Below, piece after piece: positions 1-64,000 of a stretch of DNA of 64,000 bases. The stretch's first letter is position 1. Each line of letters starts with the position of its first letter. The notes below the pieces were generated by a model. The model made no database searches and was not told the origin of the DNA. It worked only from the letters and a program-made list of their open reading frames with translations. The stretch covers positions 12,851,001 to 12,915,000 of the forward strand of contig NC_088308.1 of the NCBI RefSeq assembly GCF_910592395.1. The letters run 5' to 3'. This DNA comes from Lineus longissimus (taxonomy: Eukaryota > Nemertea > Pilidiophora > Heteronemertea > Lineidae). The position numbers and the translations under genes are program-made.

Positions 1-444
1 AGGTAGGCTTCCATGTGAAACTCAAAAAGCCTAAATATTTCTCGCCAACTCCTACTACGAAGGGAGTTATGGCCCCTTGTTGCCAATGGCAACGAAAGTG
101 TCACGCCCACCTTGAAAAACACAAAAATCGTTATTACTCCGCAACTAGAAATGCTACAACATCCCAAATTGGTGTCCTGGAGTATTTTTTCATGCTGATT
201 CTAAATCTGAAAACAGAATTTTTCTGTCATTAATATTTTCGGAATTATCTGTCAGTAACCCTTTATTTTAGGCCCTTTTTAAGACCCTTTGAAGTCAATG
301 AGGGTCAAAATATTTTTTTTTCATTTTTGGGGTGTAGATGTCTTTTTGCATAGACTTAATCACATCAAAAAATAGGCTAGGTGTTTTTCTTTATTTCTGA
401 GATATTACGTCATTTGTAGAGTCTTGTATATCGTAGTGCATATA
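1..444 (+). repeat. Left arm of long terminal inverted repeat
   Basis: Reverse complement of 1174-1617. The short ORFs readable in both arms are mirror images of each other and show no protein features, so they are not genes. Confidence 0.9.
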
Positions 445-482
445 AGGATATTACAGCACATGGACTGTTGCTGGAGACAAGG

Positions 483-956
483 ATGACATCAGCTAAAACT
501 GTGGCCGGCACTAGGAGCCATCACAGATTTGTCCCTGTGTCACACTACGAATTAAAGATGTCACGATTATCTGAGGATAGTTCTAGTCTTAGCACCCGTG
601 TGAAAGTTGGGTCAAGTACTGAACGCAGTAGCAATCCAGATCCGAATGATTTGACACCAGGGCAATATGTTGCATCTGTGTTTGATGACAAGTGGTTTGT
701 TGGGTGCATTTTGGCTAGGTCAGATGAATACTGTGATGTAAGAGTTAATTTCATGCATAAACGGAAAGGTTCCAATAGTATTCTGTATTGGCCACGTGCC
801 TTGTATGAAGTTGACGTTCCAGTTGTGAATATACTTTGTGTTGTTCCTGATCCAACCCCAACCACAGCGGCTAAACTGTGGTACAGACTGAGTGATGAAA
901 CACTTTCAAAGATTGGTCAGTGTTTTAATGAGTTCGTCGAGAGGAATCTGAACTGA
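483..956 (+). CDS. Small Tudor/SH3-like domain protein carried by the foldback element
   Basis: About 157 residues from the first ATG at 483 to TGA at 954-956. The N-terminal ~55 residues are Ser/Thr-rich and look disordered. From about residue 58 there is a compact domain with GQYVASVFDDKWFVGCI followed by VRVNFMHKRKG and WPRALYEVDVP. This is the pattern (a strand-rich 'Y-V-A-V-x-Y-D-x-x-W-Y-V-G' barrel) seen at the C-terminus of many invertebrate transposon-linked proteins, and it resembles a Tudor/SH3-like fold. A possible splice acceptor (TTACAG, 451-456) lies just upstream, so this may be the last exon of a larger gene captured between the inverted arms. Function unknown; the domain call is by pattern only. 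Confidence 0.5.
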   Translation: MTSAKTVAGTRSHHRFVPVSHYELKMSRLSEDSSSLSTRVKVGSSTERSSNPDPNDLTPGQYVASVFDDKWFVGCILARSDEYCDVRVNFMHKRKGSNSILYWPRALYEVDVPVVNILCVVPDPTPTTAAKLWYRLSDETLSKIGQCFNEFVERNLN

Positions 957-1173
957 ACAGGCAAAATGCAAACCTCTTATGCCTAGTTATTTTCCATGCA
1001 TTTCACATCTAGAAATACTGTTGACACCTGTAAGTTAGGGCTTCTAACTTGAATTGTAAGCATCTGGAGTACAGGTTGAGGTTTCTGTGGCTCGCTCTTT
1101 ATATTCTCTGTCAGGCAGAATGTGTAATCGAACTTATACATACCGGTATGTATATGTAGGTGATTAATACATG

Positions 1174-1620
1174 TATATGCACTACGATATACAAGACTCT
1201 ACAAATGACGTAATATCTCAGAAATAAAGAAAAACACCTAGTCTATTTTTTGATGTGATTAAGTCTATGCAAAAAGACATCTACACCCCAAAAATGAAAA
1301 AAAAATATTTTGACCCTCATTGACTTCAAAGGGTCTTAAAAAGGGCCTAAAATAAAGGGTTACTGACAGATAATTCCGAAAATATTAATGACAGAAAAAT
1401 TATGTTTGCAGATTTAGAATCTGCATGAAAAAATACTCCAGGACACCAGTTTGGGATGTTGTAGCGTTTCTAGTTGCGGAGTAATAACGATTTTTGTGTT
1501 TTTCAAGGTGGGTGTGGCACTTTCGTTGCCATTGGCAACAAGGGGCCATAACTCCCTTCGTAGTAGGAGTTGGCGAGAAATATTTGGGCTTTTTGAGTTT
1601 CACATGGAAGCCTACCTACA
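1174..1620 (-). repeat. Right arm of long terminal inverted repeat
   Basis: Inverted copy of 1-444. It ends in GGAAGCCTACCTACA at 1606-1620; the last three bases have no partner only because the window starts there. Confidence 0.9.
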
Positions 1621-2465
1621 GCATAAGTACGCTTAAAATCTGAGTCGGACAGGTGGCACGACTGGTTGAGATGAGATGGAATAAGCCAGTAGACATATCA
1701 TAGATCTTTCTTTCACAATGACATGTTAAAAGTAAGCTTTTTGAAGAATTTATATTTTATATTAGAAATAACCCAAGTGTGGGACGATTCTTTGTAATTA
1801 GCACGATTCGTTTCACAAAAACACATGGCATCCTATTTATTTGCATAATTAAATTACCAAAGCTCGTGAAGGGTATCACGGGTGACATATAAGTATGTCC
1901 CTATTGCTATTCTTGGCCATTTGGTGACGATCCTAAGGATTTCCTACCTCGAAGAACTTTCTCCGGAACTTTCACACAAACTCGCATGCAAGGCTGCCTG
2001 CAACTCTTCATCTCCATCTTCGTCATCGCTGCTTACGGTAAACAGGTCAGAGTATGTCCTGGAAAATGTAGCGAAACCTTTAAAAAGATATCATATGAAT
2101 GATACGGTTCTACACTAATTTAAAGCTAAAAGTAGACAGTAGCCTATGTACACCTCATGTCCAGATAAATGTAGTAGTGTCTGTGTATTTTAGTCAAAAG
2201 TATGAAACAAACCGGTATTAGTTTCAAGAAATAACTGTTCAAGAGAAGGAATTCAAAGACCTACGAAATTACACGGGGTACTATTTTGTCACACCGATTT
2301 CGATTGACGCCATATCAGTCATTATATACATTTACATTATGAATATAATATGCACTTTTGCTCTAAAATACGTGAACATATATCTATAATTTATATAAAA
2401 ACTGTAATTTTACGACCGGCTATCATATTGTGTCGAGTCTAATCAAAACTACTCAACTTCAATAC
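1621..2465. other. AT-rich intergenic stretch, no gene seen
   Basis: Only short chance ORFs; no repeat or RNA gene that I recognise. Confidence 0.5.
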
Positions 2466-2469
2466 TTAC

Positions 2470-3356
2470 ACTTGTCTTTGGTAACTTGTAGTGGGGGAAA
2501 TGGAAGCCGTTGCGACTGATGCACTTGCCGGAGTGCTGTTATTTGGTTGAGTGGTTACCAAGGTTGTTCTCAGACTATTATCGTTCCGATTGAAAACCGC
2601 ATTGCTTGGACTTGTGGCGACGAAATCACTTACCTGCAAGCACCCTAATTCCGGCAGGTAGATGGATTCTGATAATTCATCACCTGGGTTCTGTTCATCA
2701 TCCTTCGAGCTGAAAGATTCATTCGACTGGCAGAGAAGATACAACCGCACAGACCCCGTAACCATCTGTTTCTTAACGTATTCCTGAAGGGAGAACTCAG
2801 AAATGCCAACTCTAACGTTGGAGTTGTGGCCATTGACAATCTCAAAATATCGAAAGTTACTGCTGCTTCCAATCACAGGATTAGTTCCGTTAGGAAAAAA
2901 GGCATTTAACACCTTTTCCTTTAGCTCGTAATAACCAACCTCAACCTCAACTTTTAATGAAATGGTGTTCTTGTCGCCAAGTGGCGACCGTACAGTCTCG
3001 GGCTTCGCACCATCAGATGATTCATTGCCCTGTTGAAGACGTAGTCCAAACTGGACGACACGTTCGTGTCTTACTGGTCTTCCAACCTTTTTCCCGTGTT
3101 TTGCCGACCTGCTCTTCCCACCGTTTCTGTCTCTGAGAAGTTGTAGAAGTTCCTTCCTTTTGTTCGTTGATGAAGAGGTGGACGAAGCCGGTGGTGAAGG
3201 ACTCCTTGCTCTCGCTTCGGCTGCACCAGAAAAGCTATTCTGCTCGTTACTTTTCTCTGAACAGAATTCTCGTAACTTGTATCTGTCGCCAAGTGCCGTT
3301 AGGCCGAGGTCAACCATGTCCTTTTCAGACAATAGTCTGACAACCCCACCATCCAC
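2470..3356 (-). CDS. Internal exon: SAM domain plus G2E3-like N-terminal domain
   Basis: An open frame of ~295 codons that looks like one internal exon. On the minus strand a T-rich tract and GTAG stand directly before base 3356, and a GTAAGT donor follows base 2470. There is no ATG at the start; the frame opens with GTG right after the acceptor. The first ~30 residues (LLSEKDMVDLGLTALGDRYK) match the C-terminal half of a SAM domain. A Ser-rich and basic linker follows. From about residue 100 comes a block beginning VVQFGLRL, with YYELKEKVLNAFFPNG, RYFEIVNG and VRLYLLC. This resembles the N-terminal domain of the large invertebrate family of G2/M-phase-specific E3 ligase (G2E3/HECT)-like proteins. 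No HECT exon lies in the window. It is probably a host gene, in which the family is greatly amplified; the ubiquitin-ligase role is inferred from family resemblance alone. Confidence 0.6.
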
Positions 3357-5740
3357 CTACAAAAAAAAACCGACGAACAAATCAGTCAGATTCTAATTGA
3401 AATAATTCTAGTGCTTTGTTTTCTCGAGCTTCTTTTGATAGAACGTCATCGGTTGGCCATATGAAAAACAATTGACTAGCCGTACTTTAAAAAAAATTCC
3501 TAATCGTGTTTGACCCGTAATGAGCGAACATCGTAAATGTTAAGGTAAACCAAACTAAAATTAGTTCTATTGATTAATTTTTAAAATGCGTTGTAAAAAT
3601 TAATTACCAAGAAAGAAAATGAATTACCAAGAAAGTTTTCCTGGAATCGATTGAAATGTGTACATTCGGAGGGGAGATTTCATCTGACTTTTTAAACATT
3701 TTGACGCATAAATGTGTGGATATTGCTTACATGGAAAAAAACATATTGGAAAGAACCCTCAGTGGCTACGTTGAATCAATTTATTTATTAATTTACGAGT
3801 TCTTGGCCGTTCTTGGCCAACTGTCGTTCCTCTAATCGTCTTTGGATGGCGCCAGTGGGTAAACTAAGTGCAAGAAGAAGGCTGAATAGGACGCGACTCC
3901 AATATTACAAATGACATGGGGAGGGTAGTTGATAAAGCTTGGAATCAGTGAAACCTTGGAACCAGTGATAAACCTTGGAATCAGTCCTAAAAATGCATAA
4001 AAACATGAAATAATGCCATTCGAACCTAACGTGGTTACGAATCAACATTTGGAGCTTATTCTTACATGATCAGATCGGAATTTTATGGTAATTTAGAAAT
4101 CTGTCGCATATCCGATTCAATAGTCTATATTTTAAAACAACCCAGTTGTACCTCGCCTCCAGTGTACAGTACTGATCTCCCAAATATGGGAAGACACGCC
4201 CACCACACACCCATAATATGGACCAATAGCGCTCCGCTTATAAATACGCCACCACCACACGGGGCCTTTTCGATCAGACGAGTTGCTTGGGAAGTTGGGG
4301 GCCTGTCATGCATTATGCATGGATAAGGTTGACGACTATGTCTAGGCCTAATTGTCTATGATTGACTGATATTTTATAACAAACGATGAATAAAAGAAGC
4401 CTAGTCATGTATGTTTATTACCGAAGTTTGCGGATGAAAATTTCCTTCGCCGTGAGCGATTTCTTACATCTTCCAGTACGCATCGAGGGATGCAGAGATC
4501 TTTGTGACGTCACCAGTTCTAAGCGGGTTTTTTTATTCACGTGTGTGTTTGTCCTATGATCTCGTGCGTTTAGTACCGAGCATAATACTTTATCGTCTAT
4601 GGAATACAAAACAATCATAAAAACTAATTTTTGCTTCCATTGAAGAGAAATAAAATATTTTAACGACCACAGCGCATTGCCAATTGATGACGTCCTCCTC
4701 CACATTAAAAATGTTGGCTTCTGAACGAACTGGCAAATTGCTATCAATAAAGTCGGCTGGGACGAGACTGTCAGTTGGGAGGGTATAAATCGTGGAAGGA
4801 ACGCACCCGATTTCCCGCGCTATTTGCACAGTGATTCCATGGTTTACATTGAATATTCCAAGGTTTATCAGTGTTTCCAAGGTTTCACTAATTCCATACT
4901 TTATCAACTACCCATGGGGAGTGAGTTTATCCTTACTGATCAACACATGATAGGCCTACACAAAATGTTACTCATAAAAGAAGGCTATCTGTGATTTCTA
5001 GGATGGTAGTCATACCTTCTGCTCTCTAAATTTCTCAATTACACACTCTTCTACTCCTCGTCGGAGCAAGTATTCACAGATCTGAAAAGAGACGATAAAT
5101 CTCAGAAATCGGGTTGTTATTATTATCAAAGTATATACCGGTATAGGGCGAGCTTATATCATATTTTTGTTATTAGCTGCTGCTTATAGACCCAGAGTCC
5201 CCTTAAATATAATCAGTCATTCCGTCATTGTGCTATTGACAGCTATTTAAGGGGGGGGGGTATCTGTCGCAATGTTTCGTTATAAAGAAGCCCCATCCCT
5301 AATCCCAGCAGGCAATTTATTCGACAAATCCCGACGCAATTTTCTGCCCATTCCCGCGTTCCTCTATGTCATAGGCGTCATAGGCACAGTGGCGCACACA
5401 TGTTATTATTGGTCGCAAGCATGTAACCTACATTGTATAATGCCCATGCATGCTGGAATGAATTAGGCCATGTCAATGCTACAGTTTGTCACCGATACAA
5501 ATTGAAGCTTGCATAGTAAAATAAGAGTAAAATAAGAAAGAGGGCCTGGGATATGAGAAGTAGTTCTTGGCCACGCAGTACAATGTAACAGTGTCAGCTG
5601 ATACCTACTTCATCAATAGACTTCATCTCTCCGCACTGTCAACTCGGAGTACTCTACTGACCTTCACCATAGCAACCACATGTTGTTTACCAGACCATGA
5701 CGTCATATAGCGCGTCCAATCATCTTCGTGGCTGTAATTA
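3357..5740. other. Long non-coding interval
   Basis: No convincing coding sequence on either strand; the longest frames (about 4418-4907, minus) lack recognisable domains. A TATAAATA box with GC-rich DNA just downstream occurs near 4228. Near 3935-3980 and 4850-4890 phrases like CTTGGAATCAGT and TTCCAAGG recur, suggesting old repeat DNA. Confidence 0.4.
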
Positions 5741-5865
5741 ATTTCCACCGCGGTGGTAATTATTTTCACCGCGGTGGTAATTATTATCACCGGTGGTAAT
5801 TATTGTCACCGCGGTGGTAATTATTGTCACCGCGGTGGTAATTATTGTCACCGCGGTGGTAATTC
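5741..5865. repeat. 21-bp palindromic minisatellite, six copies
   Basis: Six tandem copies of a unit whose core CCACCGCGGTGG is a perfect 12-bp palindrome, joined by TAATTATTGT or close variants. Cores begin near 5745, 5767, 5788, 5807, 5828 and 5849, so the period is 21 bp. The third copy has lost the central CG pair (CACCGGTGG) yet is still a palindrome. Each unit also carries a SacII site (CCGCGG). Confidence 0.95.
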
Positions 5866-6685
5866 GAGGAAGAAAAATCCAAATTGAATTATTAAAAAAA
5901 CATATGGCATATACGGGCCACCGTACGCATCTGTCCATTTCGTGGAAAGTTTTATAGCCAGAATTTTCCTCGTTAGAATCCGCTATAAGTTTGTACTGCG
6001 ATAGTCATAACAGTTATCTGTAGCCTGAACCAGATTTAGCCGTGTAGTCCGAGTACTTTCGTCAAAATTGGCAATATTGTCGACCTCACCGTTTTACTTG
6101 TCGTCTGCTATATTCGGCCATTGTGCACGTGCATGAGGCCGCTCGCACTTCCTTTCTCCACTTCTCGGAGAAACGTCATGATTTAAAATTGCCCCGTACG
6201 AATTTATTATTACTTTACAAATTGATATTCGAGTATTTGACGAACTTCATCATATCTATAAATATGATTTCGGTTGTGGGAAAGTTGGTGTATTTTTGGC
6301 GATCTTTTCGGGACACCCTCTCGCCTGTTGTCATAGCAAGGCCTGAAACATGGGGCGCCATGCGGGATCTTTTGTTTCACCAAGACCGCGCGTAACTTCA
6401 AATATCTTAAAAACTGCTCGTTGAATTTTCGTCAAATCTCGTTTACTCAATCTTGCGTACCATATCTCTCTTGTAATGTATTCAATTCCGCGACGGATTA
6501 GCCAGTTGCTGAATTATTTAGCATCTATTTCGACCTTTAGGTGGTTTTCGTCGTCATTTTGTAAAGGCCAACGGCTGACGTCACGTCGTAGAATTTACCC
6601 TCCCGATGTGCGGAAAAGTATATATATTTTCTTCTGTCGAATCGATTTCGATCAAATTGTATGAGTATTGTGTTTGATACTATGA
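5866..6685. other. Non-coding interval before a tandem repeat
   Basis: No gene seen. Parts (for example AAAACTGCTCGTTGAATTTT near 6411) resemble phrases beyond 7270, so this probably belongs to the same degraded repeat family as the tandem array that follows. Confidence 0.35.
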
Positions 6686-6689
6686 GCAT

Positions 6690-7175
6690 GGCTTGTTTAA
6701 GTTTCAGCAATTTTGTACGAGCCGTTTTTGTAATATTAGTAAGTTTGTTCAGCGCATCATTGGAGAAGCGTCATTGTTGTGTCGTTTTACGCCTTGACGC
6801 CGCTATCGACGTCATCTTCGACTGGTGTACGGTGATGTCTGTAAATATTTTTCTAACGAGGCGATTTTGCCTAGTTTCTAATAATATGCTGTCCCGTATC
6901 ATAAAATTATATTGTCTAAGTTTCAGTAAAATCGTGCGAGCCGTTTTTGGAATATCGGCAAGTTTGTACGGCGTAAAGTGGGAGAAAGCGTCATTGTTGT
7001 ATCGCTTTACGCATTGACGCCGTATTTGAAATTGTCTCCGGCTGGTGTGCGGAAATGTGTGTAAATATTTATCTAGCGAGGCGATTTTGCCCAAATTCTG
7101 GAAATATGTTCTTCTTTATCATCAAGACATATTGTCAAAGTTTAAGTAAAATCCTACGAGCCGTTTTCATAACTT
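6690..7175. repeat. 219/220-bp tandem repeat, about 2.2 copies
   Basis: CGAGCCGTTTT recurs at 6718, 6937 and 7157, giving spacings of 219 and 220 bp. The shared unit also contains AGAAGCGTCATTGTTGT-like, TTTACGC.TTGACGCCG-like and AGGCGATTTTGCC phrases in the same order. Open frames crossing it are accidental. Confidence 0.85.
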
Positions 7176-7462
7176 TTGCGGATTAGTCGGTGGGAAAACC
7201 GTAACTCCGTCAATCTTGCTGCTGTGAAATGGCTTAGGAGCCGTTTCTCAAAAAACCTTGGGGATCTAACTTCAAACTTTATTAACTTTGGAACCGCTCG
7301 TTAGATTTTTCTCTTTTACGGCTAGTGTGTTCCTTACCGGTAAAAGAAACTTTTGTACGAGACGATATTCATCTTATAACTGAAGTTTTAGAGTGAGTTT
7401 TGTCAGAATTTCTTACAAAAAATTCCCGTTTCTGCCAACTCGCGACGCGAATCCGCGACGCT

Positions 7463-7570
7463 GATTGGCTGGGGACTGCGTCATTTTGCTATAAAAGACG
7501 CGCTTTTTCTAGTATAATCAGTCTTGATCTTGTGGTCAATCCGACAACATCGACTCAAACCCAGGTACGC
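7463..7570 (+). promoter_or_regulatory. Candidate RNA polymerase II core promoter with first-exon donor
   Basis: An inverted CCAAT box (ATTGG, 7463-7467), a TATA box (TATAAAAG, 7490-7497) and an initiator-like TCAGTC about 30 bp downstream (~7520) stand in canonical order. A consensus splice donor (CCAG|GTACGC) follows at about 7564. No downstream coding exon is recognised. It may be the promoter of an unseen gene or the U3-R part of an old LTR; no matching second LTR was found. Confidence 0.45.
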
Positions 7571-9160
7571 ACCAAACCTGTCGCGCCTCCATAGCCGGGG
7601 TCCGGCGGCGACCGTAGCCTTTCCATTCCGGCTACCCGGCGTATTCCACCTCCGCCATGGGTTCCAATAGTTCTGATCAGACTCACTCCATCCATACCAT
7701 GACCACACTATGCTTGCATGTACATTGGGTGTTCAGTCCATTGAACATTTCGCGCGTAATCAGCGCGTGTTACTTAGGCCAGCAGGGCCTGTCGGTCGTT
7801 AGCCATGAGCGTAAACTTGTTAGACATAGGCTAGAACTTAGTCAAATTTCATCTCATCGTAAATATAAACATGCCATAAGTGATCATCTGTAAATATTTC
7901 GTCAAGGACGTGGATAAGATACTTATCCTATCATTTGAAGTTTAAATAATATGTTATTAGTTATCTTATGACTTTGTCGGCCATTATTTAAAACGAATCC
8001 CACATTGTAGCAACGCCTTTTCGATGAGCTGTACGGATCTTTCTCTGAGGTCTGTTTCTGAGGCACATGTCTATTAGTTAGTTTTTAGAATAACTTCTCC
8101 ATTTTTAATGATTACGCTGAGTCCGAATATACCGTACCAATGCCAGCTTCCATGGCGTTTCCGTAACCGACCCAGGCTAGTTTCCATAGCAACCAAAGGT
8201 CCGCGCCGTACCAGGTTCCTTGCGTAATCATTTATTTAGAGTTCTTTGTCCTATCATAAACCGTTGGTTGTTACAATCTAAAAATGCCTCAGAGACATAT
8301 CTTTATCTGTGACGACCGTTGCTCTGGAGTCCGCGCAGTCCGTTACCAGGACTGCTTACCAACTAGGACTCTGTGACGTACGCCAAGCTGTGAAGCCGGT
8401 CATGATCCGTTAGTTTAGTGTAACCCCCATCGTCCCGTTTCTAAGAATCGCTACACAAGTCTACAAATATAAAGAAATTATTTGGTGAACAAAATTAATT
8501 TTGAATTTTGCTAATTTGGTAATAGGGAGATGTTTTGAGATTTTTCTGCCAGTTGGCTGAAAAGAGTTCAAATATCAATATCTGTCTAATTTGTCGATTA
8601 TCAAAAAAGTTCCGTGGTCAACTACCAGTTTACTTTTCACCATTTACTTGCCCGACTGTCCGGAATATAATATCAAAATTTCATATTCACAACCCCACGC
8701 AGTATTTGATGCGTTGCAGTCAAACATTGACAATTGAACTGCTAAAAGGCTTTAAAAATCAATGGTGGTCTTGCCTCATAGCAATTTCAAGAAATTGAAC
8801 ATATAATTTCGGAATACGAAAAGCTTCATCCATCTGCAGGAAATTCTTGAGGCTTTTGGGGGTCTGAGGCCCTCAACTCTTAAAGGAGGCAGTGATAGGC
8901 CCCATGCCTTTCCCTAATGAGGATCCATGCCCTGGTCCACAAGCGTGGCTTTTGTCGGTTGCTGCGGCGACGGCGGTTAATCACAACTGAAAGAATTGCT
9001 GCTGAAGCACCTAGGCATGCTTCGTTCCTGTGGTTCTTCATTGCTTTAAAGAAAAATGGAGAGAAATGACCGATTTGCCCTCAAATTCATGCCAAACACG
9101 GCCAAACTTAGCCAAACTTTTCTTAGGCAATGTTTGCCTGTGTTTGATAGTGTGGACGGG
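7571..9160. other. Non-coding interval
   Basis: No coding sequence supported. Short phrases such as GTTTCCATAGCAACC (near 8180) look like scattered repeat DNA. Confidence 0.35.
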
Positions 9161-9165
9161 TCCCA

Positions 9166-9222
9166 AAACATTCGCCAACATGATGTTGGCTCATGTTGGC
9201 CAACAATTGTTGGCGAATGTTT
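9166..9222. repeat. Perfect 15-bp inverted repeat (hairpin)
   Basis: AAACATTCGCCAACA at 9166-9180 is exactly inverted at 9208-9222, and the loop contains further TTGGC/GCCAA pairs. Multiple GCCAAC/GTTGGC words from 9085 to 9225 suggest a MITE-like palindromic repeat. Confidence 0.75.
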
Positions 9223-9271
9223 GCTAGTGTAGACCAGGCTTAAGCGTGGTTTGAGGTTGATCGAATGTTAT

Positions 9272-9345
9272 TCGCAATCCCTCATCTAGTGGATAGCCAG
9301 ATTGACCTTGCGGCCTGGACGTCCAGAGGCTGAGAGTTCGAATAC
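9272..9345 (+). repeat. tRNA-like head of a SINE
   Basis: TAGTGGATAGCC (A-box-like, near 9288) and GAGTTCGAATAC (B-box-like, near 9335) are spaced as in an internal RNA polymerase III promoter, with GCGGCCTGGACGTCC between them. The cloverleaf is imperfect, so a tRNA-derived SINE is more likely than a functional tRNA gene. Confidence 0.45.
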
Positions 9346-9702
9346 GCTTGATACCATTTTCGTATTATTTTTGAAAACAAGATAGAACTCTTTTGCAACA
9401 TTTTCTCCTTTTTACCAAGATGGCGACCTAGTTGTGACCGATGTTTTTTGAAGGTCCTCTCAGAATGGGATTTTCTTTGTATAAATGAAGAGATAATCAC
9501 CCCTTTTCATGTAAGGATTGGTGGATTAGTGACTGACCGTATGATACGAGTATCGAAAGACCAATTTGTATGTGATAGACCCTGTTTTCGGAGCTGAAAC
9601 GATCTCTTCGTTTTGAGGTGAGAGTTCGGTGTGTAGATCGGTGTGCAGTGTGTATAGTTTACATAGTATTGTACTGTATAATACTCTCGTAGGACCCTTA
9701 CC

Positions 9703-10482
9703 ATGTCGAGACCTACAAAAGGGGCTTCTAAAGGGGAACCAATGGCGGACGTGCAGATGGCCCGTTCTGATGCTGAGCTCATGGACATGATGTCTAAGTG
9801 CATTGAGAAAATCATTCGGCCGCTGAAGCAGACCGTTGATGATGTAAACGATAAGCTGATAGTGGCATTGAAGGATAATAAGGAGCTCAAGGAACGTGTA
9901 CGTAAAGCTGAGGAAGACGCGCTGTCGGCCGTAAAGCGAGCGGTTACTCTAGAAGAGAAAGTCGACGAACTTCAGGCATACGGCAGACGGAACTCACTGC
10001 GTTTTTCTAACGTACCTATCGAGGTTATTCCTAAAGTCAAACGGGGAGATAATGAATTCTATGATACGGATACGTATATTATCGATTTCATCAATACGAA
10101 TCTGCTTATCGAGCTTAACGTGATGGCAATCTCTCGCTCCCACATTGTGGGTGCCATTAACCGAGAGAAGCAAACATGTCAGATAATAGTCAATTTTGTA
10201 CGATACAACACTAGGAGATTAGTATACCAAAGCAAGTCGCTTCTCAAAGGATCAAACGTGACTGTATTCATTTCCGAGGACTTAACCAAACTGAGGTACA
10301 GCGTCCTAAAGGATCTAATCGGTCTCAGAAAAAAGAAGAAGGTCTCGGCTGTCTGGACGATTGACGGCAGGGTGGTTTATAAAGTCAAGGAGACAGGAGC
10401 TGTGTGCAACGTCTCGAATTACTCGTCAGCCATAGAAAACATTCGTTCGCTTCTGGAGCCCCGCGCCGGCAAGGACGTGTAG
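9703..10482 (+). CDS. Non-LTR retrotransposon ORF1 protein
   Basis: A 259-residue intact ORF from ATG 9703 to TAG 10480-10482. Residues ~25-95 form a charged heptad-rich coiled coil ending in VDELQAYGRRNSLRFSNVP, the typical junction between coiled coil and RRM-like domain in LINE ORF1 proteins (transposase_22-like). The remainder has the RRM/CTD pattern, including SRSHIVG, LVYQSKSLLKGSNV and the basic GLRKKKKVSAVWTIDG. In that family the protein trimerises through the coiled coil, binds element RNA and acts as a nucleic-acid chaperone in the RNP. No ORF2 follows: a Harbinger element begins 3 nt after the stop codon and no LINE ORF2 resumes beyond it. It is therefore a solo ORF1, either a truncated insertion or a captured copy. 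Confidence 0.85.
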   Translation: MSRPTKGASKGEPMADVQMARSDAELMDMMSKCIEKIIRPLKQTVDDVNDKLIVALKDNKELKERVRKAEEDALSAVKRAVTLEEKVDELQAYGRRNSLRFSNVPIEVIPKVKRGDNEFYDTDTYIIDFINTNLLIELNVMAISRSHIVGAINREKQTCQIIVNFVRYNTRRLVYQSKSLLKGSNVTVFISEDLTKLRYSVLKDLIGLRKKKKVSAVWTIDGRVVYKVKETGAVCNVSNYSSAIENIRSLLEPRAGKDV

Positions 10483-10487
10483 ACTTA

Positions 10488-10511
10488 TGCCCGCCGTTCA
10501 CGATCAAATTT
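10488..10511 (+). repeat. Harbinger left terminal inverted repeat
   Basis: 24 bp perfectly inverted at 14806-14829. A second inverted TTTGATCGTGAACG lies at about 10539-10552, making a local hairpin. Confidence 0.95.
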
Positions 10512-10983
10512 AATTTGACCAAAAAATATGACCAAAAAGTTTGATCGTGAACGACGGGAAATTGGATGAAATATGTTCCTAGGATAAAAATTGTTGTAGA
10601 TAGAACCGGTCCTATTTATTTAGTACGATTTGGAAATATTGGATCGTGAGCGGCGGGATTGGATTTTTTTCTCTACGATTAACCGTTTGAGTCACAGTAG
10701 CCATTTCAATATTATCGGGCTATCAATCAATGAACACATCAATTAGATGGGGGGTTTTTTCAGGTGTTTTTAGTAACAATTAAAGCATGGTCTTTCACTA
10801 TCCGAGCTGTCCAAATAGGTATGCCTATTCATATACTGTACCGATCCTTTGTGAGCCGGGACAGCGACAAAGACAGTTAATAGTTATATAATGAGTATTA
10901 TGCGCCAAGAAATAATTCAGGTACACTTTAATACAAGCAACTCGCACCAAACCTGCACACCCGAAACGCAGGCTTGTACCAAG

Positions 10984-13900
10984 ATGGTTTGGACTCAAAA
11001 TACTGTAGATGTCTTGATCGAAGAGTATCGGGCTCGCCCTATACTCTACAATACGAAATATCCATTGTACCACAACAGAGTGAAGAAGGAACTGGGCTAT
11101 CAAGGCATCACTGATGCCCTGTCAAATGAAATGTCAAGAATCACTGTCGACATCGTAAAGAAAAATATTAATGGACTGCGAAGTCACTTTGCCAGGGAGC
11201 TCGACAAAATGAAGAAAAACAACAAAAGCGGAGCTGGTGCCCGTAGTTGCGCTTCAATAATTTGAAAGTGCGCCCTGGTGCGAAAACTTCCGGATACGGA
11301 ACCTAGGTGATTGCGCGCATGCGCTCTGGGCATTAGCCATTGTTTGCGTTTTTTGTCCCAGCGTCCCAGCGGGACTCCTTTTAAATACACGAATTTGAGA
11401 CAATCCAAGAGGTATGTTGGCATTGTGCTAGGCCTACGTGAAAGATTAATATGTACAGATCTCCCGTATCTTGTCCCCAGAATATGACTTTTGGTGCAGC
11501 TCGAGTATTTGAGAACTTTGTGAAGCGAACCTGTCTTCGACAGGCCCACATTTTTCCCGCCACTGACGCGTGAGAGTTTTCAGTAAAACCCCTGGTTTAT
11601 CGCCCTTTTGAGGCGGTTTCATGTATTTTGTCACGGTCTATGCATGCCTGACGTTGCTTACTGAGAACCCCAGTATGTTTTTAGTGCCTGTTTTTGTGAG
11701 AAACGAGTATTTAGCCGAAGCCATGCTCTATTTCTTGAGGTCACGTGACCGCGCACTTCTGGCCATTTGCTTTGGATAGTTCGCCACTAGGGTTGTAGAT
11801 GGCACCACTGAGCCTGAGAATTTCTAAGAGAAACTTTGGTTTTTCTTGCTAACCTTGCTGTAGTTTTGGAGACTACCCTCTTATAGAAAATCTTGTACCT
11901 TTTGCCTTATTGTATTGTATTTGTTTGGTTACAGATTTCACGACTCCTTTTGTACCGACTCTTTGGAGCGGATTGATGTTAACTCATGATATCAGCATTT
12001 GAGCAAATAAAGACCAGTCTTTATAGTAACCATACGAGTCCGTCGAGTCCTTGGAACCAGATAGTCCCTGCTGGGTGCTGCGGTCACAGTGCCAACGATG
12101 CATACAAGCCGTCAGTGTGGTGGTTCGAAAAAATGCTTTTTCTGAAAGATCACATTGAGCCTCGATCGAGCACATCCTCCATGACAAAAAGCACTGCAGC
12201 TGAAGTAGGAACATACAAGGTAATTGATATTAACATGATTTACTTAATTAAGAAACAAGATGTACAGCATACTGCGCTATCTGAACCCGTTAATACGATA
12301 CCGGGTACGAATGGTACATGTAGGCCAGAGCCCTATTCTTGAACAACTTAAAGGAAACCTCTCAAGAAGTAATGAGTGACGTCATTAGCATAGGGCCTGT
12401 TAATATGGAAATCTTTACTATCCTGTTATTCCTTATAAGGATTCCTAATACTACGGACGTTTAGAGAATATAATTTTATTATGGGATGCTCCACATTTTT
12501 TTTGCGAGGTTTCCTTTAACATGAAGAAATAAGACATTTCAACAAGTCCGTTGACTTTCCAACAAGCGAACAGTTGGCATCGTATCCTATACCATCTACA
12601 AAAATTTATCTTGCCATGGCACTTTGCCGATACCATTCACATAACGGCATAATTCGTTTTTTTGGGCCTGAGGATCTTTGGCATACCTGTTGCCAGCTTG
12701 ACATGTAATGTCTTCGTAGGCCTCCTCTGATTTCTTAACATCTCTCCAATCGCCCTTGACTATAACACCGAGGTTCATGTCCTCCCTGTCAACAGAACTC
12801 GGGGGGAAGTACCGGTTGGTATTCGTGACTCGAAGAAAGTTGTGTAGGGCACAAGCTGCAAGAATTATCAGCTGAACCTTCTCAGGAGACAGCAATTCGG
12901 GGGAGAGGAACACTCTGAAACGGTTCGCAAGAATACCAAACGCATTCTCGACAACACGTCTGGCCCTGCTCAGTCGGTAGTTAAATGCCCGTTCCTCAAC
13001 ATCAAGATTCCGGAACGGATACGGCTTCATGATGTCCCTCTGGAGAGGGAAGGCTTTGTCCGCTACGAAAAAGTAGGGGATGGGTGTATTGCAACTTTGT
13101 AGGAGTTCATCCTTTGGGAAATTAATTGTTCCATCGTTCATGGCTTTGTTCAGGTCACTCTTTCTAAAGACGCCTCCATCTCCCACACGACCATTCGTTC
13201 CAGCGTCAACCATCAATAATTTATAATCTGCATCGACCAGTGCAAAGAGAACTAAACTATGGGTACCCTTATAGTTGTAGAAGTATGACCCTAATCGTAG
13301 AGGTGACCAAAAGACAACATGTTTGCCATCCATTGCCCCTAAACAGTGGGGTAAATTCCACTTCTTCTCAAATACTCGGCCACAATTCGCCATTCCTGTT
13401 CAGTCGAGGGCAACTGAAAAAATAACATATTTTTTTTAGATTATTTAATTATTACTTTTTTCCAGGGTTTGTCAGATGACGACATCTCGCTCGATGAGTT
13501 TGCGGCCGATTCCCAAGATCTGGAAGAAACAGGATCATCAACTGCAACAAAAAAGTCCAACTACGAAGTAGCTGATTGGAAACCAAAAAGAAAAGGAAAA
13601 AAAAGGATGTCTGCCGAATCCTCCATTTTTCACACTGCCACAAATGTTATGACGGAGTTGAAGGATGCTGCACTTGCTTCGAACACAACCGACAAGGCTG
13701 ATGACGCATTTGATGTATTTGGAAAATATGTGGCTTCCGAAATGCGTCAAATTCAATCTCCAGATTTTCGACAAAGTACAAAAAGGAAAATAATGCTGGC
13801 TCTGCTAGAAGGGCAGGAGTCAGAGTTGATGAGGAAGAACCAAAAACACTCAATGGGCTCTGCAATCCCTAATAATAATCGCATTTCTGAAGGCACATAT

Positions 13901-14083
13901 TTCCCACTCACTGTTGGTACTCCTAATACTTTCTGCCCACAGAAATTTGTACCTACAAGCAGTAGGCCTGCAGATGTTACACCCAGAGCCACCACTGTTC
14001 ACAAAGTAGTTGTTCCATCAGCCCGAGATGCGGCTACCTCAGACATCCTGGCTAATGCTATGTATGAAACACTGTACAAATAA
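10984..14083 (+). CDS. Harbinger accessory protein, MADF-domain DNA-binding protein (three exons)
   Basis: Exon 1 starts at ATG 10984 in a good context (ACCAAG before ATGG) and runs to about 11242. Its frame has the MADF helices (WTQNTVDVLIEEYRARPILY, then INGLRSHFARELDKM). Exon 2 ends at a clear donor (CAAG|GTAATT) at 12219 and carries SVWWFEKMLFLKD, the closing part of the MADF domain; its 5' border is uncertain (12090 or somewhat earlier). Exon 3 begins after TTTTTTCCAG at 13466 and ends with TAA at 14081-14083. It encodes an acidic stretch, the basic KPKRKGKKR and a C-terminal region with IMLALLEGQESEL, possibly BESS-like. In the Harbinger family this Myb/SANT-type partner brings the transposase to the nucleus and to the terminal repeats. 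Exon 3 lies inside the transposase intron, and the transposase DDE exon lies inside this gene's second intron. Confidence 0.75.
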
Positions 14084-14740
14084 ATAGAGCAATCATCATA
14101 CATTTATATCTAGCAGGGCACATTATTAATTATGCCTATAGACCAGAATAAATTGTCCAAATAATTTGACATGATATGTGTTGCTCGTTACTAATTCGTC
14201 AGCCTCCAGCAACAATCGTGCCCACACCCACCATGTATAGCTTACCTTAATGAAATCTGTCTTTAGAGTCTCGAAGATGACACTGCACATCTCTGGTATG
14301 ATGTCGCTCATTGTTCTGGCACCGATCCGCGTCGAAAATTGTAGGCTCTGGAACGTTTCACCAGTCGCAAGGAAACGAAGGGTAACGGCGAGACGTTCGG
14401 CTGGAGTGATGGCCATACGCATATTTGTGTCCATCTTCTTCACATACGGAGTAACTCGGTCCACTAGCTCCATGAAATTATCCTCATTCATCCGAAGATA
14501 ATTCTTATAAGAGGCAGGATCGTCTAATCTCAGTTCGTCTACCAGCATGGCACACGATCCTTTTGTCGGTCTTCGAAGGATCCACTTCTTGACCCAAATC
14601 TTTTTTCGACGGCGCCTCTTCTTTTTGTGCAATACCATAGCTGTAGCAATTGCAGTTACGGCTGCACATGCAGCAGCTGCCACAATCAGTCTTGATTGCA
14701 CGGGAGCCATATTGGAAAAGATTTGATGAAATAAATCCAT
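12596..14740 (-). CDS. Harbinger DDE transposase, two exons, one frameshift
   Basis: Exon 1: ATG 14740 to an AAG|GTAAGC donor after 14246. It has an N-terminal hydrophobic Ala-rich stretch, a very basic block (KKKRRRRKK) and the helical region typical of the family (ERLAVTLRFLATGETFQSL). Exon 2: acceptor TTTTTTCAG before 13413, to TAA at 12596-12598. It has the DDE_4 nuclease with catalytic positions visible in CLGAMDGKH (first Asp), VDAGTNGRVGDGG (second Asp) and RRVVENAFGILANRF (Glu). Joined at these sites, the frame runs through STEQEWRIVAEY and then breaks, because the TTT run at about 13371-13373 is one base short of keeping the conserved Phe codon in frame. Downstream the DDE frame is open to its end. 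Either a recent inactivating deletion or a sequence error. Confidence 0.85.
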
Positions 14741-14805
14741 CGTGCACGACGGGCGGCTGAACTAGAAAATTTGACACAAAAGTTTGACCAACAGATTTGA
14801 CCCAA

Positions 14806-14829
14806 AAATTTGATCGTGAACGGCGGGCA
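14806..14829 (-). repeat. Harbinger right terminal inverted repeat
   Basis: Perfect inverse of 10488-10511, followed by the TTA target duplication at 14830-14832. Confidence 0.95.
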
Positions 14830-14832
14830 TTA

Positions 14833-16590
14833 GTGTAGTAGCCATTCACGACTCGGTCAATTATTATTCTAACTTTGTTACACCTCAGTGATGGCAGGGC
14901 ACATGCAGGTCAATCTTTATTTACGTGTCGATCAGCTGATTCGGGTGGATCGGGTCGATTAGAGGCGTTTGGATTACATTCATCATTCCAACGCACTTTA
15001 GTCCTGGCGCTGAGGGGGGTTTTGTGTGACCAAGAGAGGCCCGAAAAAACTCTTCAAATTATTAAAGTAGAGTATCAGGGTATTCAATTTTACGAGGGTA
15101 GAACTTCGTTGCCATGGTCACATTTTTGCAAATGGCGCCTGTTGTTGCCATGGTGACTTTTTGGAGTCTTTCCCAAGATATTTATTTTGGTCTATCTCCC
15201 GAACGCCTGGGGCTAAATATGAAAACAAAACGTCGATATATATGTTGTTGGGCTCCCTCTATTTAAATATGCTAATGAGAGTCTCGTTAAAGGTCAAGGT
15301 CATTGTGAAAGGTCAAGGTGAAACCAAAAAGTCACCAAAAATTCCACTTCTGTGGCATATAGTTGGCTTTTGATAGTTGTTTTTATCATAAAAGACATAT
15401 ACTTTGCCTATTTTACTTCAGGGGGTAATGAGCTATCAAAGTAAAGTAGGCAAAATTATGTTGCCATGGTAACCGTACTGTAACAGACTCGCTTTTAATC
15501 AAGCGCATTTTTCGCTAACTCAAAAAGAAAGAGAAGTTACGTCATCTACTTCAGTACAGACTTTAAATCATTGGGTAAGCCCTTTATACGATTATTAGCG
15601 CGAAGTAAAAACTCATACATGTAAGGCACAGATTGTTTAACAATCATCGGAGCTTTAAAACTAAATTATGATTATAATTTTATGTCATTTGTTTTTCTCA
15701 TCAATATGAAATAGTTCAGTAAGAAATTATTTATCAGACATGTGATTTCATTTTGAAAGTAGAAATTTTAGTGGTATGTTTCCTCCATTGCAATTTTTGA
15801 AACTGTGGCATTATCTGACATGAGATCATGTGACGTAATGTTACGTCATTATGATGTGACGTAACTTTGGGCGCCAACAATGATTTTTGAAAAAAGAAGA
15901 GGACCCATCAAAAATTTCAAAGGGAAAAGAAGCGCGAAAACAGTATTTGCCGTTTTTCAATGCAAAAAGGACAATTTTTCGTGGAATAAAAGCCGTAAGT
16001 ATACTAACTTCATTAGAATATGTTCTATAGTCGTTTTTCGCATAAAAGGCAATAGCTCAGGCTCGAGAAAAATGCAAAAAAATATATAGTTTAGTCAGCT
16101 TACTTTCGAACTATTTTGATTTTTGTCGAAAACACGGAAAATGCACCAAAAACTTGACTGTGAAACAGCTGATCACCTGGCCGATGCACTCCCAATGCAG
16201 TGAACGCCTACGCAGCCATTATGACGAAAATGCGTTTATGAAATACACCAATCTATTGAACGGTGCTAGAGGTTTCAGGAAGTCTTTACGGCATGTCCCA
16301 ACTCGTGCAGGTGTTCGTTCAGTGATAGATAACGTGAGCAACAGGGAATCCACAATTTTTTAGGAACTACGGTTAGGGGTAGTAAGGCGCATGAACACAC
16401 TTCTAACTCCTGAAAGCTACCTTAAGATGAAATTAATATTATCGGTAGGGCCTCTTTTCAAAGCAAAAAAAGGCCAGCTTCCTACAAGTATCAATGCGTA
16501 CTCAATCTAAGTACTATGTAATTATGTATGAAAGTACAATTATGTAAAGCTACCTTTATTCTTGCATTTCAGGCGCTTTAAATTTTAACG
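14833..16590. other. Intergenic interval with repeated GTTGCCATGG phrases
   Basis: No gene supported. GTTGCCATGG occurs at about 15108, 15133 and 15461, each followed by TCAC, TGAC or TAAC, suggesting an old repeat. The CRE-like cluster at 15831 is listed separately. Confidence 0.4.
15831..15863. promoter_or_regulatory. Cluster of three CRE/ATF-like sites
   Basis: TGACGTAA (15831), TTACGTCA (15841) and TGACGTAA (15857) occur within 33 bp, the first two as an inverted pair. TGACGTAA is the CREB/ATF half-palindrome. They lie ~730 bp upstream of the zinc-binding protein pseudogene. A regulatory role is inference. Confidence 0.4.
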
Positions 16591-19500
16591 ATGAAAACAC
16601 TTGAGTTATCCTTTTCGGAAAGGGAGCCGATATTTTTTGACCAGAGGAGCTGCATTCTCTGCCAAAAATGTTCGACAGTCAAGTTATCGGGCACTTCGAA
16701 TGGATGCAAAAGGATACGTGAAACAGCTACTGAAAGGGATGATATTGTCTCGAAACGCCTAAAGATGATCAGCGATGAAGACACATTTCTTTACCACATG
16801 AACAATGACTGCTACAAACGCTATACAATGAAGAAATCACCAGCCAAATCTACACTGTCCAATGATTCAGAATCAGACACCACAGCGCGATACTCCAAAC
16901 GCGGTGGTTTAACTCCGAGAGCATCAAAGAGCTGGGAAGACAAAGACCGCAACAGAAATTGCATTATATGTGGAAAGATCAAGCATGGAGGGGAAATCCG
17001 CAAATCGCGTATTTCGGAAAGGGACTGCGCTGAAAAATTTCTGAAATGTGCCGCCCTTTTGCAAGATAACGTTTATTTACGAATATGCGACTTGCAGGAT
17101 GCGGAAGCAATTTTTGCCGCAGACATATTCTATCACAAATCCTGCATGAAACACTACGTACGTTTATATGAACGCCTGGCCGACAAGTCAGAGGAGAACA
17201 AAGATAACGACCACACTGACCAAAAGTGGAATGAAATACTGCTGGAGGTTAAGGACGGTTTTGAGGAAGGATAGCACCATAAGAGACCGAATAAATGAGA
17301 AACTGGATCACATGTGTCAGGTGACTAATAAACAAGTTCAAAAGCAGCTAAGTGATGTATTTGGAAGTGACATTGTGTTTTCGAAGTCTGGCAAAGCTAC
17401 CCAATCTCTATTAATGTTTAGCGCGAAGGTGTGCTCCACCCCTAAACTTGCAGAGAAAGTCCGAAGCATTGACCCTATTGTTCAGTGTGCAACCGAGATT
17501 AGATCTGCGCTACTTAAGTTTGATTTTGATCTTGATGACAGGTTCTGCGATAGTACTGACCTGGAACATGCATGGCGTTCCCAGGCAATCCCTTCTCCTC
17601 TTCTTACGTTTTTCGCTACAATGTTCAATTTCAATGCAAAGGACTTCCAAGATAACGAGGCGAGAGTTAGAATGGACACGACAGACCAAGAAGAGGAGTG
17701 TCCGTTTAACAGCAAGGTTACCCGAATGAAGTCGCTTTGCCAGATTATGTTTTACGTATTACACAACGGTAAGAAACGAACACCTTTACATATCATGAAC
17801 AGTCAGGCATTACATGAAACGTGCAAAAGTAAAACACTGATGAAATCCTTTAATAGGTACGGCCTATGCTCCAGCTATGATGATGCAATGCGCCTACAGA
17901 CAGGATTAGCGAACTACCTAGCTGGCAGTGATGAAGAAGATGCTCTTCTTCCCAGCAATTTTCATCCAGAGATATTTACCACTGCGGCATTCGATAACTT
18001 CGACCATGAAGAGGCAACTCTTTCGGGGAAAGGTGGTTGTCACGATACCGTGACAGTCCTTTTTCAGGATGATCAAGGTGTCCGGCAGAGCAAACCGCGA
18101 CCTTCGGAGGTCGGCATAGCGCAGGATGAAAGAGCATTCAAGTCAGAACTTAAGTGTCAGCAGCTGAAAGTTTTCGACAAGCCAGCCAAGAAACCGAATC
18201 TTCCCGATAATTACAGCGTAGCTACGGATTTGTACGTGAATGAACCAATGATCTCCACCGCTGCTCATAAGGATTTTGCTTGGTCCCTTGCCCGCATCAA
18301 CATCGACGAGGAGCAGAACGTGATAGATATCATCCCAGGAAACCAGTGCACACCATATTGGACAGGCAGAATGCTCTGTGGTCCGATGATTCGACGCCAA
18401 AGACCAAGGTTGGATTTTTACCCGGTGACCCAACATGATACGGTATACACTGCAATGAAGAATATGCAAGCCATTCTTAAACATCTGAAACAATCAAAGA
18501 TGGCCGTTGCTTGTGATGAAGTAGTCTATAGGATTGCAAGAGAAATTCAGCTTCTTCGACCAACCGAGTTTGGCAATATAGGACCTTCCACATGGCCAAG
18601 GTAGCGTTGGGGTGTATTGGCAAGTATCTGAAAAACAGTGGAGCAGAGGAAATCTTTGTTGAAAGCGGAGTTTTCGGAGTGAATGTTGTCGAGTCGGTGA
18701 TGTCAGGGAAGCATTATAACCGATCCATTAAGGGTTTCCAGCTCTTGAATGAAGCTTTGACACGTCTGAAGATCAAAGAATATATGAATGTGAAGGGAAT
18801 CGCCAATCACCAGGGCACACTGCGCGCGCTCCAGGACTTGAAACATTGTTTAGAGACCAATAAGGTAGAAGAAAGTAAGAAACTTCTGATGGCCTTCAGC
18901 AATAAAGGTGGCTCAAGCATGTTTTCAAAGTATCAGCGGTTCCTTGAACAAGCCTCAGAGAAAGATGAGACATTTCGCTATTGGAGCACGTTTGGAGAGT
19001 TGTATGAAGGGGTCCGAAATCTCATACGAGCAGATCGAGAGGGGAACTGGGAGCTGCATCAAGCATCAGTCCAAACTCTGCTCCCATTATTCGCTGCTTT
19101 TGACTCTATCAATTACCTTCGTTGGTGCTGGCTGTACATGGAGGACATGAGGCAGTTACCTGACCAGGCACCTGAGGTCCACAGGGCATTTTGTAACGGA
19201 GGGTTCGTCGTGAAACGGCTTTCCGGCAAATTTCGTTGCGTTGGCATGGACATGGCACTAGAGCAAACCATAAACCGGTCGCAGAAAGATGCTGGCGGAA
19301 TCATTGGAGATACGAAAAGAAAGTCGTTTGTAGCCAAATGGTAGCTTATTTACCACGAGTTGTTGTCGATTTCTAATCTTCATAGAGAGTTAGCTGGAAC
19401 ATGCTCATTTGTCGGGGACATGCTGAACCATGAGCTGAACATTGCTGATACTGTCTCCTCGGAGAGAAATGTGCAGTCACTCCTTCAAATCTTGCTCAAA

Positions 19501-20330
19501 CAAGGTAACCCATTTTCGACAGATAGGCCTGATTGGCGGCTTCACAACATCATGACAAAAGCCATCGCCACAGATGAGGTTCGCCTAGAAATTCTGAACG
19601 TTGTCAACATTGGTTCTGAGGCGTACGCGAATCTTAGAGATGAGAGATTTACAAAGAAAACGGTTAAGCTCTCCAGCACAATTCATTGGAGAAATATAAA
19701 GACCTTTAAAACCGCACCAACAGCACAGGATGAAACAAATATTAGGAAAGACAAGGACGCTCACTACCAACGTTCCATAGAGGTAGCGGTTTCAAGGGGA
19801 GTGTCGATGGAAGAGCTACTCAAATATGATGTCTCACCAAATTCCTACCTATTTGATCAGGACAAGATGATGAAGAAATCTGCCAAAAGCACTCTGATGC
19901 AAGAACTCGAAAAACGATTGCCAGAGAATCGAGAGAATAGGAACTTAGACGATGGAGATCATACAACAGCCATAGTTGACATGATGGGAATCGTTCGGAA
20001 GGGCAAGCCAAAAAGGACATTTGGAGACTTTTGTGAGGGGCAGATACGGTACATCAGATCATCAACTTACTACGCACGGCGACTAGATTTAGTCTTTGAT
20101 TCCTACAATGACAGCGATGTGTCCATAAAAGATGGGGAAAGGCAGAGACGGCAGCATGCAACACCAATCGAGCTTGCTGATGTAGCTTCCGAAACAAAAA
20201 TGCCTGTAAAAATGGAAACCTTCTGGCCCTCAAAGTCAAACAAGGACAAGCTTGAAGCACTTCTACACGAACGTGTTTTAGACAGAGCAAAAACATTGCT
20301 TCCAGATGTGCAAGTGGTACCCTTACATGG
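16591..20330 (+). pseudogene. Large zinc-binding protein of unknown, probably transposon-linked family (decayed)
   Basis: A coding region of ~1230 codons from ATG 16591, interrupted by a frameshift near 17268, another near 18598 and an in-frame TAG at 19342-19344. The protein sense continues on both sides of each break (for example GPSTWP... resumes as KVALGCIGKYL). The N-terminal third has Cys pairs (CILCQKC; CIICGK) and a FYHKSCMKHYVRL motif, suggesting zinc-binding modules. The middle and C-terminal parts contain HYNRSIKGFQLLNEAL, FDSINYLRWCWLYMEDM and MALEQTINRSQKDAGGIIG. I recognise this as a type of long protein repeated in cnidarian and mollusc genomes, but I cannot name the family or its enzyme activity. 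No terminal repeats were found. Its 3' end runs directly into the LINE that follows. Confidence 0.65.
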
Positions 20331-20599
20331 CCTTAGAACTTTTAGCGTAATGAGGTGGTTTATAATTTTAATCTTCCCATTTGTGAGAGACTTTCTCAAT
20401 TTGTTTAATTTTCTTCCCATTCATGGGCATCTCTGTAGAACAATGCAGATTTTCTATAGGAAACTTTGATGCGCGTGGATTTAACGTGGTTTGTCGATCC
20501 AATTCTATTGTGATAAATGTGGTTACTGGTGTTGGATTTTTGTTAAAATGTGTGTTGTTGTTCTACTCATCAATGTATCTTTGTGCACTTTCGTTGTAG

Positions 20600-20632
20600 C
20601 TGAGTGGTGATATTGAGCTGAATCCTGGTCCA
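20600..20632 (+). other. 2A-like translational recoding motif
   Basis: CTGAGTGGTGATATTGAGCT and the bases after it read LSGDIELNPGP, which fits the 2A consensus D(V/I)ExNPGP exactly. It is placed just before the start of the endonuclease domain. 2A sequences in this position are known from several LINE clades of marine invertebrates. In this copy the frame on both sides is broken (a TAG immediately before it, a frameshift ~30 nt after it). Confidence 0.85.
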
Positions 20633-20664
20633 ATTGAGTCCTTACTTGATCTAATTATTATCAT

Positions 20665-23600
20665 TTGAACATAAATAGTCTTCGGAATAAAATTGATCAA
20701 CTAGAAGCTCAAGATCCCCAACCAGATATAATCGCTTTGACTGAAACCAAGCTTGATGATTCCGTAGCGGTTGATGATATCTTGATCAGGGTTATAGTAA
20801 TACCATTCATCGTAAAGATCTGGTATTGGGTAGTGGTGGGATTTGTGTCTATTTTACAGAGTTTATCAATTGTGAGAGATTAGTACATTTTGAAAATGAC
20901 GAGCTTGAGGTGTTATGGTGTAAGATTGTTTATAAAAACTGGTTTTGTATTCTTGGTACAGTTTATCGTAACCCCGCCCTGCGGGTTGAGTACTGGGATA
21001 GACTGAACAATAACATTAGTAATGTCGTAGACGTGTATGGTTCGAATAAGATCATTATTGTAGGGGACCTAAATGAGGACTTGTTAAACCCTAATTTGAG
21101 ACATCTCAAAAATACTATATCTATGTTCGCTCTGACCCAACTTGTTACAGAGCCAACTAGGGTAACTGCTAATTCGGAAACCTTGATCGATCCTTTTATA
21201 TGCGGTAATGATATTGTTCAGTCTGTCTCAAGTTGTGTTGTTTTGCCCAAATTCTGTAGTGATCACTGCCCAGTGATAGCCACTGTCCAAACTAGAATGA
21301 AATATACAAAGCATCCACGCCATGTCTGGCTGTTCAGGTCAGCTGACTGGGATCGTTATCGGGATGAACTCATGAGTGATAATCTCCATTAAGTGTTTGA
21401 ACAGAATTTCTCGGTCAATTATATAACTGAACAATTATCGGAAGGTGTCTTCGGGCAGCACGTATTGGCATCCCATCTAAGTCTGTTCAGATATCAAGTA
21501 AGGATAACATTTGGATTACACCTGAAATTAAATATGATATGAAAGTTCGAGATAGGTTGTTTCGTAAAGCTAAGAGGTCAAGAAGCCACGATGATTTTGC
21601 AAGATTCAAGCGTAAACGAAATGAAACATTTGATCTAATTAGAAGGGCTTAGCGTAATCATTATGATTCTGTTTTTGAGAGCATAATTAACGGTAACGTG
21701 TCTGATAGAGGGTGGTTGAAAATTGTAGGCTCTGTTATGTCAAACGGTCACAAAAAGTTGAAACACATACCAGTCCTAAGGGACACCAATGATGATTTAG
21801 TTTTTGATGATGAAGGTAAAACGAATATCTTGAATAACTTCTTTGTATCTATTTCGACAGTTGATGATAATGATTTGCATCTTCCCGATCCCGATCCCAA
21901 TTTGGTGAATTCACTTTCAGACTTTTTAATAACTGAAAAGGAAGTATTGGATCAAATATTACATTTGGATACGAAAAAGGCCTATGGTCCTGATGGTATT
22001 TGCCCCTTATTCTTGGTGGAAGCAGCTAATATTTTGGCACCCATTTTGGCAAAGCTTTTTAGACTTTGCTTAAACAGAGGCATTTATCCGACGCAGTGGA
22101 AAAGGGCCAATGTCATCCCTATTTATAAAAAAGGTGATCCGAAGGATGCAAACAATTATAGACCTGTGTCATTGTTGTGTACGTTTAGTAAGATATTTGA
22201 AAAGATACTTTACAAGAACCTATACAATCATATTTATCAAGATATATCGATTTATCAATCCGGTTTCTTACCTCACCACTCCACCGTTACGCAACTTTTA
22301 GAATTAAATCATATTTTTCTTCAGGGTTTGGACTCGCACAATGAAGTACTCTGCACCTCCTTTGACATATCCAAGGCATTTGACAAAGTGTCACATAAAG
22401 CTATTTTATATAAGATAAGGAAACTGGGGATAGCTGGAGATTTCTTGAACTTGATTTCAAATTATCTCAATAGTCGAGAGCAGCGTGTGGTCTTGGGAGG
22501 TGCAGCCTCAACTTGGAAAGCAGTAACAGCGGGTGTTCCCCAAGGTTCGGTCCTTGGACCGCTCTTGTTTTTGGTATTTATAAATGATATGATGGACGAC
22601 ATTCTTAGCAACTTACGCCTGTTTGCGGATGATACATTTCAATTTTTAGTATCGGAGGATTTACCTAATTTATATCATCCCTTGCAAGGGGATATAGATC
22701 AGCTTTCACTATGGGCCGACCGTTGGCAAGTTACTTTTAATGCAAATAAAACTGAATGTATGATCATGAGTAGAAGGAATGTAGATTCGCAGGTTCCTTT
22801 GTCTCTGAATGGTGAGAATTTAAATTTTGTAACAAGTCACAAGCATCTAGGTTTGATTTTCAATGATTCGTGTACTTATCATGATCATGTTGAACAAATT
22901 ATAACAAATGCATTGACCCGTACTGGAATACTGAGGAATTTGAAATATAAAGTACAGAGAAAAAAATTAGAAAAAATGTATAACTCTTATATTAGACTAA
23001 TTTTAGAATACGCCGACGTCGTATGGGATGGTCTTCCTGATTGTCTAGCTACTAATTTGGAAAAGGTGCAGGCCAGTGCCTTACGTATCATCACTGGAGC
23101 TACCGTGAGTTGCTCCAGTGAAGATCTTTATTTAGAATCGGGTTGCACCATGCTTATTCATCGTCGAAAGATTCATAGATTAGTTATGTTTTACAAAATC
23201 ATTCATGGCGAAACACCAACCTATTTGAGACAGTTATTACCTCCCAGGGTGGGTGGTAATCGTGTATACAATCTTCGTAATCAAGATGACTTTATACCAT
23301 TTCTGTGCCGGACTGAGTATTATTATCGATCATTTTTTCCCGCTACAACCAGGGATTGGAATAGGCTACAAGCGAAGTTAGAAATGCGCCCTCAATTGGA
23401 ATATTCAAAAAAATGTTGTGTCATATGTTTTGTCAACCTAAACCCCCAGCCTGGTACTTCTTTGGTACAACGAGAGAGAGGAATATCACTGTAGATTAAG
23501 GACTGGTTGCAGCGGGTTGAATTATCATTTATTTATAAATCATGTCATTGCTGACCCGTCTTGTAATTATTGTTTCGACAAGCCAGTTGAGAATCCATAT

Positions 23601-23807
23601 CATTACTTTTTTCACTGCACTCGGTATACTGCGCAGAGACATCAGTTGGTACTTGAACTCGAGGATAGATTTCCTCCACCTAGAATTTTACCGTATAGTG
23701 TACAGGATTTTCTTTTTGGTAACGAGGCTTACTCCCATGATACAAATATATCTATATTTTCAGTAGTTCAAACTTACATTGAAAGAACACGCAGATTTAC
23801 TCGCTGA
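20665..23807 (+). pseudogene. LINE A ORF2 (endonuclease, reverse transcriptase), broken
   Basis: Endonuclease: HLNINSLRNKIDQL, DIIALTETKL, GDLNEDLL and SDHCPV mark the APE fold. The frame is lost near 20790 and again after TAA at 21390. The RT (598-residue open frame 21698-23494) is intact across its motifs: YRPVSLLC, FDISKAFDKVSHKA (motif A), GVPQGSVLGPLLF, LFADDTF (catalytic ADD) and the HLGL thumb region. The C-terminal frame resumes at 23517 after small indels and holds CNYCFDKPVENPYHYFFHC, a CCHC-type knuckle. The enzyme would nick DNA and prime reverse transcription of its own RNA. By RT style it belongs to the CR1/jockey supergroup; I cannot fix the clade by eye. It is not functional as a whole because of several frameshifts. 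Confidence 0.85.
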
Positions 23808-23899
23808 TATCTCTGCACATTATATCTTGTGATATCTGACCTCGGTCAATTACAGTTGTCCATCTTGTGTTTTATGTAATTTGTAAATAGTGTAATGAG

Positions 23900-24909
23900 G
23901 GGGCATAAGCGTTAAGCATATTGCTTTTTTATGCCTCCTCCTAAAGAGGTTGAATAGCGCCTCCAGAAGCAAGCAACAGCGCCACCCGTAGCAGAAATAA
24001 GCTCTGCTTAGTGACGTCATGGTTTCCATATACGGCATCTCATTTGCATATTTTTACAACCTTATTTACTACGAGTTATAAATATGCCAGTAGCACATGT
24101 ATCATGCCGGGCGGCGCTGTCAGGTGTTTCCGCTATGGGTTACATAATCGGCTACAAAGAGGCCAGTGTTCGAGTAAATGAAGTTAGCAATGATAGCGAA
24201 AGAATGTTAGTGTATGTTACGCAGTCAATAGCGATAGTAGTGAGTTGGAGAGAGGAGAAAATGGAAAATGGAGAGAATAGTCGTATGGATTTCGAGTCGC
24301 CGGTGGATTCTGGGCCGGTGGAGAGCGAGGCCCCTGATCCGAACAGTACAGAAGAAATGGAGCAGCATATTATCCAAGACTTGTTTGACAACCATGATGA
24401 CTCAAGATATTTGCCAGAATTGCCGGCAATGAACATGAGTGAAGAGGAGATGGGGCCATTCCAGCCAAGAGACCTGTCACTGCTCATGCCTCTAGAGACG
24501 CTGGTCTCGTCAGTACGCCAACGGCATTGAGGTGTTCCCCAAGGGTGGTGAAGACGCCAAGACGTGAGACTAACACCGGCGCGGTGACAGCTGTAGCAGA
24601 TGGAGCCACGCCACTAACATTTTTCAAGTATCCGAATGGTACCTTACAGGTCCGCAAGGGGCGCGTTACCGAAAATGTTGCAAAAATCAATAACGTGATC
24701 GTAAATATTGTCATATTTTTCAAGATGAGAGTATGTAAATGATACGCAAACGGTAAACCAATGAAAGGCCAGTATCTATTGAACCTTACAAGTAATTTGG
24801 GGGCCTTGCAACTCCTTATATTTATCAATGAAACATTATTCCCGCCTAAGGTTTTGACCGGGCCGTCCAAAACTCCCCATTTTTTGGCGGGCCCTTCCCT
24901 TTAATCATA
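23900..24909 (+). mobile_element. Unidentified ~1-kb insertion in the LINE A 3' UTR, with one ORF
   Basis: Recognised by comparison with the second LINE A copy, which lacks it. It begins GGGGCATAAGCG and ends ...CCCTTTAATCATA or thereabouts; I see no convincing terminal inverted repeats or target duplication. Near its left end GGCATAA (about 23902) and TTATGCC (about 23928) form a hairpin. A 148-codon ORF (24084-24530; TATAAATATG at its start) encodes an acidic, Glu/Ser/Pro-rich protein without a recognised domain. An overlapping frame continues to 24742 with FFKYPNGTLQVRKGRV. It could be a non-autonomous transposon or a processed fragment. Confidence 0.55.
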
Positions 24910-24949
24910 AGATTGATTAATAAATTTACATATATATAAAACATTTTCT

Positions 24950-26224
24950 CCTGAATACTTTCATCTCGTCTTTGTTCCGTTATTCGTTACAGGTATTTCG
25001 TAAGAATATGGAGGTCTATTTAAAAGTATCTATGATTTAAGGAACTGTACACAGTGCCGCCTGTTCCCATATTTTCATATTTCGTAAGAATATTATACTC
25101 ATCTTGATAGCATTTTTAGCTCATCTCTGGGGAGCTTATACAATACCGTGGCGTCCGTCGTCCGTCGTCGTCCTTTAGCGAAGCACTTTTCGTCACCGCT
25201 AGGGCTAGATGGTTAAAACTTGGTGTGATGGTAGCTTTGGGCAATATGCCCAGACTTAGTTTTCTTTTTCGCGATATGGCCCACTTTCTAGCCTCCGGGC
25301 GGCCATCTTGGAAAATGTTGTTTTGCCTTTTTGAAGCTAATGGTTGTACGTAGAGTGACGGAATTTTTATGGTGTGTGTATCTGATAAGGTTAAATGACA
25401 TTTCACCCAGGTTTTTGGTTTGACCTACTTTTCAAGGTCACAGGTGGCCATCTTGAAAATTAAACAAAGTCGGATTGCAACCAAATTTCATAGCACCAGT
25501 TGCAATTCAACAACCGATGTACGAGACTCCGTCAAATAGTGGAACGATTTATTGGCTGCACGGAACTAAAATGGAGGATAAATCAAATGAAAGAAAACAG
25601 GTACCCTGCAAAGTATGGTCCAGTCTTTGCATCGAAGTGCACTGTGGCAACATGTGTCCTGCATAATTTGTACCCCAACTTTTTGATGTAAGAAAACAAC
25701 CGTGGGTTGGTTGTTTGATTTTTTTTTGTCGTTTTCAAGGACTTTTTCAGGTTTTCCATGACTGGACGAACCCTGTATATATTTCAGCATTAATACCAGT
25801 GGCTAAGTTGAAAAAATTCTTCCATCTCCTGGTATTCGAAAGAAAGTCGGTGGTAAAATGATATCGAACTTTTAATCAAAAACTTCCTAAATAACAAACT
25901 GAAACATTTTGAAATTGCCAAATTTCAAGGACTGCCAAACAAGAGACAGTTTTCAGTAGGATTACCAGTGAACTATTGAAACAAAATAAAATGTTTGAAC
26001 GGCAGATACTCCGGCCGTTTGGTAATAACACAAATTAATGTGCACATAGCAATTATAACTCTCAACTTGAAGTCCTCACAAGAATCATTGATACATGTCT
26101 ATATATACCGTCTTTTCATCGATGTAAGACCGGTTCATTAGGTCGACGTTCTTCTGACAGAGTGACCCGAGATGATAGCCACCGTCAGAACCGCAGAATG
26201 TGTTCAACTGTCAGCAGGGCCTAG
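24950..26224. other. Intergenic interval with one dispersed repeat
   Basis: Apart from the repeat at 25110-25460 no feature is supported; short frames have no recognisable protein character. Confidence 0.4.
25110..25460. repeat. Dispersed repeat with CCGTCGTCCGTCGTCG core
   Basis: GGGGAGCTTATACAATACCG, CGTCCGTCGTCCGTCGTCG and TTGACCTACTTTTCAAGGTC appear in the same order as in the array at 51330-52690 (there GGGGAGTCTATACGATACCG). The two loci therefore hold related copies of one short dispersed repeat, probably a non-autonomous element. Confidence 0.7.
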
Positions 26225-29200
26225 GGACTCGTTACATGCCGCGACTCTCACGTAGGGACAGCTAGTCAATCCTTACTTTTGCTGAACGCGCGTAGCCTTA
26301 AGTGTGTGTCTAAGAAAAAGAACAAGTTAGCCGAGTTTCAACAACTTGTGACTTGCAATCAGTTTGACTTCATTTGTGTGTCCGAGACGTGGTTAAATGC
26401 TAAGGTGGCTGATGGTGAAATATTACCCTCGTTGTATACAATTCATCGCAAAGATCGGGAATCAGACGAGCATGAACGGGGAGGTGGAGTTTTGCTTACA
26501 TGTCGTTCGGACATCCCATCAATCCGTAGAAAGGACCTCGAGAGCAATGACTATGAGATTTTAGTATGTGAAATCCGGCCAGTGGGTGGTGAGAAATTTG
26601 TAATGATAGTGTGTTATAATCCGCCGGATGGAGCTGATCGCATGGGATTCGTTCTTGCTCTGCGCAATGTTCTTCAGCTCTGCGATCTGAACTTTAACCA
26701 TTTGTGCGTGCTTGATGACTTTAACTTCCCCAATATCGATTGGGATAATGTGACAAGTAACTCAGACAACGCAGCTACGCTTGAGTTCTGTAATGTTATA
26801 AACGAATTTTCCATGTTTCAGCTAGTTCAAAGCCCTACCCATAAACACGGCAATATTTTAGACTTGATCATGACGAATCAGCCTGAACGGTTCCACGATA
26901 CAGAAACATGGCCAGAAATGTTCGACTCTGACCACTTCCCAGTTGTGTCAAACCTCAAACTTAAAATGCCGAAGAGAAGTGGTGTGTCGAGAGTTGTTTT
27001 TGATTATAGAAACGGTGATTATGACGGTCTAAAGGCTTATTTTGGCAACGCTCTAGGCCCGAACTCGAACTTTTTTCAAAGTCACAATAATGCTGATATC
27101 GGTTTAGACAGCATGTGGTCGGATTGGCTGGATGTAGTCGAGTGTGGATGCAGGACATTCATCCCAACTCGAACCATCCGAGATGACAGTTGTCCGCGCT
27201 GGATTGACAGCGATGTCAAGCATTTGTCGAACAGGGTTAATACTGCCAGGAAAAACGCCAAAGATAAGCAGACGCCGTCGAGTTGGGCCAAATATAGACG
27301 ACTGCGTAATCAACTGAGAAATATGACTCGGGCTAAATATAATAGTTATGTTAACAACCTTGGCCGGGACATTCATTCAAATCCCAAGCGTTTTTGGAGT
27401 TTTTATCATGCCAAGACCAAGCGTAATTCAATACCAGAAACAGTCAACAATGGCGAAGTGCATCTGAGCAATGCTCACGAGAAAGCGGATGCGTTCAATC
27501 GTTATTTTTTCTCAAATTTTTCAAACTATGATCCCCCAGAGCTACCGGATGTGACAACGTATGAAAATTATGCACTCGAATGTGTGGTTTTTTCTCCTGA
27601 TGATGTAAAGAATGTATTGAAATCTCTGGATAAAAGCAAGGCCTCTGGAAATGACATGGTATCTCCCAGAATATTACAAATGTGTGCGTCTGAACTGAGT
27701 GCATCTTTAGCTTTGACTTTTAATATTTCTATGCAGCTTGGGTGTTTGCCTGGTTGCTGGAAAATGGCTAATGTATGCCCAGTTTTTAAGAAAGGTGATA
27801 GACATGACATTTCAAATTATAGGCCTGTTTCCTTATTATCATGTGTTTCGAAGGTTATGGAGCGCTGTATTTATAACCAGATTTATCCGATATTGCGTCC
27901 TCTAATTTGTAATGAACAGCACGGTTTCTGCAGCAAACGCTCCACAGTGACTCAGTTGGTACAAGTCCAACACATAATTGGTGAAATTATTGATAGAAGT
28001 GGCCAAGTAGATGTCATTTATTTGGATTTCGCCAAGGCATTTGATTCCGTACCCCATTCTTTACTGCTGCACAAAATTCAGTCGTTTGGTATCTGTGGCC
28101 GATTGTTGCATTGGTTTACCGCTTATCTAACGGGTAGGACTCAGAGGGTTATCATAAATGGCTCAGAGTCAAGCCTCCTTGACGTTAGTTCTGGTGTGCC
28201 ACAGGGCTTCATATTAGGGCCACTGCTGTTCAATCTCTACATAAACGACCTCTCTAGTGTTGTTAGTTTGGAAACATTTATGGGTCTGTTTGCGGATGAC
28301 TCTAAGATCCTGAGAGAAATTAGGGAAATTAGTGACGCTATCGAGCTACAAAATGACTTAGAATGTGTACAGGCCTGGTGTAAGAAATGGGGAATGAATT
28401 TTAGCCCCGGTAAATGTGTTTTCATGCGAATAACGAGAAAACTTAGACCTATTAGATTTTATTACAACATTGATGGCAGGATCTTATCCGAGGTAGATCA
28501 CTTTAAAGACCTTGGGGTTATTTTTCAGTCTGACCTTTGTTGGAATCGTCATGTTGACGCATCTGTTACTAGTGCGTCCCGTGTGTGGGGTATGGTCAGA
28601 AGAGTTACTGGTCGCTCCTCGAGCTTTGAATTGCAGCGTATGCTTCATCAGTGCCTTGTACGTAGTAGGCTTGAGTATGGGTCTGTTGTCTGGGACACAC
28701 ATTTGCGTAGAAATTTGATTTCGGTTGAGAGTGTCCAGCGGAGAGTGTCGCGTCATGTTGTCGGTCCCGACAAATCGTATTCAGATAGGCTTGTTGATAT
28801 GAACCTTTTACCACTTTCTTTTAGACGCGAGGTCGTTGACCTAATATTCATGCATCAGTGTTTTTATGACTCACTTGATTTTAACTCTGCTCCTTTTTTA
28901 AACCGTTTCACAAAAGGAGATGACAACTTGTTGCTTCGCCAGCAGAGATTTCACACTGAGACATTTGCCTCGTCTTTCTTCATTAGAGGAGTAAAGCTGT
29001 GGAACAATTTACCTTTTTATATTAGACGTCTTGTCGATCGAAATTGTTTTAAACATCAATTGAATATTTTTTATTTGAATAAGGTTGCAACTGTGGATTG
29101 CAATAATCCTTGCACACTGGTCAGTTTCTGCCGGTGTCATAACTGCAGACCGGCATAATGTGTATATTAAAGCATGTGACTTTGCCATCAGCACAGGTTT

Positions 29201-29345
29201 CCCTGTAATTATTGGAGTCCACTTGCACAGGTTTCACACCTTTGTGGCCCTCCTTTTGGGCACATTTTTATGTAAGTTTGTATATTTGTGTTATGTTTTG
29301 TATTATGTGTCCAATAAATCATTATTAAAAAAAAAAGAAAAAAAT
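26225..29345 (+). mobile_element. LINE B: CR1-like non-LTR retrotransposon, 5'-truncated
   Basis: A complete-looking ORF2, a ~180-bp 3' UTR with AATAAA (about 29310) and an A-rich tail (29327-29345). The frame is open back to a TAG at 26222-26224 without any ATG, and the first recognisable residues (LLNARSLKC) are the first strand of the endonuclease. This fits 5' truncation at insertion. No ORF1 is present. Confidence 0.85.
26279..29158 (+). CDS. LINE B ORF2: AP endonuclease and reverse transcriptase
   Basis: 959 uninterrupted codons ending at TAA 29156-29158; the first codon is TTG, so the true start is missing. The APE endonuclease occupies residues ~1-235: NARSL, FICVSETWL (Glu), HERGGGVLL, DDFNFPNIDW (usually GDFN; here the Gly is Asp), and SDHFPV. 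A connector carries many Arg/Lys. The RT lies at ~420-720: NVCPVFKKGD, NYRPVSLLSCVSK, IYLDFAKAFDSVPH, SSGVPQGFILGPLLFNLYINDL, LFADDSKI. A C-terminal His/Cys cluster (FCRCHNC) closes the protein. It nicks genomic DNA and copies LINE RNA at the nick. Motifs place it in the CR1/L2 group. It is the least damaged retrotransposon ORF in the window. Confidence 0.9.
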   Translation: MLNARSLKCVSKKKNKLAEFQQLVTCNQFDFICVSETWLNAKVADGEILPSLYTIHRKDRESDEHERGGGVLLTCRSDIPSIRRKDLESNDYEILVCEIRPVGGEKFVMIVCYNPPDGADRMGFVLALRNVLQLCDLNFNHLCVLDDFNFPNIDWDNVTSNSDNAATLEFCNVINEFSMFQLVQSPTHKHGNILDLIMTNQPERFHDTETWPEMFDSDHFPVVSNLKLKMPKRSGVSRVVFDYRNGDYDGLKAYFGNALGPNSNFFQSHNNADIGLDSMWSDWLDVVECGCRTFIPTRTIRDDSCPRWIDSDVKHLSNRVNTARKNAKDKQTPSSWAKYRRLRNQLRNMTRAKYNSYVNNLGRDIHSNPKRFWSFYHAKTKRNSIPETVNNGEVHLSNAHEKADAFNRYFFSNFSNYDPPELPDVTTYENYALECVVFSPDDVKNVLKSLDKSKASGNDMVSPRILQMCASELSASLALTFNISMQLGCLPGCWKMANVCPVFKKGDRHDISNYRPVSLLSCVSKVMERCIYNQIYPILRPLICNEQHGFCSKRSTVTQLVQVQHIIGEIIDRSGQVDVIYLDFAKAFDSVPHSLLLHKIQSFGICGRLLHWFTAYLTGRTQRVIINGSESSLLDVSSGVPQGFILGPLLFNLYINDLSSVVSLETFMGLFADDSKILREIREISDAIELQNDLECVQAWCKKWGMNFSPGKCVFMRITRKLRPIRFYYNIDGRILSEVDHFKDLGVIFQSDLCWNRHVDASVTSASRVWGMVRRVTGRSSSFELQRMLHQCLVRSRLEYGSVVWDTHLRRNLISVESVQRRVSRHVVGPDKSYSDRLVDMNLLPLSFRREVVDLIFMHQCFYDSLDFNSAPFLNRFTKGDDNLLLRQQRFHTETFASSFFIRGVKLWNNLPFYIRRLVDRNCFKHQLNIFYLNKVATVDCNNPCTLVSFCRCHNCRPA

Positions 29346-29811
29346 TAATGCATACGCCTACCGCGAGCACAGGGCACAATACCATTTCACTCATTGGTCG
29401 AAAGTTGAATGAAGTAGGTGTATTACTAGTAGAATGACAGATTGGCCTAACGAGACACATAGGATATGCAAAGCGCTCGCGTTTATTGTGGTTTGCGGTC
29501 TGAGTTTGCGGTTTCAGTGCGGTTTTGCGGTTTGGGTCTGTTTGATAGATCAACGTTAACCCTTTCTCACATAAAACGCGTTTGAGTGGGCATCACAGGC
29601 CTTTTGGGGGCTCTACTAGCATCGCTTTAAGCCAGCGACGCTTCGTGCATTCAGGTTTATTCAGATTGGCTTTCACCCAATCTTTATTCATCTTTTTTTG
29701 CTTTTATTCATTGTTTTTATTTTTTATTTCTCATTTCTGTTTTTTTTTAAATTCATTATTTTGGATTTTTATTCTGGTCCGGTTGTCGATTTTCTCTGTT
29801 GACCCGATTGC
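29346..29811. other. Short intergenic stretch, T-rich
   Basis: A CATTTTT/TTTATT-rich segment (29680-29770) with no supported gene. Tandem GCGGTTT words near 29488-29530. Confidence 0.4.
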
Positions 29812-30890
29812 TTACTGCCCTGTTATCTCAGGCTCAAACTCATCAGGCAGATTGAGGAATTCTACCCCCTGTTCGTCGTCATCGTCGTCATCTGGAACTG
29901 GGTGTGGACCTGCGTCTATGTTCTGTGGGCGTAACGCTACCAAAAGTATGAAATGTTCAGCATGGGCCTCATGGACGTATGGGATGAAGATTTCGTCAAG
30001 CCAATGGTGACTCGTCTCCTGTCTGACCCATCCCGTGGCGGAAGATGTGACCACAACGTTTTCGGGCAACTCGGCCTCTTCCAGAGCTCTTCCAGAGCTC
30101 GAAGCGCGCGAACAAATCCTCTTCTCGGAAAGGTGATGTGGGCTCGCATCTTATCGCCATTTGCCGCCACGCAAAGTGTAACAGAACATCCCAGCTTTGC
30201 ATTCTTCCTGGAGGTTCGTACATCAACAGCCTTGGCACATTTCTCATTGAGGGTGTACATTAGGCGGAGGTCAAAAAGGAGGAAAGTCTGGTACATGTTG
30301 AAGAACAGGCGCATTCGTATACCAACATTTTCGATGGTGTTGGTTATTTCATCCCGAAAGTTTCGAACCAGGACAACGGCGTTTTCTGGAATGGTGGTAG
30401 TGTTCTTCATGATCTTTCGCAGGCTGATGTCCTTCCTCTTCATAAAAAGTTCCACCCAGCCGTTGGATGCATGGAAATCATGCATTAGTGGTTTTGCCTC
30501 TGTGGCGAGTTGTCGGCGCTCTTCTGGGAGGGCTTCCCACCAGGTCTGGAATAGTTGCACGGCCTTCTCCTGGACATCCTGGATCACAACAGGTAGACGT
30601 CTTCGCCGAACATCCCGGAACCAAATTTCTAGTTGGTCATCGACCTCAGGCCAGTAACCAATCATCCTCTGCTTCACCTTTCGGTCTTTGCCCCGGTTCT
30701 GCTCCTCCTTCAATTCCAGGTCATGACGGTTCCACCTGCGAAACGTCTCAAAAGGTATGTTGTGGTGGTTGGCAAATTCTGTCATCGTTCGCACAGTGCC
30801 ATTTCCAATGGCAACCTCAAAGTATCGCAGGTATCGTAGCTTCTCCGACACGGAATAACTACGCTTTCTTTTAGGCAGTGGCTCATCCAT
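29812..30890 (-). pseudogene. pogo/Tigger-type transposase, frameshifted and internally deleted
   Basis: The start is taken as ATG 30890 (MDEPLPKRKR), because a TATA box (TATATAAAG) sits 52 bp upstream on the same strand. Domains in order: a psq-like helix-turn-helix (YSVSEKLRYLRYFEVAIGN), then a CENP-B/Tc5-type helix-turn-helix (MIGYWPEVDDQLEIWF ... ASNGWVELFMKRKDISLRK), then the beginning of the DDE domain (LFFNMYQTFLLFD, TLNEKCAKAVDVRTS). The usual first catalytic Asp of 'N-x-D-E/Q-T' is Tyr here. An 11-bp tandem duplication (30076-30097) shifts the frame. The next frame (from 30069) continues with NVVVTSSATGWVRQETS and EHFILLV, then jumps to an acidic tail (DDDDDDEQGVEF), so the segment with the later catalytic residues is missing. 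Confidence 0.8.
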
Positions 30891-30941
30891 ATTTCTACAA
30901 GTTGTAGGCAAGGCAAGAAGAGGTTTCCGACAGTACCCAAA

Positions 30942-30950
30942 CTTTATATA
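30942..30950 (-). promoter_or_regulatory. TATA box of the pogo transposase gene
   Basis: TATATAAAG on the minus strand, 52 bp upstream of the chosen ATG. It makes the in-frame codons upstream of 30890 unlikely to be translated. Confidence 0.45.
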
Positions 30951-30965
30951 CGCCTGAAACCTCAC

Positions 30966-31425
30966 TGATTGCTCAATAGTTTTTGCCCTTTTAGGCCTAC
31001 GTGTTGTCCCAACTAAAATGCTAAGGTAATTCTCCCGGATTCCAAACTATGGACCAGACATTGTTGTTCGAAGTTCCTTTCAATCATCCATTACACTCAG
31101 CAAACAAGCCTTGATATGCCTTTTTTACACTTTTTAAGGTACTCAAATTTTGAAATTAAACATCCTGTAAAAACCGGTGGAGTATTTTGTGGGACACCCC
31201 GTATTATTCCGCCGCGGCACTCGTCCTTACAAATGACGCAACCCTATTAGGTCACCTGCGAAACACACAGCAGCCCCTCTAAAACCTAGGCCTGCCTTCC
31301 AAGTTGACAGTCTACTGCTATTGGTCGTTACCATGCGTGTATTGTGATCCTCTACTACGTACCATCATAAGGTGGGTTTGGCCTGAATATTAGGAACCGG
31401 TGGTTTATCGATGAAAAGACAGTAT
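30966..31425. other. Flank between pogo remnant and Polinton 1
   Basis: No gene seen. Ends in the 6-bp Polinton target duplication CAGTAT (31420-31425). Confidence 0.5.
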
Positions 31426-31586
31426 AGTAATATATTAATGAGGTGATAGGAATGTAGGTATTTTGAAGCTATTTTGACAAAATCCCTTACAGGCCTTTTT
31501 GCCTCAAAATAGCTTAGAAACCCCTAAGAACCAGACACCTCATTAATATATTACTTAGGGAATACACTGGTAGTCAATGGGTTAAT
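31426..31586 (+). repeat. Polinton 1 left terminal inverted repeat, itself a foldback
   Basis: 161 bp, inverted at 49515-49675 with very few differences. Its own first 20 bases (AGTAATATATTAATGAGGTG) are inverted again at 31536-31555. An inner 11-bp pair (AGCTATTTTGA at 31467, TCAAAATAGCT at 31504) lies between them. A single arm can therefore fold as a 130-nt two-stem hairpin. Confidence 0.95.
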
Positions 31587-32369
31587 GTAATCATGACTTA
31601 CTGTATTCCAACAGAAAGTACAGGTCAAGAGCTTTCCAAGGATACCTCATTTGCAAATATCCATTGAGAAATGGCAGAGAAATTGACCCTATTCCCATGC
31701 ATGTGCCACACTGAATGAGAGATCACATGACAGCTGTGACGCGCATAATCAATAGGCGCTCTTATTACCTTAAACAGATGTTACTTTTAAATAGGCATAA
31801 ATGTTATTGATTGAATATAATAACATATGATTACCACGCAGAATACCCGGGTTCGAGTCTGGCCTATGTCAAGCTTGTTTACTGCGTCGGTTGTTTAGTT
31901 ACATCTTACAATGAAAGATGTCGCTGACAATCGGTTGCCAAGGATGACAACTTCCTGTTGTGATTGTTGTCATTGTACAACGAGCAAACACTGGTTGCTA
32001 TCAAAACATTGTCCGTTGCTAAGATGACAGGAATTGGGTAATGAACATGACAGGAATTATGGGTAATGAACATGACAACGAGTTGTTGTCATTGTACAAC
32101 GAGCAAACAAGTGTTTGCCGGTTGCCACGAGCAAACACTGTGATCGGTTTGCGCATGTCCGTTGCCAAGATGACAGGAATTATGGTGTATGTGCATGATC
32201 AAGCCAACACACCAGTTTACCAGTGGAATGATGTACCAGTAAGTGGAATGATGTACCAGTTTGACACCATGTGGCGCCACAGTAAAGAGCAATACTACAG
32301 TGGCGCCAAGTGTTTTTTAGAGGCCTGCTCTTGGAACTATTATTAATTTTACGAGTAAATAAATACAAG
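31587..32369. other. Polinton 1 left spacer with short direct repeats
   Basis: No gene. AAGATGACAGGAATT and GTTGTCATTGTACAACGAGC recur between 31920 and 32190. GGAATGATGTACCAGT is duplicated in tandem (32224 and 32242), and a hairpin of GTGGCGCCA words lies at 32271-32306. Probably the promoter or replication-proximal region. Confidence 0.5.
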
Positions 32370-33626
32370 ATGGCCACTGGATATTTATTAAATACAGATA
32401 GAGCACATAGAATTCCACTCGGTTTGAAAGCTGAGAGGCAGCATCACATCATTACTCATAATCCCTCTTCTGCTAATCCCAGAGAAACTTTGTATGTTAG
32501 AATACCGGCATTGCGGGAGAATACATTTTTTGTACCCAGGTCTCTTTATTTGTCTGCTGATGTAACCATTTCTGGTGATTCTAAAAATAGTGTTGTAAAT
32601 AATCTTGGTAAAAATCTAATCTCAAAGATGGTGGTTAAGTGGGGAACAGAGCAGATATTTGACCTTGACGAATACAGCCATTTTTCTACATTTAAAGATC
32701 TGTGGCTAACTGGAGAAGAAAGAAATGATAGAGTTTTTCAGGGTATTCAATCAGAAAATCTTAGAGAATTAAGATCGGGAGTAGCTGAAGCTGATGTCAC
32801 TGGTGAAACAGCTAATGAAAAGACACTAAAGGAAGTGTTTGATAAGAAGTACAAAATACCATTAGATTTTGAATTATTTCACCATCATGCTCCATTTTAC
32901 AAGTTTCCAATTCAAGAAGATGTGATTATTGAAATAACTTTAGCACCAAAGGAGGAAATCATAGTCACATCAACCACAGCTAGCATGGGCTACAAACTTG
33001 AAAATATCAGTTTTGAATACGACACGGTTACTAATAAGATGATTGCAAATCAACTGAGCAATAAGTACAACTCTGGTTTCTCGATATTTTATGATTGGGT
33101 AGACCATTTTAAAACAGTTAATGTTACTGCTAATGAAACACTGATTAATGAGAACATCAACTTTCCAAGAATGTCAATTAAAGGATTATTGTTATTATTT
33201 GTGTCTGACTATGTAGATGGAGCTAGAGATTCAGAGAAGTTTGAAAACCCTAACATAAGTAATGTACAAATCACAATTCAGGGTGTTGCCAATCAGGTGT
33301 TCCCAGAAGGAATGAGAATGATGGATCAATGGGAGGAGATCAAGAAACACTTCATGTCTGAAGATTTGAAGAAAACTCATGACTGTAACATGACAATGGA
33401 GAAATACTATGGTGATTCTAATCACTATGGTTTATGGTTGGACCTGAGAACTTCTGACGACAATAGATTACACGGATCAGGAAAGAAGCTCCAGAACACA
33501 AAATATGGTATTCAATTATCTATTACAAAGAAATCTGGAAAGGGACCATACAAAATGCACATATTCGTGGTTTCTGATGCCCAGGTAAACATCCAGAATT
33601 CTCAGATTGCTTCACTCCAACACTAA
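32370..33626 (+). CDS. Polinton major capsid protein candidate (double jelly-roll)
   Basis: 418 residues from ATG 32370 (MATGYLLNT); the Polinton 2 homologue starts at the matching codon. Predicted to be almost all beta: ETLYVRIPALRENTFFVPRS and DVIIEITLAPKEEIIVTS read like the strand pairs of a capsid jelly-roll. IPLDFELFHHHAPFYKFPIQ resembles the loop between the two rolls in Polinton capsid proteins. Size, position at the left end and its association with a penton-like gene and a packaging ATPase support this role; shell assembly has been proposed for the family. The assignment is from pattern and context, not a search. The last ~15 residues differ from the Polinton 2 copy, where a tandem repeat starts. 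Unlike most neighbours it lacks the TAAATG start. Confidence 0.7.
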   Translation: MATGYLLNTDRAHRIPLGLKAERQHHIITHNPSSANPRETLYVRIPALRENTFFVPRSLYLSADVTISGDSKNSVVNNLGKNLISKMVVKWGTEQIFDLDEYSHFSTFKDLWLTGEERNDRVFQGIQSENLRELRSGVAEADVTGETANEKTLKEVFDKKYKIPLDFELFHHHAPFYKFPIQEDVIIEITLAPKEEIIVTSTTASMGYKLENISFEYDTVTNKMIANQLSNKYNSGFSIFYDWVDHFKTVNVTANETLINENINFPRMSIKGLLLLFVSDYVDGARDSEKFENPNISNVQITIQGVANQVFPEGMRMMDQWEEIKKHFMSEDLKKTHDCNMTMEKYYGDSNHYGLWLDLRTSDDNRLHGSGKKLQNTKYGIQLSITKKSGKGPYKMHIFVVSDAQVNIQNSQIASLQH

Positions 33627-33725
33627 GGTGTTGCAAGAACAAAGCTCGCTCCAGCACTAAGGTGCTGCAAGAACAAAGTTCGCTACAACACTAAGGTGCT
33701 GCAAGAACAAAGTTCGCTACAACAT
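33618..33725 (+). repeat. 34-bp double-hairpin tandem array, three units plus a partial
   Basis: Units begin at 33618, 33652, 33686 and (partial) 33720. Each has a first stem CAACAC/GTGTTG or CAGCAC/GTGCTG around TAAG, and a second stem GAAC-AAA-GTTC. Unit 1 to unit 2 keeps the first stem by a paired A-T to G-C change. It fills the gap between capsid gene and next gene. Polinton 2 has an unrelated 22-bp array at the same place. Confidence 0.85.
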
Positions 33726-33745
33726 TAGATTTTCATCCTAATTAA

Positions 33746-33982
33746 ATGGATACACCTGGAAAGAAAGATATCATAAATACACTGTATCAAAGTTTACTGT
33801 TGGCATCAACAACAATTGGTTACTCTATGTTGCTGAAAAGGTTCTTGAGAATCAATATCGGTCCCCCAAGTCAGGCCGACCTAGAGGAAATTATTAAACT
33901 GGGTGGAACTGTAGCTATTAGTAATGGAACATTAGAGTACCTTTACGATCAAGGAATCCTACCCAGAAATATTATGAAGTAA
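33746..33982 (+). CDS. Small conserved Polinton membrane protein
   Basis: 78 residues starting at TTAAATGG. A hydrophobic helix (LYQSLLLASTTIGYSMLLK) is followed by basic KRFLR, then a conserved IGPPSQADLEEIIKLGG and a second hydrophobic stretch. The Polinton 2 copy at 58520 is intact with only conservative changes, which argues for selection on the protein. Its place between major and minor capsid genes suggests a virion or membrane role. Function unknown. Confidence 0.75.
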   Translation: MDTPGKKDIINTLYQSLLLASTTIGYSMLLKRFLRINIGPPSQADLEEIIKLGGTVAISNGTLEYLYDQGILPRNIMK

Positions 33983-34039
33983 GAATAATGTACTTATTTG
34001 ATAAAAGGTAAATTTGAAAACGAAAATTTACTTAACTAA

Positions 34040-34816
34040 ATGGTAACTGTAATGAACATCGATTCCAGCGACTACCCGGATCAGAGTTCAAGTGATTTAA
34101 CAGTCAATCTCAAGACTGAAATTCAAGATGCATGTAGCATCACTTTAACTTTTGCAGTAATACCTTGTACATTTTACAACATCAGTGCGGCCAGGGAGAA
34201 TAACCGAATCAAAGTTAAGGGGTTTGATGTGGCAGAGATTACGCTACCAGATGGTCTCTATGACCTACAGAGCTTTTCAAAAGTATTTGCGGATAAGTTG
34301 AAAGAAAATAGTATGAGTCGAGGTGCTGTCAGATTTGACCTTGAAGAACCAACAGGTAAGGCCATCTTACACTTCCTAAAGAGAAAAAATGAGGCGCATT
34401 ATCAGTTCTATTTTATTGGTAAAAGCAATGAGTTATTTGGCATGAAAACAGAATGGCCTTACCCTTCAGACAATAAAAGTAAGGATTACGTTGTAAGCGA
34501 GAAACCCATCAATTTTAGACCAATTAACCATTTTGTTTTTCACTGTGACATAATCGAATCTACTAGTGTATTAAGTAATGGTGAAACATCTGATGTGCTA
34601 ACCACAAGACCAATAAAAGAAGCTAATTTTGGGGATTTAATAGCATACACCTTTGAGAAACCAATAGCAATTCCCTGTAAACCAAGATTCAATAAGCTGA
34701 ATATTCGCTTAACGGATGAAAAAGGTGACATCATCGATCTTAATGGTCATGATGTACAGTACCAATTGGTATTAACTCGAGCTCTGCTGTCAGGACGAAG
34801 TCCGACACATCATTGA
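34040..34816 (+). CDS. Polinton minor capsid (penton-like, single jelly-roll) candidate
   Basis: 258 residues from ACTAAATGG. It opens INSSDYP-like (IDSSDYPDQSSSDLTVNLKT), then SITLTFAVIPCTFYNIS, ITLPDGLYDLQSFSKVFADKL, HFVFHCDIIE and LNIRLTDEKGDIIDLNGHDV. This order (an N-terminal strand ending in 'FYNIS', a 'LPDGxY' turn, a late 'CDII' strand and a final 'D-x-x-G-x-x-I' hairpin) is that of the Polinton minor capsid protein, proposed to form pentons at capsid vertices. The last 12 residues are encoded by a double-hairpin mini-element (34779-34803), which the Polinton 2 copy lacks. Confidence 0.7.
   Translation: MVTVMNIDSSDYPDQSSSDLTVNLKTEIQDACSITLTFAVIPCTFYNISAARENNRIKVKGFDVAEITLPDGLYDLQSFSKVFADKLKENSMSRGAVRFDLEEPTGKAILHFLKRKNEAHYQFYFIGKSNELFGMKTEWPYPSDNKSKDYVVSEKPINFRPINHFVFHCDIIESTSVLSNGETSDVLTTRPIKEANFGDLIAYTFEKPIAIPCKPRFNKLNIRLTDEKGDIIDLNGHDVQYQLVLTRALLSGRSPTHH
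34779..34803 (+). repeat. Double-hairpin mini-element copy
   Basis: GAGC-TCT-GCTG then TCA then GGAC-GAA-GTCC. It forms the 3' end of the minor capsid reading frame. Confidence 0.8.
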
Positions 34817-34837
34817 AATTAAATTCGTTGAAATTAA

Positions 34838-35296
34838 ATGGCTGGCATTGGCATGTTATTTGGATCTGCAATAATCAATGGATTAGCATTTACTGGATCT
34901 GGTTACCTTTTCAAGTCACTAGATAAAAACGGTTATGAAGCTGAAGTGAAAAGACATGATTTGGCTCAGGAGCAATTACAAAAAGCTTCAACCGAATGGG
35001 AGGAGCATAGAAAGAGTACTATTGACTTTGTTAATCTTGAATTAAAGAGAGAAAGAGACGCTTCTATTGATTTTAACAATACTGATTCAGCACTTACTGT
35101 TTACAATCATTTACATCCCGATAGAACTATAGTACTACCTCAGAGACCACAATTAAGTGATTATTACCAACCTAGTGATGAAATGAAGAAATACGAGTAC
35201 CTATGGATTATCCTAGGACTTAGTGGTTTAGGATTAATAATTTATTATTTTACTAGGGTTAGAAAGACTAAGACCATTGATGAGAAGCGGGACTAA
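34838..35296 (+). CDS. Conserved Polinton protein with two membrane segments
   Basis: 152 residues from TTAAATGG, 21 bp after the minor capsid gene. An N-terminal hydrophobic Gly/Ala-rich helix (GMLFGSAIINGLAFTGSGYLF), a charged central coiled region (residues ~35-75), a Pro/Tyr segment (QRPQLSDYYQPSDEMKKYEY) and a C-terminal transmembrane helix (LWIILGLSGLGLIIYYF) with a basic tail. The Polinton 2 copy has the same layout but is broken. Possibly a virion membrane or vertex protein; no known function. Confidence 0.7.
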   Translation: MAGIGMLFGSAIINGLAFTGSGYLFKSLDKNGYEAEVKRHDLAQEQLQKASTEWEEHRKSTIDFVNLELKRERDASIDFNNTDSALTVYNHLHPDRTIVLPQRPQLSDYYQPSDEMKKYEYLWIILGLSGLGLIIYYFTRVRKTKTIDEKRD

Positions 35297-35368
35297 GATT
35301 TTTGATGTGAAAGAGTAAATCCAAATGGATGTTGTAGTCTAATGATCAGTTTTGATCCTTTTTTCATC

Positions 35369-35911
35369 TTAAGTTCTTCTGTAGTACTGTCTTTTCTCCT
35401 TAGGAATAACACTGTTTTCTTCTAAGGCATCTTTCATGGCTGATTCATCCTTATTAAAAAATAATACTAAAATTCTTATGTTCTCTCTGTAGTCCTTGAC
35501 AACTGAATTGTACTTCTGAACTAGTAACCAAACAGTAAGATTGTAGTGCCTGCCAGAAAAGGCAAGATTACATAACTCGGACACCTTCTTTTTTGTGACT
35601 CTCAAATTAGCACAGTCATCAATTAGGAATAATGTGTTAGAACCAGCAAAGGTCAGAGTAGCAAATTGAAGCACAAGGTCCAAATTACTGGCCACCGCTT
35701 CGGGATTAACTATGTAGACGCTCTTGTCTTGGTAAATCCATTTCCTGTCATATGTCTTATTGTTGAAATATGTTGGACAGAAAATGACTATGTTTTGGAA
35801 TTTGTGTCGATACTCCTTTTCTAAGAGGTCAAGGGCAAAATATGTCTTACCACAATTGGTGACACCAGAAATTAGCATGTTATGTGGCTCGTAAATAAAT
35901 ACTTCACCCAT
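35369..35911 (-). CDS. A32-like (FtsK/HerA) genome-packaging ATPase
   Basis: 180 residues; ATG at 35909-35911. Walker A: GVTNCGKT (residues ~16-23). Walker B: TLFLIDDCAN (~92-101). Then the sensor region LAFSGRHYNLTVWLLVQ, typical of A32-like packaging ATPases of Polintons, virophages and large DNA viruses. Its shortness is normal for Polintons. It is transcribed away from the integrase with only TTAA between the two start codons. The expected role is pumping DNA into capsids. The frame is intact; the Polinton 2 copy is damaged at the C-terminus. Confidence 0.92.
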   Translation of the reverse strand: MGEVFIYEPHNMLISGVTNCGKTYFALDLLEKEYRHKFQNIVIFCPTYFNNKTYDRKWIYQDKSVYIVNPEAVASNLDLVLQFATLTFAGSNTLFLIDDCANLRVTKKKVSELCNLAFSGRHYNLTVWLLVQKYNSVVKDYRENIRILVLFFNKDESAMKDALEENSVIPKEKRQYYRRT

Positions 35912-35918
35912 TTAAATG
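35909..35918. promoter_or_regulatory. Shared divergent start, palindromic CATTTAAATG
   Basis: CAT (ATPase start, minus), TTAA, ATG (integrase start, plus): a 10-bp perfect palindrome that puts a TTAAATG motif on each strand. Exactly the same arrangement is kept in Polinton 2 (61214-61223), although the flanking codons differ. Confidence 0.7.
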
Positions 35919-37058
35919 GATGTAAAGGATGACACACAGCAGTATCTAAGAGATTTGTACTACAACCCCGAGAGTCCCGTGGCTTACAGTTCTTTGAGTA
36001 AGATGTGGAAACAGGTCAAGGAAGATGGTAAACTTATTAAACAAAAAGAAGTTAAAGAATTTCTAGACACACTACCAACTCACCAACTACACAAACCGGC
36101 CATTAAGAAATTCACCTTCAGGAAAACAATGGTATCGTACATCGATCAACAGTGGCAAGCCGACCTGGTTGACATGCAGAAATTCGAGAGTAAGAATAAA
36201 GGTTTCAGATTCATTTTGACAGTAATAGACCTATTCAGTCGCTATGCTTGGGCTATGGCCGTTAAGAGCAAGAGAGGAGAAGAAATCAGAGATGCATTTA
36301 AAGTGATATTTTCAGGACTTCGTCCAAGGAGCAAAGCTCTAGAGGAAGCAAAACCAGTTGTGGCGATACCAGAAAAGATCCAGTTTGATGACGGTACAGA
36401 ATTCTACAACAAACACTTCAAGGAACTCTTAACAGAAAATGACATAGAATGGTTCTCTACAAAATCTGATAAGAAGGCAGCGGTAGTAGAAAGATTCAAC
36501 AGGACTCTTAAAGAAAAAATGTGGCGTTATTTCACTGCTAAGGAGACAGACAAGTGGATTGACGTACTGGATGACTTGGTCAGTGGCTACAACAACACAT
36601 TTCACTCATCAATAGGTATGAAACCTGTAGACGCCAGAAAGATGGAACACGAAGGAGCTGTGTGGTACAATCCTTACGGTCTTCACCTCAAAGAAACCTT
36701 TGGTGATCCAAAGTACAAAGTAGGTGACAGTGTAAGAATTTCAAAGTACAAGTCCATTTTCGGTAAAGGTTACATGCCCAACTTCACTGAGGAAGTATTC
36801 CAAATCAAACAGATCATCTTCACTCACCCTATCGTCTACAAACTTGAAGATTATCATAAAGAGGAAATTCAAGGATATTTCTATGAAGAGGAATTGAGTT
36901 ATGTTCCTGATCCTGACCAGCTAGAGTACAAGATCGAGAAAATCTTGAGGTACAAGACCAGTAAAGGTAAAAAATACGGATTAGTGAAATGGAAGGGATA
37001 CAGTGATAAATTCAATGAATGGTTACCAATTTCAGGAATAAAAAGCCTAAAACCTTAA
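35916..37058 (+). CDS. Polinton retroviral-type integrase with chromodomain
   Basis: 380 residues, intact. An N-terminal helical region (LYYNPESPVAYSSLSKMWK) precedes the DDE core: QWQADLVDM (first Asp), KIQFDDGTEFYN (second Asp), KAAVVERFNRTLKEKM (Glu). SH3-like DNA-binding segment: YKVGDSVRISKYKSIFGKGY. C-terminal chromodomain: YKIEKILRY ... LVKWKGYSDKFNEWLP. The enzyme inserts the linear element into chromosomes and makes the 6-bp target duplication seen at this copy; the chromodomain probably biases targeting to marked chromatin. Compared with Polinton 2, 15 extra residues (SGLRPRSKALEEAKP region) stand between the catalytic motifs and are encoded by a double-hairpin mini-element. Confidence 0.97.
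   Translation: MDVKDDTQQYLRDLYYNPESPVAYSSLSKMWKQVKEDGKLIKQKEVKEFLDTLPTHQLHKPAIKKFTFRKTMVSYIDQQWQADLVDMQKFESKNKGFRFILTVIDLFSRYAWAMAVKSKRGEEIRDAFKVIFSGLRPRSKALEEAKPVVAIPEKIQFDDGTEFYNKHFKELLTENDIEWFSTKSDKKAAVVERFNRTLKEKMWRYFTAKETDKWIDVLDDLVSGYNNTFHSSIGMKPVDARKMEHEGAVWYNPYGLHLKETFGDPKYKVGDSVRISKYKSIFGKGYMPNFTEEVFQIKQIIFTHPIVYKLEDYHKEEIQGYFYEEELSYVPDPDQLEYKIEKILRYKTSKGKKYGLVKWKGYSDKFNEWLPISGIKSLKP
36315..36339 (-). repeat. Double-hairpin mini-element inside integrase
   Basis: GGAC-TTC-GTCC then AAG then GAGC-AAA-GCTC. Inserted in frame relative to Polinton 2, which reads straight from VIF to EEAIPEK here. Confidence 0.85.
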
Positions 37059-37093
37059 TTTAAAATCTTTTTATCCTTTAAATCAAGCTAGAA

Positions 37094-37936
37094 ATGGAAG
37101 GACAGATATTTAACGTTAACTATGGTACTGTCAATGTTAATCAGTATCCTGTTTATCAGTATCCTGTTTATCAGTATCCTGTTAATCATTATCCTGTTTA
37201 TCAGTATCCTGTTAATCAGTATCCTGTTAATCAGTATCAACCAGTAGTTTCAGGGCCTACATTTAAATGTGTTAAGTGCGATGTAACAAAACCTGAAAGT
37301 TAATTTGATAAGAACAGACGTAATAAACTACTTGATTACTGTAAAGAATGTGGTTCAACTGAAATCAAGAAATGCGGTAAATGTGGAGAAGTTAAATAAC
37401 TAAGTGATGGTGAATTCGGTAAAGATGGAAATAGAGGTAACTGTAGATCATGTTTTAATTCATATTACAAAAAGGATTACCTTGACCAAAATGGTAATAG
37501 AGACAGACACAAAATTAGGGTTGGTCTTAACCGCATTTCTAAGGGAGAGTGTACTGGTAATTCATCATTCAATCTAGGATGTACAGACAGTTTCTTCTCA
37601 CAGTGGTTAGAGTACCAGAGGAGTCTATCTCCAATAGTAGAAGAAGAGTTGGATCATGTCTTACCAATCAAGGAATTCAAAGATAAACCTGAACTGTGCT
37701 TTGCTTGGTTTAACATTCGACCAATGTCTAAAACACAAAACAGGCAGAAAAGTTCCACAGTCGACTTGTGTATTTTCAAAGAGCAATTGTGCCGCTCATT
37801 TAACTTTATGGTCAATAAGCTTAATGAAAACTGGTTTGACTATCGAGATGAAAACGTGATAAACGAGTGGAGAAGGATAACAAACAAGTATTTTTGGGAT
37901 AACCCAGAATTTAACGATATCCTTCTACTTAATTAA
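37094..37936 (+). pseudogene. Zinc-ribbon/HNH-like endonuclease with two in-frame TAA codons
   Basis: One reading frame of 281 codons with only two interruptions, TAA at 37301-37303 and TAA at 37397-37399. It starts with a tandem QYPVYQYPV repeat (15-bp units, residues ~16-50). Cys pairs follow (CVKCD; CKECG; CGKCG; CRSC), as in the repeated 'CxxCG.VKP...F' zinc ribbons. The C-terminal part has LDHVLPIKEF and CFAWFNIRPM, the 'DHV/I-P ... N-x-x-P' signature of HNH nucleases. Many invertebrate Polintons carry a protein of this kind. Both stops sit at positions one change away from CAA or GAA codons. The frame is otherwise undamaged. Decay by point mutation is the simplest reading. Confidence 0.6.
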
Positions 37937-37992
37937 TTTTCATCTTTATCTTCATCTGAATAAATAATATTAATTTTATTTCTTCTGAATAA

Positions 37993-38271
37993 ATGAATAG
38001 AACTTGGGGTTACACAAAATGACCACGTAATTGGAAAGAAAGATTAGAACGATTTCATAGAGAATTAGAGGCAGAAGAAGAGTCAAAGTTGGAGCCTGGT
38101 CCCGAAAAACCTTTAAAACCTGCTGGGTCAGAAAAACCTGCTGGGTCAGAAAAACCTGCTATGGTCGAAAAACCTTTAAAATTTAATGTACTTAAAAAAC
38201 CTGTAGTGTCTGCACGATCAACACTAAACACTAGAAATGTCAGAACACCTGATTCTAGTTATTCCCACTAA
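37993..38271 (+). pseudogene. Small basic/Pro-rich Polinton protein with an in-frame TGA
   Basis: Starts at AATAAATG (37993) and reads MNRTWGYTK, then TGA (38020-38022), then PRNWKERLERFHRELEAEEE and a Lys/Pro region with PAGSEKPAGSEKP repeats, to TAA at 38269-38271. The N-terminal 'TW...RPRNWKERLERF' style looks like a genuine conserved start, and the frame is open on both sides of the TGA. A CGA or AGA to TGA change would explain it. An internal ATG at 38089 could start the rest. Function unknown. Confidence 0.45.
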
Positions 38272-38275
38272 TTAA

Positions 38276-39094
38276 ATGGATGGAGACAACAAGGTTTATC
38301 CAGATTTAAGTAATTTAAACTCTGAAAGTCAATTAAACTATGAAAGGTCTGAAAAGCACACAGAAAGTAACCCTCAGGCTTTCAGACTACAACAAATATG
38401 TGAGGTTAAGAGTTTCTTAGAAAGCGAGATTGAATTTAGAAGAAAGATATTTTCAAAGTACAAAAAAGCATTTAGCGTAATTACTGGCGTTAGTCATAGT
38501 CTTAATTTTGTAAGCGTTGCGGCTGGCTCAGTTGGTGTGTCTGCACTGGCTGGTGTCATCACAGCACCGATAGGTTTAGCTTTGGGTGGTGTGACAATAG
38601 GAAGTGCCCTTTTTTCCTCATTTCTAAGTTGGCAGAAGAAAAGCATACTTAAGAAAATTGAAAAGCATGAAAAGTTGAGTATGCTTGCAATTTCAAAACT
38701 TAACACCATCAATGATCTGGTGAGTAAGGCCATGAGTGATTCGCACATTTCAACAGATGAGTTTACTTTGATTCTCAAGGAGAAGGAAAAATACATTTCG
38801 ATGAAAAATACCATTAGGAAAAAACAAAGGGAGGCAAGTTCAGCTGTTGATGTGGAATCTTTAAAGAAGACTTTTTTAGAAGAAGGAAAAAAAGATAGCT
38901 CAGACAGAGATGCTAGAAAAACTGAAGTCACAGTAAATCAAACAGGACTCGAGCTATGCTCTCAGGACAAAGTCCGACTAAATAGTCCTAATCCTAATGT
39001 GGTGTATCACTATCACTATCACCATGACTTCGGTGTTAGGGGTGAATTTCCGCCAGTGCCACTACCATCAGCGCCACCATATTCATTAGTTTAA
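38276..39094 (+). CDS. Polinton membrane protein with C-terminal PSAP and YxxPhi motifs
   Basis: 272 residues from TTAAATGG. A helical region (LESEIEFRRKIFSKYKKAFSVI) is followed by a long hydrophobic Gly/Ala segment, residues ~75-120, able to span a membrane twice (VSALAGVITAPIGLALGGVT). A second helix ends in KLNTINDLVSKAMSDSHIS. This 'ExExRxxxxxKYKKA ... LNTISDLVSKA' layout is a common Polinton-associated family in marine invertebrates. The last residues read PLPSAPPYSLV, containing a PSAP late-domain-type motif and YSLV (YxxPhi). A double-hairpin mini-element encodes LELCSQDKVR at residues ~226-235. Possibly a membrane or egress protein; function not established. Confidence 0.7.
   Translation: MDGDNKVYPDLSNLNSESQLNYERSEKHTESNPQAFRLQQICEVKSFLESEIEFRRKIFSKYKKAFSVITGVSHSLNFVSVAAGSVGVSALAGVITAPIGLALGGVTIGSALFSSFLSWQKKSILKKIEKHEKLSMLAISKLNTINDLVSKAMSDSHISTDEFTLILKEKEKYISMKNTIRKKQREASSAVDVESLKKTFLEEGKKDSSDRDARKTEVTVNQTGLELCSQDKVRLNSPNPNVVYHYHYHHDFGVRGEFPPVPLPSAPPYSLV
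38951..38975 (+). repeat. Double-hairpin mini-element copy
   Basis: GAGC-TAT-GCTC then TCA then GGAC-AAA-GTCC; in frame inside the PSAP protein gene. Confidence 0.9.
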
Positions 39095-39096
39095 TC

Positions 39097-39121
39097 GAGC
39101 TATGCTCTCAGGACAAAGTCC
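39097..39121 (+). repeat. Double-hairpin mini-element in a convergent gene end
   Basis: GAGC-TAT-GCTC then TCA then GGAC-AAA-GTCC. It fills the 30-bp gap between two converging stop codons (39094 and 39125), where it could act as a terminator hairpin. Confidence 0.9.
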
Positions 39122-39124
39122 GAC

Positions 39125-42100
39125 TCAAGCGAAGTTTGAATCGCTGTAATCTATGTAGCCTTCATAATACATTCCAAATGGTAACGTTCTTATTCCATCT
39201 TCAAGTATGAACCTCTTATCATCAAAAGGACTGAGGCTTTTTTTGTCAACTTCTTCCAAATAGATTTGGTGTTTATCTGATCTTAAGTGTCTCATCTTGT
39301 GGTAAAATGACATACTCTTTTCAAGACAATCAACATAGTCATCAAATGAGATATCTCTCTTTACTACATTCTTGGCAATACCCTTTAATTTCTTAGAATC
39401 GTAATCTTTTGTCCTGTAAGCATACATCTTACTTCTCAGGGCAATGAATTCAGTCATCTCGACTCCTCCTAACTCATCCTTGAAATAACCTGGCACCTTC
39501 TTCTTACTGGTGTCATAGAGTGGATGATCTTTTGGATAATTACTGAAGTCAAAATAGTGTTTCAACTCATTTAAGTCTTTAGTTAAGTCATCAGTATTAA
39601 TGTTAAGTACAAAGGAATCTGTATCTAGATACAGTAGTTCAATATTTTTCTCACCAAAGTACGGTTGAAGAACTTCATAATAGAATTCATACATTAATAA
39701 TTTAGACAATTCAAGTACTGAAGCTCCTATGTAGATTGGTTTGTTGAATTTCATTGATGTTTTCCTCATGCTAATAGCAGCATTCTGTTCGTCAAATACG
39801 CATATCGATGAAAACCTGGGATTGGCCATTACACTCCTGGCTCTCTCCCCGTCCGTTACCAATTCTATTTCCACCCTGTTCCTTACATTCTCACAAGTCT
39901 TTCCGTAGAAAGCATTATTCATGAGCTTGAAATAGTCTTTCTCAAAATCAGTCTTAGAATCCATAGTCTTTTAGTATTAAAATCAAGTATGGTGCTAACC
40001 ACTTTGATTGTTTAAAACATATCACCGAATGAACCCTCTTAAGTACCATTCCGTGCTTGAGGTAAACTTGTAGCATTCTGTAATGCACTATGTAATTAGT
40101 TTTATCCTTTTGTGTTAGTATTAGTTTTTCTACATTTGATCTTTTATCATCGCCCAGTAACTCTCTCTGGTAAGGACTTAATTCATCATCTTCAATAAAG
40201 AGAGATTCGAGACAGAATGGAAAGTTCCTTGACTTAAATTTAATATTTCCTGGATACTCCAAATCCACCTCTAAGAAGTAGCCTACTTCACTATCACTTG
40301 GAATTGCCATAATCTGCTCTTTACTGATAACATTCATGTTAAGTGGATCAATATCTATCATTTCAAAACTACCATAGGGTTGAGGTTCCATCATGGACCA
40401 GCCATAGAAATTGTTTGCGTCTACGTAGAGTAGTTTGTGGTGTTCATCGGCCTTGACATGTCCAGTTCCCATAACACCCGAAATTCCACCTCGTATTGCT
40501 TTCTCAAAAGTAAGTAAGATGTTGGTATCAGGCAGTAGTTCTAGGTTTATTCCTGTGTACTTCAAACCAGCTTGCCAGGTTAGGCCTGGTGCCGAGTAAC
40601 AGTGACATGGATCTATCTGAAAGTAGTTCAAATTGATATCCCTGAATTTCTCAAATAAATCAGCTAAAAGGATCACATCAGTTTTGAGGTAGAGGTCAAT
40701 GAACTCAGCGTGATTCCTGATCTTGAAATGATCCCATATTACCTTATCCTCATCATAGGCAGAATCAGGTGCCATTTCATTTTTCAATTCGTCAAAAAAC
40801 ATAGACTTTTCTAGGTAAGTGACATTGTAGCTTTCATGTGATGTGTAAAAAGAGTAAGGTACTGAACCCTTCTTCCTCAATAGTTTAAAATCAATGGTAT
40901 TTGGGAACTTCTGTCTCGTAATTTTAAAGTCATCATCCAGCATTGATTTGGTTATGTTGTCTAAACTGGACTGCATGAATCTGTACGAGTCCAAAAACCT
41001 GAAACAACCGAACTGAAATGAGATGTATTCCTCTGCTGTTTTGGCAAGTAATTTCAGTTTCTTATACTTCGGTAGTTTAGTCATTAAGTCTTTGATAAAC
41101 AGGTGTGAATCATAATTACTAAGATTGTGAAAAAATACTGGAACGAACATGGCTTTATTTTCATTCAAATTGCATGAGCTGTGAGCAGCACCTCGATATC
41201 TACCACTGTAGTGATCGTGATCCTTGACCTTGTCATATCCTAAAGGTTGATTACAGTAATAACATTGTGTTTCTAATTGATATTTCTGCCAGTCAGACTT
41301 CGTCTTGAGAGCATAGCTCGAGTCGGACTTCGTCCTGAGAGCAGAGCTCGAGTCTTCATCTGTCATTGTTAGAGGAAAGTTACAGTTCAATAAATTAGAG
41401 AATTGTTCTTCCAGCCTGATTAACCAGTTACAGAACACATCTACAACATCAGCACCCCTGTGAGACACATACTGGCTACTGTAAAGTTGTGGGTAGTCTG
41501 AGTGAACATAAACACGAACAGCTGATGCATGTTGTTTGAATAGTTTTTTAGTGGTAACAGTGGTATCTGTCTGAGTTGTGTTATCATTGACTGTTGTGCT
41601 TATCGCTTCGAAATCAGCATAGATTACAAAGGGAACTCTATTTTTAAATGAGTGTTTTTCAAATTTAAGCTGTGACCATTTACTGTTAGGTGGAGGCAGA
41701 CTGATCTTACAGTAATCGTGTTCTCCACATTTCTTTTTATGATTGTCTAGTGTAGACTTCCTGTAAAAGTAATTCATGCATCTCCTGCAAAGATACACTC
41801 TATGAGCGAGTGACCTGAAGAAAAGATTGATGTCTCTTATGTACATGAAATGGTCCTTGAAATAGAGCAGATCAATGACATCATCATCGTCATAATTCTT
41901 GGACAGGTAGAGAGGTTCTAGTTTTGCGGCATAAATGCTTTTAGCCCATTCGTTCTCTAACTTGAACACATTAATTTTGAGATTATTATCACTCTCTATC
42001 TTAGGGATATCCTTTTGAATACATACAGGAAATGAGTCTATTTGTACTCCGTACTGAGAGCAGAGCCCGATTTTGATATCTGTAGTTTTCGAACTCTGTT

Positions 42101-42887
42101 CTCGTGACGAAGTCATTTCTAGCATATCAGTAGTGATATTGAATGTACTCTCAGGATTTTCTTTTAGATATTTAGCGGCCAATAAAGACCTGAGAAAACA
42201 TTTATTGTCATTCGACTCCACATTGATTACAGCTTTTGTTTTAAATGGTAATTTAGTGTAATGACCACCTTTACACCTCTTGTAAGAACAGATGGTCATG
42301 TTACAAGACTCTATTTTGTTCAGTGTAAGTCCAGACCCTTGAAAGTACCTTTCCTCAATCTGTGTCTTAATGTAGTTTAACTGGTTGGTTATGGCATAAA
42401 TTGCCTGGTTCCTTGAAATTATGCTTTCCATTGGAGACTGTATGGGGTGTGTCGAGCTATGCTCTCTGGACGAAGTCCGGGTTACACTTTCACCTTGACG
42501 ATAAAACTGAGCAAATACTGATATGCTTATTTTGTGATGGTAATCATTGAGTTGAAATAATACCTCCTCTAATTTCTCTCTGTATTCATACACTTGTTTA
42601 GCTTCTCTGTCAATCTTCAAACTAATGGTGACTACAGGCTTGCCAAATTGTTTTACTATTTCTACTCCACTCACTTTCTTTATGCCATCTGGCTCATTTT
42701 CCTCAAATGCAAGTTTCTTATCCATACTTTTAGTGATCAGTGATTGGGCTCGGGGTTGAGCAATAGGGACATAATCCGGATTTAATTTGGTCAGGTGACC
42801 TTTGGTTCTCCTGTGAATGGCCATATTATTGTATGATATGTACTTGTCACATGTAGTGCAAAGTATTTTCTGATTCTTATCAGTCAT
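39125..42887 (-). CDS. Protein-primed DNA polymerase B (pPolB), two adjacent frameshifts
   Basis: About 1250 codons from ATG 42887. An N-terminal C2H2-like finger (CTTCDKYISYNNMAIHRRTKGH region) is followed by more Cys/His clusters (CRRCMNYFYRKSTLDNHKKKC region; CYYCNQPLGYDKVKDHDH). Exonuclease: YADFEA (residue ~423), NLSNYDSH (~590), YLKTDVILLAD (~737). Polymerase: motif A YVDANNFYGW (~822), motif B KLMNNAFYGKT, motif C YLDTDS. All catalytic residues are present. The frame breaks at two one-base deletions about 14 bp apart (39969-39972 in an A-run; 39983-39987), just before SKTDFEKDYFKL. In Polintons this enzyme replicates the linear genome by protein priming. At least four double-hairpin mini-elements lie within the gene, for example the one encoding KTKSDSSYALKTKSD. 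Confidence 0.96.
41295..41349 (-). repeat. Tandem pair of double-hairpin mini-elements inside PolB
   Basis: Two copies 30 bp apart (41295-41319 and 41325-41349). The first has AGAC-TTC-GTCT where the second has GGAC-TTC-GTCC, so the closing base pair changed on both sides. They encode a repeated K-T/S-K-S-D-S/W segment. Confidence 0.9.
42044..42115. repeat. Two diverged double-hairpin copies inside PolB
   Basis: 42044-42068 (minus sense): GTAC-TCC-GTAC then TGA then GAGC-AGA-GCCC. 42091-42115 (plus sense): GAAC-TCT-GTTC then TCG then TGAC-GAA-GTCA. Three of the four stems differ from the consensus but remain fully paired. Confidence 0.65.
42454..42478 (+). repeat. Double-hairpin mini-element inside PolB
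   Basis: GAGC-TAT-GCTC then TCT then GGAC-GAA-GTCC, near residue 140 of the polymerase. Confidence 0.9.
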
Positions 42888-42944
42888 TCTATTTTATTAG
42901 ACTAAAATTTATTAAATTCAATAAATCTCTTGAATTAAATAGAA

Positions 42945-43976
42945 ATGGACTTCATAATCAGTGAACAAGAATGTAATGAAGCCAAATTTGAGTACTACTT
43001 AACAGACCAATTAGACATAAAATCCATTACTTTGAAATCGATAACCTTTTACAATTCATGGTGGACAGGTGATTTTCTACCAGAGGGAGTAAGGATTTTC
43101 TCATTTCTAGTCGAAATAACCAGAATTACAACAAATGAGCCCGTAGATAAACAATTATGGTGTATGGGTGAATTTAGGACATTATTTGCTCCTGGACTTG
43201 AAACAGATACACTTGAAAAGGAAGTCATGAAAATTTGCGAACGGCATTTGGAAAATGAATCTACCACAACTAAAGACACCATTACTAAATACACATTTCC
43301 ATACTCTCGACATTTTAGTTTAAGTGAGTTTTGTGAGGTATGGCAAAAATACATAAAAGAAATTGGAATTAGCCATGTGAAAATTTACTGTGATAACAAT
43401 AATTACATAACCCTTGAACTTACAGAGGATAAAGAGTACCCTCTGAAAGTAGACAAGTTAGATAAAAATGAAAAAATCAAGATTGAGAGAAACACAGAAG
43501 GTCTTCAAATACGCAAAACCATAAGAGAGTTGATAAAAAAACAGCTCACAGTGGTGAATGAGTGGTTTGGCTTTAAGAAAACTAAATTCACCAAGAAAGG
43601 AAAATACCACTCCACAAGACCACTCAACTTTTACAGGAAATATCTATTCCTGCAAGCTAATTTGGTTGACAAAGCTAAGACCCTCTACAACAATAAACCA
43701 TCTGACATTTTCTGCATCATACCTGTAGAAGATGGTGACCAAATAAAAATGCAGCGATACGAACCGAATTGTAAGAAAACGATAAATAAGTGTACTAATC
43801 ACATAAAATTCGAAATCACTGATGAGAATGGTAAGCTAGTTAATTTCAGAGGAACAGAGGTTTCTTTAGAGTTAAGAATCGAGCTATGCTCTCAGGACGA
43901 AGTCCGAATAGAGTTAAACTCTTGTGGTGAAGACAAGCACCTCGGACTCGAGCTATGCTCTCAGGACGAAGTCTGA
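42945..43976 (+). CDS. Second jelly-roll-like (penton/fibre-type) Polinton protein
   Basis: 343 residues, head-to-head with PolB. N-terminal half: beta-rich with MDFIISEQECNEAKFEYYLT and SITLKSITFYNSWW, reminiscent of the strand-plus-'FYN' opening of the minor capsid gene. C-terminal half: basic (FGFKKTKFTKKGKYHSTRP), then PSDIFCIIPVEDGDQIKMQR and HIKFEITDENGKLVNFRGTE, which parallels the closing strands of the minor capsid candidate (LNIRLTDEKGDIIDLNG). It is therefore probably a paralogous single jelly-roll protein, perhaps for a special vertex or spike. The last ~35 residues are made of two in-frame double-hairpin copies encoding ELCSQDEV twice. No counterpart in the visible part of Polinton 2. 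Confidence 0.5.
   Translation: MDFIISEQECNEAKFEYYLTDQLDIKSITLKSITFYNSWWTGDFLPEGVRIFSFLVEITRITTNEPVDKQLWCMGEFRTLFAPGLETDTLEKEVMKICERHLENESTTTKDTITKYTFPYSRHFSLSEFCEVWQKYIKEIGISHVKIYCDNNNYITLELTEDKEYPLKVDKLDKNEKIKIERNTEGLQIRKTIRELIKKQLTVVNEWFGFKKTKFTKKGKYHSTRPLNFYRKYLFLQANLVDKAKTLYNNKPSDIFCIIPVEDGDQIKMQRYEPNCKKTINKCTNHIKFEITDENGKLVNFRGTEVSLELRIELCSQDEVRIELNSCGEDKHLGLELCSQDEV
43881..43974 (+). repeat. Two double-hairpin mini-elements forming the end of the second jelly-roll gene
   Basis: 43881-43905 and 43950-43974, both GAGC-TAT-GCTC then TCA then GGAC-GAA-GTCC; the second ends in T (G.U pair possible). The gene stops at the base after the second. Confidence 0.9.
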
Positions 43977-43989
43977 CCACCTGATGAGA

Positions 43990-44445
43990 TCATTCCATTA
44001 AAGGAATAGTACATTTCTTCTCTTTAACTACAGGTTTAACAAGAGGGCTAATTGACCCCTTCCTGAGTGATCCCTTCATGACTGCTTCATTCAAGCCTGA
44101 TCGCTGCTCTTTACTTACTTTTTTAGGAAGTTTCTTAAACATGATAAATGCTGCTAAAATAATTGCACCTAAACCTACATAGACATAGGTGTTACTGGTA
44201 GATTCACGCAGTGATACATCAGTATTTTGAGATTGTGGTTCTTCTTCCTCTACTTCTTCCTCCTTTTCCACAACTCTGTTGTTTGGGGAGGAGTACTGTA
44301 CTTTAAATGTCGTCTTATCCTTTTTTATCCTCTTAAATTCCTGAGATCTTCTACCCAGTTCTCTAGACCATGCTAATTGTTTCTCTGATCGAGGTTTCTT
44401 AGACACTGAAACTTTAGTAGTATCAGTTACAGTTTCAAGTTCCAT
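43990..44445 (-). CDS. Polinton single-pass membrane protein
   Basis: 151 residues from ATAAATGG. The N-terminal part is basic (KQLAWSRELGRRSQEFKRIKK) with an acidic patch (EKEEEVEEEEPQ). A clear transmembrane helix follows (YVYVGLGAIILAAFIMF, residues ~90-106), then a Lys-rich tail. It sits tail-to-tail with the second jelly-roll gene, 13 bp apart. Polintons commonly encode such small membrane proteins; no function known. Confidence 0.65.
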   Translation of the reverse strand: MELETVTDTTKVSVSKKPRSEKQLAWSRELGRRSQEFKRIKKDKTTFKVQYSSPNNRVVEKEEEVEEEEPQSQNTDVSLRESTSNTYVYVGLGAIILAAFIMFKKLPKKVSKEQRSGLNEAVMKGSLRKGSISPLVKPVVKEKKCTIPLME

Positions 44446-44493
44446 TTATCTTGGCCGAATAAATTCGAACTATGATCTCATAACCAGGTTAAT

Positions 44494-45306
44494 TTAGTCT
44501 TCTTTATCATCACTATCTGTGATATCTAGACTTTCATCTATTGGTTTGTCACATTCAGAGACAGTCATATTTGGTGTATTCATTGATGATTCCTCATGAC
44601 AATGGCCTAAATTAATAAGTGTTGTTGAAGCAAGTGCAGTTAGTGCTCCCATTTTGATACTAACCCATCCAAGCCATTTGTCAAGTTCATTGGTAACGAT
44701 GTAATCATTTCTGAGGTCATGGTAAAGATCATCCTCGTCATCTATTGGTAATAACCACCTTGATAATTTAGTGTAAGCTTTAAGTACTGTCTTACCCAAA
44801 GAATCATTAAGTCTGGCAGCCATCTTTGTCTGGTAGATTCTGTGGTGTTTTAAGAGTTCCTTTTCTGTCATATTATCTAAGTCATTTAAAGTTAGTTGTT
44901 TATTAAGTAAATACTTGCTTTTCCCAGTTGCAACTAAAATTTCTAAGTCTTGTTTGGCTTTAAGGCCACTATCAGTCAAATAGTTCAAATTTTGTTGATT
45001 GCTACTTGAACCTTGTTGATTGCTACTTGAACCTAGTTGGCAACTAGAATTGACTATTCCTTGACTAGGGGTAACTAAATTTGAACTATTCAACTGCTTG
45101 TTTGAAACTTGTTGATTTGTAGTGCAGTTCTGTTGAAAGTTAGTACTGTTCTGTTGGTAACTACCAGTGTTCTGTTGGTTAGAAGCCCCGACTCGAGCTA
45201 TGCTCTCAGGACTGCGACCGACTGGGTTTTGATTGATAACACCAATATGTTTCATTTGTTGTTCAATTACAGATGATGTCTGACTATTCATTTGCTGACT
45301 GTTCAT
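44494..45306 (-). CDS. Asn/Gln-rich Polinton protein
   Basis: 270 residues from TTTAAATG. The first ~105 residues are dominated by repeated S/N-N-Q-Q (for example GSSSNQQGSSSNQQ), with one double-hairpin copy giving VGRSPESIARVG. The second part is a more ordered helical region (LDNMTEKELLKHHRIYQTKMAARL) with a moderately hydrophobic stretch (IKMGALTALASTTLINLG), then an acidic Asp/Glu tail. Function unknown. The N-terminal repeats probably grew by slippage. Confidence 0.6.
   Translation of the reverse strand: MNSQQMNSQTSSVIEQQMKHIGVINQNPVGRSPESIARVGASNQQNTGSYQQNSTNFQQNCTTNQQVSNKQLNSSNLVTPSQGIVNSSCQLGSSSNQQGSSSNQQNLNYLTDSGLKAKQDLEILVATGKSKYLLNKQLTLNDLDNMTEKELLKHHRIYQTKMAARLNDSLGKTVLKAYTKLSRWLLPIDDEDDLYHDLRNDYIVTNELDKWLGWVSIKMGALTALASTTLINLGHCHEESSMNTPNMTVSECDKPIDESLDITDSDDKED
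45195..45219 (+). repeat. Degenerate double-hairpin mini-element
   Basis: GAGC-TAT-GCTC intact, followed by GGAC-TGC-GACC where the second stem is weakened; inside the Asn/Gln-rich gene. Confidence 0.75.
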
Positions 45307-45379
45307 TTAAAATAATAGAAAAATGAGTGTTAAGTGCAAAATACTGTTTTCACAAGTTTATTGCACTTAACACTAGCTC

Positions 45380-45404
45380 AAGCTATGCTCTCAGGACAAA
45401 GTCC
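45380..45404 (+). repeat. Double-hairpin mini-element at the 3' end of the zinc-ribbon gene
   Basis: AAGC-TAT-GCTC then TCA then GGAC-AAA-GTCC. Confidence 0.8.
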
Positions 45405-46288
45405 GGCTGGTGCTAACTTAATACTACTGATGCAGTTAATGTCTCGACCTGCACTAGCACTCAATAAAACGTCAAACTGCTTGTCAATTTCCTGGTCATA
45501 TTCCTTCTCAACCTTGTAATTCTGGAAGAAAATACTTTGAGTGAAATCATACCATAATCTCTCCAAATCATTAACTCGCTCCTTGTTGGTTAAAAAAGGA
45601 CTAAATATTACATAATCAATTTTCTTCGTTTTAAAGGCTTGGTGTAAAAATACCTTGTAGTTAATTGTGACCTTCACACCACAGTAATGCAGAAATCTAA
45701 GGAAAGCATAGTACACTAGTCTAAGGTCAGTGATATTCTCATCTGTTAATTGGGGTTTACCAATAGCCCTGTTGATAAATTCAATGGCAAGAAACCAGTC
45801 ATATTCCCCACAGTGAAATGTACAAGTATGGCCTCGCCATGTAACCCCTTTTCCCGTAACTTAGAGGGGAGAGTGTTAATACCCATTTTTAAAGCTAAGT
45901 GGACTGTACTTTCATATCTCTGCTTACTAAGACATTTTCTGGGACTTGAAAAGTAGCACTGTAATACACTTCCACAAAGTCCTTTAAATATTTGAGAACC
46001 GATTCAGACAAACGTCTCCATCCAAGCTTTCTAAGAATAATGTCAAAATAACGAATCTTGTTGTCAATATTGATCTCAAGAGTCTTAAAATCATCATCAT
46101 AACTGGTTGCATTACAAACAATGCAGAATTGATACTTCACAGTTTTAGCGGCGTTCCTGGCTAAATTTAAATTCTTTTGATACTCAAAAAGTGTCCAACG
46201 TTTGCAATTACGGCAGAATTGGGCATTAGTGTTGGTACTGACGTCATATTCTTTCATTCTTGGCAGGACTACTTTGTGTGTCTCAGTC

Positions 46289-46313
46289 AGACTTCGTCTT
46301 GAGAGCATAGCTC
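46289..46313 (-). repeat. Double-hairpin mini-element inside the zinc-ribbon gene
   Basis: AGAC-TTC-GTCT then TGA then GAGC-ATA-GCTC: the A-T closing pair shared with the copy at 41295. Confidence 0.9.
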
Positions 46314-46517
46314 GAGTAGGCTTATCAAATTTCCCACTGTCATAATTCTTGCTGTCATTTTCTTCACTGAAATTTCTATCCATGACCCTAGGACGAATAT
46401 AACCTTTAAGATTCTCATTGTTCCACTCACTAGAATAATAATCTTTTAATGAGATGTATTTATTCATATTTACATGATAATTATTTTTTTAAACATTGTT
46501 TTTTGATAGAAGTTCAC

Positions 46518-48047
46518 CTAAGACCTTTTACGTGATTTTAACCTTTTACGTGATTTTAAGGCTTTAACACCCCCAATTAAACCATAGATTATGGAGCTCA
46601 CAATAGCAATAACTGCTATGATCAGATGTTCAGCTAGAAACCCAACAACTGCACCAATTGTTTTCAGGAGAAATGATACGATAGAACCGATGATTCCCGG
46701 CAAAGCCGCAGCTGATTTCTTGGCTAGTTCTTTTAGCCATTCAGCAAACTTCTTGAGACCTTCTTTTACTTTATCTGGTATTGATGGTTTTGGTCCTGGC
46801 CCAGGTTCTGGTGTAGGTCCTGGAGTTGGGTCTGGTCCTGGAGTTGGGTCTGGTCCTGGAGTTGGTTTTACAGATTTAGTGGCACCACTTAAAGCACTAC
46901 TGATACTGAGACCTAGAGTTGTAAATGTCATTACAACAGCTGTTATTATGGCGCTAATAGTTACACCATACGTCTTAAAAAGTAACTTTATTCTGTCCTT
47001 TAGAGGAATAGTTGAATCTGGTTTCTTTAGAACATCAACAATTAAACGTTTAATTCTTCTAGTTTGTGACTCCCTGTCATTGTCTAACCTCCATACCTTT
47101 GACATTTCCTCATACAATTTATTATTTAGTTCATCTATTTGCTTTTTCAACTCCCCCGTATCTTTAGCACCTTCTTCTACATACTTTACATAGTCTCTTG
47201 TTAAATTATGAAGTTTTTTTTCTAATTCCTCTATTTGCATGTCCTTATCCCTCTTTACTGCAGCTAGATCATCACCAGCCTGTTTTAACCCTCTAAGTTC
47301 TCTCAAAGCGTTTTCTGTAAAACCAAATGCCCTTAATTCTTCATCATTAGCATCTATCAGTTGATCTATTGGTTGGTTTGAACTGTTTACCTCATTAATT
47401 AGTGACTGTGTTTCAACAGCTTGAGTTGATATCGGTTGTGGTTGACTTACTGATTCCTGGCCTTCCATAGGTGCAATTCTAGGTCTTTCCATAGGTGCTG
47501 GTTCATCAGGTGCAATCATACCTCTAATCATGTCAGCAAATCTAGTACCAAACTTATACGTTAATGTGCTTTCAGCAAAGAATTTACTATCACCCTTAGT
47601 TAAAGGAATGATCAAGCTAGTAGTCTGTTTATTAAAAGGATTAGTGATTGGTTTCATATTTTCCTTTTGTGGTTCTGTAAAGTTTGCGAGTTCTTCATCT
47701 GTTGGCCAGAAGTAAGGATCTTCGTTGTACAAATAAATACGTGATGCTAGATTACTCAGTTTGTTCTTGTCATATTTCCATTTTGTATCTTCCAATGCTT
47801 TTGCAAGTTTATCCTCGTTTTTTAGTAGCCAACTCTTCTCTTGCTCTAGTTGCGGATCAATACCTCTTACTCTACCTGGATTTGTAGTGAATGAAGTTTC
47901 AGTAGTAAGATTTGTATTACCTGTGTTGTATGTTGTGCCGTCATCTTGAAAATTTCTATTATTTCTCCAATCAGGAAGATCATCATCATCAGGATCGTAA
48001 TAAGTATCGTAATCATCCATTTCATAATCTTCACCTCCTTCAGCCAT
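46518..48047 (-). CDS. Large Polinton coiled-coil/membrane structural protein
   Basis: 509 residues, intact. Order: very acidic N-terminus (DPDDDD); a folded region; a conserved PIDQLIDANDEELRAFGFTE segment followed by a long coiled coil (residues ~250-330); a transmembrane helix (ISAIITAVVMTFTTLGLSI, ~370-390); a Pro/Gly tandem repeat (PTPGPDPTPGPDPTPGP); an amphipathic helix (LKKFAEWLKELAKKSAAALPG); and a C-terminal hydrophobic segment with a basic tail (SRKRLKSRKRS). The Polinton 2 homologue (55579-57092) keeps the order. The amphipathic and hydrophobic C-terminus suggests membrane insertion or lysis during entry, by analogy only. A function has not been shown to my knowledge. Confidence 0.65.
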   Translation of the reverse strand: MAEGGEDYEMDDYDTYYDPDDDDLPDWRNNRNFQDDGTTYNTGNTNLTTETSFTTNPGRVRGIDPQLEQEKSWLLKNEDKLAKALEDTKWKYDKNKLSNLASRIYLYNEDPYFWPTDEELANFTEPQKENMKPITNPFNKQTTSLIIPLTKGDSKFFAESTLTYKFGTRFADMIRGMIAPDEPAPMERPRIAPMEGQESVSQPQPISTQAVETQSLINEVNSSNQPIDQLIDANDEELRAFGFTENALRELRGLKQAGDDLAAVKRDKDMQIEELEKKLHNLTRDYVKYVEEGAKDTGELKKQIDELNNKLYEEMSKVWRLDNDRESQTRRIKRLIVDVLKKPDSTIPLKDRIKLLFKTYGVTISAIITAVVMTFTTLGLSISSALSGATKSVKPTPGPDPTPGPDPTPGPTPEPGPGPKPSIPDKVKEGLKKFAEWLKELAKKSAAALPGIIGSIVSFLLKTIGAVVGFLAEHLIIAVIAIVSSIIYGLIGGVKALKSRKRLKSRKRS

Positions 48048-48057
48048 AATTACTTAT

Positions 48058-49445
48058 TTATCTAACCATAAAAACAATCAATGTACCAACAACTGAGTAA
48101 AGCATGAATTTAATTGTTTCATGAGTATCATCCTCCCTCTCAACTTTGGTGTCCCGTTTAGTAGTAGGAGTATTCTTTGATGTTTCAGTTGTTTTTGGTG
48201 CATCAACATTACTCTTTGGTGTATGACTGGTCTCGAGCTCTGCTCTCAGGACGAAGTCCGTCTTGACAGTATCAACACTACTCTTAACTCTTATTTTCTT
48301 AGAACTATTTCCTTCCATCAGTGGTGGTGGTAAGGTCTTTTTGTGGTTAATGTCATTCTTACCAGGTTTAGCTTTTTTGGTGCTATTAAAATGTTATTAT
48401 TGTAGTTATCCAGCTTACCAATAACGAGTACCATATTTGACCCTATGACATACAATCCTGGTGCTATTACATAGTCTAGTCTTGTATGAGTGTCACTCAC
48501 TGCTTTTTGGTATCTTTGAATTGAAGTGGGAATATCAGGATGTTGATTAATCGAGTCCTTTAATAGTTTGTTAAATTCCTTCTGAGCATCCAATTCTGTA
48601 CCCGGTACTCCAATTATTGGTGTTCTGGTCAACGCCTGAGCACCCAGAATACAGTAAACATATGTTCTTATTGTGTCATTCAACCTCTCTATTCCAGGAT
48701 TAGAGAAACCATTTGATTTAGATATCATGAATTGTTGATAGGTTTGACATTCATTTTGTGTAATTACATCAAATACATTCTTGTGTTGTTTCACATGATA
48801 CTTAATGAAGGTATCTGGATATTTGAAATTAGCCATTCCAGCATCCCAATCAGATTTAAACATTGGTGGCATTCTATTTTCATGAACTTGCATGAGGAAG
48901 AAATTGATTTTAGAATCATTGATGTAATATCCGGGATCAGTTATGTTCGGGTTGTAATCCGGTACACTCCAGGAAGTCCACCCCTCATTACTTTCAAACA
49001 CTGAGAAATCATATTCGTCTTTTAAACCAAATTCACTCAATAACCCTCCTAGTTTCCTACGGTTAATGTTATTGTTTGTCTCATTGAAATCACTTTCACC
49101 TGGAATTGGTATCTCTAGATTCTTCATGATCTTCAATATTTGATAGTAAACATGAAATCTGTAAATTGACCTTATCAATGGGTCACTGTGATTCAAGTGA
49201 TCATCTATTGAAATACCACAACCGGTAGTAGCAAACCAAACAGCCATGTTAAATTGGTTCTGGTAAAACGATAATGGATTCTTTTCCAGTCGCAGACAAT
49301 CTTTCTTATTTTTCAGGCTCAAAAACCCAGGTGTTATCTTAGTTTCTTGTAGTCTGAAGAAATTGTTACTGTTAACAGTTACTTCTAAATTAAAGAAGTC
49401 ATAGGTGAATTTACTTTTATGTTGATTTGCTATTGGATAATACAT
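48058..49445 (-). pseudogene. Polinton ~450-aa tail-anchored structural protein, one frameshift
   Basis: ATG 49445 (TTAAATG) opens 375 codons. Near 48367-48369 one base is missing and the frame closes 50 bp later. The adjacent frame continues from 48318 (MEGNSSKKIRVKSS) to 48058, with a Thr/Lys-rich stalk and a C-terminal transmembrane helix (MLYSVVGTLIVFMV). The Polinton 2 homologue (54220-55578) is one 452-aa ORF across this point, proving the frameshift. Main domain: beta/aromatic-rich with FYQNQFNMAVWFATTGCGIS, GWTSWSVPDYNPNITDPGYY and PGLYVIGSNMVLVIGKL. Probably a surface or membrane-anchored virion protein. Annotated as broken, but an internal restart at 48318 is possible. Confidence 0.65.
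48235..48259 (+). repeat. Double-hairpin mini-element in the tail-anchored protein stalk
   Basis: GAGC-TCT-GCTC then TCA then GGAC-GAA-GTCC; encodes TDFVLRAELE on the minus strand. Polinton 2 lacks it. Confidence 0.9.
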
Positions 49446-49514
49446 TTAATTTACTTGAATTTTTCCTTGAATTTTGGATAATGAAGACAGTAAAAAGGCC
49501 ATTTATTTTAAGGA

Positions 49515-49675
49515 ATTAACCCATTGACTACCAGTGTATTCCCTAAGTAATATATTAATGAGGTGGCTGGTTCTTAGGGGTTTCTAAGCTATTTTGAGGC
49601 AAAAAGGCCTGTAAGGGATTTTGTCAAAATAGCTTCAAAATACCTACATTCCTATCACCTCATTAATATATTACT
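49515..49675 (-). repeat. Polinton 1 right terminal inverted repeat
   Basis: Inverse of 31426-31586, with the same internal foldback (49546-49675). The target duplication CAGTAT follows at 49676-49681. Confidence 0.95.
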
Positions 49676-49865
49676 CAGTATATATCCCGTTTTAGCCAAC
49701 AGCATCGCTAAATGATGCTTCAAACTTGTTGTCCTCCACGCAAAATTGAGTGGTACTGTTACTTTTTGCAAACTGTGGTAATTTCAAGAAAGCTCTCTGC
49801 AGATATGTCTATAAATTGTCCAAAATAATTGAATTAGTCTCAAACATGAATTAGTTTGTTTTCAG

Positions 49866-50730
49866 TTAATTATCACTCGGTTCCGCACTGAGAGGTTCAA
49901 CTAGCTCCAACTGTCTATCAGCTAAGATGACACCTCTGAGAATTCTTATCTCCTGGACCAGTTCCTTGAGAACATCCCTTATTTCACCCAAAACTGCCAC
50001 CTCTTTCTCTTGGAAACCAACAGACGTACTCATATAATCTGTATCTTTCCCCCTGGCTTTCTTTCCATAGTCTGGAGGGCAAGAAGGTGCGAGCGGACTT
50101 GGGGAGACAGAACGTGAACGCTTATTCCCTGCACTTGTACCGGTCTGTACGTTTCCTGACTAGGGAAATGATGGAATCGGTCCTGATATGATAGTTAATG
50201 GGGATGGAGTACTGGATCGAGTGGACTCAAACAGGGGAGGTGCTGCGTAATCGTCCCCCAGGTCCGGGAAGTTATCCGTATCATCAGTCGTATCCACAGG
50301 TGTTGGGGGCCTTGCCTGGCTGGAACTGGCAACAGGCCTTCGTATTCCAGTTGGTGTGACGACAACAGCTGGTCGAGCAGAACCTCCTTTAGGAAAATAA
50401 AGTTGGTAATATGCATCAAATTTCTCGAATAACTCACGAGAGTCTTTCAACTGAAGTCCAGGACAGAGGTCATCAGTTCCTGCTCCAGATGTCCCTGCTT
50501 TTTGAAGAGCTTTTTTGTAGTCTTTTGCAAGATTTTTGCACATGTCCTCCACGGTCTTCCCCTCTGGGGCTCCAATTGCATCATCTACTGATGCAAAGAA
50601 TTCATTCAGAAGATTGCTCCGCTTGGCCCTTGATATCTTTCGTGATTATCAATAAGGTAATCCAAAGTCTCAATCCTTCTCTCTGTACTCCAAGTGAATC
50701 GCTTCCCAGGCCTTTTCCCTTTTTCCATTT
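49866..50730 (-). pseudogene. Myb/SANT-like (trihelix) protein with C-terminal coiled coil, broken
   Basis: ATG 50730 (MEKGKRPGKRFTWS) reads a helical region with Trp (RFTWSTERRIETLDYLIDN). Near 50622 the frame shifts and continues as KRSNLLNEFFASVDDAIG ... TVEDMCKNLAKDYKKALQ, a SANT/Myb-like fold. A Pro/Ser/Thr linker ends at TAG 50160-50162. In the same frame beyond that stop the sequence stays coding-like to TAA 49866-49868: KRSRSVSPSPLAPSCPPDYG, then a coiled coil EKEVAVLGEIRDVLKELVQE. This layout (N-terminal Myb/SANT, Pro-rich linker, C-terminal coiled coil) is that of the DNA-binding partner genes of transposons such as Harbinger. No transposase lies next to it. Confidence 0.6.
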
Positions 50731-51330
50731 TGATTGAAACCACTGCAGTATCACATGCAATATGAACAAATGTGTGTCTACAGGCTACATGTACTGTGTC
50801 CTGTACATACAATACAGCACACTGAATCTCTGAGAGATTCACTGAATCCATTCCCTGAGTTAACTCTGGGTTAACTCCCGAGTTAAATCAGAGTTAAGGG
50901 TTCAGGTTAACTTCATTTCTGGAGTTAACTTAGAGTTAACTTTGGTGTCGGGGTTAACTTTGATATTTGACCTCACCCAGTATGTAGATGACTTCAAAAG
51001 GTAGGCCTACCGATAACGATAAGCTAAATGTAGAATAGAAAAAAAACAATTAAATGCTGTGAAAATCGTGATGAACATACCTTCTTTTGAAGGTCAGGGA
51101 TCAGACAAACGTTTGTCGGTGTCGATTCCACCTTCAATTCGGTAAACAAGGTCATCGCCTAACCGGCCAATGATCCGTTCCGCCATTTCAGTTAATGCTT
51201 CAGATCCTTGGTCTTCATTTCATCTCTTGACAGCGGCAAGTTTCCCGTCTCGTTCCTGTTCCCTCGGAGCCTGTTTGCCTTCCGTTTGGCTTTTAGTTTT
51301 AGATCGTCCCATTTTTGGCTCACCGTAGGG
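50731..51330. other. Flank with GAGTTAAC repeat and a possible small 5' exon
   Basis: 50860-50965 has about nine GAGTTAAC/GGTTAAC words in 9-15-bp spacing. On the minus strand ATG 51184-51186 opens 30 codons (MAERIIGRLGDDLVYRIEGG) to TGA, and AAG|GTATGT at 51080 could be a splice donor. It may be a 5' exon of the Myb-like gene, but the ORF closes before the donor. Confidence 0.35.
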
Positions 51331-52690
51331 GAGTCTATACGATACCGCAGTGTCCGTCGTCCGTCGTCGTCGTCGTCCGTAGTCGTCGTCGTATCCTGTG
51401 GCACGTTTCTTAACCGATGGTGCTATGTACCTGAAACTTTATATACATCATTCTCAATGTCATATGTACCCTGACACTGAATTTCGCTCCGGTCTGATTC
51501 TTGGCTTTGCCACCAGGGGGCTAAAACCGAGAAGTTAAAATGTGCAATATCTCATTTATTACTGATTTCTTTTTGACAAAAATTTTATGGTGGGTACCCC
51601 TAGCAAAGATACATCACATATCATACAAGTTTTTGATTTGACCTACTTTTCAAGGTCACAGATGTCAAACTCTAACATTTAACCGATAGTGGCACGTTTT
51701 ATCTTTATTCGTCCTATAGTCTTTAAATTTGGTATGTGGACACCTGTTACATAGCTCTACATGTTGACAAAAAATCAGGTCGATGTGGCGTACTTTTCAA
51801 GGTCACAGAGGTCAAATGGTGTCAATTGGCCGTTTGTGTGTAAATATGGCACATTTCTTAACCACTAAAGCTATGAACTTTAAACTTGGTACACATGACC
51901 CACTAGGTCAGATAAACTGTGACACTGATTTTCGGTCTGGTCTGATTCTTAACTTGGCCACCAGGGGGCCAAAACCAAAAAATTGAATAGTGCCATATCT
52001 CGCTTATCACTGACTGTTTTTGGTAACATTTTTATGGTAGATACTCTTAGTAAGGATACATCACATATGATACGGGTTTTTGATTTGACATACTTATCAA
52101 GGTCACAGAGGTCAAATGGTGTAAATTGGCCATTTGAACGTAACTGTAGAACGTGTGTTAACCGCTAAGGCTATAAACTTGAGACTTTGTTTAAAGGACC
52201 CCCTAGGTCAGCTAACCTCTGACCCTGAATTTCAGTCCGGCCTGATTCTCGACTTGGCCACCAGGGGCCAAAAGTGAAAACCTAGAAAGTGTGATATCTT
52301 GCTTATTAGTGATTCGTTTTCAATAACATTTTTATGGTAGGTTCTCCTAGCAAGGATACATCACATATCATATGAGTTTTTGATCTGACCTGCTTTTCAA
52401 GGTCACAGAGGTCAAATGGCGTAAATTGGTCGTTTGATTGTAACTATGGCACGTTTCTTAACTACTAAAGCTTTGAACTTGAAATTTGATACACATGACT
52501 CCCTACGTCATGTAACCTCGGACACCGAATTTCGATCTGATCTGGTACTCAAAGTGCAATATCTCGTTTATTAGTGACTTGTTTTTGATGATATTCTTAT
52601 GGTACTCACTCCAAGCAACGATACATCACATGTCACACCGACTTTGGTTTGACCTATATACTATACATGTACAAGGTTTCTTAACCTGGA
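51330..52690. repeat. Dispersed repeat expanded in ~300-bp tandem units
   Basis: GATACATCACATAT recurs near 51608, 52056, 52355 and 52619. GGCCACCAGGGGGC, GTTTTTGATTTGACCTACTT and TTTCAAGGTCACAGAGGTCA recur in the same order. About four diverged units. The head (GTCCGTCGTCCGTCGTCGTC) matches the repeat at 25110. Reading frames crossing it are accidental. Confidence 0.8.
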
Positions 52691-53110
52691 TGAATTCCAA
52701 AGCACCAAATATCTATACGGTGAGCACAATGGCCCCTGGCCGTTTCATTACGAAAAGTATCGGTTTTCCTAACTACATCAGAAATGGCATTTACTCGACG
52801 AGTGATTTCATTTCACACTTTTTTTTCACACGACACAGTGTCATTTAGTTGGCTTGAAATAACCATATAATTCAACTCTACCAAATCTACCAACTTCCCA
52901 ACTTCCTTGCTGGTGAAGTTTGCTCCGCGGGTTCTCTTCCCTGCAGACATTGTGGCTGCCAATTCGGAAATGAAACATATGTGCCAGAAATGAAGTTGAG
53001 TTGACGAGTTACATCATCTCACGGCTCGCATTGGCCAAATATCGGCATAAAGGCCTATAAAGTATTGAACATTTACGTGTGACTTAGTTACGCAATATAT
53101 ACGAAGGACT
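52691..53110. other. Short intergenic stretch
   Basis: No gene or repeat recognised. Confidence 0.35.
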
Positions 53111-53114
53111 TCGG

Positions 53115-53685
53115 CGGGTTAGTGACATGAAACCAATACAGTGTGCATTAGACCCACTCCCAACATCTTTGCTTAGGAAGTGCCTACCAGGAGACATTAT
53201 GCGCCTGATTTGCAAGATAGTCAATTCCTCATTGGAAAGTGGCATGGTGCCAAGCTCTTTCAAACGAGCTATTCTTAATCCTTTGATTAAGAAGCCATCC
53301 TTAGATGCTGACACACTCAAAAACTACAGGCCTGTCTCTAACCTGTCATTCCTTTCAAATGTTTTGGAGAGGGTGGTTTGCAATCAGTTATTAAGCCATA
53401 TTGCTGAAAACGGTGCTCTTGACAAGTTTCAATCTGCTTACAAACTACTTCACAGTGTTGAAACGGCACTATTGCGAGTACACAATGACATAATTCATGC
53501 ACTTGATGAAAAGAAGTGTGTACTCCTTCTATTACTCGATATGAGCGCCGCATTTGACACTGTGGACCATTCCAGACTACTTTAGAGACTTGCGGCTATG
53601 GGTGTTACTGGCACAGCACTGGCATGGGTTTCGTCTTATCTTGATAGCAGATCACAAGAGGTATGCATTGACGGCAAATTGTCAA
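53115..53685 (+). pseudogene. LINE C reverse transcriptase fragment, target of Polinton 2
   Basis: Reads DPLPTSLLRKCLPGDI, LNPLIKKPSLDADTLKNYRPVS, SAYKLLHSVETALL and LLLLDMSAAFDTVDHSRLL (RT motif A), then TAG 53582-53584. It continues in frame with RLAAMGVTGTALAWVSSYLD and VCIDGKLSRP up to Polinton 2's first base. 5'-truncated, carrying one stop, and cut off by the Polinton, so the LINE was here first. CR1/Rex1-like by motif style. Confidence 0.85.
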
Positions 53686-53691
53686 GACCTA

Positions 53692-53818
53692 AGTAATAGG
53701 CAAACGCATGTACGACTATCTACGACTTTTCTAGGATCTTTGGAAAAAAACTTCGTAATCATGCTAAAACCTACCAAAAACGTAACATGAATAAACCTAC
53801 ATGCGTTTCCCTATTACT
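53692..53818 (+). repeat. Polinton 2 left terminus, a 127-bp foldback
   Basis: AGTAATAGGCAAACGCATGT (53692) is inverted at 53798-53818 (TACATGCGTTTCCCTATTACT region) with one mismatch. Same size and design as the Polinton 1 ends, but with different sequence after AGTAATA. Confidence 0.85.
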
Positions 53819-54219
53819 TACATAAGTTGGTTCAAAAAAAAACTCTGCTAATTAAATATTCAATTGTTACATTAAAAATTAAACCAAAAATACTTATCCC
53901 ACTGGGATAAAAACTTATCACGCCGTGATAAGTTTACGTCCGCTCCATTATCCACAAAGAAAACCATTTCACATATGTTGCCTTCGCCGGAAAACAAACC
54001 CACGCCAAATCCTAACCTCAGTTGTGGAAGCTCCATGCTTTACACACTCGGCCATTGAACTTTTCTACTAGTGCAGTGTCAGTTAGGCCTATTTAAGGTA
54101 ACACCTGTTTAACAGTAATTGCGCCAGTGCTGCCATCTGCTAACTTTTTACCTAACCAAATAAGTGAACAGTGCTGCCATCTGCTAACTTTTGGCCTAAC
54201 CAAAATTCAAGTAAGATAA
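53819..54219. other. Polinton 2 left spacer
   Basis: No gene. ACTTATCCCACTGGGATAAAAACTTATCACGCCGTGATAAGT-type palindromes occupy 53891-53935 (two adjacent hairpins: TTATCCCA/TGGGATAA and CTTATCACG/CGTGATAAG). AGTGCTGCCATCTGCTAACT is duplicated 44 bp apart (54125 and 54169). Confidence 0.55.
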
Positions 54220-55578
54220 ATGTATTATCCATTGGCAACGAAGCATAAGGATAACATTACATTTGACTTTTATCACTTTGATGCCTATGTTACTGCTTAC
54301 AGCTTTTTCAAAGTACAAGAAAGTGATATCACGCCAGGGTTTTTAAAATTGAAAAACGGAGATGATTGTCTTAGACTTGAAAAAAACCCACTGACGTTCT
54401 ACCAGAATCAGTTTAACATGGTCGTCTGGTTCGCGACAACTGGATGTGGCATTTCACTCGAGCACCTGAACAGCAGCAATCAAATGATCAGATCATTTTA
54501 CAGGTTCCACACTTACTATCAAATCAGAAAAATTATGAAGAACCTTGATATCCCCATTTTGGGAGAAAGCAATTTCAACGAAACAAACAATAACATTAAC
54601 CGTAGGAAACTAGGCGAGTTACTAAGTGAGTTTGGCTTAAAATACAAGTATGATTTTTCAGTGTTTGCAAACAATTACGGATGGACTTCCTGGAGTGTAC
54701 CGGATTACAACCCAAACATAACTGATCCTGGCTACTACAGCAATGATTCGAAAATCAATTTCTTCTTAATGCAAGTTCACGAGAACAGAATGCCCTCGAT
54801 GTTTAAATATGATTGGGACGCTGGGATGTCTAATTTCAAATATCCAGATACTTTCATCAAGTGGCACGTCAAAAAACACAAGAATGTATTTGATGTCATT
54901 ACACAGAAACCATGTCAAACATACCAACAATTCATGACTCTTAAGTCCTCAGGTTTCTCGAATCCAGGGATACAAAGATTGAATGATTCCATCAGAACAT
55001 ATGTTTACTGTATGCTGGGATCACAGGCCCTCACTAGAACCCCGATTACTGGACAACCAGGAACAGAGTTAGACGCACATAAGGAATTCATCAAACTGCT
55101 AAGTGATTCAATTGAACAGCATGTGGATATCCCTACCTCAATTGCTAGATACCAGAAAGCACTGTCGGACATTCACACACGATTAGACTATATAATTTCC
55201 CCAGGCCTGTACATCATAGGGTCTGACATGATACTCAAGATCGGTAAGATCGAGAATTACAACAATGATATCCTGGTAGCAACTAAACACTTGAAGCCTG
55301 GTAAGAATGACATTAACAATGAAAAGACTATCCCTCCTCCATTGATGCAAGGTCAAACTTCTAAGAAGATAAGGGTTAAGGCTAATATCACTACACCAAA
55401 AGATGTGAAGACTGCTGTGTCCAGTGAAACTGCTGTAACAAGTAAGACTGACGCAACTGGTAGGCCTGACACAACAAGTAAGACTGATGTGCCCAGTAAG
55501 ACTGATGATACCCATGAAACAATCAAGTTTTTACTCTATGTTGTTGTTGGCAGTTTAATTCTTATTACTGTAAAGTAA
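54220..55578 (+). CDS. Polinton 452-aa tail-anchored structural protein, intact
   Basis: The intact version of the gene at 48058-49445. It starts at GATAAATG, and its TAA stop is directly followed by the next gene's ATG (TAAATGG). A globular beta/aromatic-rich domain to ~residue 375 (same FATTGCGIS, GWTSWSVPDYNPNITDPGYY motifs) is followed by a Thr/Ser/Lys stalk with repeated T-S-K-T-D words and a C-terminal transmembrane helix (FLLYVVVGSLILITVK). The C-terminal anchor and stalk suggest display on a membrane or capsid surface. Function unknown. Confidence 0.75.
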   Translation: MYYPLATKHKDNITFDFYHFDAYVTAYSFFKVQESDITPGFLKLKNGDDCLRLEKNPLTFYQNQFNMVVWFATTGCGISLEHLNSSNQMIRSFYRFHTYYQIRKIMKNLDIPILGESNFNETNNNINRRKLGELLSEFGLKYKYDFSVFANNYGWTSWSVPDYNPNITDPGYYSNDSKINFFLMQVHENRMPSMFKYDWDAGMSNFKYPDTFIKWHVKKHKNVFDVITQKPCQTYQQFMTLKSSGFSNPGIQRLNDSIRTYVYCMLGSQALTRTPITGQPGTELDAHKEFIKLLSDSIEQHVDIPTSIARYQKALSDIHTRLDYIISPGLYIIGSDMILKIGKIENYNNDILVATKHLKPGKNDINNEKTIPPPLMQGQTSKKIRVKANITTPKDVKTAVSSETAVTSKTDATGRPDTTSKTDVPSKTDDTHETIKFLLYVVVGSLILITVK

Positions 55579-57092
55579 ATGGCTGAAGGAGGAGAAGATA
55601 TCCAAATGGATGAGTTAGACAATTATCAATTTATTGAAAATAACAGTAGAACTGATGAAATATCATTCAATAACCCAATGTTTGATGATGGCACAGCTTA
55701 CAACACAAATAGTGGTACCTTAAATACTGAAAATTCATTTACTAAAACACCAGAAAGAGCAAGAAGTACTGACCCTGAATTGATGGGAAAGGAGTTAAAT
55801 TACACTGAAGTAGAGGATGAACTTGATAAGGCATTGAAAAAGGCAGGATGGAAATATGACAATAACAAATTGCGTAAGCTTGCACCACACATTAAGGTTG
55901 GCACAAAAGGCCTGTACTACAAGAAGAAATATGATGAAGTTGTTAGTAATTTTACACCCAACCAAATAAAAAAGATGGTATATGATGGAGAATATTATTA
56001 CATTCGCTTAACTATGAAAAATAGAAGATTCTTATCTGAAAAAACTTTAAATAATTATTATGGTGAAAATTTCTTTGAAGATTTGAAAGGCCTAATTTCA
56101 CCAGACCCACCAGAGGCAATTCCACCAGTCCCAACAATTCCACCAGGCCCAACAGAGGCAATTCCACCAAGAGGGGGACCTAAATCTGTAGCCACTCAAA
56201 CAGATGGTTTAATTGAAGCGATTAACACTTCACCTAAACCCGTAGATAAAATCATAGATGCGACTGACCAAGAATTAAGTGCATTAGGTTTTACAGATAA
56301 CGCTTTGAGAGAACTTAGAGGGTTAAAACAAGCTTCGGATAAACATGCAGCAGTTAAGAGGGATAAATATATGAAAATAGAAAGCCTAGAAGAAGAACTT
56401 AGCAATCTAACAAGAGAATATGTTAACCTAGAAGAAACACATAGAAATCTAAAAAGAGAATATGTTAACTATGTAAAAGAACATTTGAGCGAAAATGAAG
56501 ACCTAAGAATAGAAAAGAAGATCTAAGCAGAGAAAAGGAATATCTAAACAGAGAAAAGGAAAAGCTAAGAATAGAAATTGAGAGAGTGAAAGAGGAACTG
56601 AATAGAGAACGTGTCAAGGTATTTGAATTAGACAGAGAAGCTGAAAGCAGTGCAAAAAGACTGAAACGTTTGATCAGTGATGTCTTGAAGAAACAAGATT
56701 CAAATATTTCACTAAAGGACAGAATCAAGTTACTTTTTAAGGTTGAAGGCCTTACAATTGCTGCAATAGTAACTGCAGTTACTATGATACTGACCACTTT
56801 AGGTCTTGGTATCAGAAATGCTTTGAAAGCTCTACCTAAACCAGGACCTCCAACTCCTACTCCACCAAGTCCGGATAAACCACCATCAATTCCAGATAAA
56901 GTGAAAGAAGGACTAAAGAAGTTTGCTGAATGGCTAAAAGAACTGGCCAAGAAATCAGCTGCGGCTTTACCTGGAGTTGGTGTAGTTGTTGGATTCATGG
57001 CCGAACATCTAGTCATTCTAGTGATTGTTGTTGTTAGCTCCATAATTTATGGTTTAATAGAAGGTGTTAAAGCTGTTAAAGCTGCTAAGTAA
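55579..57092 (+). pseudogene. Polinton 2 coiled-coil/membrane protein, one frameshift
   Basis: Homologue of the 509-aa protein: the same MAEGGED start, PVDKIIDATDQELSALGFTD segment, coiled coil, transmembrane helix, short Pro linker, amphipathic helix (LKKFAEWLKELAKKSAAALPG) and hydrophobic end. A one-base loss near 56518 closes the first frame at 56526; the second frame takes over at once with LSREKEYLNREKEKL. The break lies in a purine-rich tandem repeat coding for LxREKE heptads, a likely slippage site. Confidence 0.8.
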
Positions 57093-57148
57093 AATTAAAG
57101 ATTGATTTTTCAAGTAAAATTAAATCAATTTTATGTAAATTAAACGGA

Positions 57149-58395
57149 ATGACAACTGGAGTACTGCTCAACACTGAAAGGAGTCATAAGATTCCACTCG
57201 GATTAAAGGCCGAGAGAAATCATCACATCATTACACACAATCCGTCTTCTCCTAATCCAAAAGAAACATTGTACATTAGAATACCTGCTTTAAGAGAAAA
57301 TACGTTCTTTGTACCCAGAACTCTTTTTCTGTGAGCTGATGTCACCATTTCTGGTGATTCAAAGAACAGCATGGTTAACAATCTCGGAAGAAACCTGTTA
57401 TCCAAGATGGTAATTAAGTGGGGAACGGAACAGATATTGAATACAATCATTATTCGACTTTTAAAGATCTGTGGTTAACATCGGAGGAACGGAACGACAT
57501 GGTTTTTCAAGGTATTCAGTCAGAAAATCTTAGAAAGTTGAGATCAGGTGTGGCAGAAGCCGACGTTACCGGTGAAACCAGCGATGAGAAAACACTGAAG
57601 AAAGTGTTTGGAACCAAGTACAAGATACCGTTAGATTTAGAACTATTTTTCAACTATGCTCCATTTTACAAGTTTCCAATTCAAGAGGATGTGATCATCG
57701 AGATTACGTTAGCGCCAAAAGAGGAGATCATCGTTACCAGCACAACTGCAAACATGAATTACAAACTTGAAAATATCAGTTTTGAATATGACACTGTAAC
57801 TAACAAGGGATTAGCCAATACACTAACAAACAAGTACAATTCAGGTTTCTCCATCTATTACGACTGGGTAGATCACTTCAAAACTGTCAACGTAACGGCC
57901 AATGAAACGCTGATCAACGAGAACATCAATTTTCCTCGAATGTCCATGAAAGGAATATTACTTCTCTTCATCTCTGATTACACTGATGGTTCAAGAGATT
58001 CTGAAAAGTTTGAAAATCCTAACATCACAAAAGTGCAAATAACCATCGAAGGAGTTGCTAATCAGGTGTTTCCAGAAGGAATGAGAATGCTAGATCAATG
58101 GGAGGAGATCAAGAAACACTTCATGACCGAAGACTTAAAGAAAACTTACGACTGCAACATGTCTATGAAAAAGTACTATGGAGACTCGAATAACTACGGG
58201 CTTTGGTTGGACCTGAGAACTACAGAAGACAATAGATTACACGGATCGGGCAAAAAGCTTCAAAACACTAAAGATGGTATTCAATTGTCGATAACAAAAG
58301 AATCTGGAAAGGGGCCATACAAAATGCACATATTTGTGGTTTCTGATGCATTCAAAATTCACAGAGTGTTTCCTTGCAACATTAAGATCATTTGA
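57149..58395 (+). pseudogene. Polinton 2 major capsid protein, stop and frameshift
   Basis: Close homologue of the Polinton 1 capsid candidate (same IPLGLKAER, ITHNPSS, IPALRENTFFVPR start). TGA at 57332-57334 interrupts the second strand region, and a small deletion near 57436 shifts the frame. From there the protein is open to TGA 58393-58395. Conservation across ~400 residues with many silent changes shows that selection acted on both copies before this one decayed. Confidence 0.8.
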
Positions 58396-58495
58396 CTTCA
58401 ACATTAAGATTATTTGACTGCAACATTAAGATCATTTGACTGCAACATTAAGATCATTTGACTGCAACATTAAGATTATTTTACAGTCAATAGGA
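58377..58495 (+). repeat. 22-bp tandem repeat, five copies
   Basis: CAACATTAAGATCATTTGAC-type units start at 58377, 58399, 58421, 58443 and 58465. Position is equivalent to the 34-bp double-hairpin array of Polinton 1; both begin CAACA(C/T)TAAG. Confidence 0.9.
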
Positions 58496-58519
58496 ATCAA
58501 TAGATTTCATTCTAAATAA

Positions 58520-58756
58520 ATGGAAACACCAGGAAAGAAGGAAATCATCAATACACTGTACCAAAGTGTGTTATTGTCAACGGCAACAATTGGTTACTCA
58601 TATTTACTTAAGAGATTCTTGAGAATTGCCATTGGCCCACCAAGTCAGGCAAACTTAGCAGAGATTCTTAAACTTGGCGGAATTGTAGCAGTCAGTAATG
58701 TAACATTGTATTACTTTTACGATCAAGGTATTTTACCCAGAAACATAATCAAGTAG
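58520..58756 (+). CDS. Small conserved Polinton membrane protein, Polinton 2 copy
   Basis: 78 residues, the same length as the copy at 33746, starting at AATAAATGG. It keeps the LYQSVLLSTATIGYSYLLKRF helix, IGPPSQANLAEILKLGG and the final DQGILPRNI. One of only two intact genes in this Polinton. Confidence 0.75.
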   Translation: METPGKKEIINTLYQSVLLSTATIGYSYLLKRFLRIAIGPPSQANLAEILKLGGIVAVSNVTLYYFYDQGILPRNIIK

Positions 58757-58836
58757 AATTTAAGTACAGTAAATTAAAATTTAAGTACAGTAAATAAAAA
58801 ATTTAAGTGCAATAAATTAAAATTTAAGTGCAATAA

Positions 58837-60132
<1,296 letters not shown>

Positions 60133-60151
60133 ATTTTTTTTACTAAACTAA

Positions 60152-60589
60152 ATAGCAGGCATAGCTATGATGATTGGTTCTGCGCTGGTGAATGGTTTAG
60201 CCTTCACCGGTTCTGGCTATCTTTTTAAATCACTAGACAAGAATGGCTAAGAGGCTGAAATGAAGAGACATAATTTAGCTCAAGAGCAATTGCAAAGAGC
60301 ATCCACAGAATGGGATGAGTATAGGAAAAGTACCATTTACTTTGTTAACCTTGAATTAAAGAGAGAACATGAAGCGGCAATTGACTTCAAAAATGCCGAC
60401 GCCTCACTTTCATTGTACAACAGTTTAAACCCACATAATGGAATCACCATTCCTAGACAACCGCAATTGAGCGGCTACTACAAGCCCAGCGATGAAATGA
60501 AGAATTACGAATACCTTTGGATCATTTTAGGATTGAGCGTCTTGGGTTTGGGGATTTACTATTTTGTTGGAAGGAAGAAGAAAGACTAA
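60152..60589 (+). pseudogene. Polinton 2 two-helix membrane protein, start and stop mutations
   Basis: Homologue of the gene at 34838. The start codon is ATA (TAAATAG where TAAATGG is expected) and TAA at 60248-60250 interrupts residue ~33; otherwise the frame is open. It keeps GSALVNGLAFTGSGYLFKSL, a central charged region and the C-terminal LWIILGLSVLGLGIYYF. Confidence 0.75.
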
Positions 60590-60692
60590 GGAAGAAGAAA
60601 GACTAAACGTGAATAAAACCATACGGGTGTTCTAGTCTTATGATTAATTTAGATCCTTTCGTCTTTTTAACGGCATCTATGTATTTTTGCCT

Positions 60693-61216
60693 CTAGTCTT
60701 TAGGGATAACACTATTTTCTTCTAAGGCGTTTTTCATTGCCGATTATTCTTGTTGAAAAACAGGACTAAAACCCTTATGTTCTCTCTGAAGTCCTTAACA
60801 ACAGAGTTGTACTTCTGAACGAGTAACCAAACAGTAAGATTGTAGTGTCTACCGGAAAAGGCCAAGTGACATAACTCAGACACCTTCTTCTTTGTGTCTC
60901 TCAAATTAGCACAGTCGTCAATGATGAATAATGTCTGTGATCCTTCGAAGGTCATGGTGGCAAATTGAAGCACAGGGTCTAAATTATTGGCTACAGCAAT
61001 TGGATTGACAATGAAAACATTCTTGTCTTCGTAAATCCATCTCCTATTGTACGTCTTGTTTCGGAAGTAAGTGGGACAGAAAATGACTATGTTCTGGAAC
61101 TTATGACGATATTCCTTCTCTAAGAGGTCAAGAGCAAAATGGGTCTTACCGCAATTGGTGACTCCTGAAATCAACATGTTGTGTGGCCCGAAAACTAGTA
61201 TGCCTTTTGCCTTCAT
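60693..61216 (-). pseudogene. Polinton 2 packaging ATPase, damaged C-terminus
   Basis: Walker A GVTNCGKT and Walker B TLFIIDDCAN are intact, as is LAFSGRHYNLTVWLLVQ. Near 60744 a frameshift closes the frame after LVLFFNK. The remaining LEENSVIPK-like tail is in another frame and meets TAG at 60693-60695. ATG 61216 faces the integrase ATG 61221 across TTAA. Confidence 0.85.
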
Positions 61217-61220
61217 TTAA

Positions 61221-61772
61221 ATGAGTAAAACAGAACTAAAAGACCCAGGCAACATCGAACAGTCTAACCCAGACAACATCGAACAGTATCTGAGAGATTT
61301 GTACTACAATCCTAAAAGTCCTGTGGCTTACAGTTCATTGAGTAAGATATGGAAACAAGTAAGGGAAGATAAACAATTGATCGGACATCGTCCTGACTGG
61401 CATAGTCCTGACGGACATCGTCCTGAGAGCATAGCTCTTGAGAGCATAGCTCTTGAGAGCATAGCTCTGATCAGGTACAAGGAAGTAAAAGAATTTCTAG
61501 ACACACTACCAACTCACCAACTACACAAACCGGCCATTAAGAAATTTACGTTCCGAAAGACAATGGTATCTTGCATCGATCAACAATGGCAAGCAGATCT
61601 TGTGGACATGCAAAAATTTGAGAAATGAAATAAAGGCAACAGATTCATTTTGACAGTAATTGACCTTTTCAGTCGCTATGCTTGGGCTATGGCCGTTAAG
61701 AGCAAGAGAGGAGAAGAAATCATAGATGCATTTAAAGTGATCTTTGAGGAGGCGATACCAGAGAAAATCCAA
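61221..61772 (+). pseudogene. Polinton 2 integrase, stop codon and LINE insertion
   Basis: N-terminal region and QQWQADLVDM (first catalytic Asp) present; TGA at 61626-61628. The core resumes (LTVIDLFSRYAWAMAVKSKRG) and ends at PEKIQF, where LINE A' has inserted just before the second catalytic Asp. Compared with Polinton 1 it has extra N-terminal codons and ~35 extra residues (RPDWHSPDGHRPESIALES...) produced by a double-hairpin cluster, while the mini-element found in Polinton 1's integrase is missing. Confidence 0.9.
61383..61467 (-). repeat. Double-hairpin cluster in Polinton 2 integrase
   Basis: GGAC-ATC-GTCC plus a partial second half at 61383-61407; a full copy GGAC-ATC-GTCC, TGA, GAGC-ATA-GCTC at 61413-61437; then the second hairpin GAGC-ATA-GCTC repeated twice more with 15-bp spacing (to 61467). 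In frame, encoding SIALESIALESIAL. Confidence 0.9.
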
Positions 61773-64000
61773 TTTTTTTTATATATATGTAAATTTATTA
61801 ATCAATCTCATTACACTCTTTACAAATTACATAAAACACAAGATGGACAACTGTAATTGACCGAGGTCAGATATCACAAGATATGATGTGCAGAGATATC
61901 AGCGAGTAAATCTGCGTGTTCTTTCAATGTAAGTTTGAACTACTGAAAATATAGATATATTTGTATCATGGGAGTAAGCCTCGTTACCAAAAAGAAAATC
62001 CTGTACAGTATACGGTAAAATTCTATGTGGAGGAAATCTATCCTCGAGTTCAAGTACCAACTGATGTCTCTGCGCAGTATACCGAGTGCAGTAAAAAAAG
62101 TAATGATATGGATTCTCAACTGGCTTGTTGAAACAATAATTACAAGACGGGTCAGCAATGACATGATTTATAAATAAATGATAATTCAACCCGCTGCAAC
62201 CAGTCCTTAATCTACAGTGATAAATATTCCTTTTTCTCGTTGTACCAAAGAAGTACCAGGCTGGGGGTTTAGGTTGACAAAACTGAGACCAACATTGTTT
62301 TGAATATTCCAATTGAGGGCGCATTTCTAACTTCGCTTGTAGCCTATTCCAATCCCTGGTTGTAGCGGGAAAAACATGATCGATAATAATACTCAGTCCA
62401 GCACAGAAATGGTATAGAGTCATCTTGATTACGAAGATTGTATACACGATTATCACCCACCCTGGGAGGTAATAACTGTCTCAAATAGGTTGGTGTTTCG
62501 CCATGAATGATTTTGTAAAACATAACTGATCTATGAATCTTTCCACGATGAATAAGCATTGTGTAACCCGATTCTAAATAAAGATCTTCACTGGAGCAAC
62601 TCACGGTAGCTCCAGTGATGATACGTAAGGCACTGACCTGCACCTTTTCCAAATTAGTAGCTGGATAATCAGGAAGACCATCCCATACGACGTCGGCGTA
62701 TTCTAAAATTGGTCTAATATAAGAGTTATACATTTTTTCTAATTTTTTTCTCTGTACTTTATATTTCAATTTCCTCAGTATTCCAGTACGGGTCAATGCC
62801 TTTGTTATAATTTGTTCAACATGATCATGATAAGTACACGAATCATTGAAACTCAAACCTAGATGCTTGTGACTTGTTACAAAATTTAAATTCTCACCAT
62901 TCAGAGACAAAGGAACCTGCGAATCTACATTCTTTCTACTCATGATCATACATTCAGTTTTATTTGCATTAAAAGTAACTTGCCAACGGTCGGCCCATAG
63001 TGAAAGCTGATCTATATCCCCTTGCAAGGGATGATATAAATTAGGTAAATCCTCCGATACTAAAAATTGAAATGTATCATCCGCAAACAGGCGTAAGTTG
63101 CCAAGAATGTCGTCCATCATATCATTTATAAATACCAAAAACAAGAGCGGTCCAAGGACCGAACCTTGGGGAACACCCGCTGTTACTGCTTTCCAAGTTG
63201 AGGCTGCACCTCCCAAGACCACACGCTGCTCTCGACTATTGAGATAATTTGAAATCAAGTTCAAGAAATCTCCAGCTATCCCCAGTTTCCTTATCTTATA
63301 TAAAAGAGCTTTATGTGACACTTTGTCAAATGCCTTGGATATGTCAAAGAAGGTGCAGAGTACTTCATTGTGCGAGTCCAAACCCTGAAGAAAAATATGA
63401 TTTAATTCTAAAAGTTGCGTAACGGTGGAGTGGTGTGGTAAGAAACAGGATTGATAAATCGATATATCTTGATAGATATGATTGTATAGGTTCTTGTAAA
63501 GTATCTTTTCAAATATCTTACTAAACGTACACAACAATGACACAGGTCTATAATTGTTCGGATCACCTTTTTTATAAATAGGGATGACATTGGCCCTTTT
63601 CCACTGCGTCGGATAAATGCCTCTGTTTAAGCAAAGTCTAAAAAGCTTTGCCAAAATGGGTGCCAAAATATTAGCTGCTTCCACCAAGAATAAGGGGCAA
63701 ATACCATCAGGACCATAGGCCTTTTTCGTATCCAAATGTAATATTTGATCCAATACTTCCTTTTCAGTTATTAAAAAGTCTGAAAGTGAATTCACCACAT
63801 TGGGATCGGGATCGGGAAGATGCAAATCATTATCATCAACTGTCGAAATAGATACAAAGAAGTTATTCAAGATATTCGTTTTACCTTCATCATCAAAAAC
63901 TAAATCATCATTGGTGTCCCTTAGGACTGGTATGTGTTTCAACTTTTTGTGACCGTTTGACATAACAGAGCCTACAATTTTCCACCACCCTCTACCAGAC
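61773..64000 (-). mobile_element. LINE A' (second copy of LINE A), inserted in Polinton 2
   Basis: The 3' end (T-run on the plus strand at 61773-61780) abuts the integrase reading frame; the element continues off the window's right edge. Near-identical to LINE A at protein and nucleotide level, and it supplies the intact 3' UTR that reveals the insertion in LINE A. Confidence 0.93.
61899..64000 (-). pseudogene. LINE A' ORF2 (RT and C-terminal knuckle), one frameshift
   Basis: Open from the window edge to 62344 (RT with YRPVSLLC, FDISKAFDKVSHKA, GVPQGSVLGPLLF, LFADDTF). A frameshift near 62360-62380 separates it from the C-terminal frame that ends at 61899 with CNYCFNKPVENPYHYFFYC and RHQLVLELEDRF. 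Relative to LINE A, three codons (KDA) are missing at KGDPNNYRP. The endonuclease would lie beyond the window. Confidence 0.88.

Follow-up and report, generated by a model that had tools for sequence, protein, structure and literature searches.

A mobile hairpin-TCA-hairpin mini-element in the Polintons of Lineus longissimus

What is a DNA unit of under 30 nt, made of two hairpins, that recurs inside the genes of a virus-like transposon, and how do its copies come to be there? The question arises at a locus of Lineus longissimus, in a 64-kb stretch of DNA that we analysed whole (the window) and that includes two Polintons. A sequence-only reading of the window had noted a ~25-bp double-hairpin unit at 15 places in Polinton 1, and had named as explanations a parasite of a parasite, a packaging or recombination signal, or an RNA processing element. 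The first of these fits best. We take the unit to be a mobile non-coding mini-element of the Polinton 1 family, which, description and route of spread together, is the best explanation of the data, with a probability of about 0.6.

The element and its hosts

Polinton 1 (31426–49675) is recognized by its terminal inverted repeats, 6-bp duplication and gene content. The repeats are 161 nt long (31426–31586 and 49515–49675, 99% complementary), the duplication is CAGTAT (31420–31425 and 49676–49681), and the genes include an integrase, an A32-like ATPase and polymerase B (polB), with a weak capsid match. An ungapped 29-letter scan allowing at most 9 mismatches finds 16 copies in the window: the 15 in Polinton 1 (34777–48261), all of which are real at the coordinates first given, and an added one in Polinton 2 (61411–61439, minus strand). 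Twenty letter-shuffled 29-letter queries give no window match. The original 25-mer, at up to 3 mismatches, gives 12 window matches, and none in 100 shuffles. The impression that the two Polintons hold all copies stands, since the window scans found none elsewhere.

The unit does consist of a hairpin, TCA and a hairpin, but its length is 27 nt plus a flanking triplet. This core comprises hairpin GAGC-NNN-GCTC, the TCA linker and hairpin GGAC-NNN-GTCC, with one extra base on each side; its ends are C-GAGC...GTCC-G, and its termini, read from the sequence, share only an imperfect 5-nt inverted repeat (CGAGC / CGGAC). The commonest core, C-GAGC-TAT-GCTC-TCA-GGAC-GAA-GTCC-G, accounts for 49 of 476 copies. 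The same triplet usually stands on either side of the core, so that each insertion brings a net gain of 30 nt.

The predicted DNA fold has two 4-bp hairpins with 3-nt loops, both present in each of the four sequences folded, with unremarkable energy (z −0.7 to −1.5). Pairing was counted in 105 distinct variants, one low-complexity variant, seen twice, having been dropped from 106; these were gathered by hairpin-sequence similarity and share descent, and among them Watson-Crick pairs fill 776 of 840 pair cells (shuffle maximum 737). Double-sided changes occupy 34 cells, against a mean of 6.5 and a maximum of 16 in 500 shuffles. Slid-alignment controls are lower, with at most 299 paired cells and 19 double-sided changes; the five extra pair types do not rise above controls (shuffle maximum 6, slid versions up to 6). 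The stems covary and are kept, while the loops are free to drift and also occur inverted (TCT/AGA, AAA/TTT). Palindrome correction could mimic selection on the stems.

Triplets flanking the window copies are often identical. ACT stands on both sides of the copies at 38950–38976 (+), 45194–45220 (+), 46288–46314 (−) and, in polB, 41324–41350 (−). The last has a tandem partner at 41294–41320 (−), where the other 23 aligned copies of the gene carry none or one element. AAT flanks both the copy at 43880–43906 (+), which has exactly the commonest sequence, and a diverged polB copy at 42043–42069 (−), present in 7 of 24 aligned copies; a second diverged polB copy, at 42090–42116 (+), is present in 22 of 24. 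TCT is repeated at 48234–48260 (+) and GCT at 45379–45405 (+), a single copy here and an array of 10 in locus L025. Unequal flanks occur at 34778–34804 (+, ACT / ACA), 43949–43975 (+, ACT / ACC), 39096–39122 (+, in a 3′ spacer, AAT / ACT) and, in polB, 42453–42479 (+, TGT / GGT, with empty allele TGT). The copy at 36314–36340 (−), in the integrase gene, is a 30-nt insertion without a flanking repeat. In the Polinton 2 integrase gene, 61382–61468 (−) is an array of 87 nt with six 12-nt hairpins, TCA between them and GAT / GAT on the plus strand; it includes the copy at 61412–61438, and has four hairpins in the related locus L046 against six in the window.

Across 391,118,348 bp of genome, the 25-mer at up to 3 mismatches gives 2,314 matches (1,146 + 1,168), and a reversed 25-mer none; the published genome is reported, in the part of the article available, as 391 Mb in 19 chromosomes (PMC8593623). 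A Polinton 1 marker has 177 matches, or ~13 element matches per marker. A higher density inside Polintons than outside was to be expected of an element confined to them, and the matches listed (100 exact copies, C1–C10) agree with this: 98 have one of 73 exact Polinton 1 markers no more than 10 kb away, and the remaining 2 lie at a Polinton 1 polymerase. For 22 of the 73 markers there is no exact copy, among the matches listed, within 10 kb. The 22 ten-kb loci retrieved at exact copies each contain Polinton 1 sequence; together they have 239 element copies (up to 3 mismatches), 8–17 per locus, where genome-wide density would give <1 per 100 kb; these densities are biased upward because the loci were picked for exact copies. 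The fetched copies sit in Polintons on contigs of 15.9–29.4 Mb, not in mitochondrial DNA. Wherever checked (exact copies, among the matches listed), the element resides in Polinton 1 copies.

The pattern GAGCNNNGCTCTCAGGACNNNGTCC has no match in viral_contigs or genome_contigs, and the Polinton integrase query finds no relative in viral_contigs; these collections are expected to contain few animal Polintons, so that the lack of a match carries little weight. Among 240 homologous proteins scanned for element-like peptides, three matched a pattern. P0003 (LOC135500132, a predicted L. longissimus protein) contains a clear Polinton 2-type peptide, GHRPDGHSPESIA; the matches in P0207 and P0231 were not convincing, and a narrower pattern matched none of 120 proteins. 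One paper (PMC5799277) reportedly treats hairpins in giant viruses. The literature searched, mostly open access and partly in excerpt, yielded no report of a hairpin mini-element in Polintons. In the portion of PMC12220804 available, element-related terms match in the reference list.

Filled and empty sites

That the element inserts is proved by sites that occur both with and without it. Genome-wide, at up to 3 mismatches, filled versions of the site near ~40340 number 133 and empty ones 49; for the integrase site at 36314 the counts are 5 filled and 182 empty. Some insertions are therefore common and others rare. The insertion found at 36314 in Polinton 1 is also absent from Polinton 2. From the fetched loci, L009 onward, 57 flank classes were built, some of them two readings of one site; an empty allele was found for 33, and none among the fetched copies for the other 24. 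The presence/absence variation that a mobile element should leave among related Polintons is thus seen. Net length in the 33 classes is 30 and/or 60 nt in 24 and 15 nt in three; the other six give 16, 28/58, 29 (three times) or 31 nt. Whether insertion lengths are multiples of three had been proposed as a check; nearly all are multiples of 15 or 30.

By hand, the 33 classes reduce to 22 independent sites, after classes that repeat another class or have element sequence as their flank were merged or dropped. A clean 3-nt duplication is present at 15 of them (ACT 9, AAT 4, TCT 1, ATT 1), although one, in an HNH-like gene, is clean in only one of four filled copies. The seven unclean sites comprise TGT / GGT twice (empty allele TGT), ACT / ACA (empty allele ACA), TCT / TCA (empty allele TCA in one copy, TTA in another), GAT / ACT (empty allele GAT), a 29-nt case, and 36314, without any repeat. 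The flanks differ by one base at four of these seven, and the empty allele is identical to one of the unequal flanks at five of the seven.

Of the 386 copies in the 22 loci and the window, 253 are flanked by an exact repeat of 3 nt, against 66 when right flanks are shuffled, the copies not being independent since many are one site in different Polintons; none has a repeat of at least 4 nt. The ACT triplet occurs at 9 of the 22 sites (background 0.020, P 2e-10) and AGT at none, from which it follows that the element's orientation follows its target. Flank triplets are ACT, AAT, TCT, GCT and ATT, not the 2-nt AG target of yeast GC clusters.

Reading frames, arrays and rearrangements

Copies had appeared to lie nearly all within genes, in both orientations and with frames open. 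This holds for 14 of the 16 window copies, the exceptions being 39096 and 48234. In the 22 loci and window together, open Polinton frames with blastp support hold 358 of 386 copies (185 sense, 173 antisense), a count that is partly circular because ORFs were taken from stop to stop. What it does tell is that gene-internal copies are seldom outside an ORF: of the 28 copies beyond supported ORFs, two 3′ spacers account for 26 and polB of L026 for one, and the last is the window copy at 48234. Genes survive insertion because 30 nt equals ten codons and because each of the six subtypes tested leaves 4 to 6 of the 6 frames without a stop. Two antisense frames are closed by stops in the common form; the TAT loop is absent from all 45 supported copies that lie in one of them, and the TCA linker from all 40 in the other. 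Type B (CGAGCTTTGCTCTC[TG]GGACTTTGTCCT) with ACT joints leaves 5 of 6 frames open, and the GAAC...GTTC form is alone in leaving all six open. An insertion of 29 nt in L047, close to the end of gene g34838, is out of frame. In this virus-like genome, ten-residue insertions are tolerated on a large scale, in the polymerase and in other genes alike.

In polB of 24 Polintons (nine from exact-copy loci or the window, and 15 others), 17 of 26 internal gap runs of at least 12 columns are 30, 60 or 90 columns long by hand count. The others are 15, 17, 31, 34, 37, 45 (twice), 48 and 57 columns; most of them fall within or next to element sites, or in a segment near columns 1421–1577 that has been replaced. 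At one polB target two different elements are found, each alone or both next to each other.

The GCT site carries arrays of 1 to 10 copies, and 112 neighbouring pairs, in the same and in opposite orientations, are spaced at exactly 30 nt; inverted array members carry AGT next to their ACT neighbour. There are also 15-nt single-hairpin units and, in L033 and L035, a circularly permuted 30-nt unit at a TCA target. Deletions of 27 or 30 nt, apparently through short homology, have left scars (L032, L033, L035, L009). At larger scale, element copies mark a 3.75-kb deletion in L015 and a 308-nt duplication in L047. Copies seem to act as recombination points, and the elements may serve as points for Polinton deletion and rearrangement.

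Routes of spread and related elements

That this is a mobile hairpin-TCA-hairpin DNA unit with filled and empty alleles and preserved stems is as good as certain. The route is more tentative, and we hold it at rather less than even odds: a 30-nt DNA unit with its own 3-nt joint would be inserted during Polinton DNA synthesis or repair. The moving form would be the 27 nt plus that joint, travelling as a small hairpin circle or copied from an array by template switching. Entry would be at targets that match the joint, preferably ACT, at times when replication or repair leaves Polinton DNA single-stranded, stalled or broken. The element would have no coding capacity of its own, and enzymes would come from the Polinton or the host. 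A joint-carrying unit is favoured because it would explain the one-sided mismatches, the repeat-less insertion, the 9:0 ratio of ACT to AGT, the permuted and half units, and the arrays. A more specific version, which we doubt somewhat, is a ring of two hairpins and two 3-nt joints, with no transposase of its own, in which either joint could pair with a matching triplet in single-stranded Polinton DNA and so be written in. Were the reading true, the joint would be a tiny address label, and the element, with subtypes fitted to be read in each reading frame, would parasitize a virus-like parasite and rank with the smallest mobile elements.

The main rival, possible though in our view unlikely, is an extremely short MITE whose CGRRC ends are recognized by a trans-acting transposase (the Polinton integrase, another transposon's enzyme or a host enzyme) that makes a 3-bp staggered cut and a true target-site duplication. 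The identity of left, right and empty-allele triplets at 15 of 22 sites suits it, as do the imperfect inverted repeat of the ends and the fact that most clean targets are ANT; a staggered 3-bp cut and a joint-carrying unit both account for clean sites. The mismatched flanks with one side equal to the target do not suit it, nor do the 30-nt insertion at 36314 and the existence of permuted and single-hairpin units, and a symmetric target would yield AGT as well as ACT. Mismatched flanks could be due to later mutation and 15-nt forms could be deletion products. Polinton integrases make 6-bp duplications, as in this Polinton, against the triplet of the element. The case for microhomology-primed templated insertion (e.g. 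polymerase-theta end joining), which would recopy an abundant hairpin-prone 30-mer with no dedicated element, rests on few-nucleotide homology, inverted copies and the apparent microhomology deletions with scars; very short templated inverted duplications, about 5–34 bp, are described for yeast in the available part of PMC11724301. We judge it improbable: ends are identical at many unrelated sites, no dragged donor flanks were noticed in a non-systematic look, checked copies lie only in Polintons, and random lengths would break frames far more often.

The remaining readings fare worse. A cis-acting Polinton signal for packaging, recombination or replication, rather than a parasite, would account for some 13 matches per marker, the conserved structure and the seeming recombination points of L015 and L047. 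Such a positional signal is a poor fit and very unlikely, because place, number and orientation vary, even among copies 90–98% identical in polB protein, and sense and antisense copies are nearly balanced. That balance is also why an RNA-level element (mini-intron, processing signal or retro-copied small RNA) is hardly credible, for all its two-hairpin fold and a length of 27–30 nt, which is a small-RNA size; frames are, moreover, kept open, and predicted protein LOC135500132 contains the Polinton 2-type peptide. Least probable of all is local tandem repeat growth with gene conversion and without transposition: the GCT-site arrays and the 30-nt spacing of neighbouring pairs are as it would have them, but single copies, unrelated flanks, precise empty alleles and both orientations contradict it.

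REP/BIME sequences with RAYT, and IS200/IS605-type elements with HUH transposases, show tiny hairpin pairs as DNA-level transposition substrates. This family is not known to produce flanking duplications, whereas the flanks of the Polinton element mostly look duplicated. The analogies that follow are of behaviour: the element works much as the GC clusters of yeast mitochondria do, and its in-frame placement resembles that of Rickettsia palindromic elements. The available sections of PMC4478555 describe GC clusters (GC42) as short GC-rich hairpin DNA with putative flanking target duplications, presence/absence at homologous positions, element mergers and loops that vary more than stems, their mechanism being unsettled. 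GC clusters differ in being mitochondrial, 42 nt long and targeted to AG, with 82 intergenic and 7 intronic positions among the 89 of GC42 (PMC4478555, same sections); the Polinton element has a nuclear virus-like transposon as host, a 27-nt core, a 3-nt triplet and, among fetched copies, mostly coding locations. Rickettsia palindromic elements, in passages of PMC10969869, are likewise palindromic selfish DNA, in frame in many protein genes, but are bacterial and about 150 bp, against 27 nt and 30-nt steps here.

The likeness to fungal double-hairpin elements that had been proposed is borne out in part. Like the double-hairpin elements of Allomyces and the hairpin elements of sponge mitochondria, compared here by description, the Polinton element is small, scattered and mobile by comparison of relatives, and it shares two adjacent hairpins with the Allomyces type; those elements are organellar (PMC2800124, in part). 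The likeness ends at the flanks, since Allomyces elements lack flanking duplications according to the available text of the sponge paper (PMC2800124) and the Polinton element has a clean 3-nt repeat at 15 of 22 sites. How organellar hairpin mini-elements move is unsettled in the literature, as far as the portions consulted go. Here is an unusually small mobile element whose movement can be studied: about 180 Polinton 1 copies in one genome, with exact ends, allow many filled/empty comparisons, for which the rival explanations make different, countable predictions.

The HNH-like ORF at 37103–37933, which has two in-frame TAA codons, in the window, was suspected by eye as a nuclease that moves the element; Pfam HNH has no match in its longer open piece or in the ORFs of three relatives. 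Separately, polB has a weak match to Endonuclease_7 (E 4e-4), below the cut-off. We record both as no more than leads.

Apparent rearrangements at element copies

The L015 locus of the same genome (C1:13110000-13119999) carries, at about position 3996, a single hybrid element that has its left flank from one site and its right flank from another. About 3.75 kb, in window coordinates, is absent there, including part of the polymerase gene (polB), as if two element copies had recombined. In the L047 locus, the end of gene g38276 is duplicated nearly in tandem (308 nt) at the insert equivalent to window 38887, with elements lying within the duplication.

Hairpin arrays and possible relatives

L047 also contains degenerate hairpins, in a 57-nt array at the equivalent of window 36026 in the Polinton 1 integrase gene, near the position occupied by the six-hairpin array in Polinton 2. 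The capsid-like gene carries at its end a 34-nt tandem repeat (window 33611-33724) with GAAC-AAA-GTTC hairpins inside; this repeat may be related to the element or may be unconnected with it. Columns 388-418 of the polB alignment hold a GATC-flanked 30-nt insertion (GACCTTTGGTCGAAGAGCAGAGCATT) that resembles the element family only loosely and is perhaps a separate or older subfamily.

Nuclease-like sequences, Polinton ends and protein relatives

A cysteine-rich ORF (window 37103-37933) looks HNH-like by eye, and Pfam gave no HNH match; the window copy has two in-frame TAA codons, and relatives from L015, L022 and L024 have longer frames. A weak Endonuclease_7 match falls at residues 539-590 of polB (window 39957-42893), and PF02945 is listed for many homologues too. 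Each Polinton end (window 31426-31555 and 49543-49678) has its own imperfect palindrome of 52-55 nt. Relatives of the Polinton integrase and polymerase (proteins P0001, P0126 and P0133) have database entries assigned to Bartonella, to Sulfurimonas and to an Omnitrophica MAG, and are probably animal DNA within bacterial assemblies.
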